64,000 bases of DNA from Carallia brachiata (lineage: Eukaryota > Streptophyta > Magnoliopsida > Malpighiales > Rhizophoraceae): the NCBI GenBank assembly GCA_021464245.1, contig JADCRB010000016.1, forward strand, positions 3,775,250 through 3,839,249, written 5' to 3'. The notes under the pieces were generated by a model. It saw only the letters and a program-made list of their open reading frames with translations. It searched no databases and was not told where the DNA came from. Position numbers and translations under genes: made by a program. Shown piece by piece: positions 1 through 64,000 of the stretch; positions within the stretch are counted from its first letter, which is position 1; every line of letters begins with the position of its first letter.

Positions 1-52
1 ACTATGTTGGTGGAATAGTTTATTTTCTTTGTTTTCTTTTAATGTTCTTGTT
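1..52 (-). mobile_element. LTR U3 remnant, left window edge
   Basis: The text resembles the U3 of minus-strand family L LTRs (compare 30,465-30,530 and 33,300-33,357). It stops where plus-oriented internal sequence begins. It is the left part of a block repeated at 33.3-36.6 kb, so the element continues outside the window. Confidence 0.55.
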
Positions 53-312
53 TGCCCCCCAAATCTAAATTTGGGGGCAAAGCCCAAACTCCAACTCAAA
101 TTCCAAATTCAACCTCAAATTCTGGCCAAAGTCCAAATCCAGATTTGGTGGCAAAGCTAAAGTCCTGACTCAACATCAATCGGGCTAGTCGGAGCTCAAG
201 ACTTCAACATTCAATGTTGATCAAGACGTCTCAAGATTTGAGCTGGACTAAAAGACTCGATTCGGATCACGTCCCAAAGGTCCTTCCTCACCAAACCTTG
301 AAGTGGGGGCAT
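53..312 (+). mobile_element. 3' end of a family L internal region with polypurine tract
   Basis: A short run of CCAAATC-type repeats (about 60-180) leads into the conserved 3' tail. The tail ends in the polypurine tract AAGTGGGGGCA (301-311), directly before an LTR starting TGTAAACA. The TATAAAAGG minisatellite is missing, so this internal region is deleted. Confidence 0.7.
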
Positions 313-1451
313 TGTAAACATTAAAAAAAAAAAAAGGGATCCAAGGGTTGGATGCCGACCCTTGGAAAGAGAAAAAAAATTTCAAATGGTCGGCAACCAA
401 CCGTTGAGAGAAAAAAAAAATCTTGCATAGTACCTACCAAGAGCCTATAAATAGGTGGCATTATAAGCTTTGAGGCATCCCAAAACAAACAAACAGGTGA
501 GGGAGAGGAAGTAATTTTCAATTCCAAAGGTTTTTTAAAACTTTTTCTTCCCAACATTTTTGTATTTTGGGCGTATACTCCCCAGACGCCATTAAGGGAG
601 ATATTTCAATTCAAAAACCTAAAATATTTAATATACTCATTTTCAAGCATATTTTTGGTGTATGCTCTCCGGTCGCGACTAATTGGGATCTGCAAGAGTA
701 AAAATTCAAAATATTAAAATATTAAACCTCTGTTCTTGCACAGTACTTGCCAAGAGCCTATAAGTAGGCGGCGACATCCCAAAACAAATAGACGGGTGAG
801 GGAGAGGAAGTAATTTCCAATTACAAAAGTTTTTAAAAACTTTTTCCTCCCTACGTTTTCATATTTTGAGCGTATTCTCCTTAAATTCCATTAAGGGAGC
901 TATTCCAGATCAAAAGCCCAAAATATTTAATATACTCATTTCCAAGCATATTTTGAGTGTATGCTCTCCGGTCGCTACTTATTGGATCTACGAGAGTAAA
1001 AATCCAAATATTAAAATATTAAAGATCTATTTGAGATTAAGTCTCCTACAACCCTCAGCAGAGCCAATGCATCTAAGATCAAGCCCCACAGCCCTCAGCA
1101 GAGCTAAGGCAGTCCAAGTGGGATCAAGCCCCAACCTTTAGTGGAGTCAAACCAGTCCATCTGAGATTAAGCCTATACGGCCATCACTGGAAGCCAATCT
1201 GATTGAGAACAAGTCTCTACGACCTTCATCGGAGTTATGGCATCCCCCTGAGATCAAGTCTCGGCCCTCAGTGGAATTTTTTTCTTCAGTTCAAGAGCAA
1301 GCCTTCGTGGCCCTTGACAAAATCACACAAGAGTATTAATGGAGGATCACATAGAGATCAACCCCACATACATTTTAAATTTTCATTTGTAATTTGTATC
1401 TGTATTTTCAAAACCTACTACTTTAGACTCAAACTTACGATCATGTTTACA
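313..1451 (+). mobile_element. Family L LTR with duplicated promoter region
   Basis: It starts TGTAAACA (313) and ends TGTTTACA (1444-1451), an 8-bp terminal inverted repeat. A segment of about 313 bp with the TATA box and transcribed leader occurs twice in tandem: TATAAATA at 446-453 and TATAAGTA at 759-766. The same duplication is in the LTR at 33,616-34,693. The internal minisatellite (1,030-1,330) and the conserved GAGTATTAATGGAGG segment follow. At 1,139 bp it is longer than most LTRs here because of the duplication. Confidence 0.8.
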
Positions 1452-2154
1452 ATTTTTTGCATGCTCGGTGGGCTGAGACTTCGAAATGGAAGATCTGCAA
1501 AAGAAATATCCATTCCCCAGGATTTCAATTTGATTTTAGTTTTTGTCGGGCCTATACATGTGCTTCCTCTTTGAACAAACTGCTTCTTCTCTTTTGTTGT
1601 TGAGATTAAGCCCCTACGTCCCTCAACAGAGCCACACAAATCCATCTAAGATCAAGCCTCTGCCCTCAATGGAGCCAGTCCATCTAAGATCTAGGCCCTA
1701 TGGCACAATGGAGCTAAACCAGTCTGAGTGGAAGTAAGCCACAACCTCTCAATGGAGACAAACCAGTCTACCTGAGATTAAGCCCATACAGCCCTCACCA
1801 GAATTAAGCCAATTTGATTGAGATCAAGTCTCTGTGACCCTCACTGGAGTTACTACAGTCACTTGAGATCAAGCCTCGGCCCTCAGTGGAATTTGTTCTT
1901 ATAGTTCAAGAGCAAGTTGTGAAAATTCAATCTCTTTCTGTCAAATAAAGAAAGGAATTTCTAAAAATTAAAAAGAAAATTGAGGAATTGGTTCATTCAA
2001 AGGCCTATAAATAGGCCAAACAACAACAAACAACCACAAACAGTTGAGAGAGGAAACCAGCGAAAACAATTTCAAAGGGCCAAAAGTTTTAAAATTTTTT
2101 TTCCTATTCGTTTTCGTGTTTTGGGCATATGATCTTTGGACTCCATTAAGGGCC
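1452..2154 (+). mobile_element. Chimeric LTR fragments
   Basis: After the primer-binding-site-like stretch following the LTR (1452-1480) comes about 120 bp of rearranged internal sequence. Next is an LTR minisatellite piece (1,602-1,950) fused at about 1,953 to the U3/promoter of another LTR (TATA box in GGCCTATAAATAGGCC near 2,010-2,025). The same order and joins occur at 34,694-35,400, so the chimera predates the duplication. Confidence 0.65.
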
Positions 2155-2533
2155 GAAGCTTAATCTCAGGGGGATGCTGTAACTCCAGTGAGGGTCACAG
2201 AGGCTTGATCTCAGTCCAATTGACTTGATTCTGGTGAGGGCTGCACAAGTTTGATCTCAGGTGCACTGGTTTGACTATATTGAGGGTCGGGCTTAATCCC
2301 ACTCAGACTAGATTTTAGGTGTTCTAGCTCTGCTGAGGTTCATAGGAGACTTAATCTCAAACAGATCTTTAATATTCTAATACTTTTGAATTTTACTTAC
2401 ACAGATTCCAATCAGTGGTGACTAAAGATTATACACCCAAAATATACTTGAAAATGAGTATATTAAATATTTTGGGCTTTTGATCTGGAATATCTCCCTT
2501 AATGGTGTCTAAGGAGTATGCACCTAAAGTACT
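2155..2533 (-). mobile_element. Truncated minus LTR
   Basis: The orientation flips at about 2,155 inside LTR sequence. This piece matches 36,155-36,560, so about 750 bp of facing LTR halves present in the 33-36 kb copy are missing here. It ends abruptly at the TGTTGG insertion. Confidence 0.65.
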
Positions 2534-3973
2534 TGTTGGTCCCTTCGGTGAAGCCTAGAGGGGGGTGAATAGGCTTCACAAATAAAAATTCTCAAATAAA
2601 ACATTGCAAATGAATGTAAACAAGAGATTGAAAGAAATACAATACCGAGTTTTTACAAGGTTCACCAAATGACTACGTCCTTGGTCTTCTCAATAATCCC
2701 TCTTTTGCAGATTCTTGAGAGTTCAACTATAGGGGTACCTTTGAGTGCACCAATCACCACCGTACAATTTACAAGAAGACTCTGCAAACACCCTTGCGTC
2801 CACCTTCAAATCAGTTGTTGCACAAGTCCCACTTGCCAACACCACTTTCCCTTTTCTTTTAGGTTTTGCTTCTTGGAGTTCAACCCTAACTCCTTACAAG
2901 ATGATCCTCACAAGTACCAGTTGAGAGCTCACTATTCTCACAATGTATTACAATACAAATGAAACTTACTAGCTTGATTGCTAGTTTTCCAATGAAAGCA
3001 CTTAGAGCAAAGAAATCCTTTTTGCCTTGAGAGAGATTGCACAACGCTTGAAATAACTTTCTTCACAGGTAAAACATCTTCAAGTGATGTTTAAGTAGCT
3101 GCAAGATAGGTTAGCAACCTGTTAGAACCGTTGCCATGGGTTGCACATGCATACTTTGTTGTTTTCCTCTTAACAGCTTTGCATTGATTCCCTTGTCTAA
3201 CACCTTTTGGTAGAACGGCTATAACTTGGCACAGACAGTTTGAAAAATTGTGATTCTTTTTTTGTATTTACTAGAATTTCAGAACTCTACACCCACCAAA
3301 TTTGACTATTTTTAAATAAGTCTATCATAGTCAAATAAATATTGGAATACAGACGTTAAAGTTCTGTCAGACAGTCTACACACTTTTAGTAGAACGTTAA
3401 TATCTTGCATATGGCTTTGAATTTTGATGTGATTCATTTTGCATTGACTAATAGATATAACAAGGAAATCTACGCACAAAATTTCGCATTCAAATTCATC
3501 ATGTGTATCTCTGGGCAGCCGTTTCAATTCACTCCATGTGCACTAAAGGTTCCTGACAGCTTGCACCCTGTTGGTATAAAATTCATAAGTTTTTCTCTAG
3601 GGCTCCAAAAATTGCACGACCAATCTCATTTGTAACTAGACTTATAGTCCAGCAAAACTGTATATATCTTAGGCCCAAAATATATCTCAAGTGAGTGAGT
3701 TTGATAACTAGAATCTTCCCAAACAGATTTGCTCTTGTGCTGTCTTTCTAAGATAGTAGCTTAATAAGGCCCAATGTGATCTTTCTCTTCCATGCACTTG
3801 TAAGATGGCATATCTACACCTCTTTGGATTTCTTGAACCTGAATTTTATAGTTGAAGAACATACAAATGAAATTCACTTGTACTTATGTTAGATTGGTTC
3901 ATAACTCATTATCAAAACACTCATCATCAAAACATGAATTCACACTTAGTAACAATTTCTTAATGATGACAAA
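2534..3973. mobile_element. Unrelated insertion, possible solo LTR (TGTT...AACA)
   Basis: About 1.4 kb unrelated to family L starts TGTTGGTCCC and has a terminal-like AACA at 3951-3954. About 20 further bases separate that from family L leader sequence. TGTT/AACA ends suit an LTR, and the early CTAGAGGGGGGTGAATAG run resembles LTR starts I have met in plants. I see no clear target duplication, and its small ORFs resemble nothing known. It splits a minus family L copy. Alternative: a fragment of a larger element. Confidence 0.4.
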
Positions 3974-4082
3974 ACCTATAAATAGGCCATGAAATGACCA
4001 CAATACAACCAACCTCTATTTTTTTTTTTTTAAAGAAGCAAAAGATGGGAGCCAGAGAGGTCCCACTTGACATGCTAAAAAT
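3974..4082 (-). mobile_element. Family L leader and primer-binding-site region
   Basis: Read on the minus strand, this is the stretch that follows an LTR: a TGGCA-like start (here CATGCTA on the plus strand), a purine-rich leader and a run of A. Its presence beyond the LTR at 4083-4992 means that LTR is flanked by internal sequence on both sides. Confidence 0.6.
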
Positions 4083-4992
4083 TGTAAAAGGACCGTAAGT
4101 TTTAAGCCTGAATAGTTAGACTTTCAAAATGCAGATACAAATTACAAGTGAAAATTTAAAATTTATGTAGGTTAGATCTCTGTGTGATCCTCTAATCAAT
4201 GCTCTTTTTATTGTCATCAAGGGCCGCACGAGCTTGATCTTGATAGAAAGAGATAAATTTCCACAGCGTGATCTTGAACTGTAGGAAAAAAATTCTATCG
4301 AGGGCCAAGGCTTGATCTTAAGCGGGATACCATAACTCCGGTGAGGGTCATAGAGACTTTATCTCAATCAAATTGGTTTCATTTTGGTGAGGGCCATAGG
4401 GGTTTAATTTCAAGTGGACTGGTTTGTCCCCACTGAGGGCGAGGGCTTGATTCCACTTGAATTAGTCTAACCATGTTGAGGGCCATAGGGGCTCGATCTC
4501 ATATGGACTGGTTCCGCTGAGGGCCAAGGCTTGATCTCGAACAGACTTGCGTGGCTCCGCTGAGGGCTGCAGGGGCTTAATCTCAAATAAATGTTTAATA
4601 TTTTAATATTTTAGATTTTTACTCTTGCAGATCCCAATCAGTAATGATCAGAGAGCATACACCCAAAATATGCTCGAAAATGAGTATATTAAATATTTTG
4701 GGCTTTTGATATGGAAGATAGCATTTAATGGCGTCTGGAGAGTATATGCCCAAAATAAGAAAATATATAAAGGCAATTTAGGAGTTTTAATGGAATTGTG
4801 TTTTTTCAATTGCTTTGTTCATGATTTGCACGCCTTCCCCCAATTGGCTATTTATAGTCAATGGGGGTAAAGAAGAGGGCAGGTATGAGGACCACTGCCT
4901 TGAGTTGGATGGCACCGATTTTTTTGACCCTTTTTTTTTTCTTCTAGTCAGTTGCCAACCTCATGACTCTCCCCTTTTTTCTTTTGTTTACA
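4083..4992 (-). mobile_element. 3' LTR of the 4.1-8.4 kb element
   Basis: Inverted ends: TGTAAAAG at 4083 and TGTTTACA at 4985-4992. On the minus strand the TATA box TATAAATA lies at 4849-4856. The LTR minisatellite spans about 4,200-4,590. The polypurine tract abuts at 4993. Confidence 0.8.
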
Positions 4993-5787
4993 AATGCCCC
5001 CACTTCAAGGCTTAGTGAGGCAGAACCTTGGGACGCGATTCGAACCAAGCCTTAAAGTCTAGATTGAAACTTGCGACGTAGTGACGAATATTAAACTTGA
5101 AATCTTTACCTCTGTCCAGTGCGGCTGATATTGAGCTTCCATAGCTCATAAAGGATTTTTTCATAGAACTCGAAGTTCCATGGATTTGGCGAGGATGATC
5201 TAGTAAGTAAAGAGCTTAAACCTCCCTATGGAGAAGGTTCAGCACCACAGAACTTCAAAGCCAGCACATGGAGAGACGGTCCATAGTGATGACTCCTCTG
5301 TTTGTTTTGACGTAAGCAGAGTAATTTCAACTTCCCCGTCTGTTGCCACATCTATGATTCCATGAGGATTATCACAACTTCCCTGCACGCTGTGATAGGT
5401 GCAAACTAAGGAGAGTGATTGGAACTTCATTGACTATGATGGAGTAAGAGGTTTATATTCGAGGATCCCTCGACTCTTTCTCTATCTAGAATTTGTGTTT
5501 GTAGCTTCTTGATTAAAGGATTTACCCAAAAAGAGAACACAGAGACTAGCCATCTTCTTTCTTTAAAGAGAAAGAAGAGTTGAGGGGTGAGTTTTGTGAC
5601 TTGAGAATACAAAAAATATATAAGCAACAAAAGCTGTCCTTTTTTTCTCTTTTGAAAAAGTCAAAAAGAGGATGTACTATACCAGGTGGGGTCCTCTTTC
5701 AAGTCCCTTTCTGTCATAAGGGACAAAAAGACGATGACTGACGCATATTGTTCAAGACAATAAAGCGTGCTGTAAAAGTCATTGCAC
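4993..5787 (-). mobile_element. Polypurine tract, tail and 3' part of the captured WOX segment
   Basis: The polypurine tract reads AATGCCCCCACTTC on the plus strand (4993-5006), then the usual tail to about 5,090. The rest (about 5,090-5,787) lies downstream of the WOX frame and recurs after the other WOX copies. It includes a CT-rich stretch and a second start codon on the minus strand at 5553-5551 with a short degenerate frame (MAS...), function unknown. A TTGACGTAAG motif at about 5,308-5,317 corresponds to the ACGT double site of other copies. Confidence 0.6.
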
Positions 5788-6361
5788 CTTGTCCTTGTCG
5801 GCCGAACTCGTGGCTTGAGGCGTAGCTCCAAGTCAATTGAGTCCTTGCTTGGTGGGCCAATAACGTTGACACTAGTGAAACTTTCCTATTGCTTGATGTC
5901 GCCGGGGTGTACTGGAAAGAAAGGTAGAGTTTCACCAGAGTGGCTCCCTCTAGTGTGAGGTTTCTGCTCGGATTGAAGTACTGACAAGGGACGAACCCTT
6001 GTTGGAGCTTGATGCTTCGTACGACGAAGAGTAAAAACTCTAGAACCAATATGTGTACTGCTACAGGCTATAGCTTTAGTCGAAATAGCCTTGAGGAACC
6101 ATGACAGTAGTGGAGCTCAGACCTGCTTCATTTGAGGACAAAGCCATACTAGTGAGATTTACTATGGGAACAGATGCAATGGTAGAAACAAAGTGTGCTA
6201 TAAAAAGAATTGTTCTCTGTGTTGCTCTCTTCCTATATCTCCAGTTCTTCACTGTTGCAGAAGTACTCCTCAAAGATTTTCAGTTGCATTGGACTCAGTC
6301 GCCATCTATTATGTGGCAACCTATCCTCTCCCTTGCCCTAAGATTCTGTAACTAGCTCCAT
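5788..6361 (-). pseudogene. Captured WOX pseudogene, homeodomain partly deleted
   Basis: It starts at ATG 6361-6359 (MELV). The homeodomain opens with RWRLSPMQLKIFEEYF but loses about 100 bp covering the end of helix 1, helix 2 and most of recognition helix 3, resuming at the KNWRYRKRATQR equivalent. Downstream the frame shifts. The WUS box appears as TLPFFP (5930-5913) and the EAR motif as DLELRL (5834-5817), both with normal spacing. Stops occur at codon 8 (shared with three other copies) and several later places. WOX proteins are plant transcription factors; WUS-box and EAR motifs mediate repression through TOPLESS-type corepressors. This copy could not encode a DNA-binding protein. Confidence 0.85.
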
Positions 6362-6473
6362 CTTTCTTGCTAAAAGGATGCAGAAGCTTGACCTGCAGTA
6401 AGAATGAGTAAAAGGTTAAGATTAGAATAATGATTCAAACTCAAACTCTCAATTGTTTTTGTCCTTTTGGGCC

Positions 6474-6970
6474 ATTCACAGTTTATACTCAGGTGGGGCA
6501 GGAGTCTTGGACTAGATCCTAAATTCAATTTTTGAGCCGTTCACAGTTTATACTTGTGCAAGTCAGGAGTTCTAGACTGGATGTGAGGCAAGAGTTTGCT
6601 TCAATTGATCGCCTTTTATACTCGTGCGAGGCAAGAGTCTGTTGCTGGGCCGTCATCTTTTAGACTCATGCAAGACAAGAGTTTATTGTTGGATTGTCGC
6701 CCATTATACTCATGCAAGACAGGAGTTTGGTTTGCTAAATTGTTCGCCTTTTATACTCATGCAAGTTAGGAGTTGATTGTTAGGTTGTTCCCTCTTATAC
6801 TCGTGCCAGACAAAAGCCTAGTTTGCTAAACTGTTTGCCTTTTATACTTGTTCGAGGTAGGAGTTTGTTGTTGGGTTTTCGCCTTTTATACTCGTCCGAG
6901 ACAGAAGTCTGGTTTGCTTAACTGTTTGCCTTTTACACTCATACGAGGCAAGAGTCTGATTTGTTGAGTT
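6474..6970 (-). repeat. TATAAAAGG minisatellite array
   Basis: About ten units of roughly 45-60 bp. On the minus strand each reads approximately CTCCTGCCTCGCACGAG then TATAAAAGGCGA and a variable AACAACAAATC spacer. The array lies just upstream of the WOX frame in element orientation. Units are diverged, so it is not recently homogenised. Confidence 0.9.
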
Positions 6971-7310
6971 GCTAACTTGGGTTGTGAGTCAGGGTTTGGG
7001 TTTTGCCCCCGAATTTGTATTTGGACTTTAGGCCGAAATTTGGATATGGGTTTTGAGCCCGAGTTTAGATTTGACTTTTGATTTGGGTCCAGACTTGGAC
7101 TTTAGATGTGGGTGCAGATTTGGACTTTGGGCTGGAACTTGAGTTTGGGCTTTGGGCCTGAGTTTGGGTCTGCCCCCATATCTAGATTTGGAGTTTAGGA
7201 TGAAATTTACATTTGATCTTTGGTCTAGAATTTGGATTTGGGTTGGAATTTGGTTTTGGGCTTAGAGCCTAGGTTTGGATTTGGATTCGGATTTAGATTT
7301 TGATTTGGAA
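6971..7310 (-). repeat. CCAAATC-type tandem repeat
   Basis: Irregular repeats (about 22 and 44 bp) built on AAAGCCCAAATCCAAA on the minus strand. They follow the same order as elsewhere in the family: this array, then the TATAAAAGG minisatellite. Long open frames in it come only from the low-complexity text. Confidence 0.85.
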
Positions 7311-7764
7311 CCGTGCCCTCAAATTGGAAGACTGGAGTGGAGAGACTTGGTAGGAATTTGACCCACTGCCCCCAACTTTTGTCGAAGTGGACGATCGACT
7401 TTTCCATTCAGCGAGAGAGTCAAATGAGAGATCCTGTTGCTGTATAAGATGCAGTTTCTCTATTTTATTTTTTTTTTAGGCGGGGAGGAACTGTGTCCGT
7501 ATGCAAGTTTTTCGACCTACGTACCCAAGCAGGATAGTTGATGCAGGCGATGGAGCAGTCATCCTTTTTTGTTGATGGAGGCAGGTTTGCCCTTCCTCGG
7601 TGCCAGCGATGTATTGGATTTTTGCCCCAAGGGTTGTGTCGGTGTTGGGCATTTCATGGTCAATAAATAGGCCATAAAATGATCACTGTGCGACCAACCT
7701 CTTTTTTTTTTTTTAAGGAGTAAAAGATGGGAGGCTGAGCGCTCCCACTGGGCATGCCAAAAAT
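7311..7764 (-). mobile_element. Gag-less internal segment B plus leader
   Basis: Non-coding stretch between leader and CCAAATC array, found in place of gag in eight places here. It has a second polypurine-like run (TTGGGGGCA on the minus strand near 7,365). The 7,660-7,764 part is the leader, including a GGCCATGAAATGACC-type inverted repeat relic. No ORF is conserved among copies. Confidence 0.65.
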
Positions 7765-8427
7765 TGTAAAGGGACAGTAAGTTTTGAGCCTGAACAATTA
7801 AGTTTCTAAAATACAAATAAAAATTACAAGTGAAAATTTAAAATTTATGTGGGTCGATTTCTGTGTGATCCTTTGATTAATGCTCCTTTTTTATGTCATC
7901 AAGGGCCATGTAGGCTTGATTTTGGCAGAAATAGATAATTTTTCACAGTGTTATCTTAAACTGTAGGAAATAAATTCCACTGAAGGCAAAGGCTTGATCG
8001 TAGGGGGATATCGTAAGTTTAGTGAGGTCTATAGAGACTTGAAATCAATTGGATTGGAACAATTCCGATGAGGGCTATATGGGCTTAATTTCAGGTGAAC
8101 TAGTTTGCCTCCAATGAGGGCCGAGGCTTGATCTCACTCGGACTAGTTAGCTCTGTTAGGCCGTAGGGGTTTGATCTCAAATAGAATGGCTCTGTTCAGA
8201 GCCTAGGCTCGATCTTAGAAGGACTTGTGTGGCTACACTAAGGGTCATAGGGGCTTAATCTCAAACGAATATTTAATATTTTAAAATTTTGGATTTTTGC
8301 TCTTGCAGATCTCAATCAGTGGTGGCCAGAAAGCATACACCCAAAATATGCTTGGAAATGAATATAATAAATTTTTTCAGTATTTGACTTGGAAGATCGC
8401 ACTTAATGGCGTCCAAATAGTACAGGG
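7765..8427 (-). mobile_element. 5' LTR, U3 truncated
   Basis: Begins TGTAAAGG at 7765 and carries the LTR minisatellite (about 7,900-8,260). It stops at about 8,427, just before where the TATA box should lie, so the promoter is lost. An inversion junction follows. Confidence 0.7.
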
Positions 8428-9225
8428 CCTAGGCCCAAACTCAAATTCCAGTCCAAAGTCCAAATCCAAACCCAAATCCAAAGCCCAGAACCAAACTCCT
8501 ACCTCGCACAAGTATAAAAGGCGAACAATTCAGCAAATCAAACTCTTGCCTCACATGAGCATAAAAGGCGATAACCCAATAAATTCAAACTCCTGCCTCA
8601 CACGAGTATAAAAGGCGATAGTTCAACCCAACAAATTCACACTCCTGCCTCGCACAATTATAAAAGGCCAATAGCTAAAGAAGACTCCTTACCCGCACGA
8701 GTATAAAAGGTGATCAACTAGAGCACACTCTTACCTCTCATGAGTATAAAAGGCGAACAGTTCAGCAATCCCGACTCCTACTTTGCACGAGTATAAAAGA
8801 CAAATAGCTCAACAACAAATAAGACTCTTGCCTCGCACAAGCATAAAAGGCGACAACACAATAACAGACTCCTGCCTCGCACGAGTATAAAAGATAAACA
8901 ATATATCAAATTGGACTCCTACCTCGCATGAGTATAAAAGGCGAACAACTGAAGCACACTCCTGCCTCGTATGAGTATAAAAGACAACAACCCAATAATA
9001 GACTCCTAACTTGAATGAGTATAAAAGGCGACAACTACAATAACAAATGCAGACTCCCAGCTTGCATGAGTATAAATGGTGAGACGACAACAGCCACACA
9101 AGACGCAGTCCAAAATTCCTGACCCGTACGAGTATAAACTGTGAATCGCCCAAAAACCAAAAAATCAAGGCTTAGTCCAATACTCCTGGCCCGGATGAGT
9201 ATAAACTACGAACGGCCTAAAACGA
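8428..9225 (+). repeat. Short CCAAATC array then TATAAAAGG minisatellite
   Basis: The first 70 bp are CCAAATC-type repeats. From about 8,498, some 15 minisatellite units follow, most with TATAAAAGG. The last two or three units carry TATAAACT and end about 100 bp before the WOX start codon. Confidence 0.85.
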
Positions 9226-9325
9226 TAAAAATGATTGAGGGTTCAAGTCTGAATCATTATTCTAGTCTCAACCTTTTACTTGTTCTTACGGCAGGTCAAG
9301 CTTATGCATTCTTTCAGTAAAAAAA
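9226..9325 (+). other. Conserved leader of the captured WOX segment
   Basis: A stretch ending in CTTACGGCAGGTCAAGC and a CTTTCAG run precedes the WOX ATG in all copies (compare 6,362-6,460 and 52,165-52,263). It marks the left edge of the captured block. Family L elements without WOX pass directly from the array to the tail here. The CAG/GTCAAG point resembles an exon junction or acceptor, which is suggestive only. Confidence 0.5.
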
Positions 9326-10000
9326 ATGGAAATAGTTGCAGAACCTTAGGACAAGGGAGAGGATAGGTCAACACATACTAGATGGCGACCAAGTCCAATG
9401 CAACTACAAATCTTGGAGTAGTAGTTTCACAGTAATGAAAGTATTTGTCCTAGTTTATCACAACTCTCCGAACTTACCTAATGACTACGGCTGTACGGAG
9501 CAGTCGAGACAAAAAATGTGTATTTGTGGTTTTCAAACTAAAAAAACAAGGAAACAGTAGGACTGAGAGCTGCGGTCTCTACAGCACATCCTACCTCAAT
9601 CACCGCAGCTGTTCCCATGGTAGATGTCACCAGTATTGCTTCATCCTCAAATGAAGTTATAGGTTCGAGCTCCACTACTGCCACGGTCCGTCAAGGCTAT
9701 TTTGAGCAAAACCATAGCTTGATGCAACACGCGCACTATTTCTGGAGGCTTTACTTCTCATTCTACAAAGCTTCAAGCTCCAGCCAGAGGTTCATCCTTT
9801 ATGGATACTTCAATCCAATAGGAAACTTCACACTAGGAGGGAGCCTCTCCGGCGAAACTCTACCTCTCTTTCTAGTACTTCTCAACGACATAAATTAGCA
9901 AGAAAGTTCAAGTAGTGTCGACATCTCTTGCCTACCAAATGAGGACTTGATTGACTTGAATCTATGCCTCAAGCCCCGCGAGGTCGGCCGATAAGGATAA
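9326..10000 (+). pseudogene. Captured WOX pseudogene, full length and collinear
   Basis: A frame of 224 codons plus stop with no frameshift. Homeodomain residues 1-59 are about codons 19-77: R1, W2, P4, Q8, I11, L12, P24, Y39, G40, E43, K45, W50, F51 and N53 match WUSCHEL-type homeodomains without gaps. The WUS box is TLPLFL (9857-9874) and the EAR motif DLNLCL (9953-9970). In-frame stops are at codon 8, homeodomain positions 14, 15, 34, 35 and 54, one after the WUS box, and a CAA-to-TAA change near the end. No intron interrupts the frame, which fits capture of a spliced transcript. The TATAAAAGG array lies upstream. Not translatable as is. Confidence 0.9.
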
Positions 10001-10743
10001 GGTGCAACGACTTTTGCAGCACTACCTTAACTTTGGCGACACTTGTTGGTCATCGCCTCGTTTGTCTTTTATGGCAAAAAGAGACCTAAAGGGACCCCCA
10101 CCTAATCCAACATATCATCTTTTTGACTTTTGCACACAAAAAAAAAAAAGAGGAGCTTTTATTGTGTGTATATTCCTTGCATTCTCAAGTCACAAAACTC
10201 ACACCTCAGCTCTTCTTTCTCTCTGAAGAGGGGTGATAGCTAGTCCTTGTTCTCTCTTTTTCAAGAAATTCTCTGATGAAAAAGCTGGAGATACACAAGA
10301 AATATACGTTCTCTTCGAAGGATCCTTAAAAGCCCTCAAATTTTAGCCTCTGATGCTATCATGGTCAATGAAGTTCCAACCACTCTCCTTTATTTGCATA
10401 TATCCCAATAAGCCAAAAAGTTGTGATCATCCTCACGTGTTCTCAAATGCGGTGATGGACAAAGAAGTCCCAACTACTCTCCTTACGTCGTGACGTAAAG
10501 AAGAATAATAACTATAGCCTGTCTCTTTATGCGCAGGCCTTGAAGTTCCATGGTATTGAACCTAATCCATGAAACTTTGGGTTCTATGAAAAAATGCTTT
10601 GTGAGCTTCTAATTTCAATATCAGTTGGGTTAATCAGAATTAAAGACTTCAAAATTCAATGATCAAACTTCATGCTGAACTTCAAGACTTGATTCAAATC
10701 GCGTCCCAATATTTCCCCTGCCAAGCCTTGAAGTGGGGGAATT
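10001..10743 (+). mobile_element. 3' part of the captured segment, tail and polypurine tract
   Basis: Sequence shared by all WOX-bearing copies. It includes a TATATTCC-like box and CT-rich leader (about 10,160-10,220), then a degenerate frame whose ATG is ATA here (10,227). An ACGT double site lies at 10,493-10,508. From about 10,630 it is the ordinary family L tail, ending in the polypurine tract AAGTGGGGGA near 10,731-10,741. Confidence 0.6.
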
Positions 10744-11618
10744 TTCAAACGCCAAAAAAAAAAAAGCATGATGGCCATGCAATGGCGAGCCACCTAATGC
10801 ATGCATGCAAGTTCAATGGCCGGTTACCTAAAAAGTGTGCAAATTCAAAGGTCGGCTAGTTGTGCCAGTAGTACTTTTCCCTTTTTGTGGCTCATTGCCT
10901 ATAAATAGGCAATGTGTCAAGCCATCCAGCATCATCAATTGGAGAAAAACTTGCAAAACATTGCAAAAACCAAAATCTCATTCCCCCCTTAGCTACGTTT
11001 TTGTGTTTTGGGCCTATACTCTTTGAATGCCATTAAGTACGATCTTCCATATTAAAGGTCCAAAATATTTAATATACTCATTTCCAAAAATATTTTGGGT
11101 GTGTGCTCTCCAGTCGCCTCAAATTGGGATCTGCGAAAGTAAAATATTAAAGTATTAAATATCTGTCTGAGATTAAGTCTTCTACGGCCGTCAGCGGAGT
11201 CAGTCCATCTGAGATCAAGCCCCTACAGCCCTAAGTAGAGATAAACCAGTCCGAGTGGGATCAAGCCCTAACCCTCAGTGGAGTCAAATCAGTCCACCAT
11301 ATGGTCCTCACCAGAATCCAGCTAATTCGATGAGATCAAGTCTCTATGACCCTCACAAGAGTTACGACATCCCCCTTAGATCAAGCCTCGACTCTCAGTA
11401 GAATTTATTTCCCGCAGTTCAAGATCACGCTATAGAAATTTTTCTCTTTCTATCAAGATCAAGCCTACGCGGCCCTTGACAACATAAAAAAAGGAGCATT
11501 AATTGGAAGATCACACAGAGACCCACCCTACATAAATTTTAAATTTTCACTTGTAATTTTTAGTTGCATTTTTTGAGCCCTCACTAGTCAAGGATCGAAA
11601 CTTACAGCCCTCATTACA
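10744..11618 (+). mobile_element. Family L LTR shared between two internal regions
   Basis: The start is degenerate (TTTTCAAACG for TGTAAACACC). TATAAATA lies at about 10,900-10,907 in CCTATAAATAGGC. The LTR minisatellite covers about 11,160-11,400 and the end is CATTACA (11,618). A polypurine tract lies on the left and leader plus segment B on the right, so it serves two consecutive internal regions. Confidence 0.75.
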
Positions 11619-12024
11619 AAGTTTGGCATGCTTGGTGGTATCTCTCTACTCCCATCTTTTACTCCTTAAAAAAAAAAAAAAGGTTGGTGGCATAGTGGCA
11701 ATTTCATGGCCTATAGGCCATGAAATGACCAACGCCAACACAACCCCAGCAGTAAAAAGGAAAAAGAATGGGGGCAGGAATCTAGCGCTTCACTCGCACT
11801 AAGGAAGAGTAAGACCTCTTCTGCCAGCCAAAAAACGACTGCTCCATCGCCTGCCAATTACCATACCTGGGTACGTACATCCACAAATTTGCGCATAAAC
11901 ACGGTTCCTCGCTGCCGAAAAAAAAATTAAAATAGAGAAACTACAGCTCACACAGTAGCAAAATCTCTCACATAACTTTCTTACCAAATGGAGAAATCGA
12001 CCGTCCACCCCAACCAAAGTTGGG
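11619..12024 (+). mobile_element. Leader and gag-less segment B
   Basis: The primer-binding-site-like TTTGGCATGCTTGGTGG starts at 11,621. The leader contains a perfect 26-bp palindrome (11,701-11,726). Segment B follows from about 11,745 with its polypurine-like GTTGGGGGCAAGG near 12,019. Coding potential is not conserved among copies. Confidence 0.65.
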
Positions 12025-12351
12025 GGCAAGGCATCAAATCAAAGTCCAAATCCTCAACTTGGGCTCAAACCCAGACTTAAAGCCCAAATCCAAATTCTGG
12101 CCTCAAGTCCAAATCTAGATTCGATGGTAAAGCCCAAACCCTGACTCAAAACCCAAATCCAAATTCTAGCTCAAAATCTAAATTCAGACCAAAATTTAAA
12201 GCTCAAATCCAAACTCGGGTTCAAAGCCCCAACTCAAATTTTGGCCTAAAGTCCAAATCAAAATTCGGGGACAGACCTCAATCCCGAGCCCAAAACCCAA
12301 AATTCAAACTCTAGCTCAAAGTTCAAATCTGGACCCAAATCCAAACTCGTG
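12025..12351 (+). repeat. CCAAATC-type tandem repeat
   Basis: Plus-oriented array following segment B. It ends at about 12,351, where minus-oriented minisatellite begins: an inversion junction within repeat DNA. Confidence 0.85.
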
Positions 12352-12570
12352 CTATGTAGGAGTCTGGATTTGTTGTTTATCTATTTACCTTTTATACTCG
12401 TTCGATGTAGGAGTCTGTTGTTGTGCTGTCACCTTTTATACTCGTGTGAGGTTGGAGTCTTCTTCAGGTGTTTGGTTGTTCGCATTTTATACTCATTCGG
12501 GCAAGAGTGTGCTTCAGTTGTTCGCCTTTTACACTCGTGCGAGGCAAGGAGTCTATTGTTTTATTGCAGT
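12352..12570 (-). repeat. Short TATAAAAGG minisatellite
   Basis: About five units, minus-oriented. Most of the array is missing, presumably lost at the inversion join. Confidence 0.8.
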
Positions 12571-13079
12571 TATAGTTGTTAACTAAGGCTTTGAGTTAAG
12601 GTTTGGGTTTTACCCCTAAATCTGGATTTGAACTTTAGGCCGAAATTTGGGTTTAGGCTTTGAGCCCGAGTTTGGATTTATTGGCTTTGGAGATTTGGAC
12701 TTGAACTAGAATTTAGTTTTGGGCTTTGATGCTTTGGGATTTGGATTTGACGCTTCGGGATTTGGATTTGACTTTGGGTTTATTCAGGCTTGTACATGTG
12801 CTTCAGAATTTGTTTTTGGTTTTTTTCCCTTTTTTTTGAATTTTGAATTTTTTTTCTTTTTTTGAAGTTTTTTTCTTGAAATTTTTTTCTTTTTTTTTTT
12901 TTTTGCTTTTTTTTTCTGATTTTTTTACATAGTAACACTTTAGAAGTTTACCGCTTGATCAAGCTAGGTTGGAATGCATTTCTTGGTCTGACAGCGTGTA
13001 AGCATAGATTCATGCCGACTTCCCTCTGACGGATTTGAAGAAACGGTGGTCTAGTTGGCTAAGGCTACATCTTTCCTGT
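12571..13079 (-). repeat. CCAAATC repeats, A-rich block and 3' end of gag internal region
   Basis: Plus-strand GGATTTGG repeats (to about 12,790) lead into a T-rich stretch (12,820-12,930) of runs broken by C or GC. Then comes about 150 bp of conserved non-coding sequence downstream of gag. This order matches 60,521-61,020 in opposite orientation. Confidence 0.7.
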
Positions 13080-14522
13080 TTAAATGATTTTATTTTGATT
13101 TATGAGCTTCAAGATCAGCTCCTTTAAGACAAAGCACTTCTCAATTGGATGGCTAACAGTGCGGTGATACCTACAAAATTTTGGATCATTGACGTGATCC
13201 TTTTGATTGCGTTGTTTGAGTTCCGTGAGCTTGATCAGCTTAGCTTCCAAAAGTTGATCGAGGATGTCTGAAACATCAGAGTCAGGGAATAGATACTTCT
13301 TCTGTTTTAACTCTTGCAACATTGTTTTTGTCTTGTTGTTTTTGTTGAATTGTTGGCACTGGAGGGCTCACTTTTGTTTTAACTCTTACCTTTGTTGGTG
13401 AAGTATCAACGACCATCACTTCGTTACCCCCATGCCGGTCTAGTTGGATGGGAACTGTGCCCCCAGAGATTTTGATGCTTATCTCCATGTAATTGGCGCG
13501 AGTCACCAAGTCTTCGAAAGTTTAAGGTTTGATGCCCTGCAAGATGTATAGCGGCTCCCAGTGCATCCCTTGAATGCACATTTCCATCGCAGAAGTCTCC
13601 GTCAGATGATCTTTACAATATAAGTTGAGAGTACACCCTCTGTTTATGTATTCGACGACAGACTCTCCTTTCTTTTATTTGGTTCTAGTAAGCTCCATCA
13701 TACTTACTGTTCGAAGGTTGTTGAAAAATATGTTGAGAAACTCGTGTTGCAGCAGCTCCCAATTGTCAATTGATTTTTGTTCAAGGTTTATGAACCAGGT
13801 AAAGGTGGTGTCCTTGAGTGAATGAACAAACTGCTTAACCAAAAGGTAGTTGTAGGTTCCTTCATTGTTGCAGGTTTCGACGAAGTGAGCAACATGTTGC
13901 TTAGGATCACCTCGTCCATTGAATTATTGAAACTTGGGCTATTGGTAGCCTAAGGGCATGCTGAGGTCTTCAATTCATCTTGTGTACGGTTTGACATACA
14001 TTTGTGAACATTGAAATGGTACACTTTGTTGCAGGCGGATTGTATTGGCTATAATGTCTTGTAATTGTTGGACAGATAGTAAAGCAACAGAATTTGAAGG
14101 CGGTAGTTATGTGGGACTGCTTTGTTGTTTTTCTGTCATAAAAGTGTTGGCTAGAGTTGCTTCTGTAGTGTTGACATACATTTGTGAATATTGAAATGGT
14201 ACACTTTGTTGTAGGCGGATTGTATTGGCTATAATGTCCTGTAATTGTTGGACAGATAGTAAAGCAATAGAATTTGAAGGCGGTAGTTATGTGGGACTGC
14301 TTTGTTGTTTTTCTTTCATAAAAGTGTTGGCTAGAGTTGCTTCTATAGTGAAACCAGGTGGATATGGCTGCTCCTCGCTAGTTTTATGATCAACTTGTAT
14401 TGGAGCCTTTCCTTTGAGACGGGTGATCTATTGATCGTTTTCCTCCAAAGCTTTAATTAACTTGGAAATTTTGTTTCCAATTTTGCAATGCTGTATTTCG
14501 TGTTGGCTGTGCTTGTCTTCAT
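13080..14522 (-). pseudogene. gag: Ty3/gypsy-type gag pseudogene with in-frame duplication
   Basis: ATG at 14522-14520, stop at 13,080. It encodes retrotransposon Gag, the structural protein packaging element RNA. The N-terminal coiled-coil region is frameshifted early. The Retrotrans_gag core lies around 13,560-13,990. Near the C-terminus CRYH, HP and KC form C-X2-H-X4-H-X4-C, a zinc-knuckle spacing with H for the second C. The motif TVPIQLDRHGG is intact, and a W that is a stop in the three other copies is retained. A 180-bp direct duplication (13,991-14,170 and 14,171-14,350) adds 60 codons. Frameshifts break the whole frame. No protease or pol follows. Confidence 0.8.
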
Positions 14523-14620
14523 GACTGCAACAACGTAGGTGTTGGATTCTTGCTTAATTTTTTTTCTTTTAGGAGCAAAAGATGGGAAGGAGAGAAGTCT
14601 CACCAGGCGTGCCAAAAAAT
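14523..14620 (-). mobile_element. Leader before gag
   Basis: A-rich leader and primer-binding-site-like region between LTR and gag, read on the minus strand. It parallels 59,148-59,240 and 63,266-63,357. Confidence 0.6.
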
Positions 14621-15943
14621 TGTAAAGGGACCATAAATTTCGAGTCTAAAATAGTTAGGTTTCGAAAATGCATATACAAATTACAAATAAAACTTTAAAA
14701 TTTATATGTGGTTGATCTCTGTGTGATCCTTCGATTAATGCTCTTGTGTGATGTCGTCAAGTGCCACGTAAGCTTGATCTTGACAGAAAGAGGTTAAATT
14801 TCCATAGCTTGTTCTTGAACTGTAGGAACAAATTCTATTGAGGACCGAGCTTGATCTCAGGTGGATGCTGCAACTCTGGTGAGGGTCATAGAGACTTGAT
14901 CTCAATCGAATAGGCTCGATTCTGGTGAGGGCCATATGGGCTTCATCTCAAATGGATTGGTTTGACTTCACTGAGGACCGAGGCTTGATGCCACTCAGAC
15001 TGGTTTAGTTCTGCCAAGGGCTGTAGGGACTTGATCTCAAATGGACTAGCTCCACTAAGGGCTGTAGGAGACTTAATCTCATATAGATATTTAGTATTTT
15101 AATATTTTAGGTTTTTACTTTGGCAGATTCTAATCTAAGGCGACCAATGAGCATATACCCAAAATATATTTGGACATGAGTGTATTAAATATTTTGGACC
15201 TTTACTCTAGAAGATCGCAAATAACGTCTAGAGAGTATACACCTAAAGCATGAAAACGTAGAGTGAGAGGAATGAGATTTTGGTGTTTGCAATCTTTTGA
15301 AAGCTTTTTTTTTATTGATGATGCTGCATATAGGCAATGAGCCATAAAAAGGCATAAGTACCACCGCCATAAAGCCGACCATTGAATTTGCACACTTATC
15401 AAGTGGACTAGTTTCGCTGAGGGAATGAACCACAAAAAGGGACAAGTACCACCGCCATAAGTAGCTGACCCTTGAACTTGCACACTTATCTGGTGGACTA
15501 GCTTCGTTGAGGGCTGTAGGGGCATATTCTCAGGCGGACATTAATATTTAAATATTTTGGATTTTTGCTCTTGCAGATCCCAATCAGTAGTGACTAGAGA
15601 GTATATGCCTAAAATATGCTTTCAAATGAGTATATTAAATATTTTGGGCCTTAACTCTTGAAGATCACACTTAATGGCGTCTACAAAGCATACGCCAAAA
15701 TACAAAAACGTATGGGAGGAAAAGTTTTAAAACTTTTGGCCCCTTGAAATTATTTTCGCTGGCTTGCTTTCTTAGTTGTCCAAGATTGTTTATTGGTGTT
15801 TGGCCTATTTATAGGCCTCTAAACAAACCACTTCCTCTCTCTGTTTTTTTCTTAAAATTTTATAAATACCTTCCTTTTGTTATTTTTATAAATACATTGG
15901 CCAAAAACTTTATTTCCTTTTTAAAAAAAAAACCATGTTTACA
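14621..15943 (-). mobile_element. Composite of two minus LTRs with an internal 88-bp duplication
   Basis: The first LTR begins TGTAAAGG at 14,621 and runs through its minisatellite to a U3 piece near 15,400. There it is joined to the minisatellite of another LTR. A stretch of about 88 bp around this join occurs twice (about 15,335-15,423 and 15,424-15,514). The second LTR continues with its TATA region (GCCTATTTATAGGC near 15,810) and ends TGTTTACA at 15,936-15,943. Confidence 0.7.
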
Positions 15944-15950
15944 AATGATT

Positions 15951-16810
15951 TGTAATTACATAAAAAAAAACAAAACAGAGAAAAAGATTCAAAGGTCGAT
16001 TTGCCGACGTTTGAATGATAATAATATTAAAAAAAATTAGTTGCACATTGACCATTCCATGGCCTATAAATAGGCCATGGAAATGGCCAGCCTTGGATAG
16101 CCGAGAGAAGCGAGGTAGAATTGGAAGCAAAGCATTACAATTCTTTTGCTTCTACATTTTCCCCCTACGTTTTCGTATTTTCAGTGTATACTCTCTGGAC
16201 GCCAATATGTGCAATCTTCAAGAGTAAAAGTCCTAAATATTTAATATACTCATTTCTAAGCATATTTTGAGTATATGCACTTCATTCACTCCTAATGGAG
16301 ATTTGTAAGAGTAAAATTCCAAAATATTAAAATATTCAGCATTTGTCTGAGATTAAGTCTCCTACGACCCTCAATAAAGCTAGTCCATCTGAGATTAAGC
16401 TCATACGGCCCTCAGCGAAGCTAAACAAATCCGGGTGGAATCGAGCCCCAGCCCTTAGTGGGATCAAACCAGTCCATCTGAGATCAAGTCCATACAGCCC
16501 TCACTAGAATCAAGCAAATCCGATTGAAATCAAGTCTTTATGACCCTCACCGGAATTACAACATCCCCATGGGATCAAGCCTCGGCCCTCAGCGCAATTT
16601 TTTTCCTATAGTTCAAGAGCAAGCTATGGAAATTCATCTTCTTTCATTCAAGATCGAGCCTACCTGGCCCTTGACAAAATTACACAAGAGCATTAATTGG
16701 AAGATCACACAAAGATATGCCTGCCTAAATTTTAAACTTTTATTTGTAACTTGTATCTGTATCTTCGAAGCCTAACTTTTTCAAACTCGAAACTTACAAT
16801 CCTGTTTACA
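15951..16810 (+). mobile_element. 5' LTR of the 16-19 kb element
   Basis: Starts TGTAATTACA, ends TGTTTACA (16,803-16,810). U3 holds the TATA box; the LTR minisatellite (units about 50-57 bp around CTACGGCCCTCAGCGGAGC) spans about 16,345-16,600; the final part contains GAGCATTAATTGGA. The primer-binding-site-like TTTTTGGCACA follows at 16,812. Confidence 0.85.
16057..16080 (+). promoter_or_regulatory. TATA box inside a near-perfect palindrome
   Basis: TATAAATA (16,065-16,072) sits at the centre of two 11-bp inverted arms, CCATGGCCTAT and ATAGGCCATGG, two bases apart. The opposite strand therefore reads TATTTATA at the same place. The minus LTR at 43,991-44,020 has 14-bp arms of the same design. 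It is probably the element's core promoter, judged by position in U3. Confidence 0.7.
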
Positions 16811-17214
16811 ATTTTTGGCACATTCGGTGGGCCCTCTTTGGCTCCCATTTTTGCTCCTTTAAAGAAAAAAAGAGGTTGTTGCACAGTGGCCATTTCATCG
16901 GACATGAAATGGCCAACACCAACACAACCCTCAGAGCAAAAAGAAAAAAAAAATAGGGGCAGGAATTCGGCACTTGACTCGTACCAAAGAAGAGTAAGAC
17001 CTCCTCTATCTGCAAAAAGACGACTGCTCCATCACCTACCCTACCTGAGTACGCAGGTCCACAAACTCGTGCATAGACATAGTTCCTCGCTACCCAAAAA
17101 AAAAAAAATTATATATATATATATATATAAACTACAGCTCACACAGTAGCAAAATCTCTCACCTGATTCTCTTGCCAAATGGAGAAGTCAACCGTCTACC
17201 TCGATCGAAGTTGA
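16811..17214 (+). mobile_element. Leader and segment B
   Basis: Primer-binding-site-like start, A-rich leader with CCATTTCATCGGACATGAAATGG (imperfect inverted repeat, about 16,889-16,911), then segment B. It includes an (AT)n run at about 17,109-17,129. No conserved ORF. Confidence 0.65.
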
Positions 17215-17612
17215 GGTCAAGGCATCAAATGAAAGCCCAAATCCTCAACACGGACTCAAACTCGGAACCGAAGCCCAAATCCAAATTCTAGCCTAAAGTC
17301 CAAATTCAGATTTGAGGGCAAAGCCCAAACCCCGACTCAAAACCCAAATCCAAATTCCAACTCAAAGTCCAAATTCTCAAATCCAAACTCAGGTTCAAAG
17401 CCTCAACTCAACTTCCGACCTAAAGTCCAAATCGAGATTCGGGGACAGACCTCAAACTCTGGCCGAAAACCCAAACTCAAACTTCAGCTCAAAGTCCAAA
17501 TCTGAACCCAAATCCAAACTCATACTCAAAATCCAAATCCAAATTTTGACCAAAAGTCCAAATCCAGATTCAGTGGCAAAGCCCAAACCTAAACTCAAAG
17601 CCCCAGTTAATA
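17215..17612 (+). repeat. CCAAATC-type tandem repeat
   Basis: About 400 bp of irregular AAAGCCCAAATCCAAAC units, plus-oriented, in the standard position before the minisatellite. Confidence 0.9.
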
Positions 17613-18535
17613 ACTACAATAGTTAAAAATACAAACTCCTTGCCCACACGAATGTAAAAGGCGATACGGCAACAACAACAAATCCACATTCTTGCCTCGT
17701 ACGAGTATAAAAGGCAACAACACAGTCCAACACTCTTGCCTCACACAAGTATTAAAGGCAATCAACTGAGGCAGACTCCTATCTCGCACGAGCATAAAAG
17801 GCGACAACTCAGCAACAAAGCACAGTCCTACATCGCAAGAGTATAAAAGGCGACAACACAGCTCAAAAATCTTACCTCGCACGAGTGTAAAAGGTGACAG
17901 TTCAACAACAAATTCACACTCCTACCTCGCACAAGTATAAAAGGTTAATAGTTCAACAATCCAGTCTCCTACCTCATACGAGTATAAAAGGCAACAATAT
18001 AACAGTAGACTCTTGCCTCGCACAAGTATAAAAGGCAACAACTCAGACTCCTTGTCCACACGAGTATAAAAGGCAAGATGACAATAACAATAAAAGCATA
18101 CTCCTTACCCACACAAGTACAAAACGTGAGATGACAACGCCAAAACATACTCCTTGCCCACATGAGTATAAAATGTGAGACGACAACAACAACGATAAAC
18201 TCATGCCTCGTATGAGTATAAAAGGCGACAAACCAACAATAGACTCCTACCTCACACGAGTATAAAAGGTAAACAGCTCAGAAAGAAAAGCAAACTCCTG
18301 CATCACACGAGTACAAAAGGTGAATAGCTCAACAACAAATCCAGTCTCCTGCCTCGCACGAGTATAAAAGGCAACAACCCAATAACACACTCCTACTTCG
18401 CACGAGTATAAAATGCAACAATTCAGTAGCAAAGCATACTCCTAGTCTACACAAGTATAAAAATTGAGACGACAACAACCACACAAGCCTTAGTCTAAAA
18501 CTCCTTGCCTGCACGTGTATAAACTATGAACGACA
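17613..18535 (+). repeat. TATAAAAGG minisatellite, about 19 units
   Basis: About 19 units of 40-55 bp, most with the CTCGCACGAGTATAAAAGG core. Unit length and the AACAACA spacer vary. Antisense translation gives long repetitive frames, which I treat as artefacts. Confidence 0.9.
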
Positions 18536-18650
18536 CTAGAAAATCAAAACGAAAGACTTCAAGACATCTTAAGCTTCAAGCTAGGCTTCAAGACACGATT
18601 CAGATTGCGTCCCAAGGTTCTGCCTCACCAAGCCTTGAAGTGGGGCCAGT
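18536..18650 (+). promoter_or_regulatory. 3' tail and polypurine tract
   Basis: The conserved tail (AGACTTCAAGACATC...) ends with AAGTGGGGCCAGT directly before TGTAAACACA. By position this is the polypurine tract priming plus-strand DNA synthesis. One G of the usual GGGGG run is missing. Confidence 0.7.
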
Positions 18651-19441
18651 TGTAAACACATAAGAAATAAAAAATAAAAAAAGAAACGGGAGAAAGATTC
18701 ACAGGTCGACAAACCAACCTCTGAAACTTCAAAGATCAATTTACCAACTTTTGAATGATATTAATGTTAAAAAAAAAAATCAATTGCGCAAAGGCCATGG
18801 AAATGGTCAGCCTTGGAAAGCTGAGAAAAGCGAGGTAGAATTGGAAGCAAAGCATTACAATTCATTTGTTTCTATATTTTCCCCCTACATTTTCGTATTT
18901 TCAGCGTATACTCTCTGGACGCCATTAAGTGCGATCTTCAAGAGTAAAAGTCCAAAATATTTAGTATACTCATTTCTAAGCATTTTTTGGGTATATGCTC
19001 TTCGGTCACTGCTAATGGAGATCTGCGAGAGTAAAAATTAAAATATTAAAATGTTAAACATCTGTTTGAGATTAAGCTTCCTTTGTCCCATAAGGAAGCC
19101 AGTGCATCTGAGATTAAGCCCATACAGCCCTCATCGAGCTAAACTAGTCCATGTGGGATCAAGCCCTAACCCTCAGTGAAGTCAAACCAATCCATCTTAG
19201 ATCAAGCTCATACGATTCTCACCAGAATCAAGCCAATCTGATTGAGATCAAGTCTGTATGACCCTCATTGGAGTTACGACATCCCTCTGAGATCAGGCCT
19301 TGGCCCTTAGTGGAATTTATTTCTTACAGCTCAAGAGCAAGCTGTAGAAATTCATCCTCTTTCGTTCAAAATCAAGCCTACCTGTCCCTTGACAAAATCA
19401 CACATAAGCATTAATCGGAGGATCACACAAAAATCAACCCC
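18651..19441 (+). mobile_element. 3' LTR lacking the TATA box and 3' end
   Basis: Starts TGTAAACACATAAG. The segment corresponding to CATGGCCTATAAATAGGC of its partner LTR is absent: AAAGGCCATGGAAATGG follows directly (about 18,795), as from deletion between short GGCCATGG-like repeats. The LTR is truncated at about 19,441. Confidence 0.75.
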
Positions 19442-19903
19442 AAAAATTGTAATGGGGGACGTAAGTTTCTAGCATTAAACAGTTAGGCCTCAAAAAATAT
19501 CAATACAAATTACAAGTAAAAATTTAAAATTTATGTGGGGTCAATTTCTATGTGATCCTCCGATTAATGCTCCTTTTTTATGTCGTCAAGGTCACGTAGG
19601 CTTGATCTTGACAGAAAGAGATAAATTTCGGCAGTATGATCTTGAGTTGCAAAAAAAATATTCCACTAAGGGTTGAGGCTTGATCTTAGGGGAATGCAGC
19701 AACTCTAGTGAGGGTTGTAGAGACTTGATCCCGTCAAATTGGCTTGATTTTGGTGAGGGCCGTATGGGCTTAATCTGTGATGGATTGATTTGACTCCACT
19801 AAGGGTTGGGCATTAATCCCACTCGGATTGGTTTAGCTTCGTTGAGGGTTGCAGGGGCTTGATCTTAAATGCACTGGCTCTACTGAGAGCCGTAGGAGGC
19901 TTA
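19442..19903 (-). mobile_element. Left part of a minus LTR split by the Harbinger element
   Basis: Begins ATTGTAATGG (LTR end on the minus strand) and runs through the minisatellite to AGGAGGCTTA. The same LTR resumes at 30,121. Together they form one LTR with 10.2 kb inserted. Confidence 0.8.
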
Positions 19904-20110
19904 CACTCTGTTTGGAATACAAAAGAGGTGGGGAGAGAAAGTGGAGAGAAAGAAAGTGATGAGAAAGAAAGTGGAGGGAGTGACTGAAATTTTCTCTTAT
20001 ACTGAGTGACAAGAGAAATGTGAGGAAGGAAAGTAAAGAGAAAATAATGATTTGTTTGGATATGAGGAGAAAGCGGAGAGAAAGTGAAGAGAAAGAAAAT
20101 TATTTAATTG
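19904..20110. repeat. Harbinger 5' terminal and subterminal repeats
   Basis: After the terminal CACTCTGTTTGGA come several GGAGAGAAAG-type repeats. A second terminus-like stretch, TTTGTTTGGATATGAGGAG, starts about 20,050 with the same GAGAAAGCGGAGAGAAAG continuation, as if the terminus had been duplicated about 145 bp inward. Subterminal repeats often bind the transposase or the Myb partner. Confidence 0.6.
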
Positions 20111-21331
20111 CAAGTGACAAATATACCCCCATTTTATTCACCTTTGGATCACATTTTTTTTAAAGATAATTAATTTTTTTTTGTTTTCGGGAATCCTAAT
20201 CATCATATATGTAAAATATATAAACCTATAGTAAGGTGCATGTGTGATTTGTATATATGTGTGTATATATATATATATAACAAGTTATAATATAAGAAAA
20301 TATCAAATAATAAACTTGTTGTGTTTTTAAAGTAATGCTTATAACATTTACAGTAAAAGTAGTATAAATTATATTACATGTAAAATTTATAGTTTAAATT
20401 CCACATTGTTTCCTTTTACTTTATTTCTCCTCTTAAAATAATTGATGTAGTGAGAATTGTGCGTGAAATTGAATTCAATCCTAAAGTTTTTTAATTATTT
20501 CACATTTTAGCCAGCTCAAAGTTAAGGCATTTTCAAGTTGAATTGATCTTGTGTAACCAACAATTCAGATGGAATTAAGATCAAGTGAAAATTGGACACC
20601 TCCATTTTGGAACACAAATAAAAGAGTCCGTTGTGCGTAAGGATGACTTTTATGATTATTTGGGGGTTAAGGTATCAACCATTTGGTATGTGTTTCCAAA
20701 ACCAAAAGAACAAAAAGAAGCAAACGTTAGTTTGAAAATACAAAGTAAAGCTAACGTGAGTAGCATAAGGTGTAAGATTTGCAGTGGAAAAAAGTAACAA
20801 GGAGTACAATTCTAAAAAAGAACTGCTTCAACATGCATCATGCATGGGAAAAGGTAATGCAACCAAAAGTGGAAATCCTAATCAACATAAGGCAACACAC
20901 AACCATGGATATGATTGACAAGAGGGGGAGCATAAGTCAATATGACATAAGAAAGCAATTGTTAATAATTATGCAATTACACATTCACAGGCAATTGCAA
21001 GTGCAATAATAACGACAATATAACAGGTTTGGTTACAGCAACATCACAATAGGTATTCACGAGTGATAACACATATAGATAACATACAAATTGAGGATGT
21101 TCCTATAAACTGGACATCCATTCGCACGCTCTGTTACTTTATAGTACACAATACCTTCGTTAGACTTCATATCAATCAACTCCTGCCAATAGTTGAGTTT
21201 AGGCTCCAGCTAAAAAAAAAACCAAACAAACAAAGCAATAATTCAAATGCTCCAAAGCAAAGGAACATGTCAAATACAATTAAATAAACAATGTTTACCC
21301 ATAAGTCTTCAAGTTTTGTGTGAGTCTTACA
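20111..21331. other. Harbinger internal non-coding sequence
   Basis: AT-rich, with a (TA)n run at about 20,258-20,279. Short open frames at 20.6-21.3 kb match nothing I know and have no conserved partner. Probably 3' flanking sequence of the minus-strand Myb-like gene. Confidence 0.5.
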
Positions 21332-22526
21332 TTAAGGAGCATGCATAAGATCCATCAAGAATTCAAAGCGAAGCTCCTCTGGAATGCCAAAAAATTGTCG
21401 TGCTGCCACCTGATTGTTTGATAAGAATCTATACGCAGCGCGTAAAATAGTTGGGTTCACATCCATTGACTACAATGCGACATAGATTTGACTCTCCAGA
21501 TACACATGGGGTCGACTGCTCTCCAAAATATTTAGTGATTGCTCCAAAAGGCAATTTCCATGCTCAGCATTGTCATTACTCTTATCCAATGCTCTGGAGA
21601 CATTTGCAACAAATTCATTACTTTTCTCTAACGCCTTGGATACATTGTCCATCCCCATGTTCATGTTTTCATATTGATTTTCCAGCATTTCCATCAGTGT
21701 CGCTTTGCGTTTCGTGCCTCTAGATGATGTCCCTATGGAGTTGGCAGACGGGGTCTGGTCAAGACTAAAGGCAGTAGGGTTGGCACTACAATGTCTGATC
21801 TCGTTGGCAAGGAAGTCAGTGGAGACATCATCAAGGGGTCACCAAAAGTATTCAAGTCAAAAAAAGCACTAGTCCCCTCAATTTGCCATTGTATGCACTT
21901 CTCTCTTGCGCTAAATGCGAGCTCTCCCGTTGCTCTATCCTCTGCAAAGATCTCATACAATTTATCATTGTTTGGGATTAGAGTTCTCAACCATTTCCTC
22001 GCTTTCAGTTTCTCCTGCATGTTGTTTTAAGCAATGGTAAATATGAACAACATTATTTACAGCAATAATAACCAATATTATTATGCTTGCCATATGTGGT
22101 TACCGTGATTAGTTGCTCCCAAACTTCAGTTGTAGCTTCAAACATCTTTGTGACTGAGTTCCATGCAAACCCACTAAGGCCATCAAACAAATCCTTGCAA
22201 TTGTTGCAATGACTTTTCAAACTCTTCAACTTGTTCTTTATATGGTTTTTCTCAATAATTGGTCCAAATTGCTCACGCAATGCTTTCACCACATTCACAT
22301 ATGCTGTTGTAGTAAATGTCCCATCTTGTCTGTTACCCTTATGTTGTTCCTCAGGCAAGCAGTCTAGCAACATATTGTCCTTTTCACTTGTCCACTGTAA
22401 ATTTCTTGCTTGCTCCATAGAACAAGGCCTAGAATTAGAAGCATCAACCCTATCCATTGAACTTTCCATGTGAAGATATACAATCTGTTTACTTTTGCAC
22501 ATTGTCGAGTAGACTTTGTTGGCCAT
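21332..22526 (-). pseudogene. Harbinger Myb/SANT-like DNA-binding protein gene, broken
   Basis: The first ATG is at 22,526; MESSMDRV at about 22,469 is the more likely start. Exon 1 has the Myb_DNA-bind_3 signature: LQWTSEKDNMLLDCL, GTFTTTAYVNV, KSHCNNCKDL and FAWNSVTKMFEAT. A phase-0 GT-AG intron (22,103-22,015) joins it to EKLKARKW...NNDKLYEIFAEDRATG. A one-base frameshift near 21,785 separates the later part (TSSRGTKRKATLMEM...), which carries an in-frame TAG at 21,472-21,470 before the conserved C-terminal end (...EELRFEFLMDLMHAP, stop 21,334-21,332). In this superfamily the partner is needed for DNA binding and nuclear import of the transposase. Confidence 0.85.
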
Positions 22527-25484
22527 AGGGACACAATTGTAGCAACGCAGACAAGCAATTACTTCTTCCTATAACAGCTTCATTTCATGCCTTGAAATAG
22601 AACCTGAAACAAAAAAAATTTTGTCAATAACATTGGTAGTGGAATGGAAAGTCATTACCATAGGTTTATGCACCGAGATTGTAAACCGATGCCTAGCCTC
22701 AATATCACACCATATTCATTTCCATTCACACGCGATATTAGGTATTAAAAAAAAATCTATGTACCCATGCTAAATTTATATGCCTCTTTGCTTTTGAAAA
22801 TTTTTGATGGTGCAACCTAAATTAATTTACATACATGAGCAATAATAAGAAAATACTTTAAAAATAATTCACCTCGTGAGACACCAACATAAATGGGGAT
22901 TCGATCACTTAAATTGAACAAATATCTCATGTACACCTTTGTGAATTATCTCATGTGAACAATTGTCTCATGTAAACAATTATCTCATAAGCCATATTAG
23001 AGAGAGATTGTAACAAATTAGGCAGCTGTCATATATGTGAAACAATTAGAAGTCCAAATATTTTACCTCCTTTCAAATAGTCTTGACTCGTGAGATTTCA
23101 GCCTAGGTAAAACGGTAGGGGCAATGTGTCTCACTTACATGGACCGAATTTCATTTGTCACCCATGCCATGATCTTTGCAATCTCCCAGTTAGCCCAAAA
23201 GACAAAAAAAATCAAACCTATAAAAGTATGTACACAAGTGCCTAATTATGGTGATTGGGATTGGGATGACAGTTATACAAAAAGACTAAGCATGATAGAG
23301 AAGATGACTTTGGGATACATAGGAGTGTCATTCTGGAATCAAATTTACTGCAAGCATTTCATCTATTTACCTTTAATTCAATAGGTTCTTGAATCATATT
23401 AAATATTGAAAGGATAGAAGTGGGTAGTGTTATAGCCAAGGAATTATTTAGGTAACTGGAAATGATTTTGCTTGAATTTTGGCATGTGGTAGAGTAAAAG
23501 AGAATTATGGGGACGTGAAAACGAGGGGCGATATGATCAAGAATGGCGAGCTTGTATGATCTTAGGTGGTTTCGTGTTGGTGAAGATGGCTTGATAATTT
23601 GTTTGGAAACGATTTCAATTTTCATACCCATCTTGTGCAACCATAAACTAGATTTGAAATTTAATTAATGTTTGTGCTTAAGAATTGATTCCAAACGTGT
23701 GTGTATACAAATATTCATAGTTATGCCTTGTTTGAAATCTTTTATTTGCATTTTGTTTATTAATATTTGCCGTTCCACCAAACATCATGCATGGCCAAAA
23801 TAAGGGCCAAGGAGACTAACACTAGATGATATTTCTTTATGTGGTGATGTTTAAGTTGACTACTAAAATTAGCCCTTCTTCATATAAGACAATGATTTTG
23901 ATAAACCACTCACAATTGAATCTTTGGTAACTTCAAGGAAAAATCTTATGGTTTTATGGTTTTCTCTGTTAACTAGATCAATCCAAGACAAAAATGGCAG
24001 CAAAAAGACTCAAATGCTTTCAAGAAATTGAGAGTTCAAGAACATTTTTCCCATGAAAAATACAAAGGAAAAACTGCATAAATAATTAGTTTTTTATTGA
24101 CTACAACTATCTAAGAAGACAGTAGAGTGTCGCATGGGTTGACTACTGGAGAAGGTTTTCCTTTTGAACGTTATAAGAACTGGTGCGACCATTTCACAAA
24201 ATCGTCCCTTCTAACGAGTAAGTCAAAGCGAATTTGCTTCAAGCAAATAATGTGTTCAATTTTTCCATTTGTAAATTAGAAGTTTTGATTGTATTAGGAA
24301 AAAACTAAAATGAAACGGGATCATGCCATGGAAAAATGTTAACTTTATAACCCAATGTATAAAAAATAACTAATAATTGTATAAACTATAATATTTTCCA
24401 TTTTGGTTTTGGGCAGAATTCTAGTAATAATATGCTAGATTACAAATTCCCAATGATTTATTTGGTAGGAAAAAAAACTATGTGGCTATTGATGAATTTT
24501 GTCCATTTTTTTTAATTCACAGAATGCAATCAGTAAGCTCTCTGTAGTAAATGGCTGGTTTGTTAAATGCTTCTTCCTAATGTTTTCAAATTAATTTCTA
24601 TAAATGCGCGAGAATTGCAAAATTAATTTCAAAGTAGTTCAGTTTATCAGACATGCCCTACCAGTACATGGATTTGATTGAGATATTCTGTAAAACTATG
24701 TCATTTAAACCTTTGTTTATATAATTACAGTAACACTCGTATGCCATATGATTAAGACTTCTTTTTTCTTATAAGAAAAAATTGAACAAATTGATAATGA
24801 CTATTTGGCATGTTGGCCAAATATCGTGTGCATCAACACGAAGAAGGGGCACGTCGAAGGTATGTTAAGATTGCTATCTTTCATATCCCGCAGAGGAATA
24901 TTCTCAGATTTTGAAAGTTTTTTTTTTTCAAAATTCATTTATCATAAGGGAGACCGAAAGATTCAAACTAGTATAATAGAGTCACCAATCGGTCACCGTA
25001 GCAATGCATGGAGCGATGTACACAGCAATGGATCCGTTAAGTAGGGATAATCTACAAATAAAAAATTCATAATTGACAATGTCAAGATGGCCAAGTAATA
25101 ATTCAAATGTTTTAAACTCCATGAAAATAAAAGTGTGCTCATAGAAAAGAAATTCAGCTCTATTACTATAAACAGAATATTAAGGAAGCAAAGGGAACCT
25201 AAATTCAGCCCTACTGCTATAAGAAGAAATTTGGGAATCATTGTGAAGCCAATAAAATTGCACAACAACAGAGTATTTAGCCTTATACCTACTAAAGTTG
25301 TTCAACATAACTGTTAACATTGCTAGAGGTACTGATTAAAAGGAGAATGCAAACAACATGCTCCTTTAATTACAATGATAATCTTGCCACATCCGTTCTA
25401 CAATAGAATCTCTCAAATCCACTGGTTGCCTATATTCATTGTCAATGTATTGGCTCCTTCAACATCTTCACTATTTCCTTCCTC
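22527..25484. other. Harbinger internal spacer between its two genes
   Basis: About 3 kb, AT-rich, without a frame I can assign. The largest ORFs (23,124-23,384 + and 23,359-23,640 -) resemble no known domain. I see no terminal repeats of a nested element. Confidence 0.5.
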
Positions 25485-26653
25485 CTACTCCAGCATCCTG
25501 TCAACTTCATCGATCATGCGTTCATTCGAATCAACCCCCATTAAAAAATTGTGAATGATGCAACACGCTAGTATGATCGCAGTCGTTGTATCACATGAGT
25601 GATGGGGCTTATTGCCACTAGATCTAATTGGAAATCTTTTTTCCAACACCCCAAACACCCTCTTGATGACATTACGCAGTGAAGCATGACGATGGTTGTA
25701 TAGTTCTTTAGCATTTTGAGGACCTCGCCTTGAGTACTCTTTCAAGTGGTAACGAACACCTCTATAAGGTGTAAGTAATCCACCACGTAATAGAAGCCCG
25801 CATCACCGAGATAAAATTTTTCTAAGGACAAGAAGCCTATCGTTATTATATAAATTTATTAAGACATCCTAATATTGGCCTTGTGATGTGTAATTACCTC
25901 TTGGAATGACGAGATTGTCTTTTCTTGTTACTGCATTTTTAAATATTCTCGAATTTGAAGCTGTTCCTTCCCAACCAGCCAACACGTATGCAAATTTTTC
26001 ATATCAAATGAGCAACAGGCCAAAACATATTGAGTGGGCCAATCTTTTTTTCCATGATATCTAGGAGCATTTGCCCGCGATACTTTGACTCTAACGGGAG
26101 TTCCATCAATTGTTCCTAAACAATCCTGTGTAACAGAGGCAAACTATTGACAACTATCTTGTAATTTAGCGATCTATTTATGGATATAGCTAAGATTTTC
26201 TATTTGTCAAAATCATATAATTAAATTACCTTGAGATATGGATAGAATCTAGGATTGCTCGTGATCTGTGTTGGCACCTCGGATCCACTTGGTTGTCTAA
26301 GAAATTCAGCCTCCAAAGATATCACCGCACGTAAGACATTGTGAAAATTCCGACTGACAGTCTCCGTTGTACGACTCCAATAAAATTTTAATGGTTGATA
26401 TTTCCAGTCTTGACCCAAAATATGCAAGAATTTGGCTACTTGCTCTTCAACCGTGGACAGGCAGAAGTCTTTTATGTGCCCTCTTGTTCTAAATAGTTCA
26501 CAAAATTAAAGGAAGGCGTTCGGACCCATGCGCATAATCTCTCGACAAGTGTTCATTTGCAGTAAGTTGGTCCATTAACTATTGTTGTCTACGATTTCGT
26601 TCCATATATATTTGATATAACGGTTCCTCGATCAACATTGCTTGCATTTGCAT
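25485..26653 (-). pseudogene. Harbinger DDE transposase (DDE_Tnp_4), inactivated
   Basis: Probable start ATG 26,653-26,651. Exon 1 has CREIMRMGPNAFL, an in-frame stop (26,508-26,506), then LFRTRGHIKD, HILGQDWKYQ and SRNFHNVLRAVISLE. GT-AG introns are seen at 26,229-26,126 and 25,897-25,822. The DDE domain runs from IDGTPVRVKVSRANAPRYHG to [20 protein letters not shown]. The first catalytic D (26,107-26,105) is present. The second is N (AAT, 25,955-25,953, in ASNSRIF). The third acidic residue is K (AAG, 25,664-25,662, where the family has E before RVFGVL). Two further frameshifts lie at about 25,980 and 25,785. It would cut and join element ends if intact; this copy cannot. Confidence 0.9.
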
Positions 26654-29645
26654 TAAGTGTAAGGTGTGGACAATATAGCAGATAAGTTGAACCACAACAA
26701 TTTTTCTTTGTCATTCCCAATTAGCAAAAACGTTGATCAATCTGTGCCTAACAATAGCCAGTCTCCTCTAACATTCCATATTTCCTCTAAAGATCCTCGA
26801 TCGTTTTCAATATGGTGGACACGGCTACCATGGCCCACCATTTCATCAAATGTGTGTGGGTCATCAGCCTCCAAATTGATGCCATCGATTTGTTCATAAT
26901 CCATCTACATACAATTAATAACCATAAAAGAAAGCAATGCTAATTAAATAGAGACTATCAACTACATGTGGATGATTAATATAAGCGAATATTTTATTAG
27001 AAGATTTATTTATTTTTCCTCAAAAATTCAATACACATTTTATGATTCAATGGTCAAAGACATAATGTGACTACTATGCCTCTAAAGTGGCCATTTAACT
27101 TTGTTAAGGAAAGAAAAAAAAGTCATGGCCATCCCACCAAATGCAAGAAAAAAAATGAAACAATTATACAATAGTGCGAATGAAGCGGTGGAAATCAACA
27201 ATATATAATAGTGACAATGAAGCAAGTGCATTTTCTCGCTAGGACAAACAAGTATAAGATCCAACTCACAAATCACAAATTTTTTTTTGTTGGTTTATGT
27301 TCACATTTTTTTTTATTTCAGATAGCAGTCAGTAAGATTGGCATGGCCTAATATTAGCAGTTGATTACACGACCGTACTAACTAAATCAAATAAAATTTT
27401 GTTCAAGTTCTAAATTTGTATTTTTGTTCGGTCACATTCCATTTGTTTTGTGTCAATAAGCGCATTATGTACGTAGACATATATGGTAACATGGTATTAT
27501 GTTTTTGAATATGGTGTTTCAAGTTTTAGTTATAGTTAATTAGTTAATTAGTGCATTCTTACAACGAGTAAAGACAAAGGCCAACATGGTACACGAATAT
27601 ATCTAGGAAGCAAAATATTATGGAATATGTTGCTTGGAATAATAAAGTTAGATTGGGAAATTTTGTGGACTCGATTGATGTCGCAGATGCTACTGCCTAG
27701 GTTGATATTGCACATGATGCTGTCAAGAGGTTAGATGCCACAGTTCTGTCAAACGAGCCTTACAAGGTCAGGAGTTGAGAGGAGTTGTTTCACAATGAGC
27801 AAATCATGGAGAGTTGATGTCACTTACTGCATGTTGTCACCTACAGGTTAAAATCAAAGTAAGACATCAAACACATACTGAAGTGGTGAGAATAAATTGC
27901 ATACGTTATCTCCTTTTAGTCCAACCTTTTAGCTTCAAATGTAACATAGAAATATGAAATTATAGTTGTAGAAAATTCATACACACTGGGGAAAAAAATC
28001 TCATATGTTATAAAAAAAAAAATTCATCCATTGGAATGCATGCTTGCATATAAGCAGGCACATAAATCTAGCGGATAGAGTCTCAAGTACAAGAAACACT
28101 CAAATTAAATCCAATCAAATGTAGCAGACAATGTCTTAAGCAACGACTTTATTTCTGCTTAAAGTTGCAATTAAACATAGCTCAAACACAGAACAAATTA
28201 GGACATAATGCTATCCCAACACACAATCAGTCACAACACATAAAGACAACAAAATACCCATGATAAAACCATTCATGTCTAAGAAGTGAATGTATGTGTA
28301 ACCATCAACACCTGAGAAACAAGAATAGAATGCATCTCAATCGGTGACAGTGAACATGGTGTCTTCTTTGTTATGGAAAAGTAGAATATATAATCCTTGT
28401 TCTTAAACTATTCTCTGACTGCAAAAACATAGATGTCAATCTACACACCAAAAAATGCAAAACAAAATCCCTAATTTTTGCATAATATAAGAAGAGAATT
28501 AAGATTTATAGTACAATATTTTATTGACTTCAAGAATTTTGCAAGTCAAAGTCTTCCTATTTTCAAATGGATTCATACATGTACAAAGATGAACCTTGTT
28601 AAGCAACTTTAAGATTGATACCATCCTGCTATACAACCCAAATATTGTAAAACATTGCTAACTTTTGTTATTATGACAATAAAACAGATCATGCACCATA
28701 CACAATCCAGCAAGCATTTTGATTGTCTTTCAATCAGCTTTGGCATCCCAATACCCTATTAATTGTACATTTGTCAACATTGACAACCAAAACTTATAGA
28801 ATAGAAAATATGCATTTCAATAAAAACTTGACCCAACATACTACAAGTATAACTTTTAAATAAAAAGCATTCATTATAAAGCAGTGGAAACACCCAACAC
28901 TGTTGACTTTATTCTTCAATTATCTGACCTTAAGGGATATTATACATCTATTAGGAAGCTTACCGTCTGAACCCATTAAACAAGCATTTGGATTCCATAC
29001 CATGACCCCATCCCAAATCTATAGTACATCAATAAAAAGAATTGGAACATTAGAGGCAATCTAAAAGTTGTGAAGTAAAAAAGGTATGAAACTAAACAGA
29101 GGTAAGCAATTTGTCTTTGAAATCTCTCCATTAGGAACCTGTAGAAGGAGAGGTCATTTTTTAAATGACCCATATCTAGGGGCTTGAAAAAAAAAAAAGG
29201 GAAAGTAATCGACATGGCGAGCTTTAAATCTACAGATTTCTATTTTTTGCTGAAAGCAGGTTTTAAGGAAGATTGTTCCACAATATGACATACAACAAAA
29301 GAAAAATTAAAAAAAAAAGAAAAAGACAATTGTATGAAAGCAAAAGTGGACAAAATCAAAAAATAATAGGTGCCTTGTTGATCCAAAAAATAAATTTAGC
29401 ATGGTATGTAATATGACTTTATCAACTAAGCATAATTATTTTACATAGCACCACAAACCCAAGAATGAGAGAGGCACCAACTATTCATAAATGAGAAATT
29501 TTTTTTTTTAAATCACAATATTTTAGCCTATCAAACCCCCGCCCAAAAAGAAATAAATGAGACATCTCTTTGGAAATAAACCAAACCAATTAAAAGAAAT
29601 TGTTGGCTCACCTCAAAAATTTCATCTGTGGCTAGTCTGGGCTCT

Positions 29646-29678
<33 letters not shown>

Positions 29679-30093
29679 GTTCGGAAACACAACAATATCC
29701 CCTTCGATCCTCACCAACAAAACAAGATATGGACCTTCTTCTCAATATGATGGCAATGTCTTAGAGCTACATCACATTGATTTGAAATTGATTTGAAAAC
29801 TCAAACCAAAGGGGATGCTATGGTCAGATGATTGGTAATGGTGCTGGTAATAATTTCTCCTTTATCAGTGCTTCAAACAATTTTGGTGAGGGTTTTTTGG
29901 TCATTTAACTGAGTCAACATTGCTGGCAACCACACTTTCGCTCCATTTTGGGGAGAAATTCGGTACAATACGGCACCCTCTCATTTTCATCTCACTTTTG
30001 CCTCCCTTTCTTTCCCTCCTTACTGTGACTGCTCTGCAAATGGATGAAAAGTTGATTCCACCATGCTTTCCTTTCTCCTCCCTTTCTTTCTCC
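26654..30093. other. Harbinger right-hand non-coding region
   Basis: About 3.4 kb upstream of the transposase gene in its own orientation. It holds a (GA)n microsatellite at about 29,646-29,678 and no recognised gene. Promoter elements for the minus-strand genes would lie here but I cannot place them. Confidence 0.5.
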
Positions 30094-30120
30094 TCTATTC
30101 TTTGCACTCCAAACAGAGTG
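30094..30120. repeat. Harbinger 3' terminal inverted repeat
   Basis: Inverse of the left terminus: the outer 13 bases match exactly, then similarity continues with small changes (GAATACAAAAGAGG against GAGTGCAAAGAATAGAGG). Confidence 0.85.
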
Positions 30121-30585
30121 TTAATATTTTAATATTTTCAATTTTTACTCTCGCAGATCCCATTCTAAGACGATCGGAGAGCATATACCCAAAATATGTT
30201 TGGAAATGAGTATATTAAATATTTTGAGCCTTTATTTTGGGAGATCGCACTTGATGACGTCTAAAGAGTGTACGCGTAAAATAAAAAAACAAAGGGGAGA
30301 AAATTTTTAAAAACTTTTGGAATTGTAAAAACATTTGCAATTTTGATGAATGGAACCTTTTTTCTGTCTTTTTCTTTTTGGCTTGCTCCTTGTCTATGCA
30401 TTTGGGTGGCCATTTCATGGCCTTTTATAGGCCATGAAACAGCCACTGTTCTACCAACTCGATTGGTGGAATAGTTTCTTTTTTTTTTTTTTTTGATGTT
30501 CTTCTTTGGCCAATGGCTGGTCAATTTCTCTTCTTCTTTGGTTAGCCACCAACCAAAGACACTCTTTTTTTGTTTTATGCCTACA
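30121..30585 (-). mobile_element. Right part of the split minus LTR
   Basis: Resumes with TTAATATTTTAATATTTT and runs through the U3 region (GGCCTTTTATAGGCC near 30,420-30,434 in an inverted repeat) to GCCTACA at 30,585, the degenerate LTR terminus. A polypurine tract follows. Confidence 0.75.
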
Positions 30586-30949
30586 AATGCCCTCACTTCA
30601 AGGCTTGATGAGGCGAAACCTTAGGACGTGATTCAAACCAAGTCTTCAAGTCCAACTTGAAACTTGAGACATATTGAGGAATACTGAATCTTCAAGTCTT
30701 TAACTCTGGTTAGCCCGACTAATGTTGAGCTTCCATAGCTCGCAAAGGCTTTTTTATATGGAACTTGAAGTTTCATGGTTTAGGTGAGGATAATCCATAT
30801 TCTCTTCCTGATTCTAAGGTTCTACAACTAGTTCTATGTTCCTTGCTGAAAGGATGCAGAAGCTTGACATACAGTAAAAACATGTAAAAGGTTCAGACTG
30901 AAATAATGATTCAAACTCAAAACCTCAATCGTTTTTATCTTTTTTGGGT
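30586..30949 (-). mobile_element. Polypurine tract, tail and WOX segment relic
   Basis: The polypurine tract is 30,586-30,600. The downstream end of the captured WOX segment (about 30,700-30,796) is joined at about 30,797 to its upstream end. About 1.1 kb including nearly all the gene is deleted, so this element was once a WOX carrier. Confidence 0.7.
30797..30840 (-). pseudogene. WOX pseudogene relic (first codons only)
   Basis: Only about 13 codons remain, with the start changed to ATA (I-E-L-V-V-E-P-stop). The stop after EP is at codon 8, as in the copies at 6.3, 9.3 and 52.3 kb. Confidence 0.6.
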
Positions 30950-31545
30950 CGTTCACAGTTTATGCGAGCCAGGAATTTTAGACTGGGTCCTAATTTTGGT
31001 TTTTGGGTTGTTCACAATTTATACTCATGTGGGTCAGGAGTGTTATTTTACTGTCACCATATCACCCTTTTATACTCGTGCGACGCAGGAGTTTGCTTTT
31101 ATTATTTTTGCTATCTTGCCTTTTATACTCATGCTGGCTAGGAGTACGGTTTGTTGTGCTGAGCTATTGCCTTTTATACTTGTGCGAGGTATGAGTATGA
31201 TTTGCTGAACCATTCGCCTTTTATACTCGTACGAGATAAGAGTCTGTTGTTGGATGGTCACCTTTTATACTCATGCAAGGCAGGAGTCTGGATTACTGAA
31301 CTGTTTGCCTTTTATACTCATGCGAGGCAAGAGTTTAGTTTACTGAACTATTCACCTTTTATACTTGTGCGAGGTAGGAGTGTGAATGTTTTGTTGAACT
31401 ATCGCCTTTTATACACGTGTGAGGCAGGAGTCTGGTTTGCTAAACTATTCGCCTTTTATACTCATATGAGGCAGGAGTGAGAGTTTGTTGTTGAACTGTC
31501 GCTTTTATACTTGTGCAAGAAGGAGTTTGTTGTTCAATTGCTGAG
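30950..31545 (-). repeat. TATAAAAGG minisatellite
   Basis: About 12 minus-oriented units. Same register as other arrays: hairpin-forming CTCGTGCGAG core and GCCTTTTATA on the plus strand. Confidence 0.9.
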
Positions 31546-31880
31546 CTGCTGAGTTACTGAGCCAGGGTTCGAGCTGTACCCCGAATCTAGATTTGGACAT
31601 TGGGCCAGTATTCAATTTTGGGGTTTTGAGCCCAAGTCTGGGCTTGAGTTTGGATTTGGGCTGTGGTTTTGAGTATGGATTTGGACTTTGAGTTATAATT
31701 TGAACTTGGGCTTTGAATTTGGGTTTTGAGGATTTGGACTTTGACCTAGGATTTGGGTTTAGGCTTCAGATTTGGGCTTTTGAGTTGGACATGCACATAA
31801 GCTGTAGAATTTATTTCTTTTTTTTTTCTTTTTTTGGGTTTTCTTTCTTTTTTTTCTTTTTTTTTTTTTCTACACATAAC
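31546..31880 (-). repeat. CCAAATC-type array and A-rich block
   Basis: Plus strand shows GGATTTGG/GGGCTTTG repeats to about 31,800, then a T-rich run (31,810-31,875). Confidence 0.85.
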
Positions 31881-32515
31881 AATGCTTTAGAAATTTACTG
31901 TTGATTAGACCAGTTTAGACGCCCTTTTGGTCTGACAACATGTAAACGTTGTTGGTGTAGACTTCTTGAACCAAGTGTTGCCCGTTCCATTTCGAAATGA
32001 TCCTGTCGCTGGATTGGTGCTTTGATCCAGTTGGATGGGAATAGTGCCCTCAACTTGGAAGACTAGAATTGAGGGCTAGGTAGGGATTTGACCCATTGCC
32101 CTCAACTTTTGTTGGGGTGGATAGTTAACTTCTCCATTCAGTAAGAGAGTAGGGTCAGAGATCTTATTACTGTGTGAGCAACAGATTCTCCATTTCAATA
32201 GTTGATGTGTTTGGAGGCAAGGAACCATGTCCATCCGTGAGTTTCTAGACCTGCGTATCCAAGTAGGGTAGTTGATGGAAGCGATGAAGCAGTCATTTTT
32301 TTACTGGTGGAGGCAGTCTTACTCTCTCTTGTTGCCAGTGATGCACCGGATTCTTACCCTTTTTTTTCTTCTTCTTTTTGCCCTTGGGGTTGTGTTGGTG
32401 TTAACCATTTGATGGCCTAGGCCATGAAATGGCCACTGTGCCACTAATCTCTCTGTTTTTTTTTTAAGGAGTAAAAGATAAGAGGTAGAGAGATCCCATT
32501 AGACGTGCCAAAAAT
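31881..32515 (-). mobile_element. Segment B and leader
   Basis: Fuller version of segment B. Its inner edge has the conserved stretch found after gag (CATAACAATGCTTTAG... on the plus strand) and a match to the gag TVPIQLD region (about 32,030-32,050). This suggests segment B elements arose by deletion within a gag element. The leader occupies about 32,430-32,515. Confidence 0.65.
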
Positions 32516-33357
32516 TGTAATGGGGGCCACAAGTTTCGAGTGTTGAACAATTAGGCCGCAAAAAATACAAATACAAATTACAAGTGAAAATTTAAAATTT
32601 ATATGGGGTCAATATTTGCGTGATCCTCCGATTAATGCTCCTTTTTTGGTGTCGTCAAGGGCTACGTTGGTTTGATCTTAAAAGAAAGAGATAAATTTCC
32701 ACAGCGTGATCTTGAACTGTAAGAAACAAATTCCACTGAGGGTCAAAACTTAATCTCAGGGGGATGCCTTAACTCCAGTGAGGGTTGTAGAGTCTTCATC
32801 TCTTTGGATTAGCTTGACTTCGGTGCGGACCGTATAGGCTTAATCTTAGATGGATTGATTTGACTCCATTGAGGGCTGGGGTTTAATCCCACTCGGACTG
32901 CTTTAGCTTCGCTGAGGGCCACAGGGGAGTGATCTTAGATGGACTGACTCCGTTAAGAGCCATAGGAGGCTTAATCTTAGAGAGATGTTCAATATTTTAA
33001 TATTTTTTTTCTCTTGAAAATTCAATTCTGAGTCAATGAGAGAGTATATACCCAAAATATGTTTGGAAATGAGTAAATTAAATATTTTGGGCCTTTACCC
33101 TAGAAGATCACATTTAATGGCGTTTAGAAACAATACGCCCAAAATATGAAAACATAGAGGAGAAAATTTTTAAAAACTTTTAGAATTGCAAAAACATTTG
33201 CAATTTCAATAAACATAAACTTTTTCTTGTTTTTTTTTTTTTTTTGGGCTTGACTCCCTGTCTGTGCATTAATATGGCCATTTCATGGCCTAAGAAAGAA
33301 ACTACGTTGGTGGAATAGTTTCTTTGTTTTTTTTTTTTTTTTTGATGTTCTTCTTTG
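32516..33357 (-). mobile_element. 5' LTR of the 19.4-33.4 kb element
   Basis: Begins TGTAATGG at 32,516; the LTR minisatellite spans about 32,650-32,975. The U3 ends without terminus at about 33,357, where plus-oriented internal sequence begins, exactly as at position 52. Confidence 0.7.
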
Positions 33358-33615
33358 CCCTCCAAATCTAAATTTGGGGGCAAAGCTCGAACTCCAACTC
33401 AAATTCCAAATCCAACCTCAAATTCTGGCCAAAGTCCAAATTTAGATTTGGTGGCAAAGCCGAAATCCTGACTCAACATCAGCCGAGCTAATCGGAGCTA
33501 AATACTTCAACATTCAATGTTCCTCAAAACATCTCAAGCTTTGAGCTGGACTACAAGACTCGATTCGGATCACGTCCCCAAGTCCTTCCTCACCAAACCT
33601 TGAAGTGGGGGCATT
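33358..33615 (+). mobile_element. 3' internal remnant, duplicate of 53-312
   Basis: Same order as the left window edge: short CCAAATC array, tail, polypurine tract AAGTGGGGGCATT (about 33,603-33,615). It belongs to a duplicated block. Confidence 0.7.
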
Positions 33616-34693
33616 TGTAAACATTAAAAAAAAAATTCAAACGGTCAGCAACTGACCGTTGAAAGAAAAAAAAAATCTTTCACAGTACCTACCAAAAGCC
33701 TATAAATAGGTGGCACTATAAGCTTGTGAGGCATCCCAAAACTAGCAGACAGGCGAGGGAGAGGAAGTAATTTCCAATTCCAAAGGTTTTTAAAAACTTT
33801 TTCCTCCCAACGTTTTCGTATTTTGGGCGTATGCTTCCCAGATGCCATTAAGGTATATATTCCAAATCAAAAGCCTAAAACATTTAATATACTCATTTCC
33901 AAGCATATTTTTGGTGTATACTCTTCAATCGCGACTGATTGGAATCTACGAGAGTAAAAATTCAAAATATTAAAATATTAAACCTTTGTTATTGCACAGT
34001 ACCTGCCAAGAGCCTATAAGTAGGCGGCATTATAAGCTTGTGAGGCATCCCAAAACAAACAGACGGGCGAGGGAGAGGCAGTAATTTCCAATTACAAAAC
34101 TTTTTAAAAACTTTTTCGTCCCTGCGTTTTCATATTTTGGGCGTATACTCCCTAAATGCCATTAAGGGAGATATTCCATATCAAAAGCCCAAAATATTTA
34201 ATATACTCATTTCCAAGCATATTTTGGGTGTATGCTCTCCAGTCGCCACTGATTGGAAACTGTGAGAGTAAAAATCTAAAATATTAAAATATTAAAATAT
34301 TAAACATCTATTTGAGATTAACTCTCCTACGACCCTCAGCAGAGCTAATCCATCTAAGATCAAGCCCCTACGGCCCTCAGCAGAGCTAAGCCAATTCGAG
34401 TGGGATCAAGCCCCGACCCTTAGTGGAGTCAAACCAGTCCATCTGAGATTAAGCCCATACGGCCCTCACCGGAGTTATGGCATCCCACAGAGATCAAGCC
34501 TCAGCCCTTAGTGGAATTTATTTCTTTAGTTCAAGAGCAAGCCTTCGTGGCCCTTGACAAAATCACACAAGAGTATTAATGGAGGACCACATAGAGATCA
34601 ACCCCACATAAATTTTAAATTTTCATTGGTAATTTGTATCTATATTTTCAAAACCTAACTGCTTTAGACTCGAAACTTATTGTCCAGTTTAAA
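33616..34693 (+). mobile_element. LTR with duplicated promoter, sister of 313-1451
   Basis: TGTAAACA start. TATAAATA at 33,701-33,708 and TATAAGTA at 34,015-34,022, about 314 bp apart, as in the sister. The end is degenerate (GTTTAAA for GTTTACA). Confidence 0.8.
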
Positions 34694-35934
34694 ATTTTTT
34701 GCATGCTTGGTGGGACGAGACTTCGAAATAGAAGATCTGCAAAAGAAATATCCATTCCCCAGGATTTCCATTTGACTTTGGTTTTTCTCAGGCTTGTACA
34801 TGTGCTTCCTCTCTAAACAGACCGCTTCTTCTCTTTTGTTGTTGAGATTAAGCCTCTACGTCCATCAGTGGAGCCTCACAAGTCTGTCTGAGATCAAACC
34901 TCGGCCCTCTGCGAAGCCAGTCCATCTAATATCAAGCCCCTATGGCACTCAGTGGAGCTAAACCAGTCCGAGTAGGAGCAAGCCCCGACCCTTAGTTGAG
35001 ACAAACCAGTTTACCTGAGATTAAGCCCTTACAGCCCTCACTGGAATCGAGCCAATTCGATTGAGATCAAGTTTCTGCGACCCTCATCGGAGTTACAACA
35101 TCCACCTGAGATTAAGCCCCAACCCTCACTGGAATTTGCTTTTACAGTTCGAGAGCAAGCTGTGAAAATTCAACCTCTGTTAGTCAAATAAAGAAAGGTA
35201 TTTATAAAATTTTTTAAAAAAGAGAGGAATTGGTTCGTTCAAAGGCCTATAAATAGGCCAAACACCAACAGACAACCACGGACAGCCGCAAGAGGAAACC
35301 AACGAAAATAATTTCAAAGGGCGAAAAGTTTTAACACTTTTCTTCCCATGCATTTTCGTATTTTGGGCATATGATCTCTGGACTCCAATAAGGGAGATAT
35401 TCCAGATCAAAGGCCCAAAATATTTAATATACTCATTTTGAAGTATATTTTGGGTGTATGCTCTCTAGTCGCCACTGATTGGGATTTAGAAGTGCAAAAA
35501 TTTAAAATATTAAAATATTAAACATTCGTCTCAATTAAGCCTTCTACGGCCCTCAACGAAGCTAGTCCACCTGAAATCAAGCCCCTATGGCCCTCAGTGA
35601 AGATAAAACCAGTTCAAGTGGGATTAAACCCGACCCTTAGAGGAGCAAACCAGTCCACCTGAGATCAAGCCCATACAGCCCTCGTTGAAATCAAGCCAAT
35701 CGGACTGAGATCAAGTATCTACGACCCTCATCAGAGTTACAGCATCCCCCTAAGATCTAGCCTCGGCTCTTAGTGGAATTTATTTCTTCAGTTCAAGAGC
35801 AAGCTTTCATGGCACTTGACGGCATCACACAGGAGCATTAATCAAAGATCACACAGGGATTGACTGCACAAAAATTTTAAATTCTCATTTATAATTTATA
35901 TCTGTATTTTCGAAGCCTAACTGTTTCAAACTTG
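34694..35934 (+). mobile_element. Chimeric plus LTR pieces, more complete than the sister copy
   Basis: Rearranged internal piece (to about 34,840), LTR minisatellite (34,845-35,180), then U3 with GGCCTATAAATAGGCC (about 35,245-35,260), continuing through a whole LTR body to about 35,934. The sister at 1452-2154 stops in the middle. Confidence 0.7.
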
Positions 35935-36731
35935 ATGAGAGGGATCGTATGTTTTGAGCCTGAAATAGTTAGACTCGAAAATACAGATACAAATTATAGA
36001 TGAGAATTTTGAATTTATGTGGAGTCACTCTCTATGTGATCCTCCGATTAATGCTCCTTTTTTATGTCGTCAAGAGCCGTGTAGGCTTGATTTTGACAGA
36101 AAGAGATAAATTTCCATAGCGTGATCTTGAACTATAGGAAATAAATTCAATTAAGGTCCAAACCTTGATCTCAGGTGGATGCCGTAACTTTAGTGAGGGT
36201 CATAGGGACTTGATCTCAGTCTGATTGACTTGATTTCGGTGAGGGCTGTACGGGCTTGATCTTAGGTGGACTGGTTTGACTATGCAGAGGGTCGGGCTTG
36301 ATCCCACTCAGACTAGTTTTATCTCCACTGAGGGTCAAAGGGGCTTGATTTCAAGTGATCTAGCTCTGCTGAGGGTCGTAGGAGACTTAATCTCAAACAG
36401 ATTTTTGATATTTTAATATTTTAGAATTTTACTCACGCAGATTCCAATCAATGGCGACTGGAGAGTATACACCCAAAATATACTTGAAAATGAGTATATT
36501 AAATATTTTGGGCTTTTGATCTAGAATATCTCCCTTAATAGTGTCTAGGGAGTATATGCCTAAAGTATGAAAATGTGTGGAGGAAAAGGTTTTTAAAAAC
36601 TTTTCAAATTGGAAATTATTTCCTCTCCCTCACTTGTCTATTTGTTTTGGGATGCCTCACAAGCTTATAATGCCGCCTATTTATAGGCTCCTGGCGGATA
36701 CTGTGCAAGATTTTTTTTTCTTTGAAACGGT
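35935..36731 (-). mobile_element. Minus LTR facing the previous plus LTR
   Basis: Tail-to-tail with the plus LTR at about 35,934, forming a long inverted repeat. U3 has CCTATTTATAGG near 36,678-36,689. It is truncated at about 36,731, where a plus LTR begins, so a head-to-head junction also exists on this side. Confidence 0.7.
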
Positions 36732-36739
36732 CAACAACT

Positions 36740-37464
36740 ACTCCCTATACGCCATTAAGAGAGATATTCCACATCAAAAATTCAAAATGTTTTATAGACT
36801 CATTTCTAAGCATATTTTCAGTGTATGCTCTTCGATCGCCACTGATTGGAATCTGTGAGAGTAAAAATACAAAATATTAAAATATTAAACATCTATTTGA
36901 GCTAAAGTCTCCCACGACCCTCAGCAGAGCCAGTGCACCTAAAATTAAGCCCCCACGATCCTCAGTGGAGATAAAACCAGTCCAAGTGGGATCAATCCCG
37001 ACCCACAGTGGAGTCAAACTAGTTCACTTGAGATCAAGCCCATACGGCCCTTGCCGGAATCAAGCCAATCAGATTGAGATCAAGCTACGACGCTCACTGG
37101 ATTTACATCCCCTTGAGATTAAGCCTCGACCCTCAATGAAATTTATTTCCTATAGTTCAAGATCACGCTGTGGAAATTTATCTTTCTGTCAAGATCAAGC
37201 CTACATGACTCTTGATGATATCAAAAAAGAGCATTAATCGAAGGATCACATAGAGATTGACCCCACATAAATTTTCACAGAGATTGACCATATCAAAATT
37301 TTCATTTGTAATTTGTATCTGTATTTTTGAGTCTAACTGTTTTGGGCTTGGAACTTACGGTCCCCCATAATTGTTTTCACACACAGTGGGACATCATTGG
37401 CTCCCATCTTTTGCTCTTAAAATAAATTTAACAGAAATCTGATACTGATGTCGTCGCAGTCATT
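36740..37464 (+). mobile_element. Truncated plus LTR and leader before gag
   Basis: Starts within the LTR at ACTCCCTATACGCC; U3 and TATA box are missing. It contains the minisatellite (about 36,895-37,140), then a short duplication of the CACATAAATTTTCA region, then a degenerate primer-binding-site region (CACACACAGTGGGAC) and leader. Confidence 0.7.
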
Positions 37465-38400
37465 ATGACAAGCACAACTAGCATGGAAGACAGAATTGCA
37501 GAATTGGAAAATAGAATTTTCTAGTTAATTAAAGCTTTGGAGGAAAAAGATCAGCAGATCGCTCGTCTCAAAGGAAAGGCTTCAATACACGTTGATCATG
37601 AGACCAACAAGGAGCATCCATATCCACCTGGTTTCAGTCTAGAAGCCACTCCAGCCAACACCTTCATGGCAGAAAAGCAGCAAAGTTGTCCCACACAACT
37701 ACCGCCTTCAAATTTTGTCGTTTCGCTATATGTCCAACAATAATAAGATATGATAGCAAATACAATCTACTTGCAACAAAGTGCACCATTTCAAGGTTCA
37801 CAAATGTACATCAAGCCGTACACAAGATGGATTGAACACCTCAGCATGCCCTTGGGCTACCAACCACCCAAGTTTCAACAATTCAATGGACAAGGTGATC
37901 CTAAGCAACATGTTGCTCACTTCGTCAAAACCTGCAACAATGCAAGAACCTACGACGACCTTTTGGTGAAACAATTTATTCGTTTACTCAAGGACATTGC
38001 CTTCACCTAGTTCATAAACCTTGAATCAGAATCAATTGACAGTTGAAAGCAGCTACAGCGCGAGTTTCTTAATAGATTTTTTAGCTCTCATTGCACAATA
38101 AGTGTGATGGAGCTTACCAGAACTAAACAAAAGAAATGAAAGCCTGTCGTCGAATACATAAACAGAAGGCGTGCTCTCAATCTAGATTGTAAAGATCGTC
38201 TGACAGACACTTCTACGGTAGTAGAAATGTGGATTCAAGGGATGCATTAGGAGCTGTTATACATCTTGCTGGGCAACAAACCTCCAACTTTCGAGAAATT
38301 GGCGACTTGTGCCCATGACATGGAGATAAGCATCATGACCTCTAGGGCCACGGTTCCCATCCAACTGAACTAGCATAGGGGCAAAGAAATAATGGCCATT
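37465..38400 (+). pseudogene. gag: gag pseudogene, C-terminal third deleted
   Basis: ATG 37,465. The coiled-coil region (RIAELENRI, IKALEEKDQQIARLKGKA) has a TAG within it. A proline-rich linker and a double stop (TAATAA) near 37,740 follow. The Retrotrans_gag core includes PKFQQFNGQGDPKQH, LLVKQFIRLLKD and QLQREFLNRFF. Further stops replace W residues (TAG at about 38,008; TGA in IDS-stop at about 38,044). At about 38,400 it runs straight into the minisatellite; the zinc-knuckle-like end, A-rich block and CCAAATC array are missing. No pol. Confidence 0.85.
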
Positions 38401-39270
38401 GCACAACACCACAAGCCAACCCCAGACAATCACAACCCAACAACAAACTCCTACCTTGCACTAGTATAAAAGGCGAACAATTCAACACACCAGACTCTTG
38501 TCTCATACAAGTATAAAAGGTGACAACCCAACAACAAACTCCTGCCTCGTACCAGTATAAAAGGCTAACAGTTTAGCAAACTGGACTCTACCTCGCATGA
38601 GTGTATAAGGTGGTAACCTAACAACAAACTCCTACCTCACATGAGTATAAAAGGCAATAATTTAAAAACAAACTCTTGCCCCGCATGAGTATAAAACGTG
38701 AACAGTTTAGCAAACCAAACTCCTGTCTCGCACGAGTATAAAAGGCGACAACCTAACAACAAACTCCTACCTCAAATGAGTATAAAAAAGCCAACTCAAC
38801 AATAGACTCCAGCGTCACTTGAGTATAAAAGGCGAACAGCTCAACAACAAATCCACACTCCTGCCTCGCACTAATATAAAAGGTAACAACACAATAACAG
38901 ACTCCTGCCCGCATTAGTATAAAAGGGGAACAACCGAACAGCTGAAGCATGCTCCCGACTCAGACGAGTATAAAAGGCGACAACACAACAACAGACTCCT
39001 GCATCGAATGAGTATAAAAAGCAAACAGCTAAACAACAAATCCAGACTCCTGCATCACACGCGTATAAAAGGCGAACAGGTCAACAACAAATTCAGACTC
39101 CTGCCTCGAGTGAGTATAAAAGACGAATAGTTTAGCAAATCCACACTCCTGCCTTGCACGACTATAAAAGGCGACAACCTAACAACAGACTCCTGCCTTG
39201 CACGAGTACGGTAGTAAACATAGAAGGCCTAGTCCAAAGCTCCTGGCCCACACGAGTATATATTGTGAAC
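38401..39270 (+). repeat. TATAAAAGG minisatellite
   Basis: About 18 units directly after truncated gag. The deletion join at about 38,400-38,440 is AC-rich without clear flanking repeats. Confidence 0.9.
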
Positions 39271-39398
39271 AGCAACTGAGCTAATCGAAGCTAAAGACTT
39301 CAACATTAAAGACATCCCAAGCTTCAAGCTGGACTTCAAGACTTGGTTCGAATTGCGTCCCAATGTTCTGCCTCACTAAGCCTCGAAGTGGGGGCATT
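39271..39398 (+). promoter_or_regulatory. 3' tail and polypurine tract
   Basis: The tail runs from GAGCTAATCGAAGC to AAGTGGGGGCATT (about 39,386-39,398). The stretch corresponds to the flanks on both sides of the WOX block, so this element shows the empty site. Confidence 0.75.
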
Positions 39399-40300
39399 TG
39401 TAAACATAGTTTTTTTTTATATAAAAACAAAAAGGGAATAAAGTTTTTGGCCAGTGCTGATCAAGGACCAATTTCTTTGGCCGGCCACCAACCAAAGAAA
39501 AGGAAGGTAATTATAAAAATAAAAAAAAAGATAATATAGCTCGTACAAAGGCCTATAAATAGGCCAAACACCAATGGACAATAACAAACAGCTAAGAGAA
39601 GCTAGGTGGAATTATAAGCAAAGCATTAAATTTCCTTTGTTTCCATTTTTTCTCCCAAAGCGTTCGTATTTTGGGCATATACTCTCTGGACGCCATTAAG
39701 TGTGATTTTTCAGTGTAAAAGTCCAAAATATTTAATATACTCATTTCTAAGCATATTTTAGGTATATGCACTCCGGTCACCCCTAATGGAGATCTGCGAG
39801 AGTAAAAATCTAAAATATTAAAATATTAAACATCTGTCTGAGATTAAGCCTTCTACGGCCCTCAACGAAATCAGCCCATCTAAAATCAAGCCCATACGGC
39901 ATTCAACGGAGCTATACCAGTCTGAGGGGGATCAAGCCCCAGCCCTCAATAGAGTCAAATCAGTTCATCTAAGATCAAGTCCACACGGTCCTCACTAGAA
40001 TCAAGCCAATCTGATTGAGATCAAGTCTCTACGATCCTCACTGGAATTACAACATCCCCCTAAGATCAAGCCTCAGCCCTCAGTGGAATTTATTTCCTAT
40101 AGTTTAAGAGCAAGCTAGAAATTCATCCTCTTTCGTTCAAGATCAAGCTTACCTGACCCTTGACAAAATCACACATGAGCATTAATCGGAGGATCAAACT
40201 AAGATCAACCTCACATAAATTTTAAATTTTTATTTGTAATTTGTATTTGTATTTTCAAAGTATAACTATTTTAGACTCGAAACTTATGGTCCCGTTCACA
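39399..40300 (+). mobile_element. 3' LTR of the gag element
   Basis: TGTAAACA at 39,399. GGCCTATAAATAGGCC is near 39,550-39,565, the minisatellite about 39,830-40,090, and the end CGTTCACA at 40,293-40,300. At 902 bp it is a typical full-length family LTR. Directly after it, WOX segment sequence of the opposite orientation begins. Confidence 0.85.
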
Positions 40301-40691
40301 ATTTTTACTTCATCGATCACAACATCGATGTTGTCAGAGGCTGAGATTCGAGGGCCTTTAAGGGTCCCTCGAAGAAAATTACTCCTTCTCTTTTCAACTT
40401 TTGTTCCTCTAGTCTCTTGATCAAAGAACTTCCTAAAACAGAAAGTGCAAGGACTAGCCATTTTCTTTTCTTCGAAGAGAAAGAAGAGTTGAGACGTGGG
40501 TTTCGTGACTTAAGAATGCATGAAATATATACACAACTGAAGCTGCTTTCTTTTTTTGGCAAAAGTCATAGAAAAGGATATGTTGGATCAGATGGAGTCC
40601 CTTTACATCTCTTTTTATGATAAAGGACAAACTAAGCAGTGGCTGATGTGTTGCAAAAGTCATTACTGTGTGCCACGAAAGTCATTGCACC
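40301..40691 (-). mobile_element. Downstream part of a captured WOX segment, truncated
   Basis: Cut on the left at about 40,309 by the LTR; the ACGT double site, tail and polypurine tract are gone. On the minus strand a CT-rich leader and TATATATTTC box (about 40,525) precede ATG 40,461 with a short frame (MASPCTFCFRKFFDQ...) shared in degenerate form with the other copies. Function unknown. Confidence 0.6.
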
Positions 40692-41342
40692 TTATCCTTG
40701 TCGGCCAACCTAGCGGGGTCCGAGATGTTGTTCCAAGTCAATTGCATCCTTATTTGGCAGGCCGGTGACATTGACACTATTAAAACACTCCTATTGATTA
40801 ACATCCTCATGGTGTAGTGGAAAGAGAGGTAGAGTTTTGCCAGAACGACTCCCTTTTGGTGCAAGGTTTCCTCCTAGACTAAATTACCGGTAAGGGATGA
40901 ACCCCTGGTTGACTCCATAAAACCACCAGGACTTATATGTGAAGTCCCATAGGCTATAGCTTTGGTTAAAATAGCATGGAGGGCCCATTGAAGTGGTGGA
41001 GCTTTGACCTGTTTCATTTGAGGACGAAACTGTACCGGTGAGATCTACTATGTGAACAGCTACGATGGTAGAAACAAACTGTACTGTAGAAACAGCAGCT
41101 CTTTGTGTTGTTCTCTCCCTATTTGTTCAATTTTGGAACCAGGCATGCATAATTTTTGTTTCAACTACTCCGTACGACCACAATCACGAATCAAGTTGGG
41201 AGAGTTGTGATAAACTAGGACAAGTACTTTCACTGCTCTGGAAGTACTCCTTTAAGATTTGCAATTGCATTGGACTTGGCTGCCATCTAATGCATGCTGA
41301 TTTGTCCTTTCCCTTATCCTGACGTTCTTCAACGAGTTCCAT
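40692..41342 (-). pseudogene. Captured WOX pseudogene, best preserved copy
   Basis: ATG 41,342-41,340, natural stop 40,694-40,692, one collinear frame of 216 codons with only a few internal stops. Codon 8 is Q (CAG), where four other copies have a stop. The homeodomain starts at codon 19: RWQPSPMQLQILKEYF, then P24, Q28, L36, Y39, G40, E43, K45, WFQN 50-53 and R57-E58-R59, gap-free against the WUSCHEL class. Stops are at homeodomain positions 35 (TGA for CGA) and 54 (TGA), one before the WUS box, one after it, and one near the end. The WUS box is TLPLFP (40,835-40,818), followed by LHHED. The EAR motif is degraded (DLEQHL, 40,739-40,722). The linker is 8 codons shorter than in other copies. 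Confidence 0.92.
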
Positions 41343-42104
41343 CTTTCTTGCTAAGAAGGAGCGAGAGTTTGATATGCGGTGAATATGAGTTGAGACAGAA
41401 ATAATGACTCAAACTCAAACCCTCAATTGCTTTTATTTTTGGGCCGTGCACAGTTTATACTCATACGGGCTAGGAGTTTTGGACTGGGTCCTGATTTCGA
41501 TTTTTTTTAGCCTCGTGCAGGTTAGGAGTTCTAGATTGGGCCTTGTGTAGTTGTTGTCGTCTCGCCTTTTATACTTGTGCGAGGCAAAAGTTCATTGTTC
41601 GGTTATCGCCTTTTATACTCGTGTGAGGCAGGAGTCTGTTGTTGTGTTGTCGCCCTTTATACTCGTGCGAGGCAGTAGTCCATTTCTGTTGCTGCAATTA
41701 TCACCTTTTATCTTCATACAAAGTAGGAGTTTGGTTTCTTGAGCTGTTTGCCTTTTATACTCATGCGAGGCAGGAGACTAAATTTGTTGTTGAACTTTTT
41801 GCCTTTTATACTCGTGCGATGCAGGAGTGTGCTTTAACTGTTTACCTTTTATACTCGTGCAAGGCAGGAGTTTGGTTATGTTTATGAATTGTTTTCCTTT
41901 TATACTCATACAAGGAACGAGTATGGATTTGTTGTTGAACTGTCGTCTTTTATGCTCATGCAAGGGAAAAGTCTGGTTTTCTGAACTGTTCTCCTTTTAT
42001 ACTCGTGTAAGGTAGAAGTGTGAATTTGTTGTTGAACTGTCGTTGTTGATACTCTTGCGTAGCAAGAGTCTGGTTTGCTGAACTATTAAGCTGCTGAGTT
42101 GCTG
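41343..42104 (-). repeat. WOX leader and TATAAAAGG minisatellite
   Basis: The first 100 bp are the conserved WOX leader. Then come about 13 minus-oriented units to about 42,090. In element orientation the array lies immediately upstream of the gene. Confidence 0.85.
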
Positions 42105-42695
42105 AGTTGGGCTTTGAGTCAGGGTTTGGGTTTTGCCCCCAAATCTGGATTTGGAATATTGGCCAAATTTTGGATTTGAGGTTTTGAGCCCGAGTTTGAG
42201 TTTGGGCCTTAGGCCCAAGTTTGAGCCCAAGTTTGGATTTGGACTTTGAGTTTGAGTCAGGGTTTGGACTTTGAGCTGAAATTTAGATTTGAGCTTTGAG
42301 CCCGAGTTTAGATTTGCTAGGTTTTGGGGATTTGGATTTGAACTAGGATTTGGTTTTAGTTTTGGATTTGGGTTCAGATTTAAACTTTGACTTGGAATTT
42401 GACTTTGGGTTTTGGGACCGTGTTTGAGCCTAAGTTTCGATTTGAGTTTTGGGTTTCAGTCGAGACTTGGGGTCTACCCCCAATCTAGATTGGAATTTTG
42501 AGGAAGGGTTTTGAACTTGAATTTAGATTTTCAGGCTAAATCTGTACATAAGCTTCAGACTTTTTTTTCCTTCAATTTTTTTCATTTTTGTTTTTTTATA
42601 AATTTTTTTCTCTTTTTTCTCTTCTTTTGCCTTTTTTTTGAATTTTTTCTTTTTTTGAAATTTTTGCAACTTTTTTTTTATTTTTTTTATCTACA
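42105..42695 (-). repeat. CCAAATC-type array and A-rich block
   Basis: GGATTTGG-type plus-strand repeats to about 42,560, then a T-rich block of TTTTTT runs broken by C, G or AA (to 42,695). Confidence 0.85.
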
Positions 42696-43273
42696 CATAA
42701 CAACGCTTTGAAAATTTACTGTTGATTGGGCCAGTGCAGATGCCTTCTCAGCATGTAAGCGTCGTTTGCGTAGACTTCTTGAACCATGTTTGGCCTGTCC
42801 CATTTGAAAGTGAGTCTGTCGTTGGATTGGTGCTTTGGCACAGTTGGATGGAACCGTGCCCCCAACTTGAAAGACTGGAGTAGAGGAACTTGCTAGGGAT
42901 CTAACCTATTGTCCCCAGCTTCTATCGGAGTTGATAGTCGACTTCTCCATTTGGTGAGAGAGTCGGGTGAGAAATATTTTTGCTGTGCAAGTCGCAAATT
43001 CTCTATTTTAATTTTTTTGAGTGTCAAAAACTGTGTCTGTGCACAAGTTTGTGGACCTGCATACCCAAGTGGGATAGCTGATACAAGCGATGGAGAAGTC
43101 ATCTTGGTTCAAGTGAAACACCAGATTCTTGCCCTTATTTTTTTTTCTTTTTGCTCCCGGGACTGTGTTGGTAATGGCCATTTCATCGCTTCCACTGTGC
43201 CACCAACCTCTTTTCTTTTTTTTTAAGGAGCAAAAGATGGAGGCAGAGAGTTCCCATCAAGCATGCCAAAAAT
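42696..43273 (-). mobile_element. Segment B and leader
   Basis: Segment B with its GCCCCCAACTTG polypurine-like inverse near 42,857-42,868 and the leader at about 43,200-43,273. It supplies the 5' internal part of the WOX element whose LTR is 43,274-44,140. Confidence 0.65.
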
Positions 43274-44140
43274 TGTAAATGGGACTGTAATTTTTGAGCC
43301 TCAATAGTTAGACTTTGAAAATACAGATGCAAATTACAAATGAAAATTTAAAATTTACGTGGGGTTGATCTCTATGTGAGCTTCTGATTAAAGCTCTTGT
43401 GTGATTTTGTCAAGGTCTAGGTAAGCTTGATCTTGAATAAAAGAGGATGAATTTCCACAGCTTGCTCTTGAACTATAGGAAATAAATTCCATTGAGGGAC
43501 GAGACTTGATCTCGGGGGGATGTCGTAACTCTAGTGAGGGTCGTAGAGACTTGATCTCAATTAGATTGGCTTGATTCCAATGAGGGTCGTATCGGTTTTA
43601 TCTCAAATGGACTGGTTTAACTCCAGTGAGGGCCGGTGTTTAATTCCACTCAGATTGATTTAGCTTTGCTGGGATCGTATGGGCTTGATCTTAGATAGAC
43701 TGGCTTCGCCGAGGGCCGTAGGAGGCTTAATCTCAAACATATGTTTAATATTTTAATGTTTTAGATTTTTACTCTTGCAAATTTCTATAGGGGTGACCAG
43801 AGAGCATATACCCAAAATATGCTTAGAAATGAGTAATATTTTGGACTTTTATTCTGGAAGATTGCACTCAATGGCGTCCTGAGAGCATACGCCCAAAATA
43901 TGAAAACGAAGGGGGAAAAATAGAAACAAAGGAATTGTAATGCTTTGCTTCCAATTCCGCCTCATTTCTCTCGGCTATCCAAGGCTGCCCATTCCATGGC
44001 CTATTTATAGGCCATGGAATGGCCATTGCGCAATTGATTTTTTTTTTTATAATTTATCATTCAAAGGTTAGCAAAGGTCGGTTTACCGACCTTTGAATCT
44101 TTCTCTCTTGTTTTTTATTTTTTATTTTTATGTGTTAACA
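43274..44140 (-). mobile_element. LTR shared by two tandem elements
   Basis: TGTAAATG at 43,274 and GTGTTAACA at 44,140. The TATA box lies in a 30-bp inverted repeat (43,991-44,020). Leader on the left, polypurine tract on the right. Confidence 0.85.
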
Positions 44141-44260
44141 AATGCCCACACTTCAAGGTTTGGTGAAGCGGAACCTTGGGACACGATACGAACCGAGTTT
44201 GAAAGTCCAGCTTGAAGCTTCAGATGTCTTGAAGTCTTTGGTTCTGATTTTTTTAGTGTC
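44141..44260 (-). promoter_or_regulatory. Polypurine tract and tail
   Basis: AATGCCCACACTTCAAGG on the plus strand (44,141-44,158) is a mutated polypurine tract, then the shared tail. Confidence 0.65.
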
Positions 44261-45015
44261 GTTCACAGTTTGTACAGATGTGAGCTGAGAGTTTTGGACT
44301 GAGCCTTGTGTGGTTGTTGTTGTCTCACCTTTTATACTCGTGCAGATTAGGAGTATGCTTTGCTGCTGAATTATTGCCTTTTATACTCGTGCAAAGTAGG
44401 AGTGTTGTTGGGTTGTCGCCTTTTATACTTGTGCGAGGCAGGAGTCTGGATTTATTGTTGACCTTTTTGCCTTTTGTACTTGTGCGATACAGGAGTGTGC
44501 TTCAGTTGTTGGCCTTTTATACTTGTGCAAGGCAGGAGTTTGGTTGTGTTTCTAAGCTGTTCGCCTTTTATACTCATATGATGTAGGAGTCTTCTTTTGT
44601 TTCTAAGTTGCTCGCCTTTTGTATTTATAGAAGGTAGGGTTTGTTGTCGTTGTTGCCGTCTGGCCTTTTACACTCGTGCGGGTAATGAGTCTGAGTAGTT
44701 GCCTTTTGTACTCTTCTGGGTTGCTGAACTGTTCGCCTTTCATACTCGTGCAAGGCAGGAGTGTGAATTTGTTGTTGAACTATCGCCTTTTATGCTCATA
44801 CGAGTGAGGAGTTTTGAGCTATGTTGTCACATTTTATACTCATGCGATGTAGGAGTGTGTTTTGTTGTTGAGTTGTTGCCTTTTATACTCATGCGAGGCA
44901 GGAATACTGAACTACATTGTCGCCTTTTATATTTGTGTGACGCAGGAGTGTGGATATGTTGTTGTGCCGTATAGCCCTTTATACTTGTGCGGGCAAGGAG
45001 TCCATTGTTTTATTG
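44261..45015 (-). repeat. TATAAAAGG minisatellite
   Basis: About 16 units, minus-oriented, with several variant TATA cores (TTTTGTAC, TTTCATAC on the plus strand). Confidence 0.9.
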
Positions 45016-45821
45016 CTGTTGTATTTGTTAACTAGGGCTTTGAGTTAAGGTTGGAGCTTTGCCCCCAAATTTGGATTTGGACTTTAGACTAAAATTTGGA
45101 TTTGGGTTTTTAGTCCGAGTTTGGATTTGGGGTTTTGGATTTAGGTTCAGATTTGGATTTTGAGCTAGAGCTTGAGTTTGGGTTTTGGCCTGGGTTTGAA
45201 GTCTGTCCCTGAATCTGGATTTGGACTTTAGGCCAAAATTGAGTTGGGGGTTTTGAACCTAAATTTGGTCTGAATCTGAACTTTAAGTTGGAATTTGGAT
45301 TTAGGTTTTGAGTCGGGGTCTGGGATTTGCCCCTGAATCTAGATTTGGACTTCAGGCTAGAATTTGGATTTGGCCTTTAGGTCCAAGTTTGAGCCCGAGT
45401 TGAGGATTTGGGCATTTATTTGACACTTTCCCCCAACTTTGGTCGGGATGAACAGTCGACTTCTCCATTCGGCAAGAGAGTCAAGAGAGAGATTTTGCTA
45501 CTGTGTGAGCTGTAGTTTCTCTATTTTATTTTTTTTTTTGGGTAGCGAGGAACTGTGTCCATGCGTGAGTTTGTGGACTTGCGTAACCAAGTAGGGTAGT
45601 TGATGCAGGCAATGGAGCAATCATCTTTTTGCTGGCGGAGGAGGTCTTACTCTTCTTTGGTGCGAGTGAAGCACCGGATTCCTACCCTATATTTTTTTTC
45701 TTTTTGCTCTCGGGGCTGTGTTGCCAAGAAATCGCCACTATGCTACCAACCTCTTCTTCTTTTTTTTTTTGAAGGAGTAAAAGATGGGAGGTAGAGAGGT
45801 CCCATCCATCGTCCCAAAAAT
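45016..45821 (-). mobile_element. CCAAATC array, segment B and leader
   Basis: CCAAATC array to about 45,425, segment B to about 45,760, leader to 45,821. The A-rich block found in other elements is missing between array and segment B. Confidence 0.7.
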
Positions 45822-47537
45822 TGTAAACAAGGCTGTAAGTTTCGAGCCCAAACAATTAGGCTTAAAAAATATAGATACAAATTACAAATGAAAATTTAAA
45901 ATTTATGTGGGGGTTGATCTTTGTGTGATCCTCCAATTAATGCTCCTGTGTGATTTTATCAAGGGCTAGGTAGGCTTGATCTTGAACGAAAGAGGATGAA
46001 TTTTCACAGCTTGTTCTTAAACTGTAGGAAATAAATTCCACTGAAGTTCGAGGCTTGATCTCAGGGGGATGTCGTAACATCGTTGAGGGTCGTAGAGACT
46101 TGATCTCAATCGGATTGGCTTGATTCTGGTGAGGGCCATATGGGCTTGATCTCAGATGGATTGGTTTGATTCCACAAAGGGTCGGGGCTTAATCCCACTA
46201 GGACTGATTTGGCTTCGTTGAGGGCCGTATGGGCTGGCTTTGCTGAGGACCGTAGGAGGCTTAATCTTAGACAGATGTTTAATAATTTAATATTTTAAAT
46301 TTTTACCCTCGCAAATCTCCATTAGGGGTGACCGAAGAGCATATACCCAAAATATAATTAGAAATGAGTATATTAAATATTTTAGACTTTTACTCTGGAA
46401 TATCGCATTTAGTGGCGTCCAGAGAGCATATGCCCAAAATACGAAAATGTAGGGGAAAAAATCGAAACAAAGGAATTGCAATGTTTTGCTTCCAATTCCG
46501 CCTCGCTTCTCTCGATGTCCTAGGCTAGCCATTTCTATGGCCTATTTATAGGCCATGGAATGGCCACTGCGCAACTAATTTTTTTTTTTTAATATCATTA
46601 TCATCCAAAGGTCAGCAAATCGACCTTTAAAGTTTCAGAGGTTGACAAAGATGGGAGGAATTTTAGATATTCTTTTGGCCCCCTTAATATTTTTCTTCTC
46701 TTGGCTCCCTCTTTTGCTGTGATTGATTGTGTTTGTTTTCGCTGCCTATTTATATGCTCTTGAAAGGTACTGTGTGGTTCTATGCCACGTAGGCTTGATT
46801 TTGATAGAAAGACAAAAATTTCCACAGTGTGATCTTGAACTGTAAGAATAAATTCCACTGAGGGCCAAGGCTTGATCTAAGGGGGATGCCGTAACTCCAG
46901 TAAGGGTCGTAGAGACTTGATCTCAGTCTGATTGGCTTGATTCTAGTGAGGGCCATATGGGCTTGATTTCAGGGGGACTGGTTTAACTTCACTAAGGGTC
47001 AGGGTTGATCCCACTCGGATTGATTTTATGTCCACTGAGGGCTGTAGGGACTTGATTTCAACTAGACTAGCTTCGCTGAGGGCCGTAGGAGCTTAATCTC
47101 ATAAGAAAGTTTAATATTGTAATATTTTAAGACTTTGACTCGGTAGATCCAACTATGTGGCAACTAGAGAACATGCACCCAAAATATGCTTCGAAATGAG
47201 TATATTAAATATTTTGGGCCTTCACTTGGAAGATCACAGTTAATGGTGTCTAGAGAGCATATGCCCAAAATAAAAAAATGTATGAGATAAAAAGTTTTAA
47301 AACTTTTGGCCTCTTGAAATTGGTTTTGCTGGTTTCCTCTCTCGGCTGTCTGTGATTGTCTGTTGGTGCTTGGCCTATTTACAGGCCTCTGAACAAACCA
47401 CTTCCTCTCATTTTTTTTTTTATTTTTATAAATACCTTCCTTTTCTTTGGCAAGTGGCTAGCCAAAGAAATTGGTCTTTGGTCGGTACCAGCCAAAGACT
47501 TTATTCCCTTTTTTCCAAGAAAAAAACCATTTTTACA
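45822..47537 (-). mobile_element. LTR mosaic of three minus LTR pieces
   Basis: Piece 1 (45,822-46,650) begins TGTAAACA and includes a palindromic TATA region (about 46,530-46,565). Piece 2 (46,651-46,790) is a U3/promoter fragment. Piece 3 (about 46,791-47,537) starts inside an LTR and ends TTTTTACA before a polypurine tract at 47,538. Each join changes LTR subtype. Confidence 0.65.
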
Positions 47538-48797
47538 AATACCCCCACTTAAAGACTTGGTGAGGCAGAACCTTGGGACATGATTTGAACCATCTTGAAG
47601 TCCAGCTTGAAGTTTGAGACATCTTTAATGTTGAAGTCTTTAGCTTCGATTAGCTGGGCTGCTGTTCACAATTTATGCTCGTGCGGACCAAGAGTTTTGG
47701 ACTGCACATTGCATGGTTGTTGTCATCTCGCCTTTTATTTTCACGCGGGCTAAGAGTATGCTATGGTTGTTCGCCTTTTATACTTGTGCGAGGTAGGAGT
47801 CTATTGTTGGGTTGTCGCCTTTTATACTCATGTGAGGTACGAGTGTAGATTTGCTGAACTGTTCGCCTTTTATACTTGTGCGAGGCAGGTGTCTGAATTT
47901 GTTGTTGAGTTGTTCGCCTTTTATACTTGTGCAATGCAGGAGTCTGGATTTGTTGTTTAATTGTTCCCCTTTTATGCTCGTGTAATGCAGGAGTCTGTTG
48001 TTGTGTTATTTCCTTTTATATTCGTGCATGATAGGAGTCTGCTTCAGCTGTTCGGGTGTTCGCCTTTTATACTCGTGCGAGCAGGAGTGTGCTTCAATTG
48101 TTTGTCTTTTATACTCGTGCGAGGCAAGAGCGTATATTTGTTGTTGAATGTTCGACTTGTATATTCATGTGATGCAGGAGTATGATTTGATAAACTGTTG
48201 ACTTAGTGACTTGGCTTTTGAGTCAGGGTTTGAGTTTTTGGCCCTAAATCTAAATTTGGACTTTGACCGGAATTTAGATTTGGGCTTTGAGTTTGAGTTT
48301 GGATTTGGGTTTTGAATTTGGATCCAAATTTGGGCTTTCAGCTGGAGTTTGAGTTTGCTCTTTGGGCCTTTGTTTGAACCTAAGTTAGGATTTGGACTTT
48401 GGGTTTAGGTCTAGGTTTGGGGTCCACCTCTGAATTTGGATTTGGACTTTAGGCTAGAATTTGAGTTTGAACTTTGAGCCCGACTTTGGATTTGTTGGGT
48501 TTTGGGGATTTGGACTTAAACTGGGATTTGGTTTTGGGCTTGAGCCTGGGATTTGGATTTGAATTTGGCCTTATTTGGGTCTGCAAATGCGCTTCAGAGC
48601 TTTTTTTTTTCCTTTTTTTAAATTTTTTATTATTTTGCTTTTTTTCTTTTTTAATTTATTTCTTTTTTGAAATTTTTTCCTTTTTTTATTTTTTTGGTTT
48701 TTTTTCCCTTTTTAGATTTTTTTACATAGTAACGCTTTAGAAGTTTACCGCTTGGTCAGCCAAGTCGGTATGCATTTCTTGGTTGACAGAGATACAT
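47538..48797 (-). mobile_element. Truncated internal region (tail, minisatellite, CCAAATC array, A-rich block)
   Basis: Polypurine tract (47,538-47,555), tail, about 12 minisatellite units (47,655-48,195), CCAAATC array (48,215-48,595), T-rich block (48,600-48,725) and the sequence just downstream of gag. It is cut at about 48,797 by another minus LTR, so gag or segment B is missing. Confidence 0.7.
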
Positions 48798-49234
48798 ATT
48801 TAATATTTTAATATTTTAGGTTTTTGACATAGTACGTCGAATTCTGTGGTAACCAAAAAGCATACATCAAAAATATGTTTGAAAATGTGCATATTAAATA
48901 TTTTGGACTTTTACTGTGGAAGATCGCACTTAATGACGTCCAGAGAGTATACGCATAAAATACGAAAACATATGGAAGGAATTTTAGAAATTCTTTTGGC
49001 CCCCTTAATATTTTTGCTCTCTCTTGGCTCCCTCTCTTGCTGTGATTAGCTGTGTTTGTTTTCGCTGCCTATTTTTAGGCTCTTGAGAGGTACTGTGTGG
49101 TATTGTGCTAACAATTTTTTGCTGACTTCTTCTTGTTTTTTTTTCCCCCTTTCTTTGGCCAGTGGCCAGCCAAAGAAATTTTTTTTTCTTTTTCATTGAT
49201 CAGTTAGCCGACCAATGACTTTTTTTTTTTACAA
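48798..49234 (-). mobile_element. Truncated minus LTR
   Basis: Starts at ATATTTAATATTTTAATA, lacking the minisatellite half, and runs to a degenerate terminus (TTTTTTACAAGTTTAG) near 49,234, before a polypurine tract (about 49,241-49,255). Confidence 0.65.
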
Positions 49235-50146
49235 GTTTAGAAATGCCCCCACTTCAAGGCTTGGTGAGGCGGAACCTTGTGACGCGATTTGAACTAAGTT
49301 TTAAAGTCTAGGTTGAAGCTTGAGACGTCATTAATGTTGAAGTCTTTAGCTTCGATTAGCTCGGCTGCTATTCACAGTTTATGCTTGTGCAGGACAGGAG
49401 TTTTGAACTAGGCCTCGTGTGGTTGTTGCCGTCTCGCCTTTTATACTCATACGGGCTAAGAATATGTTGTAATCGTTTGCCTTTTATACTCATGTGAGGT
49501 AGGAGTCTGTTGTTGGGTTGTCGCCTTCTATACTCGTGCGAGGCAGGAGTGTGGATTTGCTGAACTGTTCGCCTTTTATACTCGTGCGATGCAACAGTTT
49601 GGATTTGTTGTTTAGCTGTTCGCCTTTTATACTCGTGTGATGCAGGAGTCTGTTGTTGAGTTGTCACCTTTTATACACGTGCGAGGTAGGAGTCTACTTC
49701 AGCTGTTCAATTGTTCGCGTTTTATACTCGTGCAGGCAGGAGTGTGGATTTGTTGTTGAGTTGTTCGCCTTTTATACTCGTGCAAGGTAGTAGTATGAAT
49801 CTGTTGTTGAGTTAGTCTCTTTTTATACTCGTGCGAGGCAGGAGTCTAGATTTGTAGTTGAACTATTTGCCTTTTATACTTGTGTGAGGTAGGAGTCTGT
49901 TGTTGGGTTGTCTTTTTTTATACTCGTTCGAGACAAGAGTTTGTTGTTGGGTTGTCGCCTTTTGTAATCGTGGGAGACAGCAGTCTGGACAGCAGTCTGG
50001 TTTGGTAAACAATTCACCTTTTATACTCATGTGAGGTAGGAGTTTATTGTTGGGTTGTCGCCTTTTATTCTCATGTGAAACAGGAGTCTGGTCTGCTGAA
50101 CTGTTTGCCTTTTATAGTTGTGCGAGGCAAGAGTTTGTTGCTGGGT
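49235..50146 (-). repeat. Polypurine tract, tail and TATAAAAGG minisatellite
   Basis: The tail spans about 49,256-49,370, then about 16 units to 50,146. The array is interrupted in mid-unit by the plus LTR at 50,147, so the plus element appears to have inserted into it. Confidence 0.8.
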
Positions 50147-51067
50147 TGCAAACACCCAAAAAAAAAAAAAAGCATGATGGCCATGCAATGGCCAGCCATC
50201 TAATGCATGCATGCAAGTTTAATGGCCAACCACCTAATAATTATGCAAATGCAAGGGGTCGGCTACTTGTAACGGTGGTACTAGTCCCTTTTTGTGGCTC
50301 ATTATGCATAAATAAGCAAAGAGCCAAGCCAAGCAGCATCATCAATCGAAGAAACGTTTGCAAAATATTTCAAAAAACAAAATCCCAAAACAAACATATG
50401 GGTGAGGGGTATGAAGGAATTTTCAATTCAAAAAGTTTTTAAAAGCCCAAAATATTTAATATACGTGTACGTTTTCGTATTTTAGGCATATACTCCCTCA
50501 ACACCATTAAGGGAAATATTCCATATAAAAAGCCCAAAATATGCAATATACTCCAAGCATATTTTGGGTGTATATTCTCTAGTTGCTATTGATTGGGATC
50601 TGTGAGAGTAAAAATATTAAAATATTAAAAATTTATTTGAGATTAAGTCTCCTACGACCCTCAGCAGAGCCAGTCCATATGAGATCAAGCCCCTATGACC
50701 CTCAGCGAAGCTAAACCAGTCCGAGTGGGATCAAGCCATGGCCCTAGCCCTCAGCGGAGTCAAACCAGTCAATCTTAGATTAAGACCGTACGGCTGTCAC
50801 TAGAAGCCAATCCGATTGAGACCAAGTCTCTACGGCGCTCACCGGAGTTACCGCATCCCCATGACATCAAGCCTCGGCCCTCAGTGGAATTTATTTTCTC
50901 AGTTCAAGAGCAAGCCTTTGTGGCCCTTGACGACATCACACAGGAGTATTAATCGAAGGATCCACACCGAGATCGACCCCACATAAATTTTAAATTCTCA
51001 TTTGTAATTTATATTTGTATTTTCGCAACCTAACTATTTCAGGCTCAAAACATATGGTCCCCTCACA
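50147..51067 (+). mobile_element. 5' LTR of the WOX element
   Basis: Starts TGCAAACACC (T to C in TGTAAACA), ends CCTCACA (51,067). 921 bp. The usual TATA motif is altered (TATGCATAAATAAGC near 50,303-50,317). The minisatellite is about 50,630-50,880. Two CAAGCATATTTTGGG-region modules are partly scrambled near 50,450-50,570. Confidence 0.8.
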
Positions 51068-51894
51068 ATTTTTGGCATGCCCGGTGGAACTTCTCTACCT
51101 TCCATCTTTTGCTGCTTAAAGAAAAAAAAAATGGTTGGCGGCGCAGCGACCATTTCATGGCCTATAGGTCATGAAATGGCCAACACCAATACAACCAGGG
51201 GGCAAAAAGAAGAAAAAAAATGGGGCAAGAATATGACATATAAGTGGTACTAAAGAAGAGTAAGACTGTCACCGCTAGCAAAAAAATGACTGCTCCATTG
51301 TCTACATCAACTACCCTACCTGGGTACACAGGTCTAGAAGCTTGTGAACGTACATAATTGCTTGCCCCCCAAACACATCAAATATTGAAATGGAGAATTT
51401 GCAGCCCACATAATAATAATATCTCTCACTCGACTCTCTTGTCAAATGGAGAAGCTGACTATTAACCCCAACAGAAGTTGGGGGCAGCAGGTCAATTCCA
51501 CACCAAGGCCCTCTACTTCAGTCTTTCAAGTTGGGGGCACAAGTCCCATCTAACTGGACCAACAAAAGGATAAGAGCACCGAACCGATGACAAACTCACC
51601 TCCAAATGGGACAACCCATAGCTAGTTCAAAACGCCTACACAAGCAATGCTTACATGTTGAAAAAGCGTCCGAACTAGCCCAATTAGTAGTACATTTCTA
51701 AAGCGTTGTTATGTGTAGACAAATAATAAAAAAAGGTTTAAAAAATTTTAAAAAATAAAAAATAAAAAAAGGAACAAAATTTCAAAAAAGCAAAAAAATT
51801 CAAAAAAACAAAAAAAAGCAAAAAAATTCAAAAGAAGGCAAAAAAAATGAAAAAACAGAAAAAAGTAATGAAACACATGTGCAGGCTTAAATAA
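51068..51894 (+). mobile_element. Leader, segment B (fullest copy) and A-rich block
   Basis: Primer-binding-site-like TTTTTGGCATGCCCGGTGG at 51,070. Leader with a near-perfect palindrome (about 51,151-51,176). Segment B to 51,724, including GGGGCACAAGTCCCATC, which matches gag DNA encoding GTVPIQLD. Then A-rich sequence 51,725-51,870. Confidence 0.7.
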
Positions 51895-52164
51895 AGCCAA
51901 AGTCAAATCCCAATCTCGGACTTAAAGCCCAAAACCAAATCCCAATTTAAGTCCAAATCCCCAAAACCCAGCAAATCTAAACCTAGCTCAAAGCTCAAAT
52001 CTAAATTTCAACTCCAAGTTCAAACCCCGTCTCAAACTCAAAGCCCAAATCCAAACTCGGGCTCAAGTTCGGGCTCGGGCTTGAAACCCCAAAAACCAAA
52101 AACTTAGGACCCAATCCAAAACTCCTATCCCGTTGATTATAAACTGTGAACGGTTCAAAAGGAT
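51895..52164 (+). repeat. CCAAATC array and a single minisatellite unit
   Basis: The array spans about 51,895-52,100. Only one minisatellite unit remains (52,105-52,160, with TATAAACT), so this WOX copy lacks the usual TATAAAAGG series. Confidence 0.8.
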
Positions 52165-52263
52165 AAAAACGATTGAGGGTTTGAGTTTAAATCATTGTTC
52201 TAGTCTCAACCTTTTACTCGTACTTACTGGAGGTCAAGCTTCTGCATCCTTTCAGCAAGAAAG
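52165..52263 (+). other. Conserved leader of the captured WOX segment
   Basis: Collinear with 9,226-9,325, including the AACCTTTTACTCGTACTTAC stretch and CTTTCAGCAAGAAAG directly before ATG. Confidence 0.55.
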
Positions 52264-52937
52264 ATGGAACCAGTTGCAAAACCTTAAATAAGGGAGAGAA
52301 TAGGTAACCACACACTAGATGGCGACCAAGTCCAATGCAACTACAAATGTTGGAGGAGTAATTTCGTAATAATAAAGGTACTTGTCCTAGTTTATCACAG
52401 CTCTCCAAACTTACCTCGTGACTGCGACTATTTGGAGCAATCGAGACAAAAAATGTGTATTTTTAGTTTCAAAACTGGAGAAATAGGGTAAGAGTAGCAC
52501 TGAGAGCTGCGGTCTCTACAGCACAACCTGTCTCAACCACCACAGCTGTTCCCATGGTAGATCTCACTAGCATTGCTTCATCCTAAAATCAAGTTGTAGG
52601 TCTGAACTCCACTGCTGCCATGGTCCCCCAGGGCTATTTTGAGCAAAACTATAGCCTGATACAATACGCATATTCGTTCTAGAGGTTTTACTCCTCATTT
52701 TATAGACCTTCAAGCTCTAGCTGGGGGTTCATCCCTTATGGATACTTCAATCCGATAACAAACTTTGTACCGAGAGGGAGCCATTCTGTCAAAACTCTGC
52801 CTCTCTTTCCAGTATACCCTGGCAACGTCAATCAACAGGAAAGTTTTCGTAGTGTCGACATCATCGGCCCGCCAAACAAGGATTAGATTGACCTAGAGCT
52901 ACGCCTTGAGCCCTAGGAGGTCGGCCGACAAGGATAA
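52264..52937 (+). pseudogene. Captured WOX pseudogene, collinear, one early 1-bp deletion
   Basis: ATG 52,264; one base is lost between codons 8 and 19, after which the frame is collinear with the 9.3-kb copy: homeodomain R1 at 52,317, WUS box TLPLFP at 52,794-52,811, EAR motif DLELRL at 52,890-52,907. Spacings of 477 and 573 bp from homeodomain to the two motifs are identical in both copies. The helix 3 region reads IETKNVYF-stop-FQNWRNRVR, a TGG-to-TAG change at W50. Other stops are at codon 8, homeodomain 15 and 35 (TGA), and elsewhere. The natural stop is TAA 52,935-52,937. Confidence 0.9.
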
Positions 52938-53731
52938 GGTGCAACGACTTTTGCGGCACTGCCTTGACTTTTGCAACACTTGTCACTTGTCGTCTCATTT
53001 GTCTCTTATGGCAGAAAAAGACGTAAAGGGACCCCCACCTGATCCAACATATCCTCTTTTTAACTTTTGCACAAAAAAAAAGATAGGAGCTTTTATTGTT
53101 TATATATTCCCTACATTCTCGAGTCACAAAACCTATACCTCAACTCTTTTTCCTATCTAAAGAGGGATGATGGCTAGTCCCTCCTGTACTCTCTCTTTTT
53201 TAGGAAATTCTCCAATGAAAAAGGTGGAGATACACAATAAAGAGTCATTCTCTTCGAAGGATCCTTAAAAGCCGTCGAATTTCAGACTCTGACGCAATCA
53301 TGGTCAATGAAGTTTCAACCACTCTCCTTAATTTGCATCTATCACGATGAGCCAAAAAGTTGTGATCAGCCTTATCTACTCTCAAATGCGGCGACAGATG
53401 GGGAAGTCTAACTACTCTTCTTACGTCGCGACGTAAAGAGGAATCATAACTATAGTTCGTCTCTCTATGCGTTGGCCTTGAAGTTCCATGGTTTTGAACC
53501 TTCTCCATGGGAAGGTTCAAGTTTTTTGTTTACTAGATCATGCTCACCTAATCCATGAAACTTTAGGTTCTATGAAAAAAATCCTTTGCGAGCTTCCAAT
53601 TTTAACAACTGTTGGGCTAGTCAAAACTAAAGACTTCAAAATTCAATGGTCAAACTTCAAGTTGGACTTCAAGACTTGGTTTGAATCACATCCCAAGGTT
53701 CCGCCTCACCAAGTGTTGAAGTGTGGGCATT
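52938..53731 (+). mobile_element. Downstream captured sequence, tail and polypurine tract
   Basis: A TATATTCC box (about 53,101-53,110) and CT-rich leader precede ATGATGG at 53,167 and a degenerate short frame. A perfect 16-bp palindrome with two ACGT cores lies at 53,421-53,436. Tail from about 53,615; polypurine tract GAAGTGTGGGCATT at about 53,718-53,731 (one G changed to T). Confidence 0.6.
53421..53436. promoter_or_regulatory. Palindromic double ACGT site
   Basis: TTACGTCGCGACGTAA is a perfect palindrome with two ACGT cores in TGACG-like context, the type of site bound by plant bZIP factors. The copy at 10,493-10,508 differs by one base. Function is inferred only. Confidence 0.4.
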
Positions 53732-54641
53732 TGTAAACACCAAAAAAAGAAAATTGTATGATGGCCATGCAAGGGCTAGCCACCTAATGCATGCATGCAA
53801 GTTCAATAGATTGCCACCTAATAAGTGTGCAAATTCAAGGGTCAGCTACATATGGTGGTGGTACATGTCCCTTTTCGTGGCTCATTTCCTATAAATTGGC
53901 AATGAGCTGAGCCATGCAGCATCATCAATCAGAGAAAAGCTTGCAAAACATTGCAAAAACCAAAATCCCAAAACAAGCAGACGGGCGAGGGAGAGAAAGT
54001 AATTTCCAATTCCAAAAGTTTTTAAAAACTTTTTCCTACCTATGTTTTTTATATTTTGGGCTATACTCCCTAGATGCCATCAAGGGAATACTCCAAATCA
54101 AAATAAAATATTTAATATACTCATTTCTAAGCATATTTTGGGTGTATGCTTTCCGATCACCACTGATTGAGATCTGCAAGGGTAAAAATTCAAAATATTA
54201 AAATATTAAACATATGTTTAAGATTAAGTCTCCTATGACCCTCAGCAGAGCCAGTCCATCTGACATCAAGCCCCTACGACCCTCAACGGAGCTGAACCAA
54301 TCTGAGTGGAATCAAGCCCCTGCCCTCAGTGCAGTCAAACCAATCCATCTAAAATTAAGCCCACGCGGCCATCACTAGACGCCAGTCCGATTGAAACCAA
54401 GTTTTTGTGACCCTCAATGGAGTTATGGCATCCCTTTAGATCAGGCCTCGACCCTCAGTGGAATTTATTTCTTCAGTTCAAGAGCAAGCCTTCGTGGCCC
54501 CTGACGACATCATATAGGAGCATTAATCGGATGATTCACACAGAGATCGACCTCGCATAAATTTTAAATTCTCATTTGTAATTTGTATATGCATTTTAGA
54601 AACCTAACTGTTTTAGGCTCAAAACTTACGGTCTCCTCACA
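53732..54641 (+). mobile_element. 3' LTR of the WOX element
   Basis: TGTAAACA at 53,732, end CCTCACA at 54,641; 910 bp. The TATA motif is CCTATAAATTGG near 53,889-53,900. It shares the ATGGCCATGCAA module with the 5' LTR but is less scrambled. Confidence 0.85.
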
Positions 54642-54689
54642 ATTATTTGGCACGATCGACGGGTTTTCACACGAGTATCAAGGCTCCAC
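54642..54689 (+). mobile_element. Leader scrap after the WOX element
   Basis: ATTATTTGGCACGATCGACGG resembles the primer-binding-site region that follows an LTR, cut short by a minus LTR. It indicates a second internal region once followed here. Confidence 0.5.
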
Positions 54690-55459
54690 TCAGTGTGTGA
54701 TCCTTCAATTAATGCTCCTTCGTAATTTTGTCAAGGGCCATTTACGCTTCATCTTGAATGAAAGAGGATAAATTTCCATAGTTTACCCTTGAACTGTAGG
54801 AAATAAATTCCACTAAGGGCCGAGGCTTGATCTCAAGGAGGTGGCGTAACTCTAGTGAGAGTCATAGAGACTTGATCTCAATTGGATTGGTTTGATTCCG
54901 GTGAGGGCCGTATGGACTTTATCTAAGATGGACTGGTTTGACTCCACTGAAAGCTGGGGCTTGATCTTACTTGGACTGGTTTAGGCTCCGCTGAAGGCCG
55001 TATGGGCTTGATATCATATGAACTGGCTTCGCTGAAGGCCATATAAGGCTTAATCTCAGACAAATATTTAATATTTTAATATTTTGGATTTTAACTCTCA
55101 CAGATCTCCATTAGGGTGACCAGAGAGCATATACCAAAATATTCTTATAAATGAGTATATTAAATATTTTAGAATTTTACTCTGGAAGATCGCACTTAAT
55201 GGTGTCCAGAGAGCATGCACCCAAAATACAAAAACTTAGAGAGAAAAATGGAAACAAAGGAATTGTAATGCTTTGCTTCCGATTCCACCTCGCTTCCCTC
55301 GGCTGTCCAAGGCTGGCCATTTCCATGGCCCATTTATGGGCCATAGAATGGCCATTGCGCAACTGATTTTTTTTTAATATTATTATAATTCAAAGGTCAG
55401 GAAACTGACCTTTGAATCTTTCTCTTTCTGTGTTTTTTTTTATTTTTTATGTGTTTACA
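54690..55459 (-). mobile_element. 3' LTR, distal end missing
   Basis: Joins the leader scrap at about 54,690; on the plus strand it reads GTGTGATCCTTCAATTAATG onward. Ends TGTTTACA at 55,452-55,459. TATA region CCCATTTATGGG near 55,329. Confidence 0.75.
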
Positions 55460-56689
55460 AATGCCCCCCTTAAAGGCTTGGAGAGTCGGAACTTGGGACG
55501 TGATCTAAACCAAGCCTTGAAGTCCAGCTTGAAGCATGAGATGTCTTGAAGTCTTTGGTTCTAATTTTCTAGTGTCGTGCACAGTTTATACACGTGCGAG
55601 CTAGGAGTTTTGGGTTGAGCCTTGTGTGGTTATTGTCGTCTCGCCTTTTATACTCGTGTAGACTAGGAGTATGCTTTGCAACTAAATTGTCGCCTTTTAC
55701 ACTCGTGCAAGGCAGGAGTGTATTGTTGGGTTGTCACCCTTTATACTCCTACAAGATAGGAGTCTAGATTTGTTGTTGAGCTATTCACCTTTTATACCCG
55801 TGCGATGCAAGAGTGTGCTTCAGTTGTTCACCTTTTAAACTAGTGAAAGGTAGGAGTCTGGCTGTGTTTTTAAGCTGTTCGTCTTTTATACTCATGCAAT
55901 GCAGGAGTCTACTTTTTTTTCTGAGTTGTTTGCCTTTTATACTCGTGTGAGGCAGAAGTGTATTGTATGATTGTTGCCTTTTATACTTGTGCGATGTAGG
56001 AGTCTGTTTTGTTTCTAAGCTGTTCGCCTTTCATACTTATGTGAGGCAGGAGTCTATTAGTGGGTTGTCACATTTTATACTCGTGCAAGGCAGAAGTTTG
56101 TTGTTGTTGTTGACGTCTCGCCTTTTATGCTGGTGCAGGCAAGGAGTATGGTTTGTTGTTGTCATCTCACCTTTTAAACTCGTGCAGGTAAGAAATATAC
56201 TTTTGTTGTTGTTATCGTCTCGCCTTTTATACTTGTGCGGGTAAGCAGTCTGATTTGTTGCCTTTTATACTCGTGTGACGCAAGAGTCTGTTTTTTAGGT
56301 TGTCACCATTTATGCTCATGTGAGGCTGGAGTCTGGATTGCTGAACTGTTGGCCTTTTATACTCGTTGGAGGCAGGAGTGTGAATTTGTTGTTGAACTGT
56401 CTCCTTTTATACTCATACGATTATTGAGTTGTCGCCTTTTATACTTGTGCGAGACAGGAGTTTACTTTAGTTGATCGTCTTTTATACTCGTGCGAGGCAA
56501 GAGTCTGCTTTAGTTGATCGCCTTTTATACTCGTGCGAGACAGCAGTGTTAAACTGTGTTGTCTCCTTTTATACTCGTGCGAGGCAAGAGTGTGGATTTG
56601 TTGTTGTTGCCATACCGCCTTTTATACTTGTGCGGGTAAGGAGTCTGTTGTTTTACTACTGTTGTAGTTGTTAACGAAGGCTTTAAGTT
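55460..56689 (-). repeat. Polypurine tract, tail and longest TATAAAAGG minisatellite
   Basis: Over 20 units from about 55,570 to 56,655, the longest array in the window. Unit variants include GCCTTTTATA, CACCTTTTAAA and GTCTTTTATA on the plus strand. Confidence 0.9.
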
Positions 56690-57497
56690 AAGGATTGGGC
56701 TTTGCCCCCAAATTTGGATTTGGACTTTTTGCCAAAATTTGGATTTGGGTTGAGTCTGAGTTTAGATTTGGCGTTTTAGATTTGGGTCTGGATTTGGAGT
56801 TTGAGTTTAGGTTTTGGGCCCAGGTTTGAGGTTTGTACCCAAATCTAGATTTGGACTTTAAGCCGGAATTTGAGTTGGGGCTTTGAACTCGACTTTGGAT
56901 TTGAGCTTTAGATTTGGGTCCGAATTTAGGCTTTGAGTTGGAATTTGGATTTGGGTTTTGAGTCAGGGTTTGGACTTTACACCCAAATCTGGATTTGGAC
57001 TTCAGGCCAAAATTTACATTTGGGCTTTAGGTCTGGGTTTGAGCCCGAGTTGAGGATTTGGGATTTAATTTAAGACCTTGGCCCCAACTTCGGTCAGGAT
57101 AGACAGTCGACTTCTCCATTTGGCAAGAGAATCGTGTGAGAGATTTTGCTGCTGTGTGAGCTGTAGTTTCTCTTTTTTTTTTTTTTAGGCAGCGAGGAAC
57201 CGTGTCCATGCATGAGTTTGTGGACTTGTGTTCCCAGGTAGAGTAGTTGATGCAGGTGATGGAGCAGTCGTCTTTTTGCTAGCAGAGGAGGTCTTACTCT
57301 TCTTTGGTGCGAGTGAAGCGCAAATTCTTGCCCCTATTTTTTTTTCCTTTTTACTCCCGGGGTTGTGTTTGTGTTGGTCATTTCATGGCCTATATGCCAT
57401 AAAATAGCCACGGTGCCACCGACCTCTTGTTTTTTTTTTAAAAAAAAAAGGAGCAAAAGATAGGAGGCAGAAAGGTCCCACTGGGTATGCCAAAAAT
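56690..57497 (-). mobile_element. CCAAATC array, segment B and leader
   Basis: CCAAATC array to about 57,065, segment B to about 57,400, leader to 57,497. As at 45.0-45.8 kb, the A-rich block is absent. Confidence 0.7.
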
Positions 57498-58287
57498 TGT
57501 GATGGAACCATAAGTTTTGAGCCTGAACCAATAGGCTTCAAAAATACATATACAAATTACATATAGGAATTTAAAATTTGTGTGGGGTCTATCTCTGCGC
57601 GATCCTCCGATTAATGCTCTTTTGTGATTTCATCAAGGGCCACAAAAGGCTTGATCTTGACAGAAAAAGATAAATTTCCACAGCGTGATCTTGGACTGTA
57701 AGAAATAAATTCCACTGAGGGCCAAAGCTTGATTTTAGGGGATGCATAACTCTGGTGAGGGTCATAGAGATTTGATCTCAATCGGATTGACTTTATTCTG
57801 GTGAGGGCCATATAGGCTTCATCTCAGATGGACTGATTTGACTCCACTAAAGGCGAGGGCTTGATGCCACTCGGACTGGTTTAGGTCCTCTAACGGTCGT
57901 AGGAGGTCTAATCCTAGACAGATGTTTAATATTTTAATATTTTGGATTTTTACTCACGCAGATCTCCATTAGGATTGACCGGAAAACGTATACCCAAAAT
58001 ATGTTTAGAAATGAGTATATTAAATATTTTGAACTTTTACTTTGGAAGATTGCATTTAATGGCGTCTAGAGAGTATATGCCTAAAATACAAAAACGTAGA
58101 GTGAAAAAATGGAAACAAAGGAATTGTAATGATTTGCTTCCAATTCCACCTCGCTTCTCCTAGTTGTCCAAGGCTAGCCATTGCATGGCCTGTAAATTGG
58201 CCATGGAATGGCCACTGTTCAAAGGTTTGTCGGCCTTTGAATCTTTTTCTCTGTTTTTTTTTATTTTTATTTATTCATCTATTTACA
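57498..58287 (-). mobile_element. 5' LTR meeting a plus LTR head to head
   Basis: Starts TGTGATGG at 57,498 and ends CTATTTACA at 58,287. Only four bases (AATT) separate it from the plus LTR at 58,292. The TATA region reads GCCTGTAAATTGGCC (near 58,188-58,202), an altered palindrome. Confidence 0.8.
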
Positions 58288-58291
58288 AATT

Positions 58292-59147
58292 TGTAAACAT
58301 GTTTTTTTTTTTTAAAAAAAAAAGGGAATAAAGTCTTTGGACGGTGCTAGCTAAAGACCAATTTCTTTGGCCGGCCACTAGCCAAATAAAAGGAAGGTAT
58401 TTATAAAAATAAGAAAGAGAGGAAGTGGTTCGTTCAAAGGCCTATAAATAGGCCAAACACCAATAGACAATCACAAACAGCCGAGAGAGGAAGCAGCGAA
58501 AACAATTTCAAGGGGCCAAAAGTTTTAAAACTTTTCCTCCTATACGTTTTCGTATTTTGGGTGTATACTTTCTAGATGCCATTAAGTGCGATCTTCTAGA
58601 GTAAAGGCTCAAAATATGTAATATACTCATTTCGAAGCATATTTTGGGTGTATGATCTCTAGTCGCCACTGATTGGGATCTGCAAAAGCAAAAATGTAAA
58701 ATATTAAAATATTATACATCAGTTTGAAATTAAGTCTCATACAACCCTCAACGGAACTAGTCCATCTAAGATCAAATCCCTACGCCCCTCAGTGGAATTA
58801 AACCAGTTTGAGTGGGATTAAACTCGAACCTCAGTATAATCAAACTAGTCCATCTAAGATTAAGCCCATACGGCCCTCACCGGAAGCCAATCTAATTGAG
58901 ACCAAGTTTCTACAACCCTCACTGGACTTACAACATCTCCCTATGATCAAGCCTCTGCCCTCAGTGGAATTTATATCTTCAGTTCAAGAGCAAGCCTTTG
59001 TTGTCCTTAACAACATCACACAAAAGCATTAATTAGAGGATTCGCATAGAAATTGACCCCACATAAATTTTAAATTCTCATTTGTAATTTGTATCTGTAT
59101 TTTCGAAGTCTAATTATTTCAGGCTCGAAACTTATGGTCCCATTACA
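58292..59147 (+). mobile_element. 5' LTR of the gag element
   Basis: TGTAAACA at 58,292, TATAAATA 58,443-58,450 in GGCCTATAAATAGGCC, minisatellite about 58,725-58,970, end CATTACA 59,147; 856 bp. Confidence 0.85.
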
Positions 59148-59240
59148 ATTTTTGACACGTTTGGTGGGACATGTCTGCCTATCATCTTTTGCTCTTAAAA
59201 AAAAATTTAGCAGGAATCCAACACCAACGATGTCACAGTC
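59148..59240 (+). mobile_element. Leader and primer-binding-site region
   Basis: ATTTTTGACACGTTTGGTGG follows the LTR; the consensus of other copies is TGGCACGCCCGGTGGGAC, beginning TGG as a tRNA-primed site should. I cannot assign the tRNA. Confidence 0.55.
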
Positions 59241-60521
59241 ATGATGACAAGCACAACCAACACAGAAGACATGATTACAGATTGGAAAATAGAATTTCCC
59301 AGTTAATTAAAACTTTAGAGGAAAAAGATCAACAAATTACCCGTCTCATAGGAAAGGCTCCAATACAAGTTGATTATGAGACCAGCGAAGAGCAGCCATA
59401 TCCACCTACTTTCACTCTAGAAGTGACTCCAGCCAACACCTTCACGGCAGAAAAACAACAAAGTGGTCCCACACAACTACTACCTTCCAATTCTGTCGCT
59501 TCAGTATCTAGCCAACAATTGTAGGACATAATAGCCAATACAATATGTCTGCAACAAAGTCCACCATTTCAAGGTTCACAAATATATGTCAAACCGTACA
59601 TAGGACAGATTAAACACCTCAGCATGTCCTTGGGCTACTAACTACCCAAGTTTCAACAATTCGATGGACAAGGTGATCCTAAGCAACACATTGCTCACTT
59701 TGTCGAAACCTACAATAACGCAGGAACCTATGGCAACCTTTTGGTGAAACAATTTGTTCGTTCACTCAAGGAGACCGCCTTCACCTGGTTTATAAACCTT
59801 GAACCAGAATCAATTGACAGTTGAGAGCAGCTACAACGTGAGTTTCTCAACAGATTTTTCAGCACTCGTCGAATAGTAAGTATGACGGAGCTTACCAGTA
59901 TCAAACAAAAGAAAGGAGAGTATGTCGTCGAATATATTAAAAGAAGGCGTGCTCTTAGTCTGGATTGCAAAGATCATTTGACGGAAACTTCTGTAGTAGA
60001 AATGTGCATTCAAGGGATGCACTAAGAGTTACTATACATCTTTTAGGGCATCAAACCTCAACCTTTTGAGGAATTGGTGACTCGCGCGCATGACATGGAG
60101 AAAAGCATCAAGACCTATAGGGGCACGGTTCCCATATAAATGGACTAGCATGGGGGCAAGGAAGTGATGGTCGTTGATACTTCACTAATAAAAGTAGGAG
60201 CTAAAACAAAAGTGAGCCCTCCTATGCCAACAAATCAACAGAAACAACAAAAAAGACAAAAGGTGACATTGCGAGAGTTAGTACAGAAGAAGTATCATTC
60301 CCTGACTCTAACGTTTTAGACATTTTCGATCAACTTTTGGAAGCTAAGCTGATCAAGTTCCCGAAACGCAAGCAACCCAATCAGAGGGATCAGGTCAAAA
60401 TCCCAAATTCTGTAAGTATCACCGCACAATCAACCATCCAACCGAGAAGTGCTTCATCTTAAAGGAGTTGATCTTGAAGCCTATAGACCAAAATAAAATC
60501 ATTTGGACTAGGAATATGTAG
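59241..60521 (+). pseudogene. gag: gag pseudogene, full length
   Basis: ATGATG at 59,241. The coiled-coil (IKTLEEKDQQITRLIGKAP) is preceded by a 1-bp deletion (about 59,277). After a P/T/S-rich linker comes the Retrotrans_gag core: PKFQQFDGQGDPKQH, LLVKQFVRSLKE, AFTWFINLEPESID, QLQREFLNRFF, SLDCKDHLTET. C-terminal CKYH, HP and KC (60,410-60,451) form C-X2-H-X4-H-X4-C, zinc-knuckle spacing with an H replacing the second C. About 427 codons. Stops include TAG 59,521-59,523 and a TGA for W in the SIDSW motif (about 59,821). Another frameshift lies near 60,390. The stop at 60,519-60,521 is followed by non-coding sequence. Confidence 0.85.
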
Positions 60522-61029
60522 CCTCAGTCAACTAAACCACTGTCTCTTCAAATCCGTCAAACGAAAGTCGGCATGAATCTACACTTACATGTTGTCAGAC
60601 CATGAAATGTATCCCGATCTAACTTGATCAAGCGGTAAACTTCTAAAGCGTTATTATGTAAAAAAAAAAATCAAAAAAAATACAAAAAAAGAAAAAAAAA
60701 AGAAAAACAAGAAAAAAAGAAACAAATTTTCAAAAAAGAAAAATTAAAAAAAAAGCAAAAAATTCAAAAATTCAAAAATTCAAAAAAAGGCAAAAAAAAA
60801 GTTTAGAAGCACATTTATAGGCCCAAATAAAGCTAAAGTCAAATCCAAAGCCCAAGCTCAAAGCCCAAAACTAAATCCCAGTTCAACTCCAAATCCCCAA
60901 AACCCAACAAATCCAAACTCAAGCTCAAATCCCAAACCCAAATTTTGGCCTAAAGTTCAAATCTAGATTTGGGGGCAAAGCCCAAACCTTAACTCAAAGC
61001 CCCAGCTAACAACTACAACAGAAGCAAAA
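60522..61029 (+). repeat. Post-gag region, A-rich block and CCAAATC array
   Basis: Conserved 130 bp after gag, A-rich sequence (60,659-60,800) of AAAAAA runs broken by TC, G or C, then the CCAAATC array (60,825-61,020). Confidence 0.8.
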
Positions 61030-61576
61030 CAATAGACTCTTGCCTCACATGAGTATAAAAGGGGTGAACAGGTCAATAACAAATCCACACTCCTGCCTTG
61101 CACGAGTATAAAAGGTGAACAGCTCAACAAAAAATCCACACTCCTACCTCGCACAAGTATAAAAGGCAAACAGCTGAATCGAACTTTTCTCTCACACAAG
61201 TATAAAAGGCGACAATACAACAGCAGACTCCCGCATCGCAAGAGTATAAAAAGCAAACAGCTAAACAACAAATCCAAACTCCTGCACCGCACAAGCATAA
61301 AAGGTGAACAACTTAACAACAAATTTAGACTCCTGCCTCACACGAGTAGAAAAGGCGACAACCCAACAACAGACTCCCACCTCGTACAAGTATGAAAGGT
61401 GAACAGTCACAGCATAATCCTAGCCCGCACGAGTATAAACTGTGAACAGTCCAAAACTCCAGACCCGCACGAGTATAAACTGTGAACAGTAGCCGAGCTA
61501 ATCGAAGCTGGACTTCAAGACTTGGTTCGAATCGTGTCCAAGGTTATGCCTCACAAAGCCTTGAAGTGGGGGCATT
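61030..61576 (+). repeat. TATAAAAGG minisatellite, tail and polypurine tract
   Basis: About 10 units to 61,490; the last two have TATAAACTGTGAAC. The tail follows and the polypurine tract is AAGTGGGGGCATT (61,564-61,576). Confidence 0.85.
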
Positions 61577-61880
61577 TGAAAACACAGTTTCTTTTTTTTT
61601 AAAAAATAGGGAATAATCTTTGGCCGGTTCCGGCCATCCAAAGAAAACGAATGTATTTATAAATTTTTTTAAAAAAAGGAAGTGGTTCGTTCAGAGGCCT
61701 ATAAATAGGCAAACACCAACAGACAATCACGGACAATCGAGAGAGGAAGCCAACAAAAACAATTTCAAGGGGCCAAAAGTTTTAAAACTTTTCCTCCCAT
61801 ATGCTTTTGTATTTTGAGCGTATGCTCTCTAAAAGCCATTAAGTGCGATCTTCTAGAGTAAAGGGCCAAAATATTTAATA
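61577..61880 (+). mobile_element. Left part of LTR interrupted by satellite
   Basis: TGAAAACA (61,577-61,584), TATAAATA 61,700-61,707, then to AAATATTTAATA (61,880), where satellite begins. Confidence 0.8.
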
Positions 61881-62840
61881 AATTGATCATGATTTGCGTT
61901 TATTAGTTGCATAAGACTATTTGTGGTATAAATAAATACACAAAATCACTCTATTTCTTGCAAATAAGTGATTTTCTTTCATTTTAATGGCTTATTTAAC
62001 AAAAATTAAAGTTAATTTAAGCATAAATTCTTCTAAAAACCTTTAAATTCAATGCAAAACGCATTTCCAACACCTTTTGAGGCGATAAATGCATTCAATT
62101 CCTTCTAATGTGTGTGCAATTGATCATGATTTGCATTTGTTAGTTGCATAAGACCTTTTGTGGCGTGAATAAATAGGCTAAATCACTTTATTTCTTGAAA
62201 ATAAGTGATTTTCCTTCTTTTTAATGGCTTATTTAACACAAATTAAAGTTAATTAAAGCATAAATGCTTGTAAAAACCTTTAATTTCAATGCAAAACGCA
62301 TTTCCAACACCTTTTGGGGTGTTAATTACATTCAATTCCCTCTAATAAAAGTGCAATTGATCATGATTTGCATTTATTAGTTGCATAAGACCTTTCGTGG
62401 CCTAAATAAAGACGCTAAATCACATTATTTGTTACAAATAAGTTATTTTATTTCATTTTAATGGCTTATTTAACACAAATGAAAGTTAATTTAAACATAA
62501 ATGCTTGTAAAAACCTTTAATTTCAATGCAAAACGCATTTCCAACACCTTTTAAGGTGTTAAATATATTCAATTCCCTCTAATAAGTGTGCAATTGATCA
62601 TGATTTGCATTTATTAGTTACATAAGACCATTTTTGGCCTAAATAAAGACGCTAAATCACTTTATTTCTTGCAAATAAGTGATTTTCTTTCATTTTAATG
62701 GTTTATTTAACACAAATTAAAGTTAATTTAAGCATAAATGCTTGTAAAAACATTTAATTTCAATGCAAAACGCATTTCCAACACCTTTTGAGGTGATAAA
62801 TACATTCAATACCCTCTAATAAGTGTGCAATTGATCATGG
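61881..62840. repeat. 237-bp satellite, four units plus a stub
   Basis: Units start with AATTGATCATGATTTGC at 61,881, 62,118, 62,355 and 62,592, each exactly 237 bp, and a fifth stub AATTGATCATGG starts at 62,829. Units are close in sequence with scattered substitutions. AT-rich, no ORF. It occurs nowhere else in the window. Confidence 0.95.
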
Positions 62841-63357
62841 TGTTTGAGATTAAGTCTCTTACGACCCTCAACAGAGCCAGTCCATCTAAGATCAAGCCCC
62901 TACGGCCCTTAGCGGAGCTAAACCAGTCTGAGTGGGATAAGCCCTAGCCCTTAGTGGAGTAAAACCAATCAATCTGTGATTAAGCCCGTACGGCCCTCAT
63001 CGGAAGCCAATTCAATTGAGACCAAGTCTCCACGACCCTCAACAGAGTTATGACATTCCCCTAAGATTATGCCTCGACCTCAATGGAATTTATTTCTTTA
63101 GTTTAAGAGCAAGCCTTCGTGGCCCTTGACGACATCACACAGGTGCATTAATCGGAGGATCCACACAGAGGTTGGCCCTGCATAAATTTTAAATTCTCAT
63201 TTGTAATTTATATCTATATTTTTGCAGCCTAACTGTTTCATACTCGAAACTTATGATCCCTTACAATTTTTGGCACGCCTAGTGGGACCTCTCTGCCTTT
63301 GATCTTTTGCTCCAAAAAAATTTTGAATAAGAATCCAACACCGACGTTGTCACAATC
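62841..63357 (+). mobile_element. Right part of the interrupted LTR, then leader
   Basis: Resumes at TGTTTGAGATTAAGTCTC, the start of the LTR minisatellite. About 130 bp of LTR normally between the two edges is missing. Ends CCTTACA at 63,265. The leader starts ATTTTTGGCACGCCTAGTGGG. Confidence 0.8.
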
Positions 63358-64000
63358 ATGATGACAACCACAAACAACACAGAAGCCAGGATTGTAGAAT
63401 TGGAAAACAAAATTTTCCAGTTAATTAAAGCTTTGGAGGAAAAAGATCAACAAATTACCCGTCTCAAAGGAAAGGCGCCAAGACAAGTTGATCATGAGAC
63501 CAATGAGGAGCAGCCATATCCACCGAGTTTCACTCCAGAACCAACCCCAGCCAACACCTTCGTGGCAAAGAAACAACAAAGTGGTTGCACATAGTTGCCG
63601 CCTTCAAATTCTATCGCTTTGCTATGTGTCTAACAATTACAGGACATGATAGCAAATACAGTTCCCCTACAAAAAAGTGCACCATTTCAAGGTTCACGAA
63701 TGTATGTCAAACCGTACACAAGATAGATTGAACATCTTCGCATGCCCTTGGGCTACCAATCGCCCAAGTTTCAACAATTTGATGGATGAGGTAATCCTAA
63801 ACAGCACGTTGCTTACTTCATCGAGACCTGCAACAATGTAAGAACTTACCACGACCTTTTGGTGAAATAGTTTGTTCGTTCACTTAAGGACACCACCTTC
63901 ACTTCGTTCATAAGCCTTGAACCAAAATCAATTGATAGTTAGGAACAACTGCAACGTGAGTTTCTCAATAGATTTTTCAGCACCCATCGAACAATAGGCA
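63358..64000 (+). pseudogene. gag: gag pseudogene, cut by the window end
   Basis: ATGATG at 63,358. The N-terminal part is open for 78 codons (RIVELENKIFQLIKALEEKD, then the P-rich linker) to a TAG (63,592-63,594). Further stops follow, including TAG for W in the SIDSW motif (about 63,939). It is the second gag unit of the tandem that starts at 58,292. Confidence 0.85.

Follow-up and report, generated by a model that had tools for sequence, protein, structure and literature searches.

Decayed WUSCHEL-class WOX frames inside LTR elements of Carallia brachiata, probably captured as a spliced transcript

LTR elements carrying WOX genes have been described in Vigna. According to a 2023 meeting report, Vigna marina and V. 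riukiuensis contain many WOX copies (more than 1000 in the latter), mostly located between identical LTRs with target-site duplications (TSDs) (PMC10714607). For plant LTR elements that have transduced genes, a review of their extra ORFs describes one or a few copies of the transduced gene (PMC7264820), and the maize element Bs1 is described as having captured exons only (PMC4717578). WUS-class proteins such as WUSCHEL and HEADLESS (HDL) carry a homeodomain, a WUS-box and an EAR-like end (PMC6305195).

The locus analysed here is a 64,000-nucleotide stretch of Carallia brachiata (GCA_021464245.1, contig JADCRB010000016.1, positions 3,775,250 to 3,839,249), hereafter the window. As in the Vigna WOX-LTR family, a WOX gene lies within an LTR element and has been multiplied. 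Compared by description, however, the Vigna copies are young, with mostly identical LTRs and TSDs, whereas five LTR pairs here differ by 16-21% and the copies are broken. The locus shares with Bs1 and other gene-transducing plant LTR elements, as these sources present them, an intronless host coding sequence in sense orientation (PMC7264820, PMC4717578, PMC3726574), but in place of one or a few copies, five elements within 64 kb hold the insert or a remnant of it (PMC7264820). Homeodomain, WUS-box and EAR-like end follow in the same order as in WUSCHEL and HEADLESS; in contrast to these proteins, majority homeodomain identity is 27/61, the frame has 225 codons against the 302 aa of HDL, and premature stops are present (PMC6305195).

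In one open-access library, mostly judged by title, the Vigna report is the only one found on LTR-borne WOX amplification, and no paper was found that places a WUS-class gene in an element built like the present one. Since the Vigna case has already been reported, WOX capture by an LTR element is not new as such. The carrier itself resembles LARD-type elements, LARD being what we take to be the class name for non-autonomous LTR elements of this type: it has LTRs, primer-site-like and polypurine sequences and no gag-pol match in the ORFs scanned, and differs from them in carrying a host transcription-factor frame.

The WOX frame and its copies

The reading frame of copy A has the following features:
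9326..10000, plus strand: WOX frame of copy A, 225 codons with 8 premature stops
9377..9571, plus strand: homeodomain of copy A, WUSCHEL class
9854..9877, plus strand: WUS-box of copy A (ETLPLFLV)
9950..9970, plus strand: EAR-like motif of copy A (IDLNLCL)
10138..10149, plus strand: A-run of element A, about 130 bp past the terminal stop

A sequence-only reading had described this frame as free of indels. Its gap-free translation is as described, but that reading left eight premature stops unmentioned (codons 8, 32, 33, 52, 53, 72, 191 and 223; the terminal TAA is codon 225), five of which fall inside the homeodomain. The longest open run in the WOX frame is 118 codons, and the window holds 24 stop-to-stop frames of at least 110 aa, so the openness of the frame alone is not beyond chance; its homology is. 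Chance similarity as an explanation is rejected by matches to Pfam PF00046 and to WUSCHEL in the PDB.

Read through its stops, copy A aligns without a gap to the WUSCHEL chain (PDB 6ry3, E 4.8e-12); all 11 homeodomain residues named by that reading are present, at frame positions R19, W20, P22, Q26, P42, G58, E61, K63, W68, F69 and N71. STENOFOLIA follows at 2.8e-11 and needs one gap. A profile of four copies gives WUSCHEL 2.5e-14 and STENOFOLIA 3.4e-14, with NANOG (0.0069) as the chain ranked after them, and copy C alone places STENOFOLIA first (2.2e-9, WUSCHEL 1.9e-8). These two proteins are the only strong PDB matches and the sole WOX chains found. Among copies A to C, which were scanned against Pfam, PF00046 lies above its cut-off in A (E 3.4e-7) and B, and copy C reaches 21.6 against the 22.9 bits required.

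Homeodomain identity to WUSCHEL is 25/62 in A, 28/63 in B, 22/65 in C and 27/61 for the majority residues; to STENOFOLIA it is 25/59, 29/61, 24/62 and 28/58, respectively, and the two proteins share 46/64 with each other. Because the identities are similar, they give WUS no preference. The homeodomain is also unusually divergent, with 19 of the 43 positions common to WUSCHEL and STENOFOLIA altered. Outside the homeodomain, the WUS-box, which we take to be of the TLPLFP type, reads TLPLF in A, B and C and TLPFF in D. The C-terminal EAR-like motif, presumably of the LELRL type, reads IDLEL in B and D, IDLNL in A and IDLEQ in C. On our assumption, a TLPLFP box together with an LELRL end indicates WUS itself and not WOX1-7. 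The combination of WOX-type homeodomain, WUS-box and EAR-like motif would place the copies in the WUS clade. A search of a 5.8-billion protein set with the four-copy alignment returned 2221 candidates, none at E <=0.01 and no WOX relative.

Further copies were located by BLAST of 9201-10100 against the window. The matches are B at 52139-53037 (81% identity), C at 41458-40594 on the minus strand (69%), D in two minus-strand pieces, 6486-6261 (83%) and 6177-5688 (74%), and E at 30963-30798 on the minus strand (80%), which covers the upstream part only. Insert or remnant is thus present in five elements, A to E:
52264..52937, plus strand: WOX frame of copy B, 1-nt deletion at nt 24, 8 premature stops in A's frame
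40692..41342, minus strand: WOX frame of copy C, 3-nt and 21-nt deletions relative to A, 5 premature stops
5789..6361, minus strand: WOX remnant of copy D, 95-nt homeodomain deletion, 5 premature stops in A's frame
30585..31010, minus strand: element E, insert start followed by an internal deletion reaching the right end

The frame is kept end to end in A, B and C. Collinearity without an indel, as first proposed, holds for A against B from homeodomain to EAR, the sole indel of B being the missing base at nt 24, 5' of the homeodomain; it does not extend to C and D, which carry deletions relative to A. The spacings from homeodomain to WUS-box (477) and from homeodomain to EAR (573) are indeed equal in A and B, the copy at 52 kb. 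Copy D has deletions of 95, 3, 1, 1 and 2 nt, three of the small ones shifting the frame, and in element E the internal deletion removed the WOX frame and left only the start of the insert. From the ATG through homeodomain, linker, WUS-box and EAR-like motif to the stop, copies A, B and C are collinear without any intron-sized interruption, which supports the claim that an entire coding sequence was captured and not an arbitrary piece of one. None of A to D retains an intact open reading frame, each holding five to eight premature stops; the WOX copies in the window are filed as pseudogenes with no working WOX protein.

The carrier element and the insert

Elements of the family follow a common order: LTR, primer-site-like sequence, leader, an array of TATAAAA-containing units, the WOX insert or nothing, a polypurine end and LTR. 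The parts referred to below are:
8489..9145, plus strand: unit array of element A, about 43-51 bp per unit (like ACTCCTGCCTCGCACGAGTATAAAAGGCG...), upstream of its insert
17553-18530, 38432-39208 and 55580-56652: further unit arrays, among others
9230..10600, plus strand: captured insert of element A, approximate, placed by eye against seven insert-free elements
10730..10739, plus strand: polypurine-tract-like GAAGTGGGGG of element A
10744..11618, plus strand: LTR after the insert of element A, ends by eye, possibly belonging to another element
50147..51067, plus strand: 5' LTR of element B (TGCAAACA...CTCACA), ends by eye
53718..53727, plus strand: polypurine-tract-like GAAGTGTGGG of element B
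53732..54641, plus strand: 3' LTR of element B (TGTAAACA...CTCACA), ends by eye
3978..8429, minus strand: element carrying copy D, with LTR homologies at 7663-8429 and 3978-4763
170-329 and 33473-33632: two additional copies of the common end

The units of about 43-51 bp hold GAGTATAAAAGG, a TATA-box-like core, and their arrays occur in most family elements seen in the window. Seven of the 12 arrays examined lack WOX (near 17, 38, 44, 47, 49, 55 and 61 kb), and against these the insertion is outlined at about 1.37 kb. Six of the seven pass into AAAGACTTCAA and the common polypurine end that flank the inserts of A, B, D and E. At 61 kb the array meets the common end about 40 nt further in. Both insert junctions are found in A, B, D and E, and only the left one in C; junctions and LTR ends were set by eye.

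Element B is the most complete, with copy B between two LTRs in 4.5 kb and about one array unit kept. Its paired direct LTRs are 82.0% identical, and those of D 78.7% (core). The motif GAAGTGGGGG and its variants precede the LTR, and a primer-site-like sequence of the TTTGGCATGCC... type follows it, for which the matching tRNA was not identified. No TSD was recognised by eye at element B, where the ends are inexact and the insertions nested and old.

A true 3' LTR should have no primer site behind it. Primer-site-like sequence is nevertheless seen behind the insert-following LTRs of A, B and D (11619-11640, 54642-54665 and 3978-4050), as would be expected of elements fused in a head-to-tail arrangement. 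For two further LTR matches (1340-1471 and 34580-34713) similarity stops about 20 bp beyond the LTR end. Past the LTR, the leader includes a 26-bp perfect palindrome (11701-11726), with similar inverted sequence at other copies. Four tandem 237-bp units, about 90% alike, lie directly past an LTR start at 61881-62839.

No match to gag/pol or another retroelement protein was obtained in the nine scanned of the 19 element B ORFs of at least 60 aa; these nine and one frame of A gave a single match, at E 0.16, below its cut-off. Nor was a retroelement protein found in the 10 scanned of the 24 window frames of at least 110 aa. The longest stop-to-stop frame of the window (22056-22568, minus strand) matches a Myb/SANT-like DNA-binding domain (PF12776, E 7.6e-19), and the other matches among these 10 frames are below their cut-offs.

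Two parts of the insert lie outside the WOX frame. A pyrimidine tract ending in AG stands before the ATG position (ATA in E) in five of five copies, at 9280-9325 in A and at the equivalent place in B to E; the AG is a possible splice acceptor. The place of the A-run is also A-rich in B, C and D, and its reading as a poly(A) remnant is only suggestive. About 450 bp of shared insert sequence past the A-run (10150-10600) contain no recognised protein on reading by eye in all six frames, in A as well as in B and D. Two ORFs of B fall within this part, one without a Pfam family and one with the E 0.16 match mentioned above. This stretch may be untranslated sequence or stem from a second capture.

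Selection, shared stops and age

The sequence-only reading had proposed a dN/dS check in which values near 1 would argue against function after capture. Run on the internal branch separating A/B from C/D, it gives an omega of 0.80, mostly as predicted for no function after capture. The branch holds 31 split columns among 542 gap-free sites, 10.8 synonymous and 20.2 nonsynonymous, against a neutral expectation of 29.8% synonymous; neutrality is not rejected (P 0.31), and P falls to 0.16 for an omega of 0.5, 0.008 for 0.3 and 0.0002 for 0.2, in a test that leaves out the homeodomain stretch deleted in D and in which a few columns may be parallel changes. In the covered part of the homeodomain (codons 18-82), four of eight split columns are synonymous. 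Strong selection between the A/B and C/D masters is rejected for the sites covered, omega values <=0.3 being excluded.

Pairwise pN/pS is 0.52-0.75 over the six pairs. These raw values are rejected as a sign of constraint: the permutation null itself has means of 0.68-0.73, owing to transition bias and the removal of stop codons, and the null shuffles by base, so that CpG context is not preserved. Five of the six pairs lie below their null, with P of 0.24 (A-B), 0.14 (A-C), 0.75 (A-D), 0.010 (B-C), 0.039 (B-D) and 0.064 (C-D). Among 12 off-frame controls none is below 0.23, and three exceed 0.975, deviating as far the opposite way.

Parsimony changes number 104, 109 and 130 at the three codon positions (343 in all; omnibus P 0.19, one-sided third-position P 0.042). 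By arbitrary phase, the flanks give 30, 28, 22 and, in the 3' flank, 13, 35, 24; the latter imbalance exceeds that of the frame, so such imbalance arises in the absence of coding. The frame has 0.515 changes per site, and its two flanks have 0.457 and 0.518; for the separate regions of the frame the values are 0.43 in the homeodomain (a value lowered by D's deletion), 0.43 in the WUS-box, 0.54 in the linker, 0.67 in the EAR and 0.55 in the N-terminus. The low pairwise pN/pS, the third-position excess and the fewer changes in homeodomain and WUS-box weigh against a passenger reading; as a whole, the differences between copies look more like decay than kept function.

The stops themselves are partly shared. 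Codon 53 is TGA in all three copies that have it (A, B and C) and is deleted in D. Of 14 columns with CG in D, not one has TG in A, B and C together and one has CA in all three; two copies show TG beside CG in the third in 3/30, 0/30 and 2/25; parallel origin of this stop is unlikely. At codon 33, where C and D have TAC, A reads TAG and B reads TAA, which a single stop common to A and B would explain best. At codon 8 the readings are TAG (A, D, E), TA- (B) and CAG (C); where C has CAG, A and D are both TAG at 2 of 17 sites, which makes it weak evidence for a shared stop. The shared stops suggest that the master from which the copies were made was probably already broken.

At most two or three stops are placeable in the copies' ancestor (codons 8 and 53, plus 33 for A/B). 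Simulated neutral drift from WUSCHEL to the majority homeodomain (44% identity), with homeodomain codons as proxy for the entire protein, yields a mean of 9.0 stops per 222 codons and two or fewer in 0.3% of 2000 runs. Most divergence from WUSCHEL therefore seems to have arisen while the frame was coding, whether in the host or in the element, and coding seems to have ended at about the time the copies arose.

LTR-LTR divergence (K) is 0.212 in B, 0.260 in D (core) and 0.189, 0.198 and 0.244 in three WOX-less elements. Insert K is 0.207 for A-B, 0.320 for B-D, 0.350 for A-D, 0.360 for both B-C and C-D and 0.387 for A-C. The A-B value is close to the LTR-LTR value of element B and, at face value, holds almost only post-insertion change. 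The LTR of A differs from the two LTRs of B by 0.273 and 0.263, above the A-B insert value: either LTRs change faster, part of the A-B distance then predating the insertion of B, or A's LTR is another element's. The inserts put pre-insertion change between B and D at about 0.08 (0.320 less half the LTR K of B and half that of D), and the LTR cores (0.287, 0.268) put it at 0.03-0.05; the four-point internal branch between A/B and C/D is about 0.07 from the inserts.

Origin of the insert and its meaning

The insert with its approximate junctions, its sense orientation, the LTRs flanking copy B and the decay of A to E are observed directly. We consider it likely that they go back to capture of a spliced transcript by a non-autonomous LTR element, followed by hitchhiking as a passenger. 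A spliced WUS-class WOX transcript, with complete coding sequence and some further sequence, would have been copied into the element in the sense direction, downstream of the TATAAAA-repeat array and ahead of the polypurine tract and 3' LTR, and would then have multiplied with enzymes from another element. Capture would have passed through RNA, presumably by template switching during reverse transcription; the replication proteins would have been supplied from elsewhere, and the WOX protein would have had little or no role by the time the copies were made.

Medicago WUS (HDL) is described with two introns and three exons (PMC6305195), and Brassica WUS-clade genes with two or three exons (PMC6482515). 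Set beside these introns, the absence of an intron-sized break favours capture from RNA, as for Bs1. The same exon structures, and a frame free of intron-like gaps, speak against recombination of a genomic WUS locus into the element, in which the frame would be intronless because its donor was. Such DNA-level capture could draw on the 3' splice-site-like pyrimidine tract ahead of the ATG position in all five copies and on the unexplained sequence of about 450 bp behind the A-run; we give it a small chance. That the WOX frame is instead an old gene of the element lineage, from the same capture as the Vigna WOX-LTR family, is unlikely: it would fit the many Vigna copies, mostly between identical LTRs as the meeting report presents them, and the unusual divergence of the homeodomain (19/43 shared positions altered), but seven related arrays in the window are without WOX.

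Selection on the WOX protein during part of the element's life, through repression of host genes or by favouring dividing cells, with only dead copies now seen, appears quite improbable. The somewhat low pN/pS of B-C, B-D and C-D, the small third-position excess and the divergence accumulated while coding lean towards it, although the simulation behind the last point takes homeodomain codons for the whole protein. Against it stand the internal-branch omega of 0.80 with values <=0.3 rejected, the shared stops at codons 33 (A, B), 53 (A, B, C) and possibly 8, and the absence of the insert from 7 of 12 arrays. A counterpart of oncogene capture, in which a stem-cell regulator, captured whole along with its repressor motifs and lying in an env-like position behind a possible splice acceptor, once benefited the element through expression in germ-line-feeding meristem cells, would be a long shot. 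The evidence here favours decay of a passenger.

Capture and multiplication of a complete WUS-class gene by an LTR element may have a second lineage besides Vigna. Inserts, empty sites and LTR clocks occur side by side in the window. If this is a second lineage, it becomes testable whether WOX capture recurs by chance or because meristem expression aids access to the germ line.
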